Assembly: GCA_963995525.1 (NCBI GenBank)
Contig: OZ023214.1
Span: 57,675,823 to 57,739,822, forward strand
Source: Escarpia spicata
Lineage: Eukaryota; Annelida; Polychaeta; Sabellida; Siboglinidae
Direction: 5' to 3'
Length of the DNA: 64,000 nucleotides
Shown: in pieces, positions 1-64,000 of the stretch
Numbering within the stretch: the stretch's first letter is position 1
How the letters are laid out: every line of letters starts with the position of its first letter
Translations under genes and position numbers: made by a program
Notes under the pieces: model-generated
The model's input: only the letters and a program-made list of their open reading frames with translations
What the model was told of the DNA's origin: nothing
Database searches by the model: none

Positions 1-623
1 GTAACCAAACATATTTATTTTTTATACAGAATCATTTCAAGTGATTCACAGAATTGGAATATTCCTGTGAATGTTTGATACGATTATGCATGTGTTTTTG
101 TTTTGATGTTGTCAACTTTTCTTGCTCTATCGGAAACCACATCACTAACATGTTCAGTGGGCTGAAGATGATATGTCAGCCCGGCAAGTTACGAGACGTA
201 TCAACCAAAGTAAATAATTTAGACCATTTAAAAATGTATGCCTTATTTTTAGTAAACTGACTGTGGATATCTATTCACACATTACATATCTGGACATCAA
301 AGAACTGATTTCATGACAGGTTATACCAGCTAAGGAAGTAGCTTTAGTGTCATTTAAGTTGGCTAAAGCATAGCAGTTATCCTTCAATGAAGACTTCTTG
401 GTTTCATGAGTGGCTAAATGTTTTACTTTAACACTAAGATGATTGTCTTAGTAAATTAAACACTTTTTGTATATTTGTTATAACAAAACATAGGCGATTA
501 CATGAATGTGTTATGCTAAGTAATGGCACAACTTAAAGTAGGCTTCATGAAACCAGTCCCTGGTTTGAGCACAAGCCCTGTGATTCTGACTGTCTTATTT
601 TGTTACATGTTTCTGTGATGTAG
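1..623. other. Non-coding, probably intron
   Basis: AT-rich sequence without a convincing reading frame or repeat. It ends in an acceptor (ttctgtgatgtag) just before the exon at 624, so it is read as the last intron of the gene that ends at 973. Confidence 0.4.
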
Positions 624-973
624 GTGGCCACAACAGTGCTCCTAAACGTAACAACTCATTGCCGGACGTAGTTGGGGACGACAGACAACTACGTACGCTG
701 TCAAGACGAAGCTCTGCACTGACTGCTGTGGGCAGTGGTCAACCGAGTGGACACATGTCAGTCCGCAGTGGCACCTCGTCCCGGTCCAGTCTCGCGACCC
801 GGCCTGAGGAACTTGCCCTCTTCAGGAAGACTAAACAGATGCGCCCGCCAGATGCAGCCCCCAGAGACAGGGGGGCGGGGTTGGAGAAGGGGCTGAAGGG
901 TGGCAGTATCAGTGAGAGTCGTAGGAGGATAGCCCATGCAGTGGCTCGTCATGCCAGTGATCAGACTCTCTGA
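624..973 (+). CDS. 3'-terminal exon of an unidentified host gene
   Basis: A splice acceptor (ttctgtgatgtag) precedes the exon, and two bases complete a codon before the frame opens at Gly-His-Asn-Ser-Ala-Pro. About 115 codons follow to a TGA at 971-973. The peptide is basic and rich in Ser, Arg and Gly, low in complexity and probably disordered. It has runs such as SVRSGTSSRSS and a more ordered basic end, RRRIAHAVARHASDQTL. I recognise no family. GC content is clearly higher than in the flanks, and a poly(A) signal lies about 310 bp downstream; both support a real terminal exon. The rest of the gene lies to the left of the window. The overlapping minus-strand frame is a shadow. Confidence 0.6.
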
Positions 974-1697
974 ACAGTGACTGTTTGAAGACAGGAAACT
1001 ATGTAGGGCGTCATTGACAATTCTCAACATTTACCTATTTGTACAACAACTGCTAACTCACAGACCTCTCTCATTCTCCCTTCAATTAGGACTTTATAAT
1101 GTAGATAATTTGTTCGGATTCAATGTCATGCAAGAGTATTTTGACACGGTACATGCAAAGAACATATCCTTGTAATAAGAGACATTATAATACTGTCTAG
1201 AGACATTTATTTACAATCACTGGTTATGCAATCTAACAACCTATTTATGATTAGTATACAGGGCTTTTTTCTTATTTTTTAAATAAATAAGTTTTGATAT
1301 GAAGCACTAGTGTCATGTTTATGTATAAATATAGTGTGGCTCTAACAACAGCCACCAGTTTGAGTTTGGGTTGCTATCTCCTAATTCATTTGACTCAGTT
1401 GGCAGTTTCTAATATTTTTTAACTTTTAAACGTATTGTCAAAAGATTATTTGGTTAATGATTTTTTATTTTACTAATGAAAATGTTGTATGTCAACTATT
1501 ATTCTATATAATTTTTCTTTGTTTTGTTATTTGGGACAAATAAGTTTTCTAATTTCTGACCCTCGTTTCATATTTTGTTTGCTTAGATAAATGTTGACCA
1601 TTGTGAAAAACATCTAAGATGAGTAATATTCCGTCTCACATTTATCTCATCCGAATGTGTCAAACTAGTGGCACGGTAGTCTAGTCCACTAGGACCA
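974..1697 (+). other. 3' UTR and AT-rich flank
   Basis: No gene is seen. The first ~310 bp are the presumed 3' UTR of the preceding exon; the rest is AT-rich spacer up to the gypsy insertion site. Confidence 0.4.
1282..1287 (+). terminator. Poly(A) signal AATAAA
   Basis: AATAAA inside aaataaataa, about 310 bp after the stop at 973 and on the same strand. It is the likely cleavage signal of the upstream gene, but AATAAA is common in AT-rich DNA. Confidence 0.4.
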
Positions 1698-1702
1698 GTT
1701 AG

Positions 1703-1854
1703 TGTGACGTTAGTCTCGATCATCCTACCTCTCACTAGTCTCGTGAGATCACTGCTGATCTCGCGTGTCTTCTCAAATACAGCCATTTTGACATACATAT
1801 GCGTTTGTCTCATTCTCTCATAATATATTACTGTTACAAGTGTATAACACAACA
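1703..1854 (+). repeat. 5' LTR of young gypsy element
   Basis: 152 bp, TG...CA ends, identical to 6077-6228. It holds the element's promoter by position; no clear TATA box stands out. Confidence 0.95.
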
Positions 1855-1867
1855 TGATGTCAGAAGT
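1855..1867 (+). promoter_or_regulatory. Primer-binding site, tRNA-Leu-like
   Basis: TGATGTCAGAAGT starts at the base after the 5' LTR. It differs by one base from the complement of the 3' end of a tRNA-Leu (TGGTGTCAGAAGT). tRNA-Leu priming is therefore inferred. Confidence 0.7.
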
Positions 1868-2069
1868 TTACCGTCAGTACGTGCCTGAGTAAGTGAACGT
1901 TACGCTAAGCTGCTGCTGCTTCGCTGTCAACGCTTCGCTGTCACTGCTTCGCTGAACTTTGATTGATTGAACAATACCGCTTCGCTACTAACGCTTCGCT
2001 AGTGCTGCTACGCTACTTCACATGTGCTACTGCCAATGACTTGTCGCTTTGCCTACTGAACTTTTGGAG

Positions 2070-5000
2070 ATGGCGCAGTCATTCCACGTATCTCCGCCTG
2101 ATCCCTTTGTGTTCACAAAGCCCAACGAGTGGCCAAAGTGGATCAGGCGTTTTGAGCGGTTTCGGCTGGCTTCTGCTCTGAATGAGAAGAGTGAAGCCAT
2201 GCAGGTGAACGCATTGGTTTACGCCATGGGCGATGAAGCCGATGATATTATGGCCGGCTTTGGCTTAACAGCTGAAGAAAGGGAGCGGTATGAGGTGGTG
2301 AAGTCAAAGTTTGATTCACACTTCATAGTTCGTCGGAACACGATTTTCGAGCGGGCTAAGTTCAACCGAAGATGTCAGGAGGAGGGGGAGATGGTGGACG
2401 CCTTCATCACGGCTCTCTTCTGCCTGGCCGAGTTCTGCGATTACGGTCAATTGAACGACGAGATGATAAGAGACAGGATTGTCGTGGGAATCAGAGACAC
2501 GACGCTCTCGCTGAAACTTCAGCTAGACGCTGAGCTTACGCTGAAGCGAGCAATCGACATGGCACGTCAGAATGAGGCGGCCAAGCGAGAGCAGGCGATG
2601 CTTCGCAACTTTGCTTCCTCTTCAACAAGGACGAGTGTGGACTTCGTCAAGTCAAAGAAGAAAGTTGGCGGCGGCACGAGACAGAAGACCAACAGGCCTC
2701 AAGGAGGTCAGACGCAGGCCACTACCACGAAGACGTCGCGCAAGTGCGAGTTCTGTGGACGGTCGTCTCATCAGAGAGCAGTCTGTCCGGCGAGAGAAGC
2801 CACATGCTTCAGGTGCCACCGCAGTGGTCATTTTTCAACTGTATGTAGGTCATCAAAGGCCGTCGATACAGTCAGCCGAGACGACGAGGAGGGGTATTCC
2901 TTCCTTGGAGAGGTGACGAAAGGTGATCAGCCGTGGTCATCAACGATCAGCCTCGAGGTGATGAAGACGAAACAAAGAGTCGACGTGTGCTTCAAGCTCG
3001 ACACGGGTGCAGACGTCACTGTGATTTCGGCTGCCGACTACCGACGGGCAGGAAGTCCGTCTCTGGAGATGACGTCGATGACGCTGGTGGGCGCGAACGA
3101 CATGGTTCTAAAAGCCCAGGGCAAGTTCGTCGGCAAGCTGTCGCGTGACGGCTCAGTAGTCGATGAGGACGTTTACGTCATCAGTGGCCAACGACGGTCA
3201 CTTCTCAGTCGACGTGTCTGCCAGATGCTCGATCTCGTACGACGTGTGGCGGTCGACTCGGTCGAAGCGGCCGACGTTATCAGACAAGACAACCCGAAAT
3301 TGTTTGTAGGGTTGGGTCGCATGCGTGGCGACTACAACATCCAGTTACGCGAGGGGGCGGTCCCATTTGCGTTGTCGACGCCGCGACGGGTGTCGATTCC
3401 TCTGCTCGAGACGGTTCGACAGGAGCTGCAGCGAATGGAAGACACAGGTGTCATCAGGCGAGTCGAGGCGCCCACAGACTGGTGCGCCGGCATGGTAGTG
3501 GTAGCCAAACCGAAGGCAACTACTACGTCGTCAGATGGAGTCGTGACGCACAAAGTGCGTATCTGTGTCGACCTGACACATCTCAACGAGAGTGTCAGAC
3601 GTGAAAAGCATGATCTGCCCTCAGTCGACCAGACGCTTGGCCGACTGGCTAGGGCGAAAGTTTTCACAAAGTTGGATGCCAACTCGGGGTTTTGGCAAAT
3701 TCCCCTGTCGCCAAACTGTCAGGAGCTGACGACGTTCATAACGCCGTTTGGGCGGTATTGCTTCAGAAGGCTACCGTTCGGCATAACGTCAGCCCCTGAG
3801 CACTTCCAGAAGCGCATGAGTGCGGTTCTTGACGGCTTGAGCGGGGTGTTGTGTATGATGGATGATATCGTCATCTTCGGCGCGTCATCAAAGGAGCACG
3901 ACACACGAGTGCGGGCAGTATTCAAACGACTGGCCGACAACGGAGTGACTTTGAACTTTGCTAAATGCGAGTTCAGCAAATCAAGCATCACCTACCTGGG
4001 TCACGTCGTGACGGCTGAAGGCATCAAGGCCGATCCTGCCAAGGTGAAGGCCATCACAGAGATGGGTCAGCCTACAGATGTAGGCCACATACGACGTTTC
4101 CTCGGCATGGCGAATCAGCTGGGAAAGTTCTCGCCTACGCTGTCATCAGTTACGCAACCGTTGCGTGATTTGCTACAGAAGGACAGGCAGTGGTTCTGGG
4201 GGCCGAGTCAGCAGACGGCTTTCGACGCGGTAAAGGCCGAACTCAGTGCGACGCCAGTGCTGGCGCTATACGACCCGAACAGGACGACGACGGTGTCAGC
4301 AGATGCGTCATCGTTCGGTCTTGGCGCTGTCCTGCTACAAAGGATCGATGGTACGAACAGGCCAGTGGCGTACGCTTCTCGGGCGATGACGCCGACTGAA
4401 CAACGATACTCTCAAATCGACAAGGAAGCTCTTGCGACAACGTGGTCACTGGAGCGCTTCCACGATTACCTGTACGGTATGGAGTTTCACGTAGAGACAG
4501 ATCACAAGCCGCTTGTGACACTCTTAAGCTCGAAGAAGAACTTGGATGAGCTGACTCCACGGATTCAACGCTATCGTATGCGCCTGATGCGTTATACGTA
4601 CACGATCGAGCACGTGCCGGGGAAGGAGCTGATTACAGCCGATGCTCTGTCGCGAGCCCCGCACGTGAGAGAGCTGACCATCTCGGAACTCCAGTTCGCG
4701 GATGAAGTGGCAGCTCACGAAGATTTCGTCGTGGGACAGATCCCGGCGACGGAGAGACGTCTCCAGGAGATCAAGGAACAGCAACAGCGTGACGAGATCT
4801 GCAGCCAGGTTCTGCGCTACTGTGCTGAGGGCTGGCCAAGCCACTGTTCTCTGCCGTCGATTCTGAGACCGTACTGGCAGTGTCAACAAGAGCTTACGGT
4901 CCACAACGGCATCTTACTCAAGGGAGTACGTCTCGTCATCCCGGTCTCCATGAGACTGGAGATGATAGATCGACTACACGAGGGACACCAGGGAGTAGTC

Positions 5001-5237
5001 AAGTGTAGGGCGCGAGCACAGGCCTCAGTGTGGTGGCCTGGACTGAGTCGACAACTCGAGGAAGTTGTGAAGAACTGCACGACGTGTGCAAGGGAGAGGC
5101 GAAACCCCTCTGAACCGATGATCGCGTCGGAATGTCATCTGCGGCCGTGGCAGAAGGTCGGGACGGACATGTTCTTCTTCAGGCGGTCGACCTACTTGTT
5201 AGTAGTCGACTACTGTTCCAGCTACGTCGAAGTATAG
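2070..5237 (+). CDS. gag-pol: Gag-pol polyprotein, ends inside integrase at a frameshift
   Basis: The first in-frame ATG is at 2070 (Met-Ala-Gln-Ser-Phe-His). From there about 1055 residues run to a TAG at 5235-5237. Gag fills the first ~200 residues. Two CCHC knuckles start near residue 226 (CEFCGRSSHQRAVC, then CFRCHRSGHFSTVC). The aspartic protease motif DTGAD is at ~311. RT follows, with FTKLDANSGFWQIPL and catalytic MMDDIV near 598 (MMDD in place of YxDD). RNase H shows SADASS and ETDHKPL. Integrase has its H-H-C-C finger near 970-1010 and the first catalytic Asp in GTDMFF near 1033. Gag and pol share one frame. The stop falls between the first and second integrase catalytic Asp, and the homology continues at once in frame 2, so it is a small indel and not a natural end. 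Confidence 0.92.
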   Translation: MAQSFHVSPPDPFVFTKPNEWPKWIRRFERFRLASALNEKSEAMQVNALVYAMGDEADDIMAGFGLTAEERERYEVVKSKFDSHFIVRRNTIFERAKFNRRCQEEGEMVDAFITALFCLAEFCDYGQLNDEMIRDRIVVGIRDTTLSLKLQLDAELTLKRAIDMARQNEAAKREQAMLRNFASSSTRTSVDFVKSKKKVGGGTRQKTNRPQGGQTQATTTKTSRKCEFCGRSSHQRAVCPAREATCFRCHRSGHFSTVCRSSKAVDTVSRDDEEGYSFLGEVTKGDQPWSSTISLEVMKTKQRVDVCFKLDTGADVTVISAADYRRAGSPSLEMTSMTLVGANDMVLKAQGKFVGKLSRDGSVVDEDVYVISGQRRSLLSRRVCQMLDLVRRVAVDSVEAADVIRQDNPKLFVGLGRMRGDYNIQLREGAVPFALSTPRRVSIPLLETVRQELQRMEDTGVIRRVEAPTDWCAGMVVVAKPKATTTSSDGVVTHKVRICVDLTHLNESVRREKHDLPSVDQTLGRLARAKVFTKLDANSGFWQIPLSPNCQELTTFITPFGRYCFRRLPFGITSAPEHFQKRMSAVLDGLSGVLCMMDDIVIFGASSKEHDTRVRAVFKRLADNGVTLNFAKCEFSKSSITYLGHVVTAEGIKADPAKVKAITEMGQPTDVGHIRRFLGMANQLGKFSPTLSSVTQPLRDLLQKDRQWFWGPSQQTAFDAVKAELSATPVLALYDPNRTTTVSADASSFGLGAVLLQRIDGTNRPVAYASRAMTPTEQRYSQIDKEALATTWSLERFHDYLYGMEFHVETDHKPLVTLLSSKKNLDELTPRIQRYRMRLMRYTYTIEHVPGKELITADALSRAPHVRELTISELQFADEVAAHEDFVVGQIPATERRLQEIKEQQQRDEICSQVLRYCAEGWPSHCSLPSILRPYWQCQQELTVHNGILLKGVRLVIPVSMRLEMIDRLHEGHQGVVKCRARAQASVWWPGLSRQLEEVVKNCTTCARERRNPSEPMIASECHLRPWQKVGTDMFFFRRSTYLLVVDYCSSYVEV

Positions 5238-6034
5238 CCAGGCTGGAGACAACAGATTCGTCATCAGTTATTCTTCATCTGAAGTCGATCTTCGCCCGGC
5301 ATGGCATTCCGGAGACCGTGATCTCCGACAACGGGCCGCAGTATTCATCATTTGAGTTTGCGCAATTCGCGAGAGCGCAGGGCTTTGAACACATCACGAG
5401 CAGCCCTCGCTTTCCTCAAAGTAACGGCAAGTCTGAGCGCGCCGTCCAGACTGTCAAGAATCTACTAAAGAAGGCGGTCGACCCGTACGATGCCTTGTTG
5501 GCGTACAGATCGACAGCACTAGAGTGCGGCTATTCGCCTGCTGAACTAAGCATGGGCCGACAGCTGCGCACGTTAGTGCCAACGGTGCCTGCGACTCTTC
5601 TGCCCCGCTGGGATGAGCCGAGGGGAGAGAGAGAGCGAAGAGAGCTGATGCGTCAGAAGAAGAAAGACGCGTACGACCGATATCATCGCGCGCGACCACT
5701 TTCTACTCTTCGGGCCGGCGACCCAGTCTGGGTCAAAGACGCGAACGTCAACGGCACGGTGGTGGGTCCGGCACACACACCTCGGTCGTATGTAGTGCGA
5801 ACGCCGACGTCCTGCCTAAGAAGAAATCGGCGACATCTGCAGCCGACTCCTAACGTGACGGCTGACGAGCGAGCAGACGACGCCGACCCGTCATCTACCG
5901 AGATGACGACGACACCGGTTGCGCTTCGTATGCGCGAGCCGAGACCAGTGTCACCTCCAGCGGTCACAGCTCCCACTGGAGTGGTGACACGTTCTGGGAG
6001 AGTGGTGATTCCACCGCGACGGCTGGACCTATAG
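5238..6034 (+). pseudogene. Rest of integrase, out of frame with gag-pol
   Basis: Frame 2 is open from 5132, but homology to integrase begins only after the break near 5230. It holds the second catalytic Asp (VISDNGPQYSS) and the catalytic Glu (SNGKSERAV), so the D,D-E triad is present but split over two frames. The C-terminal part has DPVWVKDANVNGTVV and an Arg-rich RRNRRHLQPTPN stretch, as in K02A2.6-type integrases, then a Pro/Arg-rich tail ending 43 bp before the 3' LTR. No env or other third ORF follows. Confidence 0.85.
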
Positions 6035-6066
6035 TTGAGAGTTGTCTCCAAGCACTCATTGAACTT

Positions 6067-6076
6067 GGAAGGGAGA
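6067..6076 (+). promoter_or_regulatory. Polypurine tract
   Basis: GGAAGGGAGA directly abuts the TG of the 3' LTR, the position required for priming plus-strand DNA synthesis. Confidence 0.85.
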
Positions 6077-6228
6077 TGTGACGTTAGTCTCGATCATCCT
6101 ACCTCTCACTAGTCTCGTGAGATCACTGCTGATCTCGCGTGTCTTCTCAAATACAGCCATTTTGACATACATATGCGTTTGTCTCATTCTCTCATAATAT
6201 ATTACTGTTACAAGTGTATAACACAACA
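6077..6228 (+). repeat. 3' LTR of young gypsy element
   Basis: Identical to 1703-1854 over 152 bp, and followed by the target duplication GTTAG. Confidence 0.95.
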
Positions 6229-6574
6229 GTTAGCACAAGGAAAGATATTTAATTGATTTTCCTGGTAGAATGTCTGCATGAGGACCGAGTACTTTGTCTG
6301 TTGTAGTCTGTTACGTGTGGTTGCTGTTGTCATGGTTACAGGGATAGTCTGGTCATTGTTATGATGACATCATGTAACTACTGACTCAGGTAGATTATGT
6401 TGACAGTTAATGAGTTCATTAAGACACATTTGAGCAGTCTTAACTTACGAGTAGATATATTGTGTATAGATAACATATGATAACATGACCACACATTCTA
6501 CCTGTATCTCAATAACAACCCACTGTCTCGTGCTCTGTCAGCTGCGTAGTTTGGTTGCAACAGTGGCTGATGTT

Positions 6575-6859
6575 ATGCCTGACCACAAGTTTTTAGTTTT
6601 AGTTCAAGATACATTCCTTTCTCAACATGTGCTAGAACCAACCAGGGGTGAGAATGTGTTAGACATAGTTTTGTCCTCACAGAATGAATTAGTTGACAAT
6701 GTCAAGATATGTGAGCCACTGGGGTGTAGCGATCACAACCAGATACATTTTACCATCAAAGTAAAATCAAAAAGGAATAGCAAAAAGCAGTATAGGAGAA
6801 ATTTCCACAAAGGAAGGTATAAGGACATGAGGAAATATTTAGCAGATAGACTGGAATAA
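6575..6859 (+). pseudogene. LINE ORF2, C-terminal part of endonuclease
   Basis: The frame reads DTFLSQHVLEPTRGENVLD and then GCSDHNQIHF. The latter is the SDH-type catalytic end of an APE-like endonuclease, and the sequence before it matches the same domain in many CR1/Rex-type LINEs. The upstream two thirds of the domain are missing. The frame ends in a stop at 6857-6859, while the homologous frame continues one register over from about 6845, so ORF2 is broken here. Confidence 0.8.
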
Positions 6860-8591
6860 GACACTGAAAAATAAGACGGCAACAGAATGCTGGAATATAT
6901 TAAAGAGTGAAATTAAGTGCATAATCGATAAATTTGTACCCTTCAAAAAACAAGGAAAACGGTCCAAAAAGAAACACTTATCGAAAGAAGCCATTAGAAA
7001 AATTAAGTATAAACAAATGATGTGGAAGTCATATAGATGTACTGGAAATGATGAAGACTACAACAATTATAAAGAAGCACTTAACCAAGCTACAGCTGAA
7101 ATTAGAAATTCAAAGAGAAGCTATGAACAACAATTAGCTAGTAATATAAAACATGACAGCAAGAGTTTGTATGCGTATGTTCGAAGCAAACAGAAAGTTC
7201 AAGATAAGGTCGGTCCTCTAGAAGATAGTGCTGGAAATATAATATCAGAGGGATTCATAATGGCAGAAGACCTGAATGAGTACTTTAGTTCAGTGTTTAC
7301 CAGGGAAGATATTAGTGCATTGCCAATACCAGAGGCTAAGTTCAAGGGGGCAGATTCAGACTATTTAGGACAATTAATTGTAACCCCGGAAATGGTAGCT
7401 AAGAAAATGAGGGCTATGAAGGATAATAAATCACCTGGAGTGGATGGTATTCCACCCAAACTACTATTGGAAATTGTAGAACAAATTAGCATACCACTTG
7501 CAACAGTTTTCAACTTGTCATTAGAAGAGGGAGTGGTTCCTTTAGAATGGAAAGAAGCAAACATTATACCGTTATTCAAAAAAGGTTCGAGAAACAAGTC
7601 AGAGAACTATAGACCAGTGAGTTTAACATCGGTGATTTGTAAATTATTAGAAAGACTAATTAAAGATCACATGGTGGATTTTCTTGTTAAACAAAACTTG
7701 ATAAACCCATCTCAACATGGTTTTTTTAAAGCGAGGTCATGCTTAACAAATATGTTATGTTTTTTGGAAGACATCACTAAGTGGGTAGATGAGGGATCAC
7801 CAGTAGATATCGTCTACTTAGATTTTCAAAAAGCTTTTGACAAAGTACCACATCAAAGATTACTGTTTAAACTAAAGGCCCATGGCATAGGAAATGGTAT
7901 AATAAGCTGGATAGAACAATGGCTGATTGACAGAAGACAACGTGTAGTAGTTGATGGGAAGGCTTCAAACTGGAAATCGGTATTGAGTGGGGTACCACAG
8001 GGATCAGTATTAGGTCCTATATTATTCTTAATATACATCAACGATTTGGATGATGAAATAACAAGCAAGGTGTTGAAATTTGCGGATGATACAAAAGTGT
8101 TTAGAAGGATTAAAAGTGATGGAGATAGACAGCATTTACAAGATGATCTTGACAGGTTGATCAAATGGTCTGAAAAGTGGCAAATGATGTTCAATTTTGG
8201 GAAATGTAAATGCCTCCACATAGGACATGGGAACGAAGAGGTAGAATATACAATGGGGGGTACTGTACTAAGTACTACTGTAAAAGAAAAGGACTTAGGG
8301 TTAACCGTTAGTGCTGATATGAAGATTTCAGAGCAGTGCGGAATTGCAGCTTCAAAGGGAAATCAAATCCTTGGATTAATTAGGCGAAACATAACATATA
8401 AGGAAAAAGAGCTAATAATACCGCTGTACAAAACAATAGTTAGGCATCATTTAGAATATTGTATTCAAGCGTGGAGGCCATATCGCAGGAAGGACATAGA
8501 TATGCTAGAAAGAGTGCAGAGGAGAGCAACTAAAATTATACCAAATCTGAGGGATCTTAGTTATGAAATACGCCTAAAAAATGCGGTTTAA
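6843..8591 (+). pseudogene. LINE ORF2, reverse transcriptase
   Basis: Frame 3 is open from about 6843, and the first Met is at 7017. The RT fingers show NKSPGVDGIPPK and YRPVSLTSVICKLLERL. The palm has DFQKAFDKVPHQRL, then SGVPQGSVLGPILFLIYIND and the catalytic FADDTKVF near 8080. The thumb-like C-terminus has LERVQRRATKIIP. The frame stops at 8591 because one base is missing in an A-run near 8580, compared with the copy at 61.1 kb; homology continues ~35 bp further in another frame. Apart from two frameshifts the RT looks well kept. Confidence 0.9.
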
Positions 8592-8645
8592 CAACACTAG
8601 AAACCAGGAGATTGAGAGGAGATCAGATTACACAGCTGTATAGTA

Positions 8646-8925
8646 TACCAGCCAACTTTTTTAGTTGAAATCCAGGAGACTTATCAGCGGTTCACCACGC
8701 TTCCTTTGTTGTGCTGTTTTGGAAGACGGGAGAGGGCTGTTGGATATTTTTCGATGGAAATTCAGCGCGTCAGCACGTCTCCCGTGGTGTTGTGCTGTCT
8801 CAAAGATGGGATGTGTTGTTGGAGATTTTCTGAAAATCCGGGAGATTTGCCTGTATTTCTGGGAGACCGGCGAAAACACATAAAATCCAGGAGACTCCCG
8901 GATTTTACGGGAGAGTTGGCAGGTA
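8646..8925. mobile_element. MITE-like TIR element, copy 1 (280 bp)
   Basis: Starts taccagccaact and ends agttggcaggta, so the ends are inverted repeats (11 of 12 bases). The interior has several CCGGGAGA/TCCGGGAGA motifs and no coding sequence. A related copy with the same ends and motifs is at 9913-10110. No clear target duplication is seen. Confidence 0.6.
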
Positions 8926-9396
8926 TGGTACTGATATAGTATGTTAAACGGCAGTCGTGTGTACAAACACAGCACACGCGCCAGTTGTTTTATTGTGCCA
9001 CAATGCATTATATCCGCTTGTACTGTTTTATATGCAGCTGTAGTCATTAATATATTGTAACCGAAAGTTCATTACTGGCAAATGACTTCTTATACAATGA
9101 GTCATGCAGTTATACGTTTATGATATCATTAGTATAATGAGTGCATCTTGTTTGTTATCTATTGCCATTTGGTTGCAGATTTGTAAATACGTGTGTATCA
9201 AGTGTTTTATATACAATACAATACGATGTCATAGCTTGTAGGTTTTGTTTGTTATTGGGCGTGTTCTTTGTATTGTCAACTCGTATGTTTCTGCAGTCGT
9301 CAGGAATGGCTGTTTTCACAAAACAAAGCCCTGTCTGCCCGCCAAGACTCGCATATCAAGAACGATCGCGGAGGCGAAAATTTTTCAGTGGTGCTG
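8926..9396. other. No gene seen
   Basis: Unremarkable non-coding sequence. The small frames in it show no recognisable motif. Confidence 0.3.
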
Positions 9397-9477
9397 AAGC
9401 TCCGGTAGCCCCCTCCAATATGAAGCTCCAGTAGCCCCCCTTCAACATGATGCTCCAGTAGCCCCCCTCCAATGTGA
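9397..9477. repeat. Short minisatellite, ~27 bp x 3
   Basis: Three diverged copies of a unit like gaagctccagtagcccccct, each followed by ccaa/caac and a/tatga. Confidence 0.6.
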
Positions 9478-9912
9478 ATTTCGTTCCTCCGCCACAGCTA
9501 TCGTCTTTCAAACCGAAACTATCGGCAACACGAACTGATCACGAAGGACGCTGTCTTTTGTTGTGCCTCTACGCATTGCAGGAATTCGAACCGATGACGT
9601 TGAACTACCGTGAAGAGACGTACGTTGGCCAGACGCCGACCGCGTGATCACAGAACACGCATCTCGGCGAGGTCTTGGCGGCGTCCTGCATGGCGAAATG
9701 AGAGAAAGTAAATGCCATTACGTCTGAATCACGAACACCGAACACAATATCCCGTTTTTTGGATGAGAGCGTTTCGTTTCGACCACAAATAAAATGCAAT
9801 TACGGTAGGCGATTTACGGTTAAATGGACCTCCAGCTTTTAGATGTGACAGCCTTGAGGGGGCTTCCATGATATTGCAATGAATGCTGCTACCTATCCAA
9901 CTTTGCGACGTA
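9478..9912. other. No gene seen
   Basis: Non-coding spacer between the minisatellite and the second TIR element. The short open frames carry no motif. Confidence 0.3.
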
Positions 9913-10110
9913 TACCTAGCTGCCAACTTTGTTTAATTCCGGGAGATAGTCTCCCGTGGTGTCACGCTGTCGATCTCGGGTGATGACATCGGAAGACGGG
10001 GAGGGGGCTGTTGGACATTTTAAGCGAAAATCCGGAAGATTTGCCTGTATTCCGGGAGATACACCAACAACCAGGGTGACTTTCGAAAATTCCGGGAGAG
10101 TTGGCAGGTA
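9913..10110. mobile_element. MITE-like TIR element, copy 2 (~198 bp)
   Basis: The left end has tacctagctgccaact and the right end agttggcaggta. It shares ctcccgtggtgt, ggaagacggg and gatttgcctgtatt with copy 1 but is shorter inside. Confidence 0.5.
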
Positions 10111-10508
10111 GAGCGACGTCATAGCATGCGCCCAGTAGTAGACAGGGTTTCTGATTGAACGCTGACGACTGCCTTGATCACCAGGACCACCTTCCACAGC
10201 ACCTTGCTGACTGGTCACCGTCGACGTAGTTGTTGACAACCGTACTATTCTGAAGAACCATCGCTCCAGGAATCCAAGCAGAGAAGAAGGTGCGGCTACA
10301 TGCACGCTCGTATATACCTGGCTTTGGAATTTTTTACTGGGGGGCAGAAAACGATGTCTGCCCTCCGATTGTAGCCTACACACCTTTCACAGTCGACAAA
10401 AATACACATTAATCGTCTCATAAAATGTTAATTTCCACCCGCCATTGACGCTCGCCACAAAAACAAATATTCACGCTCACATTTAATGGCAGCGGAGGCA
10501 GTACCACA
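10111..10508 (-). repeat. Possible LTR remnant of the older minus-strand gypsy
   Basis: Read on the minus strand, a purine-rich ctcagggggtagaca precedes TGTGGTACTGCC, which begins at plus position 10508. This fits polypurine tract plus LTR start after the integrase end of the older gypsy. A TATA-like ggtatatacgagc lies inside. The other boundary and a partner LTR were not found, so this is inference. Confidence 0.3.
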
Positions 10509-10769
10509 TGTCTACCCCCTGAGAAATTCCAGGGGGGCAGTTGTTCCCGAGCAATGTGTCCAGATGGCTACAATTACAAGTCCATGCGTCGCGGTGCAGT
10601 GACGATGCGCCCCCAGCGTGTCACGTATCAGCTGTGAGGGTACTTGTCCGATGGGGTAACAGTACTGGTAGGTATTACAGCCTAGTCTGAAGTGGTTGGT
10701 CACAGCTTGGCCTTGTGTGTCCTCAGCACCTTGATTGTCGTCAGTATCGCTCAGGAAATTGCGTTCACC

Positions 10770-10939
10770 AATAGTTCGGACAATTACGCCAGAACACGGC
10801 GTCATTGGTGTGTTCCACGAGATTCGATCGTGGGTCTGTTTTCTTGGAAGTGTCGATTGCAGGAGTCCACCTCTTGGTGATAGGTTCCTGAATGCGCCAC
10901 TCTTGTTGGGGCTCGGCTCACCGAGTGCTCTACTATGCA
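10770..10939 (-). pseudogene. Older gypsy: integrase C-terminal part
   Basis: The minus strand reads QEPITKRWTPAI and then KKTDPRSNLVEH, matching the C-terminal strand region of K02A2.6-type integrases. It is the continuation of the integrase fragment at 15259-15600. The two were separated when the 164 bp-LTR gypsy inserted, as shown by TCATG at 10940-10944 and 15259-15263. Several stops are present. Confidence 0.55.
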
Positions 10940-10944
10940 TCATG

Positions 10945-11108
10945 TGTTATGTCGATAACACATAAATATCCCAAACAACACCAGACTACCGTAACGTTGA
11001 ATAGGTTGTAACACAGCATCATGGCGGAGCCACGTTTCACCCCAGAACAAGGCTGACGTCAACTAATCAAGTACATTAAAGGCACACCGTTAGTAACAGA
11101 ACACAACA
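10945..11108 (-). repeat. 3' LTR (element on minus strand)
   Basis: 164 bp, about 93% identical by eye to 15095-15258. The target duplication TCATG is at 10940-10944. Confidence 0.9.
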
Positions 11109-11124
11109 TATTTCCCCCTCTCTT
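11109..11124 (-). promoter_or_regulatory. Polypurine tract
   Basis: Plus-strand tatttccccctctctt is, on the minus strand, AAGAGAGGGGGAAATA running straight into the LTR. Confidence 0.8.
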
Positions 11125-11354
11125 TAAAGATTACTGTTCCGAAATCAAACAACAGAGAGAGGCGGACACAAACCTTTCAAATTACCAATGTAGCCACTGA
11201 TGTTTAAAGTCACATGCTAATTTAACAGCTGACTAATGTCGCAACAAACGTTCACTAGTTCGTCAGTTACCGCGGTGGACGTCTATTTTGCCTGGGCCGT
11301 TGGTACTGCGGGTAACCGGGTTGTTGAGCAGCCAGACCTCCGATGTCAAGGTCA

Positions 11355-14300
11355 TCAACGTGGGCGTCCGACGATAGCTGTTGATTTCCTGGTTGTCGCG
11401 ATTGAACAACGCCGTAAGTTCCAGCACGATCCGTCTTCAAGCATGAACGTATTGTGACCAGCTTTAGCGGTGGTACGCTTCGGGTTCGACAATGCCGATG
11501 CCAGCTTGTGTTTCCAGATAGGTCGTTTCGTCCTGATCCAGTCTCCAGGTTTCATCATCGTATTTCGCGAACGACATCGTTTATTGGCGTACGCTTTGAT
11601 TCGTTCCTGCTTCCTTGCGATCGATTCAGCTAACATGAATTGTTCGGTGGAGATGCCTGAGGTTGTTTCAGGTTTCCAGAGGAAACCGTCGTTTACGACC
11701 TAGCATCAACTCTGCTGGAGTACGCTGTGTCACCGCATGTGGTGTCGATCGGTACGTTTGCAGGACTGTTCGTACTGCATCTGCGAACGTTCTCCCCTCC
11801 ATAAGTTGAGCTGCGAGACTCTCTTTGATGACGCAGTTTAGTCTCTTCACACCTCCGTCGTACTGTTGGTTGTACAGCGCACTGCGACGATGCTCGATAC
11901 CAAGTTTCTGCAGAACTGTTTCAAACTCGTATGACACGAACTGTGGTTCGTTGTCGCTTTGGAGAACTTCCGGGATTCCCAACGAGCGAACAAGTTCTTC
12001 AGGATCTGGATGATGGCGGAAGACGTTACCGTATTGGTTGCGGCTATTTCCGGCCATTTAGAATTTTGGTCCTGCATGACAACCAGAAATCGTTGGCTGT
12101 GAGGTGCGGCCTACACCTCGCCGAATATGTCGACTTGTATTCGTCGCCATGGTTTCTTCGGCCATGGTATGGGCTGAATCGGTGGCTGTGTAGGTTTGGC
12201 TGATTTCTCACACACCGCGCATGATTCATAATCTCTGATGTGATCTTCGATGTGTCGATCGATTGCGGGCCACCATACCGATTCGCGATAGCGTTGCTTA
12301 GTTAGCATGATCCCGGGATGACCTTCGTGGGCCATTTTCTGCACCTTATCCTGAAGTGTGGTAGGGAGTGCAGCACGTGTGCCACGTGACACATACACAC
12401 ACATCGTTGAACACGGATAGCTCGTCTTTGAGTCGGAAGTAGGCTTCCATGTCAGAGGGTGGGTGTCTGGGCCAACCATTCTGTACAATGTGACGGACCT
12501 GCGTCAAAGTGGAATCTTTCGAAGAAGCGTTTTTCAACTCGGCTGCAGTAACGAGATTGTTTAACTCAATTTCCATGACACAGTGGTCTGTCGTCGATTC
12601 ACACTGTTCTTCTTTGACCAGCCAGCTGAGCATATATGTTACCTGGTTCTTGGAACCAGCAGTGTACCGAATATCAAAGTCATACTGGTGTAGGCGATCC
12701 CGAACCGGAAGTCGCTAACAGTGTTGTGAGTGCCTGGTGGTCCGTCTTCAGCGTGAATTTTCTACCGAAGAGAAACACATGCCAGTGTTCGCACGCAAAG
12801 ATACATGCCAGTGCTTCACGTTCTCCTGTGGAGTACTTCCGTTATGTTGTTGAAAGCGTCTTGGATGCATACGCGAGTGGCTTCTCTTTGCCATTTGACA
12901 CTTGTGATAATACAGCACCAAGGGCGATTCCTGAAGCATCCGTCGTCACGATCGTTGGAGCATCTGGATTGAAATGTACGAGAATTGGAGCAGATGCCAT
13001 TTTCTGCATCAAGTCGTGGAAGGCTTGGTCTTGCCCGGCTGTCCATTCCCACTGAGTGTCTTTGTGCAGCAGTCATCTAAGTGGCTCATCGGTTTCCGAG
13101 TAGTGTGGGACAAATTTCAGGTAGAAATTCGTCGTGCCCAGAAAGGAAGCAACTTCCTTTGCATTGGTCGGTTCCGGTAGATCCTCAATTGCTTTCACGT
13201 TGGAGTGTAGTGATAGGACACCCTTGGAGGACATGGTATCCCAGGAAGTCGATTTCCGTCCTGGCAAACTGACACTTCTCGCGATTACGTGTGATGTGAT
13301 ACTCAGCCAGCCTGTTAAGCACTAGCTGCGGTCGTGTGTCATGCTGCTCCTGTGTGTGTCCGTGGGTGACAATGTCGTCCAGGAGGTTGATGCAGCCATC
13401 TATCCCCTTCAGTACAGAAGACACAATCTTCTGGAAGGCACTAGGTGCTGAACTAAGTCCATACGGCATCCTAAGTACTGGAAAACTCCCTCATGTGTGA
13501 TGAATGCTGTCAAGTACTTTCTATCTTCGGCCACGGGGACTTGCAGATAGCTTCGTCTTGGTGAAGACTGTTGAGTGGTGAAACTCAGCAGACAGTTCCT
13601 CCATTGTTGGCAGTGAATACTTGTCCGGAAAGATGGCCTTGTTTACAGCTTTCATGTCAACACAGTCTTATTTCACGAGACTTCCGACGTGCAACAACAA
13701 GATTTGAAATCCAGGGTGATGAGTTGAGTGTTTCGATCATGCCATCGCCTTGTAGACTTTGCGTTCATGCGACACTTCGTCACGCACTGAGAGTGGAAGA
13801 CGACATAAACCTTGTGACACAGGTTTAACTTCTGGGTTGACTCGGGGGCGGTGTACAAACTTTGCAATTTTCCCAAACCCGTTGACCACTGTGGGAAAGG
13901 CAGCAACAATGTCAACTGACTGAATGACAGTGCCATTCCTTGTGACTATGAATCCGAGACAGTTGAACAAGTCTATTTCCATTAGGCTAGATCCGGTCTG
14001 TGAGACATAGAATGGGAAACTCGTCAGTTTCTGACTGGTACGTCACTGGTAGGTGCACAATCCCATTCAATGGAATTTCCGTATCGTCGTATGTCGATAA
14101 TGTTTTGTCATGTTTGCACAGGGGATAAGCCGGGAAATGTTTCCTGTACACCGAGTCGCTGAGAAATGACACCTTTGCCCCTGTGTCCATTACTAGTGCC
14201 ACCGGTGTGTCTGCCACCAACAGATCACACGTCTTAAATGGTTCCGATGCTCCGCTCACTGAGTCAACAGTGAAGACCATTTTATCTGGTTCACCAGTTT

Positions 14301-14500
14301 TGTCCGACTGGTGAATTTGCCCGACTGTACCCCGATTTACAGGCCGGCAACAGTTCTGAAAATGGTTCAGTTTGGAGCACAACCGACATTTCTGTCCTAT
14401 AGCAGGGCATCTAGGACTTCCAGTGGCATGAGAGTTATAACCACAGTTGCCACATGCGCGTGGTTGCTTCTACCTTTGTTTTGTTTCTTCCCGACTGTTT
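11355..14500 (-). pseudogene. gag-pol: Gag-pol of the nested gypsy, many frameshifts
   Basis: In coding order (high to low coordinates): two zinc knuckles around 14350-14460 (CGNCGYNSHATGSPRC and CRLCSKLNHFQNCC); protease VMDTGAKVSFLSD near 14180; a weak region 13990-13500; RT palm MPYGLSSAPSAFQK with LLDDIVTHG near 13370 (LLDD in the YxDD position); RT connection EVASFLGTTNFYLKFVPHY near 13120; RNase H around 12990-12720; integrase finger AHEGHPGIML...CAVCEK near 12320-12220; DxD core, with VLQSDNEPQF near 11950; an integrase C-terminal region to 11355. The Glu region reads DGGVKRLN, where family members have a conserved Glu, so the active site is probably lost. The order is that of a K02A2.6-like Ty3/gypsy. 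Confidence 0.85.
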
Positions 14501-15075
14501 GTACCTTAGTTTGTCTGTTGTAGGTTCATCCTGTCTCTGAATACGTGTTCTTTCGGTTACAGCAACTTCAAGTTCAGCAAATTCACAACAGGGCTTTGGC
14601 TAATGTGAGAGTGTCCGGTTCCATTAGCAATCGTTCCCTAATTCATGAATTGCTGGTTTTCTCTATCAACTGATCACGAATTAGTTCTTCTGTGAGATCC
14701 CCAAAAGTACAGTTCATTACCAGTTCGATATCACGCAGTGCCGTTATGTACGCTTGCACGTGTTCGCCCGGATGTTGTGCGCGTTCGCGAAACACATCGC
14801 TCCACCATGACACTCCTATTCGGGCCGAAATGATTCCGTAACGCTGTTACGGAATTGTCGTACGTGTCCGTGCTGCCAATGAAGATAACACTCGCTGCCC
14901 CTCTGTTCCTGGGCAGTAGATTAGTATGGCTCGACGCCGGGCCTCGGCTACATTCGCGCCGTCAAGGCCGCTGGCCACAACATGTCTGGAAATTCACGTA
15001 CCATCGATTCCATGGAACCATGGGCTCGCCTGGTGAAGCGAGAAACGCTTGTGGGGGCGGTAAACTTGCTTCTGC
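14501..15075 (-). pseudogene. Gag region of the nested gypsy
   Basis: This lies between the zinc knuckles and the primer-binding site, where gag must be. No single frame is open and no conserved Gag motif can be read by eye, so the call rests on position. Confidence 0.4.
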
Positions 15076-15089
15076 CATCCTCGTCGCCA
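15076..15089 (-). promoter_or_regulatory. Primer-binding site, tRNA-Ser-like
   Basis: On the minus strand TGGCGACGAGGATG starts 5 bases after the 5' LTR. It matches the complement of a tRNA-Ser(GCT) 3' end (TGGCGACGAGGGTG) except for one base. Confidence 0.7.
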
Positions 15090-15094
15090 AATTA

Positions 15095-15258
15095 TGTTAT
15101 GTCGATAACACGGAAATATCACAAACAATACCAGACTATCGTAACGTTGAACAGGTTGTAATACAGCATCATGGCGGAGCCACGTTTCACCCCAGAACGA
15201 GGCTGACGTCAGCTGATTATGTACATTAAAGGCACACTGTTAGTAACAAAACACAACA
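15095..15258 (-). repeat. 5' LTR (element on minus strand)
   Basis: 164 bp partner of 10945-11108, followed on the plus strand by TCATG (15259-15263). Confidence 0.9.
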
Positions 15259-15600
15259 TCATGCTTACTTCGGAGGTCGCGTAAGTCCCTCTGAATGTCC
15301 TGGTCGAGCTCGATCGGCAGTACTGACGGCAGGAAAGTTTGATTGTATCTTCTGTCCAAACATGAGCTCCGCTGGCGATCGAAGGCAGTTTGAGACCAAT
15401 CGGGGTTCCTTACGCAGAGCATGGCCATCTATGCGTCTTTGTCGGCTTCTGGTGCTTTTTGTAGCGTCCGTTTGACTACGCCTAAAAATCGTTCCGCTTT
15501 CCCGTTCGACTGCGGGAAGAGTGAGGGCTGTTGGTGATGTGCTTGAAGTTGTACTTTCTGCAGTAGTTCGCAAAATCACCTGATACGTCTAATGTTTTCA
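15259..15600 (-). pseudogene. Older gypsy: distal integrase core
   Basis: The minus strand reads NYCRKYNFKHITNSPH and a frame-shifted NGKAERF-like stretch, then ALRKEPRLVSNCLRSPAELMFG-type sequence in another frame. This is the second half of an integrase core with the conserved Glu region. It continues upstream at 15769-15972 and downstream, across the nested element, at 10770-10939. Confidence 0.6.
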
Positions 15601-15768
15601 CCATGCAGTCACCGGTTAATACAAAACAGCTCTTTATTTCTAAAACTCATACAACTTCACATTTAGCCATGCTGGCATAATCCCGCTCGAAGCGTAAGCC
15701 CCCAAACTCCCTACGTCATCAATAATGTTGTACTACCGGGAGTAGACCTCTATTTCTAGCTAACGACA
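15601..15768. mobile_element. ~170 bp insertion in the older integrase, possible solo LTR
   Basis: The integrase homology stops after SDNAPQYA and resumes at DFANYCRKYNF, with ~170 bp of unrelated sequence between. On the minus strand the insert starts TGTAATGTCG, contains AATAAA and has a CA-ending far side, so a solo LTR is possible. I could not find a clean target duplication. Confidence 0.35.
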
Positions 15769-15972
15769 TTACAATGCGTACTGAGGAGCGTTGTCTGATA
15801 TAACCGTCCGAGGAATCCCGTATTCTGCGAATATGGAGCCCATACTGTTGTTGACACTAGAGGCATTTATCGAGTTGAGTTTGTGAACAACAGAGATATT
15901 GCTGTAAAAGTCGACAACCAGAAGATAGTTGTCCCTGTGCCAGTAGACCACGACAATCCCGACAGTCTTCAC
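15769..15972 (-). pseudogene. Older gypsy: proximal integrase core
   Basis: Reads NYLLVVDFYSNISVVHKL and GIPRTVISDNAPQYA, the DxD half of a Ty3/gypsy integrase core. The position of the first catalytic Asp reads VGIVVVY, so that Asp appears lost. Nothing recognisable as gypsy remains beyond about 15980. Confidence 0.7.
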
Positions 15973-15980
15973 TTAGGTCA

Positions 15981-18110
15981 ATATACAACTTATAACTTAT
16001 GTAGCATACGTAGGAATATATGATCACAATTAACATATAATTGTATGTGTTGTTAAATCAATGAAATGGCTTTAATAGCAGTGTAAATAGCTTGTTCAGA
16101 TGGAGTTAGGTGTGCTCTTTCTGGACATAGTTGATTTTCGTATGTGGTATGATAATATATAAGACTTTTTGTGTCCGAAAGGTGCTAAAACTCGGTTGGC
16201 CATATAGATCTAATGTGGCTTCAGAGTGTTCGAAAATACTAACTGGCCGTGTTTTACCTTATCCGTGTTCTACGTTATCGCGTGAGAAAAGAGTGTCGAC
16301 ATCCTTCCGACGGTGCCAGATTCACATGTCGTTCTGCTAGTGGACGGAACTCTCCGCTTGCACATACGAAACTAAGTCTTTATTTATATATACATGCCTG
16401 ACAAACACACACGATACTGAATACGTCTGAGATCATTTATGTTCATATTGATAAATTATTAACATATTTCCACTTATAATGAATCATGTTGGTGTTTAGA
16501 TTGAACTGAAGACTAGCATACTTGCTACCTGGCAGAAGTTGCCTGCTCCCCCGAGAGCAAAGGATCAATATCGTAAAAAGTAATCGATAACGTAGAACAC
16601 AAATGGATAACGTAGAACACATTTCGCTATTATTTTCTCTGTATTTATTGATACATGTACTGTGATTATTTGTAACGGGGGATTTACCATGAAGACAGGC
16701 AGCTCGGTTAAATGATGAGTATCATTTATTAGGTATATACGTGATGTAACCCTTCATGCCTAACATTGCATCAGTTCATTAAATACATGACATGTCATAA
16801 TAACAGTTCCTAATGTTTGGCGAATACAAGTTCACGAATCACTACTAAAACATATAAATATGCATTGACTGAAATGAATTCCTTACTTTGATACAGACTA
16901 AAAGTTTACGACTACCATGCTAACTGCTTTCTAACCAATTAGTAATACTTCAGGACATCACATGACACTAAAGTAACAATGCTCACCCCAAATGAGAACT
17001 GCAGTCAAATACTAAACTCCCTTGACACATGTTCTATGGACAGCAAACATCTGCTATAAAGTGTCACATAAACACTGGACTTGTGTAGCTTTGCAAACAA
17101 ATGTAATTGCTACCAACTATTAGTAATTAACTTACTGCATAAGATAATACTGATTAAACATGCACTTCTACTAATCTTCCCTATTAACATACATGTCACC
17201 CACTACACTGGACATTAATAAATTACTCAGTGAAAACTCATTATTATCCTATTAACTCAGTGGGCAGTCTGTCTGTCCACTCCATCCATGGACATTCAAC
17301 AAACTATGTCACGTCTCCTCAGGGAATATTCTGATACCGAACACCTGCTGTGAGCGCCTCAACAACATAGCCTATTGTGGGCTAACATATCAGCAGGGAA
17401 CATATTCACACGATGATTCCTTGTAAAAAAAACGGGTCAAGAGGCCTTAAAGTCCTTTGGACTAATACGTCTATATGTGACCAAATGAGTGATAAGTCGG
17501 AAAAAGTGTAACATTGTTTTTTTACATCCTTGTAAAGGTTGGGTAGGGTGCTTTACACGGTTTTTAAAATTATGACTGCTACAAAAATTGGCGAAGTTAT
17601 GGAGCATGGAACATGGTAAGGGTCAAAAAGTGAAAAGGAAGAAAACGTGTATATGCAAATGGATTACATGGAAATATGACATGCATGACATTCAAATGTG
17701 GCACACAGTGTGTATGTTATGTTGCAATGATACACTGGAAGTACAAATGTGCTGCTACAAAGACTTTGTAAGTTATGCCAGATTATGTCTTTATGTGTAA
17801 AACTAAAAGGACAGATTATTTGAGAGCAAAAGGCAGACTAAAGAAAATAAAAAATGACGAAGCTAATGCAGAGATTAAGAGAATTTACTACAGGGTATAA
17901 ATGCTTTATAAAACAAATATCAAAATGCTACCATAAACAGTTACATGAAAACTTGAGCAACCTAAAACATAGCAAGCCTGGGATATACTTAATAAAGCAA
18001 GTAACAGCAGTGAACAATGTGGATATATTTCACTGGATAAGTTTATGAACATTGTGCACAAGTGTTCATTAATCCTTAGTGATTGTTCAGAAATGCTACA
18101 TAGTTATGAA
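15981..18110. other. AT-rich non-coding stretch, no gene seen
   Basis: No coding signal. The only structure noticed is the motif ataacgtagaacac, present twice at ~16584-16618 and once inverted at ~16266-16285. It could be the ends of a small element of ~350 bp. Confidence 0.35.
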
Positions 18111-18117
18111 TGTTAAA

Positions 18118-18205
18118 AATAGTTTAACCCGGGTCTAACCCAGTTTAGCCCAAAATGGAGGTTTAGCCCAACCCGGGTTTAACCCGGGGACGGGTTTAAC
18201 TTGCC
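18118..18205. repeat. Short degenerate repeat of (g)tttaacccgg
   Basis: Several tttaacccgg/ctaacccag units in both spacing classes. Low complexity, function unknown. Confidence 0.4.
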
Positions 18206-18379
18206 AACGTTGTTCACTATCCAGTTATCAATAAACATCAGTGGCGGAAGCAAATATAATACACAAGCTTACAGCTGCCTAGTGCTGTAGGGAAATACTA
18301 CGAAAATATAGCATTTTGGGTGGCCCTAAACAGCCCCACAAAACTAATCATAGTTATTGTTAAGATTTTTAACTTATTT

Positions 18380-19065
18380 ATATTATCTGGCATTGTGTCA
18401 ACAGATCGGTTTATTGGGATCATTAAGCCTATATACAAAAAGACGGGGTCAATAGATGAGACTATTAAGCTGCATAGGCAAGTTGTTTACAGCCTCCATT
18501 AACGCGAGACTGACCACATACCTAAACGAAGCGAATGTAATAGGTGAAGAACAAACAGGGTTCAGATACTCTTGATCATATATTTGTTTTGCACTCGTTG
18601 GTTGAATTGTATTTGTCTCGACGCAAAAGGCTTTATTGTGCTTTCATCGATTATAAGAAAGCATTTGATTTAGTAGACCGGTCCTCACTGTGGTCTAAGA
18701 TAATTTCATGCGGTATTAATGGTAATGTGTTGAAACTTATATACAACATGTACAACGTGTACAAAAATGCTAAATCATGTATAAAACAGGGCCAGGCTTC
18801 TCATGTGATGTAGAAGTATGGCAAGGAGAAAATTTGTCTCCTTTGTTATTTGCTATTGATCTGAATCACTTTGAACACTGTTAGTAATAATTATAAGGGA
18901 CTTGACATGGCAGCTGGTGAAATTTACAACAACCTTAGTGATGATGATGTAGACATTTTCTTTAAAATGTATGTTCTACTATATGCTGATGACACTATAA
19001 TGATTCAATCAAATACAGATTTTTTGTGTATAGCGGAACTGTCAACTCTTCTAATGGTTGACATT
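18380..19065 (+). pseudogene. LINE reverse transcriptase fragment
   Basis: Pieces in three frames follow the RT order: IGIIKPIYKKTGSID near 18415; a frame-shifted GKLFTASINARLTTYLNE and EEQTGFRYS near 18480-18570; LYCAFIDYKKAFDLVDRSSL near 18635 (palm motif A); WQGENLSPLLFAIDLN near 18820 (motif B); and LLYADDTIMIQSNTDF near 18980 (catalytic YADD). The endonuclease and 3' end are missing. It is a different LINE family from the copy at 6.6-8.6 kb. Confidence 0.8.
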
Positions 19066-19554
19066 TGGTTGTTTCAGGTGTCAACTATATTCTGAATCTG
19101 TAATTATTAGTATGTGTTGATACAATTGATTTACATAGCACCATGTCTACAGAAGGCATGGCAAGTGTAAACAGAACAGTAGAATGCATTTTATATCAAT
19201 AAAGTGTTACCTACAGGTGACAATACATCTTTAACCAATAGACACCATAGTCACACCATTTTATAATAATTAAATGAACATCAAAATAAACACAACTTGT
19301 AATTATAGAAAATCAATAGTTTTGAAGATACAGTTTAAAAGCTGCAGGCAACTGTTCAGTTTAACAAGGGTCAGATGTGTCTGCTCTGCTCGTGACCAAT
19401 TAAAGATTAATCAAGGTCTCAATGGAACAATGCAGAGTGGAGTGAGGCCTGGCGCTGTTTCTGTGCACAATACACAAAATCTACTGATGGGGGTGGTCTC
19501 AAGGGCCCTTCTCAAAACCACATCATTAGATAATGTAAAACTTTTGCACTTTGG
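19066..19554. other. No gene seen
   Basis: Non-coding sequence between the LINE fragment and the dispersed repeat. Confidence 0.3.
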
Positions 19555-19875
19555 GGGCCCCTGATGTGCCCTTATAATGAGTTAATCAAATACATATTTA
19601 TTGTGTACAGTGGCTAAGATACATAAGATACATCTATGCAAAATTAGAGAAAAAGTTACTGAACAGTTTTGGACAAAATAGGCAAAATGTGACGAATTAC
19701 CAGTTTCTGGGCTCTGGGGGACCCTACGAGGCCCTTAGAATGATTCGATCACATACAGATTCCCCGTGCATAGTGGTACGTCTATGCATATTTAGAGAAA
19801 AAGTTGCTGAACGGTTTCAGAGATATGGCAGAGTGACGGCATTATTCCGTTGGACCTTCGGCCCAAAGGACTAAA
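19555..19875 (+). repeat. Dispersed repeat, two partial tandem copies
   Basis: The sequence gggggcccctgatgtgccct...gagaaaaagttactgaacag is followed by a second version, gggggaccctacgaggccct...gagaaaaagttgctgaacgg, and ends gaccttcggcccaaaggac. A third copy lies inverted at 52710-52920. Confidence 0.6.
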
Positions 19876-21756
19876 AAGGAATTAAACTTGCGTATATATT
19901 ATAATACTCAACATATGTAAGTGCTGGGGAGATTCCACCCGTACTGACAACACAGACAAATTAACTGATCTTCCACGGGAAACTTAAAAGTCATTTTAAC
20001 AGCAAGTATTAGGAACTAATTCAATAAAACGTATGTCAGTTAAACCATGATACAATCCACTCACCTCACTCTATCTTAGTGATGGGCTCCAGTCCCCAAC
20101 AATTTCTAAACGCGTGAAGATACTAACAAAATAAAATTGTCCAGCTTCCTGGGGAATCTCTGATGACGTCTTGTTTGGATAACACTGGCTTAGTGACTGG
20201 GAAATGACCCTGCCTGGTGACCGCTCTCTAGGAAACTGACACTGCAGGGGAAGCCATCCTCGCAAGCCAGGGCTGTTTGCCATGCACAACTAGCCTTGGC
20301 AGGTCTCCTACTCGAAGTGCGGAAGTTGGCTGTCCCAATATATAATGACCAGTTCGCCCATTAGCACGAACAGCTGAGCGGTATTGTGTATTCAAATAAT
20401 TGCTTCTACTTCCTAAATACTGCATGTAACACGAGCCACGGTTGGCTGAAATTTGTTTTATTATGACCACCTGACCTGCCGCCAACCACTGATCTAGTGA
20501 GCAATTTTATAGGCTGAGCTTAAGGTGGCTGCATCGGCTATTATATGCTTCTTTTGAATTAATCATTTCTAATGTAAGTTTTGAAGATAAGCTAACCATT
20601 TTTTCTCAGAGTTTGCATCAGATACTAAACAATACTCCAGACCATGTTTTTATGTTATTTAGAGATATTTAAATGTGTTTAGAAACAATTAAAAAATATG
20701 TCAAAAAATTACCTTAAAATGGCATTTTATTTCATTTTGAGAAACTCCCCAAAATAAAAATGTGTATGGTTGTAAGTACAAACATGTTACTGACATTCAC
20801 ACGGGTTTTTTGGTAAACAAATGCACATTAAGTTTGATACAGCTTCATAAACATTGTGTTACAATGTTGAAAGACAGCAAAAATCCATTCAGCATTTTTG
20901 GCACGACCCCTTCACCAAACATAAAACCATCCCGTGCAATTTTGTCATAAGTTTTTCCCGCCAAGTTGTCTCATGATATTGTGTTACGAAGGACCCATTG
21001 TGTTGAACTTGTTGTGGTAGACAAGATTGATTGACACCTGCTGGGGTCAGTCACGTGCCATTGCAAATGGCGGCTGAGGTCGGGCAATATCGGAGAATAA
21101 ATAAAACTACCGCCAGTATTTGGTGATTTGACAGCGTGGTGCATTTAGGTAATTATAATACAACAACATAGTGGCATGAGAATAACCAGACTATATGATC
21201 TGCATTCATGGTGAATGAATTTATGTTTGAACTGGGCTGACGCACACGTGACCGTAACCATGGAAACATCGTCAGTTTCCAAGAATCGTAAGGGACTTTC
21301 CACAGACACACTAAAATACAAGTTTTTAAAGAACTGATTGATGACATATGGCGATAGTGCCTTGGTTTTTTTAATAGTACACATGTTCATACTGATACCT
21401 ATTAATGTTCTATGAAGAAAAAAATAAAGAAATCAACTGACATGATAGCCGGTGCAGCTACCTTAAATTCAGAGTTTCGTAAAGCGATCAGCTAGGGAGG
21501 GGGTACTGCTCGCCGGCACTGACGTAATCAGCACCAGCGACCCCTGGCGCGCGAAGATGGGGAAGCGAACCTAATGGCTTTTCCGGGCAGCATATGCTAC
21601 ACTGACGAAATGGGGTCTAACTGCTTAATGGTTCAGAAGTAATAACAAAAAAGAGTACATACCGGTTTGGTATAATAATATAGATTACAATTAATAATAA
21701 TAATAATTTACGTATTGGTCGGTAACCCTGCCGGTTACATAGATAATCTCTCTTGG
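19876..21756. other. No gene seen
   Basis: AT-rich; the short minus-strand frames at 20071-20485 show no motif. Nothing supports a gene or a named element. Confidence 0.3.
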
Positions 21757-22138
21757 CACGGCGTACACTACACAATGTTTGTTGTAAGTCGGGTGTTTAG
21801 CCGACTTGAACCGGTTTGTCGCTAATGTGCGCGGGTCTAAAGACTTACTAAAACTTGTGTCTGTTGTTGTCCAGATCGACCAACACAACACAAATCTGGC
21901 CAATTCGAAAATTGAATCGGCCAGACTTTTGTTGTGCTGTGTACGCGGGTAAACTGCGCGACGTCGCTAATGTACGCCGGTCCACAACACACATAACTAC
22001 GCTAATGACAAAAACATTTGTCGCGTAGTGTGCGCGTGTACAAAACTTGTGTCGCATGCTGTGAGCAGTCCACCGACATTTGTCATTTGTTGTTCAATCG
22101 CCCAACAAAAGTGTTTGTTGTGTAGTGTACGCCGGGTG
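21757..22138. mobile_element. MITE with gcgtacactacaca ends (~382 bp)
   Basis: The left end cacggcgtacactacacaa and right end tgtgtagtgtacgccgggtg are inverted repeats. The interior repeats ttgttgt and gtgcgcg/gtacgcc motifs in both orientations, typical of a non-coding fold-back MITE. No clear target duplication, so the superfamily is not assigned. Confidence 0.55.
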
Positions 22139-22687
22139 TAAGTAGATACAGATAATGAATCATACTCAGGCCTTTCAGAGTAATATTTGTATTTCCTATT
22201 ATAATATGTTATCAGGTATTAGTGTGGAGAGGTAAGACGAATATTTGCAAAAAATGCCGAAAAATGTTGCCAAACTCATGTGCGCTAACACAGCATTATA
22301 CGCATTACTTCGCCAAAGAGAGGGAACGCGTGGCAAAATAAAATGCCAAAACAACCCAGTTGATCAAGGAAGCTAGAGAAGAAAAAATAACGGAAAAGAA
22401 AGCACGTGAAGTGAGCGAGAGAGAATGTTAAGAAGTTCAAGCAAGGGCATTCAAAAATCACTCAGAAGGAGTTCAAGTCCATAGGTAGAACTTCGCAGTT
22501 TTCTTGGAGGTGCTGACGTAAGCTGATTGTATAGTGCAGGTTTATTGTTTCTGCCAACTACGTGTGCCACCTTTTCAAAGAGCCGAGTAATGCCTACTAC
22601 TCAAAGACGAAGGTAACCGTACAAATGAAGACATTACACAAAAAGGCCTTACAGTAATGCTGTCCGAACATATTGTTCACAATGTTG
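22139..22687. other. No gene seen
   Basis: Non-coding, without recognisable repeats. Confidence 0.3.
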
Positions 22688-22822
22688 CAACTGTCATCTC
22701 ATTCTCTAAGGTCATCGTTGAATTGATCAAGACAACTGTCATCTCATTCTCTAATGTCATCGTTGAATGAGTCAAGACAACTGTCATCTCATTCTCGAAG
22801 GTCATCGTTGATTGGGTCAAGA
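22688..22822. repeat. Minisatellite, 45 bp x 3
   Basis: Three copies starting caactgtcatctcattctc, at 22688, 22733 and 22778, with few differences. Confidence 0.85.
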
Positions 22823-22948
22823 CAAATCACAATCAGCCGACACACCTGAAGAATCAACACATATACAACACAGTCTTCAACAAGGTGTAATGGCACTAGA
22901 ATGTTCAACGATGTTATCGGCGACACGGCATTATCGGCAATGTGGTTG

Positions 22949-23179
22949 TGTAACCCGACCGTGCGATGGGTCAGGGGGAGCTGTAACCCGGCCGTGCGAT
23001 GGGTCAGGGGGAGCTGTAATCCGATCATGCGATGGGTCAGGGGGAGCTGTAACCCGACCATGCGATGGGTCAGGGGGAGCTGTAACCCGACCATGCGATG
23101 GGTCAGGGGGAGCTGTAACCCGACCGTGCGATGGGTCAGGGGGAGCTGTAACCCGACCGTGCGATGGGTCAGGGGGAGC
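22949..23179. repeat. Minisatellite, 33 bp x 7
   Basis: Unit starts tgtaacccgaccgtgcgatg and continues ggtcagggggagc. As 33 is a multiple of three, frames stay open on both strands and give 11-residue repeats (for example GGAVTRPCDGS). I do not treat these as genes. Confidence 0.9.
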
Positions 23180-23634
23180 TGTAAGACGCAGCTGGTGATG
23201 CGGTGAAGAAAGAGACACTTTCACGACGGCCCAAGACGTCTGGGCACGGGGTATTTCCCTGATGTAGTCAGCAGTGCAGAACCTATTGGGCATGGACGAT
23301 GAGGTGAATGAAGGGTCAGCAAACCCACTGCGTGGATGTATTAGAGCCCACGACTCGATGAGGAACCACGCTGTGATATTATTACATAGTACATCGTTAG
23401 ACGTCGGGATTGAATCACGACGTTCATCCTGCATGACCAAGGCATACCATGAGGAAAACAAATAGGAACCAAGAGTAACATGCGTAGATGAAACAGCAAC
23501 AGACAAAGAAGATGACACGCAGACAATTGAGGAAACAACAATTTAACAATTTCAGAAATCAGCAGAGGTCATGCGCTAATGGAAAACAGATGAAGAGATT
23601 ATTGTTTGAAACTGTTTGCAGTGAAATGATATGT
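23180..23634. other. No gene supported
   Basis: A 195-codon minus-strand frame (23518 to 22931) crosses this stretch into the 33 bp array. Its unique N-terminal half shows no recognisable motif, so it is not called. Confidence 0.3.
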
Positions 23635-24118
23635 CAAGAATATACATGTACCTACGTGTAGGCCGCGGGTGGTGAGCTCAAGAATATACATGTACCTACG
23701 TGTAGGCCGCGGGTGGTGAGCTCAAGAATATACATGTACCTACGTGTAGGCCGCGGGTGGTGAGCTCAAGAATATACATGTACCTACGTGTAGGCCGCGG
23801 GTGGTGAGCTCAAGAATATACATGTACCTACGTGTAGGCCGCGGGTGGTGAGCTCAAGAATATACATGTACCTACGTGTAGGCCGCGGGTGGTGAGCTCA
23901 AGAATATACATGTACCTACGTGTAGGCCGCGGGTGGTGAGCTCAAGAATATACATGTACCTACGTGTAGGCCGCGGGTGGTGAGCTCAAGAATATACATG
24001 TACCTACGTGTAGGCCGCGGGTGGTGAGCTCAAGAATATACATGTACCTACGTGTAGGCCGCGGGTGGTGAGCTCAAGAATATACATGTACCTACGTGTA
24101 GGCCGCGGGTGGTGAGCT
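23635..24118. repeat. Minisatellite, 44 bp x 11, copies identical
   Basis: Eleven head-to-tail copies of a unit beginning caagaatatacatgtaccta. I see no differences between them. The unit contains the near-palindrome cctacgtgtagg. Confidence 0.95.
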
Positions 24119-24557
24119 TAAGCCTACATAAAGGGTTGACCACTGTAAGACAAGTTTATAAAATAAACATGCGTTTATTACAGTTTAACTACTAAAATAA
24201 TACAAAACGTTACTCAGTCAATCTTGGTCTCACTTCACGACCACAAAGTCAACTCCAACTGTTACTCAACAGTGTCTAGTTTTTAACCACATAAAGTTCT
24301 AAATACAAGTTAATTTCGTATGACCAAAATGTTACTAAAAGATAAATTATTACCGAAAGAAAAGACGAAAGACAATACAGTTAATGATCAGATAAAAGAA
24401 TAAACAAAAGAAATAAAACCAGGAGTGGGCCGGGAGTTGTGGCTGCCTGTTCAGATACAGGTATTACTCGAATAGCAGTCCTGGTGAATAAACACAATGT
24501 GTACTAATACTGGGAAGTGTTACAGTTTCACATGCGATTGGCCGAGAGTTCCAGCTT
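24119..24557. other. No gene seen
   Basis: AT-rich flank to the left of the LTR-like sequence. The left boundary of that LTR is uncertain and might extend into this stretch. Confidence 0.3.
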
Positions 24558-24750
24558 TGTTGACATGTCTGGGACACTGTCCAGCCCATTACACTGGTCT
24601 CTTGGGAATAGTCTGGCTGTCCTCTCTCAGCCATTTCCAGTGCTCATCAGCTCCCCTGATGAGCACTGGAGACTGACCAGGTCCGGCACACCGGGAACCC
24701 CCCGCCCCCAGAGCTACCACCTGCCGATCATGGAGGGCTGCACTTCCACA
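24558..24750 (-). repeat. 3' LTR-like sequence of the TatD-bearing unit
   Basis: The right end (minus-strand start TGTGGAAGTGCAGCCCTCCA) abuts a purine tract. About 110 bp match the other LTR, including agctcccctgatgagca and accaggtccggcacac. The left boundary (tgttgacatg) is inferred by analogy with tgttgaagat in the other LTR. It contains a 15 bp inverted repeat tccagtgctcatcag/ctgatgagcactgga (24638-24672). Confidence 0.55.
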
Positions 24751-24760
24751 TCCTTCCCCC
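24751..24760 (-). promoter_or_regulatory. Polypurine tract
   Basis: Plus-strand tccttccccc reads GGGGGAAGGA on the minus strand, immediately before the LTR start TGTGG. Confidence 0.55.
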
Positions 24761-24887
24761 GTTATGTTTTTAGCAGGTTAACATTCTTGATAATTATTCA
24801 AACTAGCAAACTAACTTTAGAACATCGCTAATTGGCTCTAGTAAAATACTACAAAGAAGTTAACGCAAACATCAATCAATAGTATTT

Positions 24888-25055
24888 CCCCTATTGGTTT
24901 GGTGTTCCCGGCGTGGTGCCCTGGTAGTATGGTTGGTGTCGTGGCGTAAACCGGCACATGCCTGGGCAAGGTGCCCCTATCGGTTTGCTGCTCTCGGCGT
25001 AATGCCCATGCAGCATGAATGGTGCCGAATCGCCTCATGACTGGGCGATGTCCCC
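24888..25055. repeat. ~85 bp diverged direct duplication
   Basis: cccctattggtttggtgttcccggcg... is followed by cccctatcggtttgctgctctcggcg.... Both copies hold ggtg and cctgggca/gactgggc blocks. It lies between the TatD gene and the purine tract. Confidence 0.6.
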
Positions 25056-25084
25056 CCATTCCCACGTCGTGCGTTTTACATACG

Positions 25085-26936
25085 TTAAAACGCCAGTGCG
25101 TTGAGGGCTGCAACCTTTACGATCACCCAGATTGGTAGATTGCGATGTTCCGCTACACATTGGGTGTTCTTTGTTGTACCATGGGGTGATAGCAGGGGAG
25201 CGTCGGTTTCCAACACCAACCTATGCAGATCGATGCGAATCCTAGTGTCTGTGTGTATTTGTTGGTAAAACATTGTGTGCGGGAACTGACCGACCCAGTG
25301 TTGGTAGTCCCGGAGGTCCCCAGTGAAACAGTGCACATGCAGTTTCTGGTGGCGATGCGTGTTCTGCTTTAACATCAGCAAGGCTTCGCTCATTACCTCT
25401 GCTACTGTGTAGCTGTTGTTTTCGTGCAGGTGCAGGATGAGTGTCTTATGACGCTCACGTGCCATGGCGATGTGCCGGCACAACAGCTATCGTTGGCTAG
25501 GGGGTGAGGAGGCCGGTTCAGTGTAATCAAGGCCATATTCTGCGCATCCTGGCCTGTAATCCTCCCCACGCACTCATGTCGAGTGCCTTCGCCTGCCGCG
25601 GGTGTGCACCGTATGCGGTCTGCACAGCTACCGTCTTGTGGTTGACGGTAATGTTCCCCACGGCCGGTCGGTGCCATTCGTCGGAAAACACTCGATTGTC
25701 CACCACTGCCACCAAGTCTATTGTAGTGGAATGCTCTTGAACATCGGTGTGCCATTGGGAGAACACAGTCTCCCATGCGGACAGAGAATTGCCCGCAGAA
25801 GGGGAACGAGCCCTGTCCACCCTTATGTGTGTTCTCTCCACTAGTGACAGGTGGCAATGTGAGTCCACTGCAATGGCGCGCACGGTGTGCGTGATCTCCG
25901 GAATGGTTGAAGGGACCATGCTATTGAGGAATTCCTGTTGGAGTCGCGGTGTTTGCTCGGAAAGCATGTAGCTAATGCTGCGCCAATGTAGTAGTGCTGC
26001 CGGGTAGTTTGGTGGGCAAAGCTGGATGGAGCGGGGCTGGATGGGTAGCTCCATCATGTTTGCAATCTCTGACTGCATGACGATATGTGCAGCGCTGGGT
26101 GGTGCATCCTGATTCGGGTGCCATCCTCTTCGGCTGAACAGCTCCACTAGCTCAGCGAATGTCTGCTGTCTAGGTCTCCTTCGTATCCACTCCAGCAGGT
26201 CTACCATGGAGTATGCCCACAGGGTATAGACTGGGGAAACTCTCCATTCCGCCTGTCTTCCTCGCCATGCTGGGCCAAATGGTTCGACAGTGGTCCAATG
26301 GATCCAAATTGTCGCCTGCATACCCAATAAGCGGAGTCTGGGTGGAAGTGCCAAGGCAGATGATGCGTTTCTATGTGCAGTCGTTTGTCTTGTGACGGAT
26401 CGTGCACTGCCATATGCCACGGAGGTTTCCCCTGTTGAGGCTAGGGGCCGCGACCGGGCTCTCGAGACCGTGCGCTCCGCCGCCGTCTGGGCGGACCTGC
26501 TGCGTGAACAGAGGGCAACATCTTCTTTCGAGGCTGGGCGCCTAAAGCCTCCTGTCGGGGTTGCGCGGCCCACCGTTGCCTGCATGGTTTTTTCTCATAA
26601 CAGGGGAGTAGGGCTGATATCGTTTCTTCCCATTCTGTTTCCACCACCGTTTGTTGTGAGTTGTGCCCCCGTCAGTCGCGATACCGGTGGCCGAAGTGCC
26701 CATGGTTGCTGGCATGGCCGGTGAGGTGGCCTCCAGGACAGCCTTCGTAGCAGCTGACAACGCACGGGCTATTGAATCTAATTGCACCCGTACGTCATTT
26801 AGGGTAACGTACGGCAATAAATTCATGTAGGTCCACCACTGATTTATTGGCGTAAGTCATCTAAGTCAGTCGTCGATATCGTGGTTCGCTGTGCGGCTTC
26901 CTTCCAGCTTCTCCAGTTTTCTGGTTCCGAGTCCAT
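25085..26936 (-). pseudogene. Zinc-finger plus TatD-family metallonuclease gene (third ORF)
   Basis: A gene in the position where gypsy elements with three ORFs keep env. The likely start is ATG 26936-26934 (Met-Asp-Ser-Glu-Pro-Glu-Asn-Trp), directly after an acceptor-like tattttcag. After one frameshift it continues with MNLLPYVTLNDVRVQLDSIA. A possible zinc-finger block reads HIETHHLPWHFHPDSAYWVC and then GPLSNHLAQH near 26240-26370. The TatD domain follows: AVDSHCHLS (HxH, ~25860), GAHPRQAKAL (~25590), AEYGLDYT (Glu, ~25545), LILHLHEN (His, ~25430), HVHCFTGD (His, ~25330) and LETDAPLL (Asp, ~25205). All metal ligands expected of TatD enzymes are present. The frame shifts near 25550 and an in-frame TAG lies near 25490, so this copy is dead. 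TatD proteins are metal-dependent nucleases; animal TATDN2-like proteins are the nearest comparison. The nuclease role is inferred from motifs. Confidence 0.8.
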
Positions 26937-26962
26937 CTGAAAATATGGGATTAGCATTAAGG
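26937..26962 (-). promoter_or_regulatory. Splice-acceptor-like sequence before the TatD gene
   Basis: Minus strand: ttaatgctaatcccatattttcag, directly followed by ATG. It has a branch-point-like ctaat and a pyrimidine-rich run. It could allow a spliced subgenomic mRNA, as known for env of gypsy. A donor upstream was not identified. Confidence 0.4.
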
Positions 26963-26974
26963 GACTGTGGCTTT

Positions 26975-28330
26975 TTAATTTTCATACCGGGGTGGTCGGA
27001 CGACCCTTCGTCCGAACCGTGTTATCGGTAAGGGCTTTCCTTCTGCCCGTTCACCCACGCTACCTGCACCTACCTGGTTGTCCGGCTGGCTGTTGTTGAA
27101 CAGCGCTTCAATGCCGTCCAATGGGTCGCCCCTAATTTCTCTATCTTCACTCCACTCTTCAGCACCGAGGACTCTAATTTGGTGTTTCCGCCTGATCCAC
27201 AGTGGAATATCGCGATCTTCGCAGATCCGGAGTTTGTCATGGTGTTTGACATGCTCCTTTTTGCGATCAGAGACACGGTAGAGGACCGGGGAAATAGCTT
27301 CAGTTACTATGAGCGGTCCCTTCCAAAGTGGGAGTAGTTGTTTGCTCTGGCCGACCTTGGTATTGCTGTTTCGAATGTAAACCAGGTCGCCCACATCGAA
27401 CCTCCTTTCCCTTACTATGGCTCGGGTGTCACAATTTGTCTTCTGACGGTGCTGTGCCATCTGAAGGTTTTTGCGTGCTGCCGCAAAGACATCCCTTAGT
27501 TTCTCGGAAAAGTTCTTTAGTAGCTAAATGGTTCCCTGTCGTTGTGCATTCACATTAGGGAGACCGAATAGGCATACAGTTTTCACGGCCAAGATGTTGG
27601 GTGTAAACCCCGTGTTTTTATTTACTTTGGCCCTTGTGCTCATACCTAGTGCTGCGAGGTGTTCATCCCATCTGGATTTTTGTATCAGCCGGGTAACACC
27701 TGATACAAGACAGGACCATTTGGTTATATCGCTCGACCATTAGAACTGGGACGATATGGAGTTGTTCGGATCTTTGTGACTTCCACCAGTCTGCAGAGGT
27801 CAGAGAATAGTTGACTTTCGAAATTTCTGCCCTGATCTGTGTATATTTGTAGGGGCGTGCCATATTTGGCGATACATTGCTCGAAGAACGTCTTTGCTGT
27901 GATTTCGGCTGTCTGCTCAGGTATGGCATGTAGTTCGAGCCAGCGAGTAAATTGGTCAATAATCATAAGGACATGTTTGTTGCCCGATTCGCTGGTTGTG
28001 AATGGGCCCAAAATATCCAATTATACCCGTTCGCCAGGGATCCCTGTTTGGTAGTGTAGCAGCTGTGCTCTCTGGGAGGGTCCCGCCTAATTCACGTGAC
28101 ACACAGCACAGGTCTCTACAAACAGTCGACAGTCTTTGTGCATGGATGACCAAAAGAAGCTCTTCTTCAGCTTAGCAAAGGTTTTGTCTCGACTCCAGTG
28201 GCCCCCAACGCGGTAGTCATGGGTCATACTGAGTGTTTCTTGTCTCAGAGGATGTGGGATAACCAGTTTAAGCGTGGAGGGCCCAATGTCTTCTGCCCAG
28301 CGGTAGTACAGGTCCCCATCTGGCACATGA
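26975..28330 (-). pseudogene. Integrase of the TatD-bearing gypsy
   Basis: The finger region reads GGHWSRDKTFAKLKKSFFW and ends CRLFVETCAVC (28326-28087). The core is at 28020-27724, with first Asp in MDILGPF, second in QIYTDQGRNFES and TPYRPSSNGRA at the Glu region, where the expected Glu position lies beyond the frame break. The C-terminal part at 27460-26975 has RRFDVGDLVYIRN, then LLPLWKGPLIVTEAI (a GPY/F-type module) and HVKHHDKLRI. It ends RRVVRPPRYEN, 38 bp before the TatD start codon. Three frame breaks are visible. Confidence 0.85.
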
Positions 28331-30291
28331 AGCCGGTACCTGCAGTTCTACAGAATACGAGTGGCCTTGCTTTGAAATTTTGTGTTGGTGTTTCCACCTC
28401 TATCCAGTTTATTACTGGTTGCAAGTTACTGTCAAGCAGTTGATAGTCCCTCAACTATTGCACACTGTATTGGCTCATATAATTGGGTTCAATTCGACTT
28501 CCTTCTGTGACATCGTCAGAAGCCGCCGCAGTGGCGTTGTCTTCTGAGGTATGGATATGTCTTATTTCCAGTGGGACTACATAGTCGACTTCGTTCTCAA
28601 ACCTGCTCCACTGTGCATGTAGTTTTGTGCAGTAGGGACAGCTGCCGCCTCGTAGCAATCGCACACTTCAAGTTCCTCTGGAATGCGTGACAATACATCA
28701 GCATTAGCATGTTTGACACCTGGTCGGTGTTGGATGGTCATGGAGTATTGTGACAATTCTTCCTGCCATCTCCCGAGTTGACCCACCGGGTTTTTGAACA
28801 ACCATGTCAATGACCCGTGATCGGTTCTTATGGTGAACTATATACCGAGTAGGTAGTGTCTGTAGTGACGAGTGAAGATGAAGCTCTTTTCGCGTTGTGC
28901 AGTATCGCTGTTGTACCGGTGTTAGAGTATACGAGGCAAACGAAATCGGGCGTTCGACTCCATTCTGCATTTGGCACAAAGCTGCCTCAATTGCTATGTC
29001 AGAAGCGTCGGTGTCCAGAACGAACGGGTCCTTGTTGTTGGGGAATGTCAATACTGGTGTGGTGGTCATCTCGCGTTTTAATTTATGGAACGCCTCGATC
29101 ACAAGAATCAGTCCACTCAAAATGTGCCTTGGTTTTCGTTAAGGCGTATAGCGGTTTCATGGTTTCTGCTAGTCCTCGAGTGAACTCCCTGTGATAGTTT
29201 ACAATGAACTTGCTCATCTGAAGAGCATTCTCAGGTCGGGGTCAATCCAACACGCATTACGTATGATAACTGGTGGTTACCGACACTCCCTCCCGTGACA
29301 CCTAACGCCCAAGAACCGCACGTCGGTGCTAAAAAGAGAGCATTTCTTGGGTTTTAGTTTTATGTTGTGTATCTCGAATCTCTGGAGGACAATTTCCAGA
29401 TTTTCAATAAACTCTTCAAAACTCCTACCCAGCACAATGACATCATCTGGATACAGTAGTACCCTGTCCCATGCAAGGCCGCGCAGGACAAGGTGTATGA
29501 CCCTTTGGAACGTGGCTGGGCCATGCGGACATGTTCAAACAGTCCATTTTTCGTCATAAATGCCGTTTTATGACGGTCGCGTTCGTCTATATCTATTTGC
29601 CAGTATCCACTGCCCTAGTCCAGCGTGTGGAACCATAGCGTGCCAGATAGGTTGTAAATGCACTCCTCTATCAATGGCAGGGGGTATGCGTCCTTTATTT
29701 TTTTGCATTTAATTAGCGGTAGTCTAGCGTGTAGCGAACTTCACCGTCTTTCTTCCTTACCAGGACTGGTGCTGACGCCGACTCCGACATGGATGGTTTG
29801 ATAATCTGAGCTTCAAGCATGTCCGTTAGAGTTTTCTCTTCCTCAGCCTGAAATTCCAGGGGTGTGACTCGCAGTCTTTCTCTGACCGGGTCTTCGATAT
29901 AGGTTGTTATCCTATGGCGCATTAAGGTGAGTTTGCCTAGGTCTTTGTTGTTCTTTGCGAACACGTCTGCGTATTTGGTTAGTAGAAGTCCTAGAGCAAT
30001 TTGTTCTCTCTTTGATATAAGTGTTTTTGTTCTAGCGAATACTTCTGCCAGGTGTGTTAGTACCTGGGACCGTGCTGCGTCTAGTCTAGCTGAGATGTAT
30101 ATATCGTCAAGGCTGGCGTCAGGAATAAGTGATACTGCAACAGGTGGGGACATCTTATTGAATTCATTCACTTCTTCCCAAGAGGGAACGTCCCGCCGGT
30201 TAATGTGGTCTTCCACCTCGGTGCGGTAGACGTTGACATGTGGTCGGTGTGGCTCACTGTCAGCATCAAGTTCAACAGCTACTGCTAACAA
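28331..30291 (-). pseudogene. Reverse transcriptase and RNase H of the TatD-bearing gypsy
   Basis: The RT entry is at 30291-29713, with LLTKYADVFAKNNKDLGKL, HRITTYIEDP and SASAPVLVRKKDGEVRYTLD. The palm follows in other frames: DAYPLPLIEEC, a Leu-Asp-stop in the DxxSGYWQI motif (TAG near 29617), DRHKTAFMTKNGLFEH, and the catalytic YPDDVIVLG near 29440. RNase H is at 29120-28577, with TTPVLTFPNNKDPFVLDTDAS, RPISFASYTLTPVQQRY and LSQYSMTIQHRPGVKH. The gene order is canonical, but the enzyme is inactive in this copy. Confidence 0.85.
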
Positions 30292-30330
30292 TTCTCCCTT
30301 CTTCCTGTTGGGATGAATAATTGATTACCT

Positions 30331-30870
30331 TCATAGTACTAGGTCCCCACCCCCGGTAATAATGCAGGATGGAATAAGTAGGGTGACGGTGGCCTGGAGT
30401 GTAGCGACATAGTCATAGCAAGCCGTGTTAGTGAGCTCCCCCGTCACGTCAGTTCGATGTTTTGGCGGGACTACAGCGCGTTGTGTGACATGTATCTTAC
30501 CCACATGGTAGCATGTGTCAGACCCTTTCTTCATAACGGCGTCGATACAGATGCCGTGTATTGTCTCGACACAGTTATCTACGTCTACAACACTGGTGTT
30601 CCAATAGGAAATCAAGGCCAAGAATGAAGTCGTCTGTTATCGGTTCGACAACGTCGTCGATCTTGTATTCGTTATGCCGTATTGAAAACGGCAGCTGCCG
30701 AATGATGTGGCATTGCACGTATGAACCGCGTTGAGCATTTTTTATGCCTAGTTGTGCTAATGGTTTTGTGGTCGATTGGCCTAATGAGTCGAGAAATGAC
30801 CTATCATAGAGATTTGAGCAGCTGTATCTACCACCATCAGTGAGTCCTGCCATAGGTAGTTGCAGGAATT
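30331..30870 (-). pseudogene. Aspartic protease region of the TatD-bearing gypsy
   Basis: The catalytic motif reads MVVDTAAQISMI near 30830 (DTA in place of DTG). A frameshift follows; the next frame has SFLDSLGQSTTKPLAQLGIK and DDFILGLDFLLEHQC, the usual C-terminal half of a retropepsin. The linker toward RT is at 30621-30331. Confidence 0.7.
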
Positions 30871-30978
30871 AGCATCATGTGGCCTACAGCGGGGCTCAAG
30901 TTTATGCGTCTAGCTATACAGGGTCAGTTGGCCGTGGTGGCTCTAAATTTGTCTTACTTGGAATGGTGTTTCTACTGG

Positions 30979-31624
30979 TTATGGGCAGTCCAGTGTCCCG
31001 ATGGTGGGATCGTTGGCGTTCTGTGTGTATGTTGGCTGGCTACTATCCCGAATGTGGGGCAGCGCTGGGGTGAGCCCCTCGCCAACTGGGTTCATCCCAC
31101 TTAGTTTGATGGCGCCTTGACTCCCTCTCCTCGTCGGAGAGGCCGAATAGCCTCGGCGCGGACTCGGGCTTCGACTAGTTGCATAGCCCTGTTTGGTGTA
31201 ACGTCCAACGATTTTGGTTTGTTTCTGGTCACGATTGTTGTTGTTGCGAGAGGCATTGTGGTCACTGTCCTGACCACTGCAGTGTCCGTGTCGGGTAGAT
31301 TCTCTCTCTCGCTGATATTCATGACTTATCCTCCTCATCACAACGGTGGCGCATGGGGCTTTTAGGGCTGTGCCTGTAGCGTTTACCATTGTGAGCACTG
31401 TCTAAGTCACTAGAGCTGTTGTCAGAGCTACTAGACCTGTTTCGGCGTCTGTGCCTTTGTTGTCGGTCTGTTCGTCGGCGTGCGTTAGTGCATTCGCGAG
31501 ACAGGGGCTGCACTCGATTGGTTAGGCCTGAGTTAGACCTGCGAGATATCCCGACTTCACCCTACCACGTGATCGGTCTACTTGTCAATCGAGGAGAGAT
31601 CGAGTCGCGGTACAGGTGTGTTTG
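30979..31624 (-). pseudogene. Gag C-terminal part, Arg/Ser-rich
   Basis: Reads YQTHLYRDSIS and then an Arg/Ser-rich stretch (RRNRSSSSDNSSSDLDSAHN) at 31513-31319, continuing in another frame with RSPSPRRGYSASPTRRGS near 31130. No clear CCHC knuckle is readable, so the nucleic-acid-binding role may rest on the basic RS-rich tail. It is separated from the rest of gag by the LINE fragment. Confidence 0.6.
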
Positions 31625-32187
31625 GTAGATAGACAGAAAAAGAAAGACTTTGACCATGATGATGTTGAGAATGGCAATGTCAATCAGGTTGTGATGCAGC
31701 CTGTTGGAAATATCGTGATCCCAAACAATGGTGGACGTGATGGAAGAATCTAGAGGATTAACATCACAAACAATCTGTAATCAGAGGTTTAAGCGTTATC
31801 ATTAGTACTGGTCACCCCCTATACATTACATATGTTGGTTTAATGATGCAAATTTATGGACAAGTCGTATGAACTTTGTTTTATTCTTTATATGCTTCAA
31901 TGGGAGATAGTTCTATTTCATTGTTATTCTATTGCCCAGATGTACAAGCAGTAAAATGGTTTTCAAATGAAACAAAATAAAAGTAGCAGCGTCTATGTTA
32001 TCCCAACACGGTGATGTAAATAACCGTTGTTGCTTTAATGTTTTCATGATTGGCTTCCTAAAAGTAACTAGTTATATCGGCTCGAAGGCGGTGAACGGCA
32101 TGTGGAAATGCGGGAACCAGCTCAAAGTAAAGGATGGACGATTCCTGACAGATCTCACGACTGGATCATACGGTCACTGTTGATGAC

Positions 32188-32370
32188 ATGTCTTTGTATG
32201 TGAAGTATGTGCATAAGCTCGAGGTCAAATGTGTGAAACTAAAAACTAAGCATGAGAGTTATGCCTCATTCAAGGTTGATGTTATGTGCAATGACGCATC
32301 TAAGTTTTATGAAACGGACAACTGGCCACCTGGTGTATACTTGGGGAAATTCTTTAACACCAAGATCTAA
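32188..32370 (+). pseudogene. LINE ORF1, C-terminal part
   Basis: Reads KLKTKHESYASFKVDVMC and then WPPGVYLGKFFN. This matches my recollection of the C-terminus of ORF1 proteins in this type of LINE. It ends at a TAA at 32368-32370, a few bases before the ORF2 region. Confidence 0.55.
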
Positions 32371-32373
32371 GTT

Positions 32374-33140
32374 ATGGAAATTAACATCACATCTTTTAAT
32401 TGTAATGGATTTAAAGGTTGTATGCCCTTCTTAAATGATTTGTTACGCGCAATGTGATATACTGTGCCTACAAGAGCTTATGCTCACTAAACAAGATTGC
32501 CATATTCTAAACACCTGTCACGATGGTTATGTGGGTTATGGTGTTTCTCCTGTAGATGCATCTTGTGATATTTTAACTGGTAGGCCGTCTGGTGAAGTAG
32601 GTTTTTTATGGAAACATTCCCTTGATCAATACATCACCATTATTGACCAAAGCTATGACTGGCTATGCGGCATAATATATGTTGGGGTACTAAGGAGTAT
32701 TATCTACTAAACGTATATTTATGACATTATTTATTCTGATCACCACCCGATATCGTTCAGCATAGACTTAACTATTGTACCAGAATGCGTCAGTGGTAGT
32801 GTCAATACTAATGAAATTATGCAAGGCATACAGTGGGACAGATTACACCCACAAGATATTGACGCATATAGAGAATGCACGAACGTTGAATTGAGCAAAC
32901 TGAATGTTCCACCGGGTGTTAGATGCAATGATCCCAATTGTCATAACTGTAATCATCATCATGATCTCGATGACTTTTACAATTCGATCGTGATTACATT
33001 GAAGAGGTGTGGTCACACACTTCGGTCAAATCGCAAAGGTGCTTATAAGTATAATGCTGTACCAGGTTGGAAAGAGCGAGTGAAAGAGCTTCATTGTGCA
33101 GCCCGTGATGCTTACTTATTTGGAAAGAGATTGGTAGACC
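32374..33140 (+). pseudogene. LINE ORF2, endonuclease and linker
   Basis: Starts MEINITSFNCNGFKG (APE-type endonuclease N-terminus), then DILCLQELML (catalytic Glu motif) and, after an internal gap and frame change, YSDHHPISFSID near 32735 (catalytic SDH motif). The linker at 32819-33151 has CNDPNCHNCNHHHDLDD, a Cys/His cluster, and VPGWKERVKELH. Confidence 0.75.
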
Positions 33141-33383
33141 TAGACAGGTGACATTTTTTATGTTATGAAATTATCCAGAATGAAATTTATGTAGGTGATC
33201 AGAAAATGTAAAAGGGAGAAAGAAACTATCATTGCTGATAACATTGCAGAAAGCAAATTCTGGAAAGAAAGTAAGCACTATACGAACAGTAAAGTCAAAC
33301 TTCCCACAAACATTGATAATATACACGATGCTGTAAACATCGGGTCAATGTGGAAGCATCATTAATAAAATTTACTTAATGAT

Positions 33384-33765
33384 GTGGAGGATAACCTATG
33401 TGATAAAGTTTGTTATGATTGTTCCACTGGCAATAAGGGAATGACTGTTGGTGCAGTTGAACTGATGGATATTATTAATGGACTCTCAAAAAATAAGTTA
33501 TCAGGTCTGGACGGTATCAATGCAGAACATATTAAGTTCGCTGATTATCAACTCGCTGTGCTTTTGTCTATCCTTGTGTCTTCGATTCTGGTGCATGGCT
33601 ATTTACCAAAAGATATTTCACAGTCTGTTATTGTACCAATTATTAAAGACAAGAGTAGACGAGTAAACGACAAAGGTAATTATAGGCCAATATATCTATC
33701 GAACATATTTTCGAAAATAATAGACACTGCTGTTTTTAACAGAATGGAAATGTACAAACGTCATG
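33384..33765 (+). pseudogene. LINE ORF2, start of reverse transcriptase
   Basis: Reads NKLSGLDGINAEHIKF, then SQSVIVPIIKDKSRRVNDKG and NYRPIYLSNIFSKIID, the first conserved blocks of RT. It breaks off near NRMEMY; the residues after that come from the antisense of gag. The frame before 33384 (32.2-33.36 kb) is also LINE-like but interrupted. Confidence 0.75.
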
Positions 33766-34881
33766 GCCTCCTGACCTGCTATATTGTCCTTGATACCTCT
33801 CAGGAATGCCGGTACCGACAATCTCTGGATTAGTTCCGGTGTCATCCCTTGATAGGCTCGGCGGGTTAAGCTAAGCACTCTATCACCGAACGTTTACAGG
33901 CTTTCGCATTCTTCCTGTTTGATCACTGACATATCAGCTTGGAGCGATGCGATGACAAGCGGTCTTCTGGAGACGTATCTGCTGTCGAGTGCGTCCATGC
34001 AAGACTCGACAGATGAACGTTCGGCATCAGAAAAACTGCGGTGTGCAGTTAGTGCCTACCCTCTGGGGGAAGCCACAAGATGGAGCATTTGTTCAGTTTC
34101 ATTCCACCGGCATATGTCCGTGAAAACTCTGAACTGATGGTCCCAGTTTTCCCATTCATCCGGCTTCCGATCAAACTTCTCAAGACCAACATTTTGGTAC
34201 TTGAGGTATTGGGTGTCATTGGCGGCACGTGAATAGGTTTGCTCTGCCTCAGTTCTGTGATGGTGTTGCCGTCGGAACACGGGAGGTGACGGGGGAGGTG
34301 GGGATCTCAGGCTTCACATACCTATCGTAAGCATAGGGTAGTGGCACTGAATTCTGTTTCGGCCTTGCACCCTGAAAGTCCCCCGGTAGTGGACGAGCGG
34401 AAGGTAGTGCAGCAGAGGCACTGTCATCTGTGGGGTACATCTGACCGTGTGGCGCCCGAGTTGTTGGGCCGCCTTGTCCGCACTTGCCTATGTCGTGTTC
34501 GTGCACCTTTCGAAATAATTAATTGCGTTTTGCATTTTGCTCACCACTTTGGTTGGTGACTCTTTCTTCGAGAACATTGAAACGTTGGGTCAATGCATAG
34601 AATTGTTCGTCCCATTTCTGAATGAACCAGTCAGGTTTGCCTATATGGCTAAGCTGTGTGGGCAAGCCGGCTGTGGCCCCTAGTACATCAGGCATGCCTA
34701 CGGGAAGTGGGTCGGGTTGGTTCCAGGGGTAGTGAGACCCATCATGTGGAAATAAACTTGCAGTAGCTTCGTCTGGTGGAGCAGGTGTGTCTGTGTCAGA
34801 CATGTGGTCTGGCACTTCCTGCTTTTCAGGCGTTGCTGACGGGGCAGCAGGTTTGGTGGGACGGTTTTTCGTTCTTGTCAT
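33766..34881 (-). pseudogene. Gag N-terminal and capsid part of the TatD-bearing gypsy
   Basis: The start is ATG 34881-34879 (Met-Thr-Arg-Thr-Lys-Asn-Arg-Pro), about 400 bp after the primer site. The N-terminal region is Pro/Ala/Glu-rich, then IGKPDWFIQKWDEQFYALTQ and a coil ending RFNVLEERVTNQSGEQNAKR. A frame change precedes the part around 34506-34249. The capsid shows VGLEKFDRKPDEWENWDHQF (34280-34056) and later TRRAYQGMTPELIQR with FLRGIKDNIAGQEAM near 33870-33765, the usual Gag core motifs. At least three frameshifts are present. Confidence 0.75.
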
Positions 34882-35278
34882 GGCTAGATTTCCAAGTTGA
34901 AAACAGAAGGCAAAAATACCTATTATATATAGTACTGACAAATAATGTAATCGGTAGTCCAACAACAGAAAACGAAAAATGACAAAACATTATTTAAAAT
35001 TAATTTAATTTCCCAGCCGACTATGGGGACGAAGAATACCTAGATACTACTTAAAAGTGATGTCGTAGTGGGTCGCGGGCCAAATGCACAATGGTAGAGA
35101 AATTTTTTATTTAGTACATCAAAGTGATACAGAATTGGAGAAACATGCTAGCAGGGGGGTAAGGCGAGAAAATGAGTTATATATATATATGTGGAAAAAC
35201 AGAACAGTTATCTGTTTCCAAATGGCGTCGTTACTGCATGTGGCTCCTATTGTTTGACTGGAAAGGTTGGCGGGAACA

Positions 35279-35294
35279 CCCACTTCTGATACCA
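35279..35294 (-). promoter_or_regulatory. Primer-binding site, tRNA-Leu-like
   Basis: On the minus strand TGGTATCAGAAGTGGG follows the LTR after one base. It differs by one base from the complement of a tRNA-Leu 3' end (TGGTGTCAGAAGTGGG). This fixes the inner edge of the 5' LTR at 35296. Confidence 0.8.
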
Positions 35295-35295
35295 A

Positions 35296-35563
35296 TGTTG
35301 AAGATCGACTACTAATAGTAAGCCATGCTTACCTGTTCGTCTTCCGTGCCGACCCGTGGATTTGAGTGTCGCTATCACGTACGCACGTCAGTCTAGCTGT
35401 CAGTCAGTCCGTGATGATAATGCGCGCCGGACCCTGGGGACTGCCCCTATTTATAGTCTTCCCAGCTCCCCTGATGAGCATTGGAGACTAACCAGGTCCG
35501 GCACACTGGAAATTTCTCTCCTAGTGGCTCCACCTACCGATCGTGGAGGGCTGCATTTGTACA
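35296..35563 (-). repeat. 5' LTR of the TatD-bearing unit
   Basis: 268 bp, minus-strand start TGTACAAATGCAGCCCTCCA and end CTTCAACA. It carries a TATA-like CTATAAATAGGGG at ~35445-35458 on the minus strand, about 110 bp into the LTR. The other repeat has no such box. Confidence 0.7.
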
Positions 35564-35744
35564 ATATATTTGAGTTATGTGTATTTCAATATCAGCCAGG
35601 TAGTGAATGACCGCGACCATGTGTTCAGGCTATTATTATATTTGAACACATTATATTATAACAAATCAATCAACGACAGGTTTATATTTGCTGTTTTTTT
35701 AATCATATTCGTGATCTTCGCCTTATTCGCCGGTATATGTCATG

Positions 35745-36065
35745 TTCTGTTGCTATAAGACTATTGCAACAACCCTTGTTAGCAGCAGACTTGACTATTG
35801 CAATTCACTCCTTTATAATATCGCTAGCAAGGATATCACAAAACTTAAGCGTGTCCAAAATTGTCTAGCAAAATTGTCATACAAGATATCCTCGTTTTTC
35901 ACGCTCTGTACCATTTTTGAAGTCTTTGCATTGGCTTCCTGTTTCCTGAATATTTAAGATTTGTACCATTACATACCAGGGACTGTCCAGTAAGCAACCA
36001 TCTTATTTGCATTCACTGCTTCCTTTTGTAAGAAAACCTATCCAGCTTATATCATAAGGTTTTAT
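35745..36065 (+). pseudogene. LINE 3' fragment (RT C-terminal region)
   Basis: Reads TLVSSRLDYCNSLLYNIASK and LKRVQNCLAKL; after a frameshift near 35880 come RFSRSVPFLKSLHWLPVS and TYQGLSSKQPSYLHSLLPF-like sequence. This is the conserved end of L2/CR1-type LINE ORF2. It is a third LINE type in the window. Confidence 0.7.
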
Positions 36066-36544
36066 ATGTGTGCATCAGGATTTTAAATTGTACACGATAG
36101 TATGTATACCTAGAACATACACTAGGTGAAGCCACATGTTATAATATACAGTGTAAGTGAAACGGTAATTATAGTGGGATTCACTGAAGTCGAGGGTTTT
36201 GTTTTTGAAATGGGGCGCCGGTGGGGTGGATGTCTGCACTGTTCTCACGGATATACGTGGTAGAGTCGCAACCGGAGAAGTCAGTTACTATAGTTTGTTT
36301 CAGCTCATCCCCATGCACTGCTAGTGATATCTGCAAGTGTAGGTTAATGACCACCCCATGCATGGCATGCATGAATGGAATAATTGGACCAACGGCTTTA
36401 TTGTTCCTTCCTGGACTGGGATTGTAGATGAACTCCTGACACTGTGGCGCTCGATATGCAAATTAAGCGTCTAGTGGGAAGTAGCACAATACACCCATCT
36501 ACAGAACTGTGCATGTCCATAGGCTACGCAAATTAAGAGTAATA
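36066..36544. other. No gene recognised
   Basis: A 63-codon minus-strand frame (36372-36181) contains VINLHLQISLAVHGDELKQT but matches nothing I know. It may belong with the frame at 36545-36973. Confidence 0.3.
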
Positions 36545-36973
36545 TCATAGACAGGTATGCATCCCACACCTTGTACTGATCACGCCTATCACGAAAATAT
36601 TGTATTCACCATCTACCAATACAAAGTATAGGCAACGGAACCGGGGGCGGTTGAGCGGCTCAGCCCCCAATATTTTAGAGGAAGCGTCCCGCAACTCCTT
36701 CAGGCTCCATGCTGGCACAAACGGTTTGTTTAGTGTGCAAAAGGGATTGTGTTTATGGATACGTGTAGGGTTATGCTGAAGATTATGATTAGACTGAAGG
36801 CACTTTTTACAAAATTTACAGTTGTGCGTCTTTACGTGCATTCTGTACGTGCCATGTGGAGGGGTACAACGAAACGCACTCCTAGCCTCCTTCGGTGTAG
36901 TTTCTATAGAGTCTATGATCAGTGATGCCATCTGACGGTAGCGGTACAACCACTCTGTTCTCGCCGAGGTCAC
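36545..36973 (-). CDS. Unknown ORF with C2H2-like finger
   Basis: 142 codons. It contains RMHVKTHNCKFCKKCLQSNH and then HNPTRIHKH. The spacing Cys-x2-Cys, 11 residues, His-x5-His is close to a C2H2 finger, and the preceding HVKTH looks like the end of another. The rest has no known motif. No promoter, splice sites or paralogue in the window help; it could be an exon or a relic of a mobile gene. Confidence 0.3.
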   Translation of the reverse strand: MTSARTEWLYRYRQMASLIIDSIETTPKEARSAFRCTPPHGTYRMHVKTHNCKFCKKCLQSNHNLQHNPTRIHKHNPFCTLNKPFVPAWSLKELRDASSKILGAEPLNRPRFRCLYFVLVDGEYNIFVIGVISTRCGMHTCL

Positions 36974-37604
36974 GCGAGAGTCGGAGTCGGCCTAGCAAGA
37001 CCATCGCGAATTTACGGTCTGTCTGGTTGTTTCGCGACGATGTTGATTGCGAAGATGATGCTGAGGAGTTTGCTTTTGTTGGTCAGTAATTGGTAACATA
37101 TGACATCAAATCATTAACACCTTCCCTGTTTTGTTAATCGTACATACGCTGAAGTCATTAGAGCTTTAAAAATTAAGGCTTAATGAACATTCTGATTCTG
37201 AGACTGAGACGAGAGTGTCACTGCAGACGCAGTGTTTTTCAACAACAAAAATATATTTCCGGTTGGAAGTGGAAGGTAATGAAGCAGTTTGTGTAAATGA
37301 AACATTTTATTCATACAAGTACTAATTATGATACAGTTTTAGTGGATTAAAACAATCACATTTCTTGTTGTTTCATAATCACTGATGATTAGATAGTTGT
37401 TTTTATGTCGGTGCCTAATCTAAAAAAATATCAAATGCCGTGAAATGGGCCTGGCTTGACCTGAGTTTGAAGCTTCACTGACCCATTAAATAAGTACGTA
37501 ATCGAATGACTAATGCCGTGTTAACACACAACAGTTTAGTCAGCCTAACTTTAGAAAGTATATTAGGCATAGTGGCAGAATAATCAGATATTGATTGTGG
37601 CCAC
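36974..37604. other. No gene seen
   Basis: Non-coding flank of the Kolobok-like element. Confidence 0.3.
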
Positions 37605-38573
37605 TTAAAGGCCATATCCTGGGGGGGAATTGCTACTAAATATAAAAATATGCATGTACATATGTTCTGCAAAAAAATAATGATCACCCAGAAACCACAC
37701 GTTTGCTGAAACCTTTCTAAAATTGACATTAAATGAGACCTGTCCTGGCGCAGGCTTCGAAAAGTCTGTTTTCCGAAAATGCCGCGAGAGGCAGAATCGT
37801 GACGTCAGTTGTAGAAAACATTTCCGGGATCGAAAGCGTTCTTGGCGGCTGGATTTCTATGGTGGATATTTGAACTGGTATATATTCATTCACATATAGA
37901 AATGGTGAACAAATGTGTTGTTGGAAATTGCAACAATTCGAATCTGACTGGCCATTCTGTGCACGAATTTCCCAAAGAGCGTTGTGCCTGGCGACTTCGA
38001 AGGATTCGTACAATGGAAGATGGGTTTCAGGCATAAATTAGATGTAAATAAATCTGCCGTTCCTTCAACGAACACAACAGAGGCGAAGGTGATTCGGTTA
38101 CCGGTGAATCTGCGCAAGTGGGCCCGGTCAGTTGTCGGAGCTTCTTCACTGGTTCGTGTCTATACGGTGCCACACTAACTGACTAACATCAACATTGTCG
38201 ATCTCGGCAATGTCATCCTTACTGTCACCGAAATATATATGATCAAATGTTTCGTGATCCATGTCAAAATTGATATCGCTCTCTGAACTACTCACCGCCA
38301 TTTGTATCGAGTTGTTTACATGACACCGCGCGACTGCGCAGGGCCACAGGCGTGAAGCCGCTGCACTAACTGACGGCGGAACCACGACTGACGTCACGTT
38401 TCAGCAACAATGCAAACCCGGCATCACTCGGGAGTTTCAAATTTAAAGGCTCTTTTTATGTTGTATGCTCATATACCATATTTAAACATTTTGGCAATAT
38501 CATAATTTGAAAGGGCATAAACCATTTGTTATTAAGGAAAATAGCACATTTTATTCCAGGATATGGCCTTTAA
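37605..38573. mobile_element. Kolobok-like DNA transposon, internally deleted
   Basis: Perfect 14 bp terminal inverted repeats AGGCCATATCCTGG (37609-37622) and CCAGGATATGGCCT (38556-38569) are flanked on both sides by TTAA (37605-37608 and 38570-38573). TTAA target sites plus a THAP-type DNA-binding exon are the hallmarks of the Kolobok superfamily as I know it; piggyBac also uses TTAA but lacks THAP and has other ends. At 961 bp it is too short for a full transposase, so it is non-autonomous. Confidence 0.75.
37902..38140 (+). pseudogene. THAP domain remnant inside the Kolobok-like element
   Basis: Starts MVNKCVVGNCNNSN, with the C-x4-C start of a THAP zinc finger, followed by HEFPKE, the aromatic/Pro block of the fold. 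A frame change near 37985 leads to DFEGFVQWKMGFRHKLD, which looks like the WxxFV block. The later Cys-x2-His is not found. THAP domains bind transposon ends in P-element and Kolobok transposases. A small minus-strand acidic frame (38302-38146, MAVSSSESDINFDMDHETFD) faces it head to head and is not assigned. Confidence 0.6.
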
Positions 38574-38944
38574 TGGAAGAAGAAGAAGAGGCACAATCCG
38601 GACCCACCTCGATTTTGCCATTATAACTTGAGTTTTGCCTAACTTTGCTACATAAGTGTGTTAGTTACACCATTCATTCAACATTATCCCTGGCATATTT
38701 ATGTTTAAGTATATTGTGGCGTAGGACACTTTTGAGGTGTAGATATCGCCCCGGTTTGCATCAACATACATTGTTATATATGACTCATTATACGCACACT
38801 GTGTAACACATGACCGCTGGGGCGCAAACCGGGTTACTATCATTTGGGCTTCAAAAGTGTGCTAAGACAATAGTTTTGTAATATAAATATGCCTGGGATG
38901 ATGGCGAGATGGGTCCGGATTCAACACAAGTGCTGTCTATTGCA
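38574..38944. other. No gene seen
   Basis: Spacer between the Kolobok-like element and the LINE tail. Confidence 0.3.
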
Positions 38945-39325
38945 TACGATTGTTTGTCTTAATTTTAGAACTAGAGGATATAAGGTAACATTACTGAAGG
39001 AACAATGTAGATTTTATATCAGAAAGTATTCATTCTCACAGTGGACTATAAATGAAAGATAGACGGATTAGAGGACATGAAGTCACATTACTGAAGGAAC
39101 AGTGTAGATTAGATATCAGAAAGTATTCATTCTCACAGTGACACGGAGGATCTGCTGATTGTGTGGGTGCTAACAGTGTGAATATGTTTATCACCCGCCA
39201 AGCACCTAACAAGGGCAGGATACATATAGATAACAAAATTGGAATCGATAAGCCAAAGACTTGCTTGTCCACTGGCATGCCATCTGGAGTTAATTCTCTG
39301 GATGGCAGTCTTGTTAAATCAATTG
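38945..39325 (+). pseudogene. LINE 3' end with internal duplication
   Basis: Homologous to the 3' end of the LINE at 60.7 kb. Frame pieces read RGHEVTLLKEQCRLDIRKYS and DCVGANSVNMF, the usual C-terminus of this LINE's ORF2, followed by its 3' UTR to TCTTGTTAAATC. A ~100 bp block (gaaggaacaatgtagatt... and gaaggaacagtgtagatt...) is present twice in tandem. Confidence 0.7.
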
Positions 39326-39461
39326 TTCCAAGCTACACAATTTTCGAGTGAACACAACTCATCTATAGTATAATCTACCTGTAACTAGGTTAATCTGCAG
39401 AGTCTGTCAGTCAGGATTTTGCTGCTGGTGTGTGTGTGAAGTTCTTGAATTTTGTTTTTTT

Positions 39462-39700
39462 ATTCGAGTACCTTCAAATAGCAAAAGATCGCACAGATGA
39501 CAAGGTCGCAATGTGCAATCTGTGCAAGAAACGACTGAGCATTTAAAATACTGGCAAGTACGCTTTTGGAAAGCCAGCAAAGTCTGACCAACACAAGAAG
39601 CATATGCAGCTAAGGTGCCACAGCAAGGGGACTCAGCGGCTGCAAGTGATAAGCTGACTACTAATGCCAAAGGCGAGTTGTCCTGTCCACTTCAAATTAG
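39462..39700 (+). pseudogene. BED-like zinc finger exon of a transposase-derived gene
   Basis: Reads DDKVAMCNLCKKRLSI, stop, NTGKYAFGKPAKSDQHKKHM. This is a Cys-x2-Cys...His...His arrangement like BED or related fingers in hAT-like proteins. The stop (TAA near 39548) lies inside the finger, so it is not functional as read. It pairs with the C-terminal part at 41707-42091. Confidence 0.45.
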
Positions 39701-40001
39701 GTAACTGATGGATTTTTCACGTCTCATGCTTAGTTATGTTCATCTTAATCATGCTGGGAATATATTTCTTTAATTTGAGGCCACAGGCCATTAATTTTAT
39801 TATTGACACATGAACACCTATTTAAAGTTTAACTTTAAGCTTTATATTTTGTAGACTATTTTATAGATTATGTGCTTAGGTTATTTACTTACAGTAATAG
39901 CCTAGTAATAGGTGATAATCCCTGTATTCATTTACAAAATGCTGTGCTATTCACTGTCTGTTTTAATTGGCAGCACCAACTTCTGACGTTGTGACCAGAG
40001 A

Positions 40002-41673
40002 TAACACACTACGTGCTGAGGTACTGTGGACATTGAAGATGACACACTACGTGCTGAGGTACTGTGGACATTGAAGATGACACACTACGTGCTGAGGTAC
40101 TGTGGACATTGAAGATGACACACTACGTGCTGAGGTACTGTGGACATTGAAGATGACACACTACGTGCTGAGGTACTGTGGACATTGAAGATGACACACT
40201 ACGTGCTGAGGTACTGTGGACATTGAAGATGACACACTACGTGCTGAGGTACTGTGGACATTGAAGATGACACACTACGTGCTGAGGTACTGTGGACATT
40301 GAAGATGACACACTACGTGCTGAGGTACTGTGGACATTGAAGATGACACACTACGTGCTGAGGTACTGTGGACATTGAAGATGACACACTACGTGCTGAG
40401 GTACTGTGGACATTGAAGATGACACACTACGTGCTGAGGTACTGTGGACATTGAAGATGACACACTACGTGCTGAGGTACTGTGGACATTGAAGATGACA
40501 CACTACGTGCTGAGGTACTGTGGACATTGAAGATGACACACTACGTGCTGAGGTACTGCGGACATTGAAGATGACACACTACGTGCTGAGGTACTGCGGA
40601 CATTGAAGATGACACACTACGTGCTGAGGTACTGTGGACATTGAAGATGACACACTACGTGCTGAGGTACTGCGGACATTGAAGATGACACACTACGTGC
40701 TGAGGTACTGCGGACGTTGAAGATGACACACTACGTGCTGAGGTACTGCGGACATTGAAGATGACACACTACGTGCTGAGGTACTGCGGACGTTGAAGAT
40801 GACACACTACATGCTGAGGTACTGTGGACATTGAAGATGACACACTATGTGCTGAGGTACTGCGGACATTGAAGATGACACACTATGTGCTGAGGTACTG
40901 CGGACATTGAAGATGACACACTATGTGCTGAGGTACTGTGGACATTGAAGATGACACACTATGTGCTGAGGTACTGTGGACATTGAAGATGACACACTAC
41001 GTGCTGAGGTACTGCGGACATTGAAGATGACACACTACGTGCTGAGGTACTGCGGACATTGAAGATGACACACTACGTGCTGAGGTACTGCGGACATTGA
41101 AGATGACACACTACGTGCTGAGGTACTGTGGACATTGAAGATGACACACTACGTGCTGAGGTACTGTGGACATTGAAGATGACACACTACGTGCTGAGGT
41201 ACTGCGGACATTGAAGATGACACACTACGTGCTGAGGTACTGCGGACATTGAAGATGACACACTATGTGCTGAGGTACTGTGGACATTGAAGATGACACA
41301 CTACGTGCTGAGGTACTGTGGACATTGAAGATGACACACTATGTGCTGAGGTACTGCGGACATTGAAGATGACACACTACGTGCTGAGGTACTGTGGACA
41401 TTGAAGATGACACACTATGTGCTGAGGTACTGCGGACATTGAAGATGACACACTATGTGCTGAGGTACTGCGGACATTGAAGATGACACACTATGTGCTG
41501 AGGTACTGTGGACATTGAAGATGACACACTACGTGCTGAGGTACTGCGGACATTGAAGATGACACACTACATGCTGAGGTACTGCGGACATTGAAGATGA
41601 CACACTACGTGCTGAGGTACTGTGGACATTGAAGATGACACACTACGTGCTGAGGTACTGTGGACATTGAAGA
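40002..41673. repeat. Minisatellite, 38 bp x 44
   Basis: Exactly 1672 bp, 44 units of tgacacactacgtgctgagg + tactgtggacattgaaga. Variation is confined to a few positions (tgtgg/tgcgg, acgtg/atgtg/acatg, acatt/acgtt), and variants are grouped toward the middle and right, as expected from unequal exchange. 38 is not a multiple of three, so this is not coding. Confidence 0.95.
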
Positions 41674-41706
41674 TGAACACGTCTCACTTCAGCTACAGAT
41701 CAGTAG

Positions 41707-42091
41707 AAGATTCGCACATCATCTTCCGCACAATGTTTCCCGGACAGTGCAATTGCGTCACATTTTTCATGTGGTGAACAGAAGGCAAGCTACATCATGT
41801 GTTTTGGTGTGGTCCCCAACTTCAAGAACATGCTGTTGAAGTCATTGAAAGAAGTGCCCGCTTATGCTGAGATTGACGACCTCAAAGCCAAGCACCATCA
41901 GCTGGAAACAGACATCAGTGAACTCGCCAAGTGCGCTGATGAATTTGCCATAACTGTAGAGAAAAACAGAGTCTTAAGCTTTGTTGAAAAAAAGCAATGC
42001 CCTGCGACAGTCGGCAAAACTCAAGGGCAGTGAACTGGCTGTGGTTAAGCAGGACCTTGACACCAAACTTGCCACACTCAAGGGAGTGTGA
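41707..42091 (+). pseudogene. C-terminal part of the BED-finger transposase-derived gene
   Basis: Reads AIASHFSCGEQKASYIMCFG and PNFKNMLLKSL, the start of the transposase-like core as I recall it from multicopy hAT-like animal proteins. It then jumps to a C-terminal coiled coil (AYAEIDDLKAKHHQLETDIS, KQDLDTKLATLKGV). The catalytic middle is missing. An A-run at ~41989 causes a one-base frame change; the frame then runs to TGA at 42089-42091. AATAAA lies 93 bp downstream. Confidence 0.45.
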
Positions 42092-42183
42092 GCTGTGAAT
42101 CACACTGATGTTAGTTAGCTTTTGTTAGTTAATGTTCAGGGTAGCCAGGGTTATGTACAACAAGTCAACAACTGTTCTCTATA

Positions 42184-42189
42184 AATAAA
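42184..42189 (+). terminator. Poly(A) signal AATAAA
   Basis: AATAAA in ctataaataaactg, 93 bp after the stop of the preceding coding remnant and on the same strand. Confidence 0.4.
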
Positions 42190-45100
42190 CTGTTGAACTA
42201 ACATGTTTGAAGTTTTTATTGTACAACTTTCAGGCGGTTCACTCCTAAAACTTTTCTTGAAAATTATCTTTAAAAAGTACTATTTTACCCCCAAATGTTC
42301 TTGAATGTTCTTGAATTTTACTTCATACTTTCTGTATGAACCCTGGTTATAAGTTATATATGCAGCTGTGCCAAATAAGAAAGTGTGGAAATAAAGTATA
42401 CACTGAGTGCGAGTAAACTATTCAGGAACAACAAGTAAATTTAAACATACCACTGCAGTTTGAAACAGTTTCCTGAAAGCCTAAATTGTTGAGGCTACAA
42501 ACACATTCTTGGGAAGGGGTTCCACAAGCAGTGCATGGAAAAAAATAATTGCAGTAGACTTAAATGTGAGGTGTAATATGCTGATCAATATTTATTTTAA
42601 TGTTAATACCTTGCTCTCTCTCTATTTCTCAACAGTTGGGCTTGATGGTCGCATGGTAGAGCTCTGGACTGTCGATAGAGGGGAATCCCCACAGGGATGA
42701 TGATTTGATTTCACATGCTGCCATTTTGTAACTTGATAAATTTTAGAAGAGACTAAAAGCTGTTGGTCCCTTCTAGATTTGTGTATATGCCAGGGGAAGT
42801 ATAATATCCCACACAGGGGGTAAATCTGTAACTTGTCGTGAACTCACAGAGTGGTGGTCTCTATCTCAACCCACTGGATCTTGCTCCCAGCGGCCGAAGT
42901 TGCTTCCCTATCGGGTGTGTGAGAGGTGCCAAGCAGACAGTGTGTATGACAGCAATGTTGTCGCCGACTTCCTACAGAGCTCAATACCAAAGTTCAGTCA
43001 ATCTCTCATTGACTGTACTTATTTAGAACAAAACTTGTCATGTACTGCTGGACATAGTTAGTTTTGTTTACCTCCTTGAGTATTATTATGAATACAGTGT
43101 GTTCCTTGCTGAAATGATTTAAAGTACAAAATTACATGGCATTCTACGAGCCATAACTGCCAGCAGCCAAGTTGTATTTTTGGAAGCTTCTAGCAAGATT
43201 TGTGTTTTAGTCAAACCAGCCCCAGGGATAAGTACTAAAATTTTGCAATCATATATTGAGTGAATATCGTGTTGGAACATTGGCGTGTTTTTATCGCTGA
43301 GTGTGGAAAGATATTACATATTTGTCCATTGTAAAAAAGATACTAGGTAATTCAGTCTGCACAATGAATAAGTTGCATAGAACTGTCGAAAGCTTAACTG
43401 TAAGCAAACATAAGAGAACGTTTACAAACACTGTAAACTACAATAATATGAATGGGTTGTTGACAATGATATAAGCATTAGAGAAAGAGTGTAAAGTAAG
43501 TAGAGTGTGTTTACTGTCTACGCTCACTACGCAGCCCAAGTGCGTCAATGTTATGTAAATTATGAAACGTATGTGCTTGGGACCGTGTGCTCAGCTAACA
43601 CTTTAAACATACTTTCACAAGGAGATGAAAGTTACTGAAGATACACTCGAGGGGAAACAACTGCAAAATTTACAATTATAATGAGAATGTCACTATATAT
43701 ATATATGAATGTAGCCATGGAAATGCACTTATCCGAAGTGAGCAGCTCATCAAACAAGTTATTAGAGTTCACATGTAATTAATGGGTCCAGATTTTTTAG
43801 TAAAAGTTTTGATACATTCCTAACTTTTTGCATTAAATAGAATACCAGTATGTGCTGCACTATAAATGTACATTTTAAGTTGCAGTTCTCGATAAACATT
43901 CTCTTTACAATTTGGTTAGTTAAAATATTCACAACTAGTTTTTATACGTTATGTTTATACAAATATGGACACAACTGAAATGTGTTAATAATTATAGCTA
44001 TATAACAAATAATGCTGCTTAGTGTCATGTTATGGGGTATCAGCTAAGCATATTAGCTGGCATAGGTACACGTGTAGAGTGGAACTTCCGTATTAAGGTC
44101 ACTCTCGGCACTGGGCAAGTGACCTGAATAGCAAGGTGACCTTATTATCTAGGCTAATTTCAATACAATTTTTTAACTGTTACACCAATGATTTGGGACT
44201 ACCCTAGGGTGGCCTTAATTGGTTCTATAATTGTACTTGGTTTCAAATGGTACAGCAAATATTTGCCAAGTTTCTCTAGTTTATTTTAACAGGATTGAAT
44301 ATATTTTGTATATGTAGATTATCTGTGAAACATTGGCATATCATGGCTACTGGTATGTAATATATATTGTAGGATGTGTTACTTGTATACGATCTTGTCA
44401 ACTTGTTCTGTTTAGTTTATAAATATGAATGGAATACTGTAACAAGTGTGTACATGGCCATAAAGGAAGATGTGACATCAATGCAACTTGTGGGTTTTGG
44501 TGAATCAGTCAACTGGTCAAGATACTTGAAGTGGTCAACAAGGTGTCAGTAAAAATTAAAACTATTTGGTTGTAACCAGTCTTGTTTTTATTTAGTATGC
44601 TTTCTTGTTGATAATAATAATAAACTGGTACTTCAAATAGTGGTTTTTATGTGAAAAATTATTTATATAATAATAACAAATATGTATGTATACATATATT
44701 ATGAAGCCACAGGAAATGAGGCAGACCAGAATTAAGCTGGGAAGACTGCATTTAAAAAGTAGAGGGAAAACGGTCGGTAGGGAACAGTGGAAAGGACACG
44801 AACCAACGAATGCAGCAGCATAATAATTAGTTGGCTTCACTCCTTTTTAAAGATAGCTGTGTGGAAGAACATGTGAAGAAGACATAGGTGGGTACAGTGG
44901 GGGTATAGTGAGCAGTTTGTGTCTTTGTGATCACACGGGAACAGCCGGTTTAAACTAGTTGTCGTATTTGCAGTGAATCAGATAATGCGTGCTCTTACAG
45001 GTAGGCTGTCACTAGGTGTTGTCAGATTCCTACAATGGGTGTTCTCAGGTGTGCTGCCAAATGCCCAGGTATGATATTGATATCTCTGCTCTTGTGAGGT

Positions 45101-45282
45101 TCCTTGTACTCACCCTGTCTGGGAGTTGGCGGTGGCGGCGTGTGCAGCCATGCGTGGTAAGCCATCAGATCTTTCATGCCAAAACCCAGACGTATGCTTA
45201 ATTTTGCTTATTCACTGCGACATACAATACCTATAAATAGACCACGTAGTGTACATGATTACTTGTTCGCTGTACAACACAG
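42190..45282. other. 3 kb without recognisable genes
   Basis: AT-rich. Around 42640-42710 a tggtcgcatggtagagc sequence resembles a tRNA A-box, but the B-box is poor, so a decayed SINE is only possible. The small frames elsewhere (42838-43026, 44592-44840, 45016-45201) show no motif. Confidence 0.35.
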
Positions 45283-46277
45283 TAGACCTGGGACCGAGTA
45301 CATTTTTATGAGTACAAGTACGAGTACTTTGATGATGGATAACTATGAGTACGAGTACATTCCTAAAAGCTGAGTACGAGTACATTAAAAAATATATAAA
45401 TATTAAATAATAACGTATTTTAAAATTATTAATTAATCTAATTTATATAACTCGCCACAAGTGAATATGTAATGGCAGTTGATCAATTTTTTATGAGGAA
45501 CACTAAAAAAAATCTCTATTTCATCAACAATAAAATTCACTTCATTGGCATTCATTTCAGTGGCATCCTGTGATCTTATCATCTATTTGCCATTGCACTG
45601 AATGAACATGAGTTGTTCACAGGTTGAGTCTTTCAGGCTGCACTGTTCAGGGCAGAATACTTTCTCGGCTATGCTAAATACCCTTTCAACTGGGGCTGAT
45701 GAGGCTGGAATGCTGAGATGGTGGGGGACCAACTGAGCCAGAGTTGGAAAACTCAGAACTGCAGTGGGTCACTGTGACAATCTGTACATGGCTGACTGAG
45801 GTATTCGTTCACCTCACGTTCATCTGCTGATGTTATAAGTTTGCAATTTATATTTTCTGATCGTAGACTACTAGTTGTTGAGAGGGTTAGCACATGTCCA
45901 CATAACAGGCTCAGCATCCCCTTTAGACTTTTTAGCCAGGCTGCTGGCATGGGATTATACTAGTGTAGGAGACAGTCTGACTTGAGCCACCTTACTTCTA
46001 CAGAGGAAGACTGGCAGTTCTTGTTCTTAGCAGTTAGCCCTGTCAGCCAGTGCCAAGTGGCATGGTTTCCATACTACATCAAAGGCATTTCCTGTCTAAC
46101 TGGTGGGTTAACTGCTAATTGACTCTATGGCTTAATTAAACAAACAGGTTTATGGCCTGAACTGCTAGCCTACAATTATTGTTTGCTTAACAGGGTGTTT
46201 CTGACTGGGAAAAGTACTTCGAAAATGTACTTGAGTACATGAGTACATGAGTATAGTGTACTTCGGCCCCAGGTCTG
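45283..46277 (-). mobile_element. hAT transposon, internally deleted (995 bp)
   Basis: Perfect 8 bp target duplications CAACACAG (45275-45282 and 46278-46285) flank ends TAGACCTGGGACCGAGTAC and, inverted, CAGACCTGGGGCCGAAGTAC. Subterminal regions repeat GAGTAC many times on both sides, which in hAT elements is where transposase binds. An 8 bp duplication and a transposase remnant with a hAT C-terminal domain place it in hAT. Confidence 0.92.
45583..45950 (-). pseudogene. hAT transposase, C-terminal dimerisation region
   Basis: The minus strand reads EVNEYLSQPCTDCHSDPLQF, then after a small deletion and frame change FPTLAQLVPHHLSIPASSAP and VERVFSIAEKVF, ending at TAG (45585-45583). The block (L/I)PASSAPVERVFS is the hallmark of the hATC domain. 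The catalytic core and BED finger are gone. Confidence 0.85.
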
Positions 46278-46357
46278 CAACACAGTGTATGTAGAGATGG
46301 AGTTGTATACTCAGAACCATGTGATCACGACCGGTTGTTTCTCGGGATGTTTCTGAA

Positions 46358-49300
46358 ATATTCACTTTTGGCGGTCAGTATCACGTAACATCTCATTGTA
46401 AACATTCACTTCTGGTGGTCAGTATCACGTAACATCTCATTGTAAACACACTCAAATATTCACTTCTGGCAGTCAGTATCATGTAACATCTCATTGTAAA
46501 CATTCACTTCTGGCGGTCAGTATCACGTAACATCTCATTATAAACATTCACTTCTGGCGGTCAGTATCACGTAACATCTCATTGTAAACATTCACTTCTG
46601 GCGGTCAGTATCACGTAACATCTCATTGTAAACACACTCAAATATTCACTTCTGGCAGTCAGTATCATGTAACATCTCATTGTAAACATTCACTTCTGGC
46701 AGTCAGTATCACGTAACATCTCATTGTAAACATTCACTTCTGGCGGTCAGTATCACGTAACATCTCATTGTAAACATTCACTTCTGGCAGTCAGTATCAC
46801 GTAACATCTCATTATTAACATTCACTTCTGGCGGTCAGTATCACGTAACATCTCATTGTAAACATTCACTTCTGGCAGTCAGTATCACGTAACATCTCAT
46901 TATAAACATTCACTTCTGGCGGTCAGTATCACGTAACATCTCATTGTAAACATTCACTTCTGGCGGTCAGTATCACGTAACATCTCATTGTAAACATTCA
47001 CTTCTGGCAGTCAGTATCACGTAACATCTCATTATAAACATTCACTTCTGGCGGTCAGTATCACGTAACATCTCATTGTAAACATTCACTTCTGGCAGTC
47101 AGTATCACGTAACATCTCATTATAAACATTCACTTCTGGCGGTCAGTATCACGTAACATCTCATTGTAAACATTCACTTCTGGCAGTCAGTATCACGTAA
47201 CATCTCATTATAAACATTCACTTCTGGCGGTCAGTATCACGTAACATCTCATTGTAAACATTCACTTCTGGCGGTCAGTATCACATAACATCTCATTGTA
47301 AACATTCACTTCTGGCAGTCAGTATCACGTAACATCTCATTATAAACATTCACTTCTGGCGGTCAGTATCACGTAACATCTCATTATAAACATTCACTTC
47401 TGGCGGTCAGTATCACGTAACATCTCATTGTAAACATTCACTTCTGGCAGTCAGTATCACGTAACATCTCATTATAAACATTCACTTCTGGCGGTCAGTA
47501 TCACGTAACATCTCATTGTAAACATTCACTTCTGGCGGTCAGTATCACATAACATCTCATTGTAAACATTCACTTCTGGCGGTCAGTATCACGTAACATC
47601 TCATTGTAAACATTCACTTCTGGCGGTCAGTATCACGTAACATCTCATTGTAAACATTCTCTTCTGGCAGTCAGTATCACGTAACATCTCATTATAAACA
47701 TTCACTTCTGGCAGTCAGTATCACGTAACATCTCATTGTAAACACACTCAAATATTCACTTCTGGCGGTCAGTATCACGTAACATCTCATTGTAAACATT
47801 CACTTCTGGCAGTCAGTATCACGTAACATCTCATTGTAAACATTCACTTCTGGCGGTCAGTATCACGTAACATCTCATTGTAAACACACTCAAATATTCA
47901 CTTCTGGCAGTCAGTATCATGTAACATCTCATTGTAAACATTCACTTCTGGCAGTCAGTATCACGTAACATCTCATTGTAAACATTCACTTCTGGCGGTC
48001 AGTATCACGTAACATCTCATTGTAAACATTCACTTCTGGCAGTCAGTATCACGTAACATCTCATTATTAACATTCACTTCTGGCGGTCAGTATCACGTAA
48101 CATCTCATTGTAAACATTCACTTCTGGCAGTCAGTATCACGTAACATCTCATTATAAACATTCACTTCTGGCGGTCAGTATCACGTAACATCTCATTGTA
48201 AACATTCACTTCTGGCGGTCAGTATCACGTAACATCTCATTGTAAACATTCACTTCTGGCAGTCAGTATCACGTAACATCTCATTATAAACATTCACTTC
48301 TGGCGGTCAGTATCACGTAACATCTCATTGTAAACATTCACTTCTGGCAGTCAGTATCACGTAACATCTCATTATAAACATTCACTTCTGGCGGTCAGTA
48401 TCACGTAACATCTCATTGTAAACATTCACTTCTGGCAGTCAGTATCACGTAACATCTCATTATAAACATTCACTTCTGGCGGTCAGTATCACGTAACATC
48501 TCATTGTAAACATTCACTTCTGGCGGTCAGTATCACATAACATCTCATTGTAAACATTCACTTCTGGCAGTCAGTATCACGTAACATCTCATTATAAACA
48601 TTCACTTCTGGCGGTCAGTATCACGTAACATCTCATTATAAACATTCACTTCTGGCGGTCAGTATCACGTAACATCTCATTGTAAACATTCACTTCTGGC
48701 AGTCAGTATCACGTAACATCTCATTATAAACATTCACTTCTGGCGGTCAGTATCACGTAACATCTCATTGTAAACATTCACTTCTGGCGGTCAGTATCAC
48801 ATAACATCTCATTGTAAACATTCACTTCTGGCAGTCAGTATCACGTAACATCTCATTATAAACATTCACTTCTGGCGGTCAGTATCACGTAACATCTCAT
48901 TGTAAACACACTCAAATATTCACTTCTGGTGGTCAGTATCACGTAACATCTCATTGTAAACATTCACTTCTGGCAGTCAGTATCACGTAACATCTCATTA
49001 TAAACATTCACTTCTGGCGGTCAGTATCACGTAACATCTCATTGTAAACATTCACTTCTGGCGGTCAGTATCATGTAACATCTCATTGTAAACATTCACT
49101 TCTGGCAGTCAGTATCACGTAACATCTCATTATAAACATTCACTTCTGGCGGTCAGTATCACGTAACATCTCATTATAAACATTCACTTCTGGCGGTCAG
49201 TATCACGTAACATCTCATTATAAACATTCACTTCTGGCGGTCAATATCACGTAACATCTCATTATAAACATTCACTTCTGGCAGTCAGTATCACGTAACA

Positions 49301-49413
49301 TCTCATTATAAACATTTACTTCTGGCAGTCAGTATCACGTAACATCTCATTGTAAACATTCACTTCTGGCGGTCAGTATCACGTAACATCTCATTGTAAA
49401 CACACTCAAATAT
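46358..49413. repeat. Minisatellite, 44 bp x ~69, higher-order structure
   Basis: Unit cattcacttctggcggtcag + tatcacgtaacatctcattgtaaa. Some units carry an extra acactcaaata (57 bp). Variant markers (cattattaac, atcatgtaac, atcacataac, gcagtc/gcggtc) recur in the same order about 1260 bp apart (for example 46628 and 47888), so a block of ~28 units has been duplicated. Confidence 0.95.
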
Positions 49414-49800
49414 GTAGACAAAAATAAACAAACCGGTTGTTTTTTGTTGATGTTGGCTGGTCAGTTTGACCAGAGGTAAATAACTCGGGTAAGGCACTAT
49501 GGGCAGTAATCAGTGAGTAATCGACTGACTCAGCCTGACCACTGTGGACCTTTGACCACAATGAATTTATGTTATGATATTATTTATGTTGTGATAAAAT
49601 AATAAGTGATAAAATAAAAATGCGTCAACTTTGAAGGTATTAATCAATTAAACACGTCGTATGACTTTGTACCATTGATCATTGGCTATTACCTCCAACT
49701 CACAAACTAGATTCACATACATGTGGACATTCACATTGTTACATAACCTTATGCAGTGTATAACCATGTTATGGGTATACACTGTATATGTTAAGGCATG
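49414..49800. other. No gene seen
   Basis: Non-coding flank between the minisatellite and the tetranucleotide palindrome. Confidence 0.3.
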
Positions 49801-49817
49801 TACATGTATACACATGT

Positions 49818-49898
49818 ACGTATGTATGTATGTATGTACGTACGTACGTACGTACGTACGTACATACGTACATACATACATACATACATACATACAAA
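49818..49898. repeat. Tetranucleotide palindrome (tatg/acgt/catac)
   Basis: Runs of tatg, then acgt, then cata form a nearly perfect palindrome of about 80 bp. The flanks (gtatacactgtata at ~49776 and tatacagtgtata at ~49906) extend the symmetry, so the whole 49740-49950 can fold back. Confidence 0.8.
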
Positions 49899-49950
49899 CA
49901 TACCTTATACAGTGTATAAGTATATAACCATATGTTAGGGTTATAACTAA

Positions 49951-50332
49951 ACTGAAACTGTTTCATTGGTTAACACAAACAAATTCATAATAATGTTACA
50001 ATGAATCATAATTTGCCATCTTTGAAGGTATTAAACGCTAAACCATACTAGCTACTTATAGAAGCTGTAGTAGTAGAATATGGTTGATGACTTCACTCCT
50101 TAGTGGTTACACTCCCTAACTCCAAACAGTACTGTGTCTAAGGGCTAATGCAGGAGTGTTTGATCAGTTAGTGGGTTTTACAGATCTACAGAGGTCACCA
50201 ACACTGTCATCCATAGCAGGGTAGTAATGTACCCATTTACTTGTGTGGAATATTTTACTTCTTCGGGTAGATTGCGCAAACAGCTTTTAGTGGGTTTAAG
50301 TTAATGCCATGTCATATAGAATACGGACACCA
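49951..50332. other. No gene seen
   Basis: AT-rich non-coding sequence. Confidence 0.3.
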
Positions 50333-50432
50333 TGGAATATGTACCCCGGGTATGAATTCTATATAGAATATGTACCCTGGGGTATGTATTGTACAGAAAT
50401 ACTGCTATAGAATATGTACCCTGTTATGGAAT
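50333..50432. repeat. Irregular repeats of gaatatgtaccc
   Basis: gaatatgtaccc(cg/tg) occurs four times within 100 bp, with variable spacing. Confidence 0.6.
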
Positions 50433-50579
50433 ATGTACCGCATCTTTACTGTATTAAATTTTAGTGAGTGTCTGTTTTATTATAATATTACTCCAGGATG
50501 TATGTCCCTATAATATGTGTATATTTTAATTTAAACTTACATTTAATTAATATTACACAATTAGTTAATTAATTGAAGA

Positions 50580-51235
50580 TGAAATAGTTTCCAGTAATCA
50601 TAGTATGTAACATAACAAATGAAAGCTGAAGAGCTTCACAATATACACTCAAATATATACTATACTTTGTAGATAGAATAAATAAATTAGTTAACATAAT
50701 TATTGCATTATGCCAATTATGTTTTAACAGTGTTGTATTTTAAGCACCTTTGAACAAATTTTTATATCTGGCGACATGGTGCTATGCAAATAAAATGTAT
50801 TATTATTGTTAAGCATAATTAAGTAATTTATTAATAGGACAAGATGAAACTTTGTTCAGTCGTCACAATGTGTAATATATCCACTGAAAGCTCACGAGCC
50901 TGACAATCAGGATATGTATCAACCATTTCTATATATACAGAACAAAAACTCAAGTAATTCATTAGCAATAATTAATTAGTGGAACATTAAATAATGGTCA
51001 GTTGTCATAGTGTGTAATACATCAAGTGAAAGCTAAAGACCTTTGCTATCAATATATTTCTACCATTGGTCTGAACAGAACAGACAATTTTAATTAAACA
51101 AGGTTAAATAATTAATGAAACAAAATCTATTTTATTTTTCAGTTATGGAGTGTAATATATTAAACAAAAGCTCATGAGTTTGGCAATCAATTTATATATA
51201 TATATATATATATTATTTATGTAGACACAGAAGAA
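50580..51235. repeat. Diverged ~130-260 bp repeats
   Basis: Four related segments contain gtgtaata(t/c)at and aaagct(c/a)a(t/c)gag, at ~50600, ~50866, ~51010 and ~51150, with linking aattaattaat. Old tandem duplication. Confidence 0.5.
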
Positions 51236-51551
51236 CTCAATTAATTAATTAACCAATAACTTAATAAATTACATGTGATGTCTATACAAATGCTAGATAT
51301 GAATATATGTCAATTTTTGTTGATATATTAGATATTATGATCACTGAACTTCAGAGTATTCTGTTAATTAATTAGTATAGATACATTAATTGTTCTGTCA
51401 ACACAAATGGTAGATATTATATAACAAATTTCCACAAAGACAATGATTTTACCAGAATTCAGTATATCAATAATTCCACAGTTTACACTGTGCAACTGGT
51501 CTTCTTTGAATATGCATATTTTTGGTGCGGTTTTCGGTATGTCTGGGTGTG
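51236..51551. other. No gene seen
   Basis: AT-rich spacer before the inverted duplication. Confidence 0.3.
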
Positions 51552-52005
51552 ACATCAGAGGCGCGAACGTTGCGCAAGATGCCAGCACTTTCAATACATC
51601 CACAGCATGTTTACAACGATAGATGTTGGGTCAAAGCAAGCGTCCAAATGAGTTATTGTGTGATAATCCGATGTAATATAAACACTAGTCATTATAGAGG
51701 AACAAGCATTTATTTTATGGTTCCACATGAATGCCAACTTTGTTGAAAAAATGAAGCGATAGAACCTGTGCTCCAGTCAACCTGACAACGTCAACAAGAC
51801 CTTCGCTGCTGCAGCTTATTTTTAGAAAAATGGTTTCAGTTGTGACCCAGGAAAACTAATCTACATCACTATTGAGTAAACATACACACAACAATATTGT
51901 ATCCAACTGCAGAAAGTAACGTTATATATCATAACACTACAGGAAGGAAGAGCTGTACAATTTAGCATAACCCTCAATCAGTTTCATTCTTTTTCCATCA
52001 GTCAG
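51552..52005. repeat. Left arm of an inverted duplication
   Basis: tgacatcagaggcgcgaacg...atgccagcactttcaatacat and caactgcagaaagtaacgtt...gtacaatttagcataaccct are the reverse complement of 52455-52605. The left arm has ~290 bp (51600-51888) that the right arm lacks. Confidence 0.8.
51648..51746 (+). CDS. Possible THAP-domain start, short ORF
   Basis: MSYCVIIRCNINTSHYRGTS then IYFMVPHECQLC and a stop. C-x4-C followed by F-x2-P-x-E resembles the first third of a THAP zinc finger. The frame is open upstream to 51522. It lies in the segment present only in the left arm of the inverted duplication. Only ~32 residues support it. Confidence 0.3.
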   Translation: MSYCVIIRCNINTSHYRGTSIYFMVPHECQLC

Positions 52006-52339
52006 CCGAGTGCAATAAACACACATTACCAATTGGTACAATTCTTTCTTTGACACTATTTTTCATTGGTGATGTAGGTTTATTGCATTGATTAATTTGA
52101 AGATTAATCCCTGCGCTATATACGGTAGTATATCATAATATATATGTGAAAACAAACTGTGGTTTGACTGGATAAATGAAAATAAAAAACTACATTCCCA
52201 GTAATATAGTATTATTTTCATATAAAAAAACAATTACTACAAAACATCAGGTATATTTAAAGATAAACAGAGCATCATAATTATTGTAAAAATGGCTTGG
52301 TTTATATATTACTTTGCGAAGAGATAAATAAAAATATAC

Positions 52340-52442
52340 TTTTTAAAAGTTTGGTGTTGGGCTTGAACCCATGTCGGTAATAAAACCAGATGTGCTATGA
52401 GCCAACGGCCCAACGCACTGAACCATTCGGCCACAGGGACTG
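52340..52442 (-). repeat. tRNA-derived SINE
   Basis: The minus strand has TGGCCGAATGG (A box, near 52430) and GGTTCAAGCCC (B box, near 52365), spaced as in a tRNA promoter with a long variable region, followed by an A/T-rich tail. The acceptor stem is not paired, so this is a SINE head and not a functional tRNA gene. It sits at the inner end of the right arm of the inverted duplication. Confidence 0.6.
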
Positions 52443-52454
52443 ACGGAAAAAGAA

Positions 52455-52605
52455 TTGACCAGATTCAGGGTTATGTTAAATTGTACAACTCTTCCTTCAT
52501 GTAATATTATGATATCATATAACGTTACTTTCTGCAGTTGGATATAATATGTATTGAAAGTGCTGGCATGTTGCACACATTCGCACCTCTGACGTCACAT
52601 TACCA
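52455..52605. repeat. Right arm of the inverted duplication
   Basis: Reverse complement of parts of 51552-52005, about 85% identical by eye, lacking the 290 bp middle. Confidence 0.8.
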
Positions 52606-52709
52606 CGTGATCGCCTGGCTCATTAACTATCAACTTTACACGGGAATCACAATACATATGGGTTTAAAATCTGATTTAAACTACTTGTACAATGTATCAA
52701 TGCATTTTT

Positions 52710-52920
52710 AGTCCTTTGGGCCGAAGGTCCAATTGACTTATGCCATCACTCTTCGTCCATCGCGTGCCATGCGCTGTTAGCTGCCATATCTCAGAAACAG
52801 TTCAGCAACTTTTTCTCTAATTCTGTATAGACATATTTTAGGGTACTGCCACTATACACAAGAAATCTGTATTTGCTTGAATCATTCTAAGGACACATCA
52901 GGGCCCCCCAAATGATAAAT
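52710..52920 (-). repeat. Dispersed repeat, inverted copy
   Basis: tagtcctttgggccgaaggt...cagcaactttttctctaatt...ggacacatcagggcccc is the inverted counterpart of 19555-19875. Confidence 0.65.
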
Positions 52921-52999
52921 TTTCCTACTATTTCCCTACTGCTGTAAGCCTCCTGCACTGATCTGTATTTATAACTGCCACTTATCTCTATTTATAACT

Positions 53000-53674
53000 C
53001 AGGTGCTGACTGTAGTGGTCCTGTGGTCACTGATTGTGGATGTGCTTGTTGTGTTCAGGTGCTGACTATAGTGGTCCTGTGGTCACTGATTGTGGATGTG
53101 CTTGTTGTGTTCAGGTGCTGACTGTAGTGGTCCTGTGGTCACTGATTGTGGATGTGCTTGTTGTGTTCAGGTGCTGACTGTAGTGGTCCTGTGGTCACTG
53201 ATTGTGGATGTGCTTGTTGTGTTCAGGTGCTGACTATAGTGGTCCTGTGGTCACTGATTGTGGATGTGCTTGTTGTGTTCAGGTGCTGACTGTAGTGGTC
53301 CTGTGGTCACTGATTGTGGATGTGCTTGTTGTGTTCAGGTGCTGACTGTAGTGGTCCTGTGGTCACTGATTGTGGATGTGCTTGTTGTGTTCAGGTGCTG
53401 ACTATAGTGGTCCTGTGGTCACTGATTGTGGATGTGCTTGTTGTGTTCAGGTGCTGACTATAGTGGTCCTGTGGTCACTGATTGTGGATGTGCTTGTTGT
53501 GTTCAGGTGCTGACTGTAGTGGTCCTGTGGTCACTGATTGTGGATGTGCTTGTTGTGTTCAGGTGCTGACTATAGTGGTCCTGTGGTCACTGATTGTGGA
53601 TGTGCTTGTTGTGTTCAGGTGCTGACTATAGTGGTCCTGTGGTCACTGATTGTGGATGTGCTTGTTGTGTTCAG
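53000..53674 (+). repeat. Minisatellite 56 bp x 12, repeats the acceptor of exon A
   Basis: Unit caggtgctgactgtagtggt + cctgtggtcactgattgtgg + atgtgcttgttgtgtt. Each unit holds the acceptor (gcttgttgtgttcag) and the first ~22 bases of the following exon. The last acceptor is the one joined to unique exon sequence at 53675. 56 is not a multiple of three, so use of an earlier acceptor would change frame. Confidence 0.95.
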
Positions 53675-53813
53675 GTGCTGACTGTAGTGGTCCTGGTGAG
53701 TGGTATAGACTCCTACTTGGGCCAATCTTGTGGAGACCGTGGCGCCGGCCAAACTATCCACATTGCCATGAACGGGTCGAGACGCTGCTGCAAGGAACGT
53801 AATTGCTCCAAGG
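53675..53813 (+). CDS. TNF-receptor-like gene, exon A (signal peptide end, first Cys)
   Basis: The gene encodes a TNF-receptor-superfamily-like extracellular region, a membrane or secreted receptor for TNF-type ligands. This exon follows acceptor ttgttgtgttcag and ends at donor gtacgt, phase 0 to 1. It starts VLTVVVLVSG, a hydrophobic stretch suited to the end of a signal peptide, then DSYLGQSCGDRGAGQ and RRCCKERNCSKG, the first Cys of a TNFR repeat. The ATG exon upstream is not found. The next exons join in matching phases: 54622, 55359, 57108, 57989, 60453. No transmembrane or death domain is in the window, so the gene runs on to the right. An internal cctg|gtgagt also resembles a donor. 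Confidence 0.65.
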
Positions 53814-53864
53814 GTACGTCGACATTGTTGGCTTTATGTTCAATCAGTCACTTTGGATATATGG

Positions 53865-54110
53865 TCAGAAACCCTCCCAGTCAAAAGCCCTCTCGATCAA
53901 AAGCCCCCATCATAATACCCCCAGTCATAAGCCCTCCTGGCTCCTGGTGAAAAGCCCTCTATCCTTAAATGAAAAATGGTTAAAAACCCTCCCAATCAAA
54001 AACCCTCCATCCTTAAATATAAATGGTCAAAAGTCCTCCCAGTCAAAAGTCCTCCATCCTTAATTGGAGAATGGTCAAAACCCTCCCGGTTAAAAGCTCC
54101 CAGTATGCAA
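53865..54110. repeat. Degenerate ~30 bp repeats in intron
   Basis: Multiple ccctccca(g/a)tcaaaa and ctccatccttaaat blocks in irregular order, within the intron after exon A. Confidence 0.7.
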
Positions 54111-54454
54111 CTAGGCAGTCTCGCCTAGTGACATCTGCTAGGTGAGTTGGGTCAGGTCAGTTACCCCAGATTTAACTGGAATGCATTTGACCAGGATGAT
54201 TTTTGACCCGGAAGGCTTTTGACGTGGACCATTGTTCCTCTGAGCACAATGGCCATCCAAATTTTTCCTTTGTCTCCCTTTCCTAGCCCGTGTCATGTCT
54301 CAGGATGTGAGCAAGTGATGGCAAGTGTCCCGTTTGATATTATACAAATATTCTTCATGGATTAAAAAAAATTGGCTAATAAGTTATCATTGATTGCATT
54401 GTAATAGTAAACAAAATATTTTTGTGGTTATACTGATGGTTATGATGATCAAGT

Positions 54455-54590
54455 TGACGATGATGGTGAACTGATCATAATCATGGTGGTGGGGATGATG
54501 ATCATGGTGATGATCATGATCATGGTGATGGTGATAATGATCATAGTGATGGTGATGATGATGGTAATGATGGTGATGATGATGATGACC
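54455..54590. repeat. gatgat/ggtgat microsatellite
   Basis: Impure (gatgat)(catggt) trinucleotide-rich run just upstream of exon B. Confidence 0.85.
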
Positions 54591-54621
54591 TACAAATGAG
54601 GCTTCACTCTATGTGTGGCAG

Positions 54622-54765
54622 GCACAGTTGGTCAGATGTGTAGTGCGAAGGACCCAGCGTCAACCAAGTGTGTTCCCTGCCCAAACAACTACTTCATCGA
54701 AACACACTCGAAATCAAGCGACATGCTTCCGTGTTCCTTGAGGAAACCATGTCTTCATAACAGAG
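54622..54765 (+). CDS. TNF-receptor-like gene, exon B (first Cys-rich repeat)
   Basis: Flanked by acceptor tgtgtggcag and donor gtgaga; 144 bp, phase 1 to 1. It encodes TVGQMCSAKDPASTKCVPCP then NNYFIETHS and CSLRKPC. The pattern Cys-x9-Cys-x2-Cys, with an aromatic soon after, is typical of TNFR Cys-rich repeats, and the CRD begun in exon A is completed here. Confidence 0.75.
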
Positions 54766-54839
54766 GTGAGATAGAGTAGAAGATATAGAAGATATTCTGA
54801 TGTACAGTTGTATGTACATGTGCCATGGGGCTTACTCTA

Positions 54840-54995
54840 GTGGAGCGCTGTGGTGCAGTGGCTAGAGCTTTGAATTCTCGATCGAGAGAACCCGGGTTCG
54901 AATCCTGTGCTGTTGTGTCGAACCTTGAGCATGTTACTCCAGTTAGTAAAATGTAGAGCACTTTGAGCTGTGCTATATAAGAACTTACCTTTACT
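54840..54995 (+). repeat. tRNA-derived SINE in intron
   Basis: gtggtgcagtggctagagc (A box) and gggttcgaatcctg (B box) with correct spacing, then gagcactttgagctgtgcta + tataagaac, the common 3' tail of many animal SINEs. It inserted sense to the receptor gene. Confidence 0.85.
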
Positions 54996-55358
54996 GTTTT
55001 TACTTTCTTCTGTTCATATGTACATATCAAATACAAACCATTTGTGTATTGTTTGTTGCAAAACTATTTAAAATGGTCTTAAAGTTGAGTCGCTAAAATA
55101 TTCTTTTCGTTTTTGAATAAAGAAAATCGTGTTTATAAAAAATCAAATGTGTCTACTTGGCTGACATTTTGTTAATGGGATAACAATTATTTGTTGATGA
55201 ACACGTGTTCATAAGAATAACATTGGAAAACATTACATTTACAAAGAGTGATTGCTATTTTGTATAGAGCTGCAAGCAAGCTGTCAATTCATCTCACAAT
55301 TACCTATTTTTACTGAGAATGACTGGTGAGAAATGCTACAGTTGTACCTTTTTGGTAG

Positions 55359-55508
55359 GTTTGACAATCAAGGTGAATGGGACGTCCGTGTCTGACAACG
55401 TGTGTCAGTGTGACGTCAAGGTGGGGTATTGGGACCCAGAGAAAGTGCACGACCCAAAGAGATGTTCCTATGAGGAGTGTGACGTAGGAAATGAGCTGAC
55501 TGAGGAAG
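55359..55508 (+). CDS. TNF-receptor-like gene, exon C (second Cys-rich repeat)
   Basis: Acceptor cctttttggtag and donor gttagt; 150 bp, phase 1 to 1. It encodes LTIKVNGTSVSDNVCQCDVK, then VGYWDP and RCSYEECDVGNELTEE. The VCQCxxGYW-type motif is the usual start of a TNFR repeat. One N-glycosylation site (NGT) is present. The donor GT is also the first base pair of the 35 bp array that follows. Confidence 0.8.
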
Positions 55509-56136
55509 GTTAGTGGAGAGAAGCTAACTACTCACACATACATGTTAGTGGAGAGAAGCTAACTACTCACACATACATGTTAGTGGGGAGAAGCTAACTA
55601 CTCACACATACATGTTAATGGGGAGAAGCTAACTACTCACACATACATGTTAGTAGAGAGAAGCCAACTACTCACACATACATATTAGTGGAGAGAAGCC
55701 AACTACTCACACATACATGTTAGTGGAGAGAAGCCAACTACTCACACATACATGTTAGTGGGGAGAAGCCAACTACTCACACATACATGTTAGTGGAGAG
55801 AAGCCAACTATGCACACACATGTTAGTGGGGAGAAGCCAACTACTCACACATACATGTTAGTGGAGAGAAGCCAACTACTCACACTTACATGTTAGTGGG
55901 GAGAAGCCAACTACTCACACATATATGTTAGTGGAGAGAAGCCAACTACTCACACATACATGTTAGTGGAGAGAAGCTAACTACTCACACATACATGTTA
56001 GTGGAGAGAAGCCAACTACTCACACATACATGTTAGTGGAGAGAAGCCAACTACTCACACATACATGTTAGTGGAGAGAAGCCAACTATGCACACACACA
56101 TGTTAGTGGGGAGAAGCCAACTACTCACACATACAT
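55509..56136 (+). repeat. Minisatellite 35 bp x ~18, starts on the donor site
   Basis: Unit gttagtggagagaagccaac + tactcacacatacat. The first unit begins at base 1 of the intron, so every unit repeats a donor-like g(t)gttagt. Confidence 0.95.
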
Positions 56137-56196
56137 GTTCACCCTCGCTTTTTCTTCTAGTTTTTCCTGTATTGCAGCCTTTGATTGTTACAAGCT

Positions 56197-57107
56197 GTGT
56201 AAGCCAGGCGTGTTAGTTTCTTGTTGCTGTGTTGTATGTAAGCCAGGCGTGTTAGTTTCTTGTTGCTGTATTGTAGTATGTAAGCCAGGTGTGTTAGTTT
56301 ATTGTTGCTGTATTGTAGTGTGTAAGCCAGGTGTGTTAGTTTCTTGTTGCTGTGTTGTAGGATGCAAGCCAAATGTGCCAGGTGTGTTAGTTTCTTGTTG
56401 CTGTGTTGTAGGATGCAAGGCGTGTAAGCCAGACGTGTTAGTTTCTTGTTGCTGTATTGTAGTGTGTAAGCCAGGTGTGTTAGTTTCTTGTTGCTGTGTT
56501 GTAGGATGCAACCTGTGTAAGCCAGGCATGTTAGTTTCTTGTTGCTGTGTTGTAGTATGCAAGCCAAGTACTCCAGGTGTGTTAGTTTCTTGTTGCTGTG
56601 TTGTAGGATGCAAGCCAAGTACTCCAGGTGTGTTAGTTTCTTGTTGCTGTGTTGTAGGATGCAAGCCAAGTACTCCAGGTGTGTTAGTTTCTTGTTGCTG
56701 TGTTGTAGGATGCAAGCCAAGTACTCCAGGTGTGTTAGTTTCTTGTTGCTGTGTTGTAGGATGCAAGCCAAGTACTCCAGGTGTGTTAGTTTCTTGTTGC
56801 TGTGTTGTAGGATGTAAGCCAAGTACTCCAGGCGTGTTAGTTTCTTGTTGCTGTGTTGTAGGATGTAAGCCAGGCATGTTAGTTTCTTGTTGATGTGTTG
56901 TAGGATGCAACATGTGTAAGCCAGGCGTGTTAGTTTCTTGTTGCTGTGTTGTAGGATGCCGCCCATGTATGCCAGGTGTGTTAGTTTCTTGTTGCTGTGT
57001 TGTAGGATGCCATCCAAGTATGCCAGGTGTGTTAGTTTCTTGTTGCTGTGTTGTAGGATGCAAGGCGTGTAAGCCAGACGTGTTAGTTTCTTGTTGCTGT
57101 GTTGTAG
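56197..57107 (+). repeat. Minisatellite ~51 bp x 19, repeats the acceptor of exon D in frame
   Basis: Unit tgttagtttcttgttgctgt + gttgtaggatgcaagccaag + tactccaggtg, with 39-51 bp versions. Each unit carries a pyrimidine-rich tract and acceptor ttgctgtgttgtag followed by gatgcaagcc, the start of exon D. Units are multiples of three, and the exon D frame stays open through nearly all of them; the only in-frame stop noticed is TGA at 56891-56893. Each would add a CKPxxPGVLVSCCCVVG-type segment. Confidence 0.9.
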
Positions 57108-57177
57108 GATGCAAGCCGTGTAGACAGCGCATGTTCAAGTCCAAGAAAGGCATTGAGATGTGCAGCCACTGGACAGA
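57108..57177 (+). CDS. TNF-receptor-like gene, exon D
   Basis: Acceptor is the last copy of gctgtgttgtag; the donor is taken as gtattg at 57178. Phase 1 to 2, which makes exon E join in frame. It encodes CKPCRQRMFKSKKGIEMCSH then WT. The junction with exon E gives CSHWTDCAALG, the CxxWTxC signature of TNFR repeats. Without this splice the frame ends at TGA 57182-57184. Confidence 0.75.
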
Positions 57178-57562
57178 GTATTGACACATTTCTTTCTCTA
57201 GCTGAACATATATGGCTAGCTAAACAAGCAAATCAATGAAATATTATTTTTGAGAGTACAACTGCAATTTGTTATTTGATCAAATTGAAGGCATACAAAA
57301 GATAAGAGCTTAACTTTGTGTTTTGGCACTGCTACGTGCAAGCTGCCCACAACAGTCGTTAGCTTGCCAATGTCATGGCTTTAAGAGACCTTGTATGTTC
57401 CATTACCCAGAATCATTTCAAGCCAGGGCTGCAAATTGTTAGCAGGAAGTTCATTGAATCATTGTACTTCGAACCAATTGATTGCAGTCTTGATTGCGGT
57501 AACAAGGCAAGTTATGTCCAAATTCCAGTAGCTTTGTTTACAAACTGAATGTTTTATACAGG

Positions 57563-57830
57563 TACATTTTGTAGGGGTAGCATTAAAATTGTGAACAATG
57601 TTTTATGTACATTTTGTGGGATAACATTAAAATTGTGAACATTTTGTAGGATAACCTTAAAATTGTGAACAGTGTTTTATGTACATTTTGTGGGGGTAAC
57701 ATTAAAATTGTGAACAATATTTTATGTACACTTTGTGTGGGTAACATTAAAATTGTGAACATTTTGTGGGGATAACATTAAAATTGTGAACATTTTGTGG
57801 GGGGTAACATTAAAATTAAGAACAATGTTT
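57563..57830. repeat. Irregular repeats of aacattaaaattgtgaac
   Basis: About seven units of attttgtgggggtaacatta + aaattgtgaac(aatgttttatgtac), of alternating short and long form, within the intron between exons D and E. Confidence 0.8.
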
Positions 57831-57988
57831 GAAAATATGATGAACATTCAATGTAGGTTTAATATGCACAAGCTACAAAGATACCAGGAATCTCTGAACA
57901 AAGTGTTTTCAGAGATTCATCTCTTGTACATATAAAATGTGGCATAGCCGATAATAATAGTGGCATCTTTATTCTTTGTTTGTTTCAG

Positions 57989-58101
57989 CTGTGCAGCTCT
58001 TGGTTTGGCCGATGGTCCTGGCAGAAACATCACCTACAACCCCGGCTGTGTTAACGAGACAGTTGCAGACGGCACACAAACAAGTCCTGTCGTCTTCACT
58101 G
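57989..58101 (+). CDS. TNF-receptor-like gene, exon E
   Basis: Acceptor tgtttgtttcag and donor gtaata; phase 2 to 1. It encodes CAALGLADGPGRNITYNPGC, then VNETVADGTQTSPVVFT. The pattern completes the CxxWTxC...G...C repeat. Two N-glycosylation sites (NIT, NET) are present. This should be the membrane-proximal end of the Cys-rich region. Confidence 0.75.
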
Positions 58102-58121
58102 GTAATAGATATGTCTGTGGC

Positions 58122-60160
58122 AGTGTTCACAAGAATATAACCCTGGCTGTATCCACATGGTTATAATCGTGAATGTGTTCACAAGAATATAACCCTGGCT
58201 GTATCCACCTGGTTGTAATCGTGAATGTGTTCACAAGAATATAACCCTGGCTGTATCCACATGGTTATAATCGTGAATGTGTTCACAAGAATATAACCCT
58301 GGCTGTATCCACATGGTTATAATCGTGAATGTGTTCACAAGAATATAACCCTGGCTGTATCCACATGGTTATAATCGTGAATGTGTTCACAAGAATATAA
58401 CCCTGGCTGTATCCACCTGGTTATAATCGTGAATGGTTCACAAGAATATAACCCTGGCTGTATCCACATGGTTATAATCGTGAATGTGTTCACAAGAATA
58501 TAACCCTGGCTGTATCCACATGGTTATAATCGTGAATGGTTCACAAGAATATAACCCTGGCTGTATCCACATGGTTATAATCGTGAATGTGTTCACAAGA
58601 ATATAACCCTGGCTGTATCCACATGGTTATAATCGTGAATGTGTTCACAAGAATATAACCCTGGCTGTATCCACATGGTTATAATCGTGAATGTGTACAT
58701 AAGAATATAACCCTGGCTGTATCCACATGGTTATAATTGTGAATGTGTTCACAAGAATATAACTCTGGCTGTATCCACATGGTTATAATCGTGAATGGTT
58801 CACAAGAATATAACCCTGGCTGTATCCACATGGTTATAATCGTGAATGTGTTCACAAGAATATAACCCTGGCTGTATCCACATGGTTATAATCGTGAATG
58901 TGTTCACAAGAATATAACCCTGGCTGTATCCACATGGTTATAATCGTGAATGTGTTCACAAGAATATAACCCTGGCTGTATCCACATGGTTATAATCGTG
59001 AATGTGTTCACAAGAATATAACCCTGGCTGTATCCACATGGTTATAATCGTGAATGTGTTCACAAGAATATAACCCTGGCTGTATCCACATGGTTATAAT
59101 CGTGAATGTGTTCACAAGAATATAACCCTGGCTGTATCCACATGGTTATAATCGTGAATGTGTTCACAAGAATATAACCCTGGCTGTATCCACCTGGTTA
59201 TAATCGTGAATGGTTCACAAGAATATAACCCTGGCTGTATCCACATGGTTATAATCGTGAATGTGTTCACAAGAATATAACCCTGGCTGTATCCACATGG
59301 TTATAATCGTGAATGGTTCACAAGAATATAACCCTGGCTGTATCCACATGGTTATAATCGTGAATGTGTTCACAAGAATATAACCCTGGCTGTATCCACA
59401 TGGTTATAATCGTGAATGTGTTCACAAGAATATAACCCTGGCTGTATCCACATGGTTATAATCGTGAATGTGTACATAAGAATATAACCCTGGCTGTATC
59501 CACATGGTTATAATTGTGAATGTGTTCACAAGAATATAACTCTGGCTGTATCCACATGGTTATAATCGTGAATGGTTCACAAGAATATAACCCTGGCTGT
59601 ATCCACATGGTTATAATCGTGAATGTGTTCACAAGAATATAACCCTGGCTGTATCCACATGGTTATAATCGTGAATGTGTTCACAAGAATATAACCCTGG
59701 CTGTATCCACATGGTTATAATCGTGAATGTGTTCACAAGAATATAACCCTGGCTGTATCCACATGGTTATAATCGTGAATGTGTTCACAAGAATATAACC
59801 CTGGCTGTATCCACATGGTTATAATCGTGAATGTGTTCACAAGAATATAACCCTGGCTGTATCCACATGGTTATAATTGTGAATGGTTCACAAGAATATA
59901 ACCCTGGCTGTATCCACATGGTTATAATTGTGAATGGTTCACAAGAATATAACCCTGGCTGTATCCACACGGTTATAATCGTGAATGTGTACATAAGAAT
60001 ATAACCCTGGCTGTATCCACATGGTTATAATTGTGAATGGTTCACAAGAATATAACTCTGGCTGTATCCACATGGTTATAATCGTGAATGTGTTCACAAG
60101 AATATAATCCTAGCTGTATCCACATGGTTATAATCATGAATATGTTCACAAGATCAAAAC
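58122..60160 (+). repeat. Minisatellite 52 bp x ~39, begins 20 bp inside the intron
   Basis: Unit gtgttcacaagaatataacc + ctggctgtatccacatggtt + ataatcgtgaat, with 50 bp versions lacking gt. Marker variants (gtgtacataag, aactctgg, ataattg) recur ~777 bp apart (58693 and 59470), so ~15 units were duplicated as a block. Confidence 0.95.
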
Positions 60161-60452
60161 TAGCTGTATTTTACATCCACATAATTTTTATGTACCATCT
60201 AATGTAAGACTATAACTATCACCAACTGTGCTCACAAAATAAACTGCATTCATATGATACACATTATAGTTTGTACGCGTGTCACCTTAGTTTGTTTACT
60301 ACTGTTGTTACATTCATTTTATGAGTGTGTCATATAACAATTAGTTTTGCAGAAAGAACAGTGTAACCGTTGATTGTATGCATTCTTTCTATCTTCATAC
60401 TACTCTCTGTTTTATGATAGAGAATAACTAATTGAGAGGATGTTTCTCACAG

Positions 60453-60483
60453 GGGCAGTGGCTGAAGATGAGCAAAGAAAGGG
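60453..60483 (+). CDS. TNF-receptor-like gene, small exon F (tentative)
   Basis: Acceptor tgtttctcacag and donor gtgagt enclose 31 bp that join exon E in phase and encode Gly-Ala-Val-Ala-Glu-Asp-Glu-Gln-Arg-Lys. Good splice signals and phase fit support it, but it is short and has no motif. The following exon is not in the window. Confidence 0.45.
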
Positions 60484-60547
60484 GTGAGTTGACGCCAATT
60501 ATCTTATCTTTGGAATACTCTTTGATCTGCTATTTCTGTTAGCAAAA

Positions 60548-60691
60548 ATATGTTTATTTCATTATTTCTCATTGGCAATATTTGGTGGTCAATCCAAGTT
60601 TTTCCTGTAATTTATATATACATATAAATTACAGGAAAAACTCGGATTGTTCACCAAATATTGCCAATGAGAAATAATGAAATAAACATAT
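60548..60691. repeat. Long hairpin, ~70 bp arms
   Basis: atatgtttatttcattattt...cctgtaatttatat is followed after a few bases by its inverted copy, with only about three mismatches. It ends exactly where the minus-strand LINE begins. Confidence 0.92.
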
Positions 60692-60779
60692 AACAAGATT
60701 TAACAAGATTGCCATCCAGAAAATTAACTCTAGATGGCAAGGTGAACAAGGAAGGCTTTTGGCTTATTGAGAGTCCAAT

Positions 60780-62057
60780 ACTTTTTATCTACGTGTATCC
60801 CACCCTTTTAAGGTATGTGTCGATTTTATTTTTAAACCTTCATGCTACTAGCACCCACACAATCAGGAGGTAATCTGTTTCATTCATTTACAGTCCTTTG
60901 TGAGAATGAGAACTTTCTTATATCTAATCTACACTGCTCCTTTATTAATATAACTTCATGTCCTCTGGTCCTTCCATCTTTCTTAACTGAGAAAACAATA
61001 TTTCTATCAATATTTTCATAACCATTCAATATTTTAAACACTTCTATCTGATCTCCTCTCTATCTCCTGGTCTCTAGTGTTGTTAAACCACATTCTTTTA
61101 GGCGTATTTCATAACTAAGATCCCTCAGTTTTGGTATAATTTTAGTTGCTCTCCTCTGTACTCTTTCTAACATGTCCTTCCTACGATATGGGCTCCGCGC
61201 TTCTGTACAATACTCTAAATGGGGCCTAACTATTGTTTTGTACAGCGGTGTTATTAGTTCTATTTCCTTATACATTATGTTTTGCCTAATTAATCCAAGG
61301 ATTTGATTTCCCTTTGAAGCGGCAATACCGCATTGCTCTGTTTTGTGTACTTATATGCTAGTGAATATCACCAAACAGTGAGTATAATTAAAGAAAAATG
61401 TAATACTCACAGAACAACTGAGAAAAACGTGGTCACTTCTACAAAATAAGATGGCAGACATTGTAAAAGTAATTGGTCAGAGTCTGGTCAATGGTCACTA
61501 GAGGGTGGTTCAATAATAACAATGAGACATGTGCCACTGACATAAAATAGCATGGACTTCAATGTCAGTGAATACATAGTTCAGATATCATGGAATGAGA
61601 AACATGACACTCTGAAACCTTCATATCAGCACTAATGGTTAACCCTAAGTCCTTTTCTTTTACAGTAGTACTTTGTACAGAACCTCCCATTGTATATTGT
61701 ACATCTTCGTTTCCATGTCCTGTGTGGAGGCATTTCCCCAAATTTAACAACATTTGCCATTTTTCAAACCATTTTATTAACCTGTCAAGATCATCTTATA
61801 AATGCTGTCTATCTCTCACGTTTGATCCTAAACAATTTTGTATCATCCACAAATTTCAATACCTTGCTTGTTATATCATCGTCCAAATTATTATTAAGAA
61901 TAATATAGGTCCCAGTACTGATCCCTGTGGTACCCCACTCAAAACTAATTTCCAGTCTGAAGTCTCCCCATCAACTACTACCCATTGTCTTCTGTCAATC
62001 GGCCATTTTTCTATCCAGTTAATTAAACCATCTCCTGTGTCATGGGCCTTTAGTTTA
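60780..62057 (-). pseudogene. LINE ORF2, RT C-terminal half
   Basis: Pieces in coding order: HDTGDGLINWIEKWPIDRRQ near 62040-61980; SGVPQGSVLGPILF near 61930; KFGKC-like and VKEKDLGLTISADMKVSE near 61640; then, after a 269 bp insertion, CGIAASKGNQILGLI near 61300, LERVQRRATKIIPKLRDLSY near 61150, LKECGLTTLETRR near 61080 and RGHEVILIKEQCRLDIRK near 60930. The palm FADD is poorly preserved. Frames change several times. Confidence 0.8.
61341..61609. mobile_element. 269 bp insertion in the LINE, 5 bp target duplication
   Basis: CTCTG occurs on both sides (61336-61340 and 61610-61614), where the intact LINE copy has it once. The insert is non-coding, with a plus-strand TGTG...TGACA outline, so a solo LTR or a short TIR element is possible. 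Confidence 0.7.
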
Positions 62058-62197
62058 TGGCATGGTACGGGTGCTAATTTACGCTTTTTTGAAAAAATAT
62101 GTCGCTAGTTTTCCAGTGCCAGATAGTAGATTTGTATGTTTACTATAAATAATCTTCATTTTTAGACCAACAACATACCTCTAAATGACTTTTAATC

Positions 62198-62575
62198 ATG
62201 AATAAAGTCCACCCCTATCACAATGATATATCCATTTTTATTGGGAAGTATGCGCTGAAAGTTGTCGATGTTTATGCCATGACAACGCGGTCCTTCCTTC
62301 GACTTACGCCATCTTGTTTGATATTTTTGGAACTGCCAAAACGTCGTCTGTCAATTACCGTAGTCGGTAATTCCGCCCTTGCTGAGAATGACCTTATTTG
62401 TCATTCGGTAACTGTTGTGTCGTCATCCGCTAAGTTCTGTGATGCGCCTCGTGTCTACGAACACTCTGATTGGTTTATGAAGTTGGCGAGTGCAAAACTC
62501 TTCCGGTATGCCACTTGTTGCTACTTCCCATTGTTTATAAAATATGGCAGTTTTCTCAGGAAAAATGCAAGTTAA
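62198..62575 (+). CDS. Unknown ORF in the LINE insertion
   Basis: 125 codons starting MNKVHPYHNDISIFIGKY. No motif is recognised. The sequence around it (62.2-62.8 kb) is less AT-rich than the flanks, and an overlapping frame runs on to 62814. It may be a relic of a gene carried by the inserted DNA. Confidence 0.25.
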   Translation: MNKVHPYHNDISIFIGKYALKVVDVYAMTTRSFLRLTPSCLIFLELPKRRLSITVVGNSALAENDLICHSVTVVSSSAKFCDAPRVYEHSDWFMKLASAKLFRYATCCYFPLFIKYGSFLRKNAS

Positions 62576-62959
62576 TTTCGTCGCCTGTCAGAGACGCTGG
62601 CGAAGACGTGGCAATGCCAGTCGGAGCTGTCTCTTCGACTTCGCTGCCCGTTGCCGTGGCTGAGTGTGGGGCTTGTGCTAATGTTACTGTCGGCACCAGT
62701 GATGGTACGATAGTTAAAGAGACTGCAGCTTTGCCAAGTAGTGTGTCCTGTAGCCAGACAAAGCTAGCACTGATGCGTGATGACAGCAGGCCTATTAACT
62801 GGCCTTGGGCTTGACATGTTAACTGTTTTGTGTGTCTAAGTTATTGCTTTGTTAACTTATATTTTCAGATCTGTGCAATTTATATATGGGCGTCTGTTCT
62901 TTTCAGTAAAACCTGTAAGTTGCTGTTGCCCCAGATTTGTTGGCATATAAATAAAATGT

Positions 62960-63320
62960 TATTATTATTATCATGTTGTGGATATATTTCATTATAAACA
63001 TTGCTTGTTATGCAAAATTAATGTTGTGAGAAAACAAACACCTTTAATTGGATTGTTTTGGCTGTTTACAGCCATTACTATTCGTTTACAGAAAATCAGA
63101 TGATGATGCAAATTATGTACCTTGATAGTTATAAAAAAAGCTACATTGTGTCAATTCTGTGGGTGTATTTCATCTCAAATATTGTTTATTGTGCATAATT
63201 AATGTCTGTGAGGTAAACAAACACAATTTATTGAATGTTTTACTTGTTTACAATAATATTATTCATATTATCACAGAGTAAACTTTGACGGCCGTTTACA
63301 GAAAATCAACACTGGAAGTA
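62960..63320. repeat. Diverged tandem duplication, ~185 bp x 2
   Basis: Both halves run tatttcat...attgt(t/g)tat...aattaatgt...tttacagaaaatca. Confidence 0.6.
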
Positions 63321-63585
63321 AAAATGATATGATAATCTGGTTTGGATTGTTGTGTTCTAGATATTCTGCACAATCTGTATACAAAACATTTTGGATTTGT
63401 GTTTTAACTTTGTAGTTATCTAAAAAAAGTCAAAAAATGTTGCATTTTCAATCAATCGGTTTTGAAAATTCAAAATAAAATATAAATATTAAAAAAATTG
63501 GAAATGTTTTTTATACAGATTGTGGAGAATATCCAGGAGAACACAACAGGCTAAGTCAGCTCACCATATCATTTTTACTTCCAGA
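63309..63585. repeat. Imperfect hairpin, ~80 bp arms
   Basis: ctggaagtaaaaatgatatg...gcacaatctgtata on the left is repeated inverted as tatacagattgtggag...catatcatttttacttccag on the right, with ~110 bp between. Confidence 0.85.
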
Positions 63586-63784
63586 GTTTTGCAATTTTCT
63601 AGATAGGCTGTGAATACCACAATTTGGCAGCCATTTTGTTTATTACCATGGAAACGGGGGGTCTGGCAGAAAAAAATGCCCGAAATTGTTTACTCAGTAA
63701 TAGCTTTTCTACAGCTTGGATGCAAAAAAATTATATTAATTATGCATTTTAAAAAGTGTCCTATCTAGCTGCTAAACCTCCCCA

Positions 63785-63893
63785 TAAACAGTAACCTTTG
63801 ATGTGGCACTTTGTCGAAAGCTTTCTGAAAATGTAATGAAAATGGTGATCCTCGTCTACCCACTTAGTGATATCTTCCAAAAAACAACATATA
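63785..63893 (-). pseudogene. LINE ORF2, proximal RT piece
   Basis: The minus strand reads HFQKAFDKVPHQRLLF, preceded by a frame-shifted KWVDEGSP-like stretch. It continues the RT at 62057 across the 1.7 kb insertion. Confidence 0.75.
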
Positions 63894-64000
63894 TATGTGT
63901 GTGTTTTAAACTAAACTTCTCTCTCTCGATTTATCGCTCTCACTCTCTGTTGTGTCATGCGTTTAGCTATGTATTGTTGCATGTGCTTAACATGGATGTT
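63894..64000. other. No gene seen
   Basis: AT-rich end of the window. Confidence 0.3.

Follow-up and report, generated by a model that had tools for sequence, protein, structure and literature searches.

In Ty3/gypsy elements and errantiviruses, env is found as the third gene. In bdelloid rotifers, the LTR elements Juno and Vesta carry a DEDDy exonuclease as ORF3, bdelloid LTR elements also hold GDSL esterase ORF3s, and the ORF3s of LTR retrotransposons are typically separate transcriptional units made from spliced messages (PMC5408684, accessible part of the text). The original prediction had described the slot after integrase as usually holding nothing or an env-like gene, which was too narrow because these DEDDy and GDSL ORF3s are known. 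The word TatD has 0 occurrences in the accessible part of PMC5408684. Among cellular enzymes, TATDN2, TATDN3 and the bacterial YcfH and YjjV are Group II TatD proteins with the HxH motif (PMC10085689, accessible part of the text).

In our study, the window (the whole stretch of 64,000 nucleotides of Escarpia spicata DNA that was analysed) is interpreted as containing a degraded copy that belongs to a Ty3/gypsy lineage with a zinc-finger TatD nuclease as its third gene, and this explanation as a whole, including expression and function, is considered probable.

Layout of the window copy

The features of the copy lie on the minus strand in the order originally reported, i.e. PBS, gag, protease, RT, RNase H, integrase, TatD, purine tract and LTR-like end. 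The 5' LTR-like sequence (35296..35563) starts with TGT at 35563, and its end was placed just before the PBS-like site TGGTATCAGAAGTGGG (35279..35294), a putative primer-binding site read from the sequence. The 5' part of a gag-like open frame (34519..34965, 148 aa) was assigned by position alone. The gag and protease pieces match protein relatives: a gag piece (33987..34106) matches residues 92-131 of P0034 from Ridgeia piscesae at 42% (E 4.9e-4), and the broken aspartic protease region (30469..30917) matches the P0004 protease at 54% over residues 47-120 and 37% over residues 122-162. The protease-RT linker and RT start (29713..30324) overlap a 40% match to P0027 at 30849-29863. The remaining pol domains were recovered in pieces by Pfam: reverse transcriptase (29277..29534, RVT_1, 1.1e-12), RNase H (28577..28837, RT_RNaseH, 2.1e-4, below its cut-off), the integrase zinc-binding domain (28087..28347, Integrase_H2C2, 2.2e-16), the integrase core (27724..28020, rve, 1.1e-12) and the integrase C-terminal part (26975..27523, Integrase_p58_C, 1.4e-4, below cut-off). 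Frameshifts and stops interrupt the copy. On the opposite strand, inside the copy, a LINE-like RT open frame of 154 aa (33369..33833, plus strand) was named solely by eye, from RT-like motifs.

The integrase stop (26977-26975) and the ATG of ORF3 (26936-26934) are separated by the 38 bp noted earlier. The decayed ORF3 (25085..26936), supported by Pfam and by matches of relatives, consists of zinc finger, linker and TatD. Its degenerate zinc-finger region (26237..26383) matches residues 19-67 of P0079 at 51%. The N-half (26594-25527) shows 43% identity, across 235 aa, with P0003, a relative carrying TatD; it gave no Pfam match, and none of 3403 candidates in the protein homologue search reached E 0.001. 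The TatD C-half (25085..25486), in which two His motifs and that with Asp are found, matches Pfam TatD at 3.1e-11, and over the stretch that begins at the Glu motif and ends at the C-terminus identity with P0002-P0004 is 46-49%. All the predicted motifs (HxH, Glu, His, His and Asp) are found, though in different frames.

The polypurine tract GGGGGAAGGA (24751..24760) abuts the TGT of the 3' LTR-like sequence (24648..24750, the part matching the 5' end), and the adjoining arrangement described earlier was thus seen at 24760-24751. The claimed relationship of the two LTR ends holds for 98 bp at 81%, near the 5' LTR start, and no further co-linear match was found. A target duplication could not be shown for the window copy.

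Young relatives and genome-wide linkage

Young relatives found elsewhere in this genome are laid out as LTR-PBS-gag-PR-RT-RH-INT-ORF3(ZnF-ZnF-linker-TatD)-PPT-LTR. In family 1, both LTRs and the purine tract are present in 20/20 copies and a 4-bp TSD in 17/20, and so the intact copy with target duplications that was sought does exist, with ORF3 between matching LTRs. The two LTRs, PBS (in family 1 judged by position alone), polypurine tract and short TSD are all found in family 1 and only partly in the window copy. Pfam matches in the family-1 pol frame (PR 91-178, RT 520-677, RH 770-870, H2C2 1035-1093, rve 1110-1206) give the order PR-RT-RNase H-integrase, by which the element is assigned to Ty3/gypsy. 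ORF3 is a frame of its own, separate from Pol, and in family 1 TatD (7e-47) is its sole Pfam match at E 0.01, with no DEDDy domain. In one copy whose pol frame is open (integrase at C13:10426319) the TatD match is split in two pieces, and the ORF3 at C10:1213723 has a stop upstream of the TatD domain. The integrase C-terminal part of the window copy is closer to family 2 (55-57% identity) than to family 1 (46%). The 5' ends of family 2 were not found, being absent from the 4-kb piece L143.

TatD homologues are more than single host-syntenic genes, with at least 149 matches in the genome; 150 candidates were scored per genome search, of 216, 478 and 645, and the counts are lower bounds. In the young family, integrase lies directly upstream in 28/29 TatD loci. 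Among the 127 of 149 integrase matches entered in the linkage count (the weakest were omitted), TatD is present within 4 kb downstream for all of the best 32 (32/32). For those after the best 32, it lies within 4 kb in 29/43 and is missing in 14/43, and for the last 52 entered the figures are 21/52 and 31/52. Conversely, 65/149 listed TatD matches are without an integrase match within 4 kb upstream. Merged family-2-type integrase loci have a TatD match within 4 kb in 47/80, a count drawn from among the matches listed, to which only family-2-looking matches were added and from which we omitted weak matches, certain second fragments and any family-1 copies that had been entered before. The integrase-TatD distance is fixed across dozens of loci, between LTRs with target duplications. 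Chance adjacency in the window is excluded by this genome-wide linkage, and it is practically certain that the TatD ORF3 belongs to the gypsy element. The proposal that a gypsy element had captured, or co-evolved with, a nuclease is supported, as ORF3 moves with the element. As to intact copies lacking ORF3, the 32 best integrase matches all have TatD downstream; relatives without a TatD match also exist, many of them fragments.

The ORF3 protein and its splice-like signals

The putative catalytic columns are invariant in 22/22 aligned relatives, and we take these to be the metal ligands (HxH, Glu, two His, Asp). Simple patterns for all five motifs were found in 21/24 proteins, including families 1 and 2, the exceptions being P0029, P0046 and the fragment P0037. 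By these ligands the TatD of ORF3 is assigned, at the sequence level, to the Group II type. A TatD TIM-barrel fold is predicted for the relative P0017. Comparison with the viral structure library gave a single match at E 0.001, to a protein of a giant virus. In the tree, a 27-row ORF3 clade with support 100/99 holds the window and family-2 copies. The exon-split TatD genes L141 and L142 fall outside this clade (100/99); their TATDN1-/TATDN2-like names were given by eye in a tree without named TATDN2 references, and the TATDN2-like row fills 29% of the alignment columns. Family 1 joins the cellular side at only 92/89.

Viral-contig scans with the window TatD, the window integrase and alignments A2 and A3, the genome-contig scan with A2 and the phage tblastn found no relative, and the 80 relatives retained, of 481, from the genome-contig scan with A3 were all prokaryotes judging from their record titles. 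L081, the strongest of the TatD matches listed for the genome, looks like a bacterial contig, with asparaginase-like and lysyl-tRNA-synthetase-like frames (named by eye) next to it. We did not treat it as a host gene.

ORF3 is likely to be made from a spliced message, judging from the following signals. By splice-site weight scoring, the donor-like CAG/GTAAGC near the LTR end (35327..35335, minus strand) scores 11.3, the best in the LTR-to-gag stretch; scores of at least 10 occur at 6/4100 GT sites on the minus strand of the window. The acceptor-like ATATTTTCAG (26937..26956, minus strand) ends at the ORF3 ATG and is in the top 5.5% of AG sites. A similar layout is present before ORF3 in families 1 and 2, and the LTR donor of family 1 reads CAA/GTAAGT. 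Across families the acceptors rank no higher than the top 5.5-9.3% of AG sites, and for family 1 the score was taken at the frame's second Met, picked after inspection. The LTR-end donor would be joined to an acceptor that lies 0-2 nt upstream of an ORF3 ATG, in the manner of retroviral env.

Possible role and known systems

The fingers of ORF3 may bind the nucleic acid of the element, and the Group II TatD site may serve for metal-dependent cleavage of intermediates that the element itself produces, possibly in RNA removal from hybrids or in clean-up of cDNA 3'-ends or abasic sites. ORF3 is probably an active nuclease; its action on the element's own intermediates is a tentative assignment, a little short of an even chance. 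We consider RNA removal from hybrids or cDNA clean-up more likely than an attack on host defence. In the latter case the main targets would be defence RNAs or nucleic acids of the host, as in small-RNA or R-loop silencing, and not the intermediates of the element, which we regard as rather unlikely. It is favoured by the position of ORF3 outside Pol and by the basic NLS-like run PPPRKRRR ahead of the fingers in family 2, which makes nuclear action plausible, whereas this run was not seen in family 1 and many relatives.

A passenger TatD, carried without benefit to the element, is improbable. Low-divergence pairs show no constraint, with dN/dS of 0.55, 1.12 and 1.59 in the three family-2 TatD pairs with dS < 0.02 and 6 nonsynonymous changes against 1 synonymous in the differing family-1 pairs; such pairs look as copies would when decaying after insertion. 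Bdelloid ORF3s likewise show no significant departure from neutrality (PMC5408684, accessible part of the text). On the other hand, the more diverged family-2 pairs have TatD dN/dS of 0.25-0.49, close to the integrase value (the family-2 TatD comparison used five copies; L138, whose frame contains a stop, was excluded), the residues of the catalytic columns and the finger ligands are retained even between very divergent proteins, and splice-like signals are retained in three families.

An envelope-type or membrane protein, as the env-like slot and splice layout might suggest, was rejected in view of the TatD Pfam match of family 1, the fold predicted for P0017 and the lack of a strongly hydrophobic 19-residue stretch in families 1 and 2 (maximum Kyte-Doolittle means 1.32 and 1.26), and is hardly credible. 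A host TatD gene that neighbours a broken retrotransposon by chance, or that was acquired in a single read-through event, is equally hard to credit: the decayed window copy with its partly matching LTRs and the exon-split genes of the genome would allow it, but it is refuted by the family-1 LTR/TSD copies and the fixed-distance linkage, and the exon-split genes lie outside the clade of the window and family-2 copies.

With the nuclease reading, TatD would be a new enzyme class among the few nucleases that LTR retroelements hold outside Pol. There is about an even chance that the lineage is old and widespread in invertebrates, with a spliced ZnF-TatD that replaces env, co-descends with integrase and is essential for replication. 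If this is true, most multicopy two-finger (C2H2-type) 'TATDN2-like' proteins of metagenomes and animals would be retroelement ORF3s and not host genes, and invertebrate genes annotated as multicopy TATDN2-like should be treated with caution, as they may be transposon genes. Since the young, dispersed copies have open frames, function is testable, and these elements can serve as a natural system for learning the substrates of TatD enzymes.

ORF3 resembles QatD of the Qat anti-phage system in being a predicted nuclease of the TatD family that is linked with a conflict system. QatD is a bacterial defence gene and not a mobile-element ORF3, and the match is weak (4.5e-15, 55 bits against a 230-bit cut-off), with no sign that ORF3 is a member. 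Compared with TATDN2, TATDN3, YcfH and YjjV, ORF3 adds two C2H2-type fingers and a linker of ~130 residues in front, and it is multicopy inside LTR elements with uninterrupted frames in the copies read. Ty3/gypsy elements and errantiviruses share the domain order, the short TSD and a third gene in the env slot behind an acceptor-like site, whereas the third gene here is a zinc-finger nuclease without a predicted membrane segment. Juno and Vesta follow the same plan, in that a nuclease is the third gene of an LTR element, but it is a DEDDy exonuclease there and a TatD barrel here.

The decayed element and its relatives

The genome searched was the 1.06-Gb assembly which contains the window at C11:57675823-57739822. 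Reading of the minus strand has placed an LTR-like TGT start at 35563 and a primer-binding-like site at 35294, downstream of which pieces of gag, protease, RT, RNase H and integrase follow in that order. The integrase stop lies at 26977-26975 and the ATG of the third gene, ORF3, is 38 bp further downstream. The C-half of this gene matches Pfam TatD (E 3e-11), and its HxH, Glu, His, His and Asp motifs are present, scattered across different frames. The original prediction, a gypsy element whose integrase is followed by a TatD gene, was borne out by this reading in order and details. The copy is old and broken, with frameshifts, a LINE-like stretch on the opposite strand and LTR-like ends whose match is limited to 98 bp (81%). 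Judged by sequence comparison, it is assigned to a third, older family, because its integrase shows 55-57% identity with that of family 2 and 46% with that of family 1, the two other TatD-bearing families of this genome described below.

With the part of the window TatD that runs from the Glu motif through the C-terminus as query, four proteins were found, three of them 46-49% identical. One of the four, P0002, reads by eye like family 2. P0004 holds a gag-type aspartic protease and TatD within a single frame, and its protease is 55% identical to that of the window over 75 residues. P0034, annotated as a hypothetical protein of the tubeworm Ridgeia piscesae, gives co-linear matches to the window gag (weak, E 5e-4), RT, ORF3 linker and TatD end. 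P0008 (TatD) and P0048 (protease), both of the window lineage, have 114,560 as their longest contig, which suggests a single contig. A profile search scored 8000 candidates; the best 120 of 1642 proteins include some of 538-710 aa whose sequences combine a pair of C2H2-type fingers with a linker and TatD. Across 22 aligned rows of TatD relatives, the columns of the D/HxH motif, the Glu, both His and the Asp do not vary.

Other repeats are also present in the window. A separate gypsy-like element at 1703-6228, bounded by a pair of identical 152-bp repeats, has long gag-pol-like frames on the plus strand and contains none of the at least 149 TatD matches listed for the genome. At 10945-15259, two 165-bp direct repeats (91.5%) surround an RT match (minus strand, ~13.4 kb), probably forming another LTR element. 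A 582-aa open frame at 6843-8591 (plus strand) is a LINE-type RT by eye, with a related inverted copy at ~61-62 kb. Long tandem arrays occupy 39999-41680 (38-bp unit), 46356-49402 (44), 52999-53695 (56) and 58123-60153 (52).

Copies of a young family and their ends

The genome was searched for TatD by family PF01026 (216 candidates, 150 scored), giving at least 149 matches, of which 29 belong to a young gypsy family (family 1). Their TatD domain is whole and stop-free in 28 loci and carries a TGA in the remaining one. When the family-1 integrase was searched independently of TatD, it was found upstream in 28 of the 29, always at a 770-nt offset from the TatD domain. The sole exception, C6:6002167, has an internal deletion. 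In the copies read, 31 nt separate the end of the integrase frame from the first ORF3 Met. Pfam matches along pieces from two copies run gag (with a CCHC knuckle), protease, RT, RNase H, H2C2, rve, p58_C and TatD; gag and the open pol frame lie in different frames and share 19 nt.

Upstream and downstream pieces were fetched for 20 of the 29 copies, and all 20 have 5' and 3' LTRs of ~245 bp each and the purine tract GATGGGGAGGAA. The target duplications that had been sought are also there: 17 of the 20 show a 4-bp duplication together with both LTRs and TatD, and it is absent at C15:14306713, C10:54227981 and C5:7981651. LTR pairs carry no substitution in 14 copies (10 of these also gap-free) and one to four in the other six; the pair at C8:26609403 has 38 gap columns. 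C3:45878138 and C3:46057001, ~179 kb apart, are probably one insertion copied by segmental duplication, since their flanking bases are identical. Internal deletions also occur in C3:49604432 and C10:1213723; as in C6:6002167, the TatD domain is still open, and in C10:1213723 a stop in ORF3 lies ahead of it.

Linkage, phylogeny and selection

TatD was present within 4 kb downstream of integrase for 32/32 of the best integrase rows, 29/43 of the next and 21/52 of the last entered, and the random-place expectation in this pairing test was 0.04. After family-2 integrase rows were added, 84 of the at least 149 TatD rows had a same-strand integrase within 4 kb upstream; the controls gave none for opposite-strand integrase and one for the mirror position. 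Merged family-2-type integrase loci were followed within 4 kb by a TatD row in 47 of 80 cases (best rows 13/13). Family 2 accounts for 16 TatD rows among the matches listed, 13 with integrase upstream. Wherever the copies read preserve both genes at their junction, the frame of ORF3 opens at the end of integrase. Three copies showed a 3' LTR-like end on reading, and the single 4-kb piece examined for the 5' end did not contain it.

A tree of 44 rows unites 27 from ORF3, family 2 and the window C-half among them, in one clade (support 100/99); outside it fall two genes split into exons, which by eye are TATDN1-like and TATDN2-like. The placement of family 1 (92/89) is tentative, and the window and exon rows are short. 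Two further TatD loci were observed: L081 (G000:C276:41530-45285) has asparaginase- and lysyl-tRNA-synthetase-like neighbours by eye and is apparently a bacterial contig within the assembly, and the match at G000:C15:31641556-31642170 lies within a 1273-aa open frame which may be a different kind of fusion.

For family-2 TatD, dN/dS was 0.25-0.49 in the 7 of 10 pairs with dS above 0.06 and 0.55-1.59 in the other three, with dS below 0.02. Family-2 integrase gave similar values (0.34 and 0.23; 2.87 in a low-dS pair). Three of six family-1 pairs differ, each involving L082, with 6 nonsynonymous changes against 1 synonymous. This pattern modestly favours constraint while the element lives and decay once it is inserted.

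Comparison with known elements

A full-text literature search (titles and abstract openings, with most subscription papers outside its coverage) found no description of TatD within a retroelement, and none of the papers listed by wider searches held TATDN2 or TatD. In the giant squid genome paper, a Hox-cluster legend names a putative TATDN2 among the non-Hox genes, with a pogo transposable element-type gene (PMC6962438); this could be an ORF3 of the same kind. The ORF3 of bdelloid LTR elements is a DEDDy exonuclease (PMC5408684), whereas in the E. spicata gypsy elements it is TatD. As the bdelloid ORF3 is the closest precedent, the TatD ORF3 represents a variation on a known arrangement.
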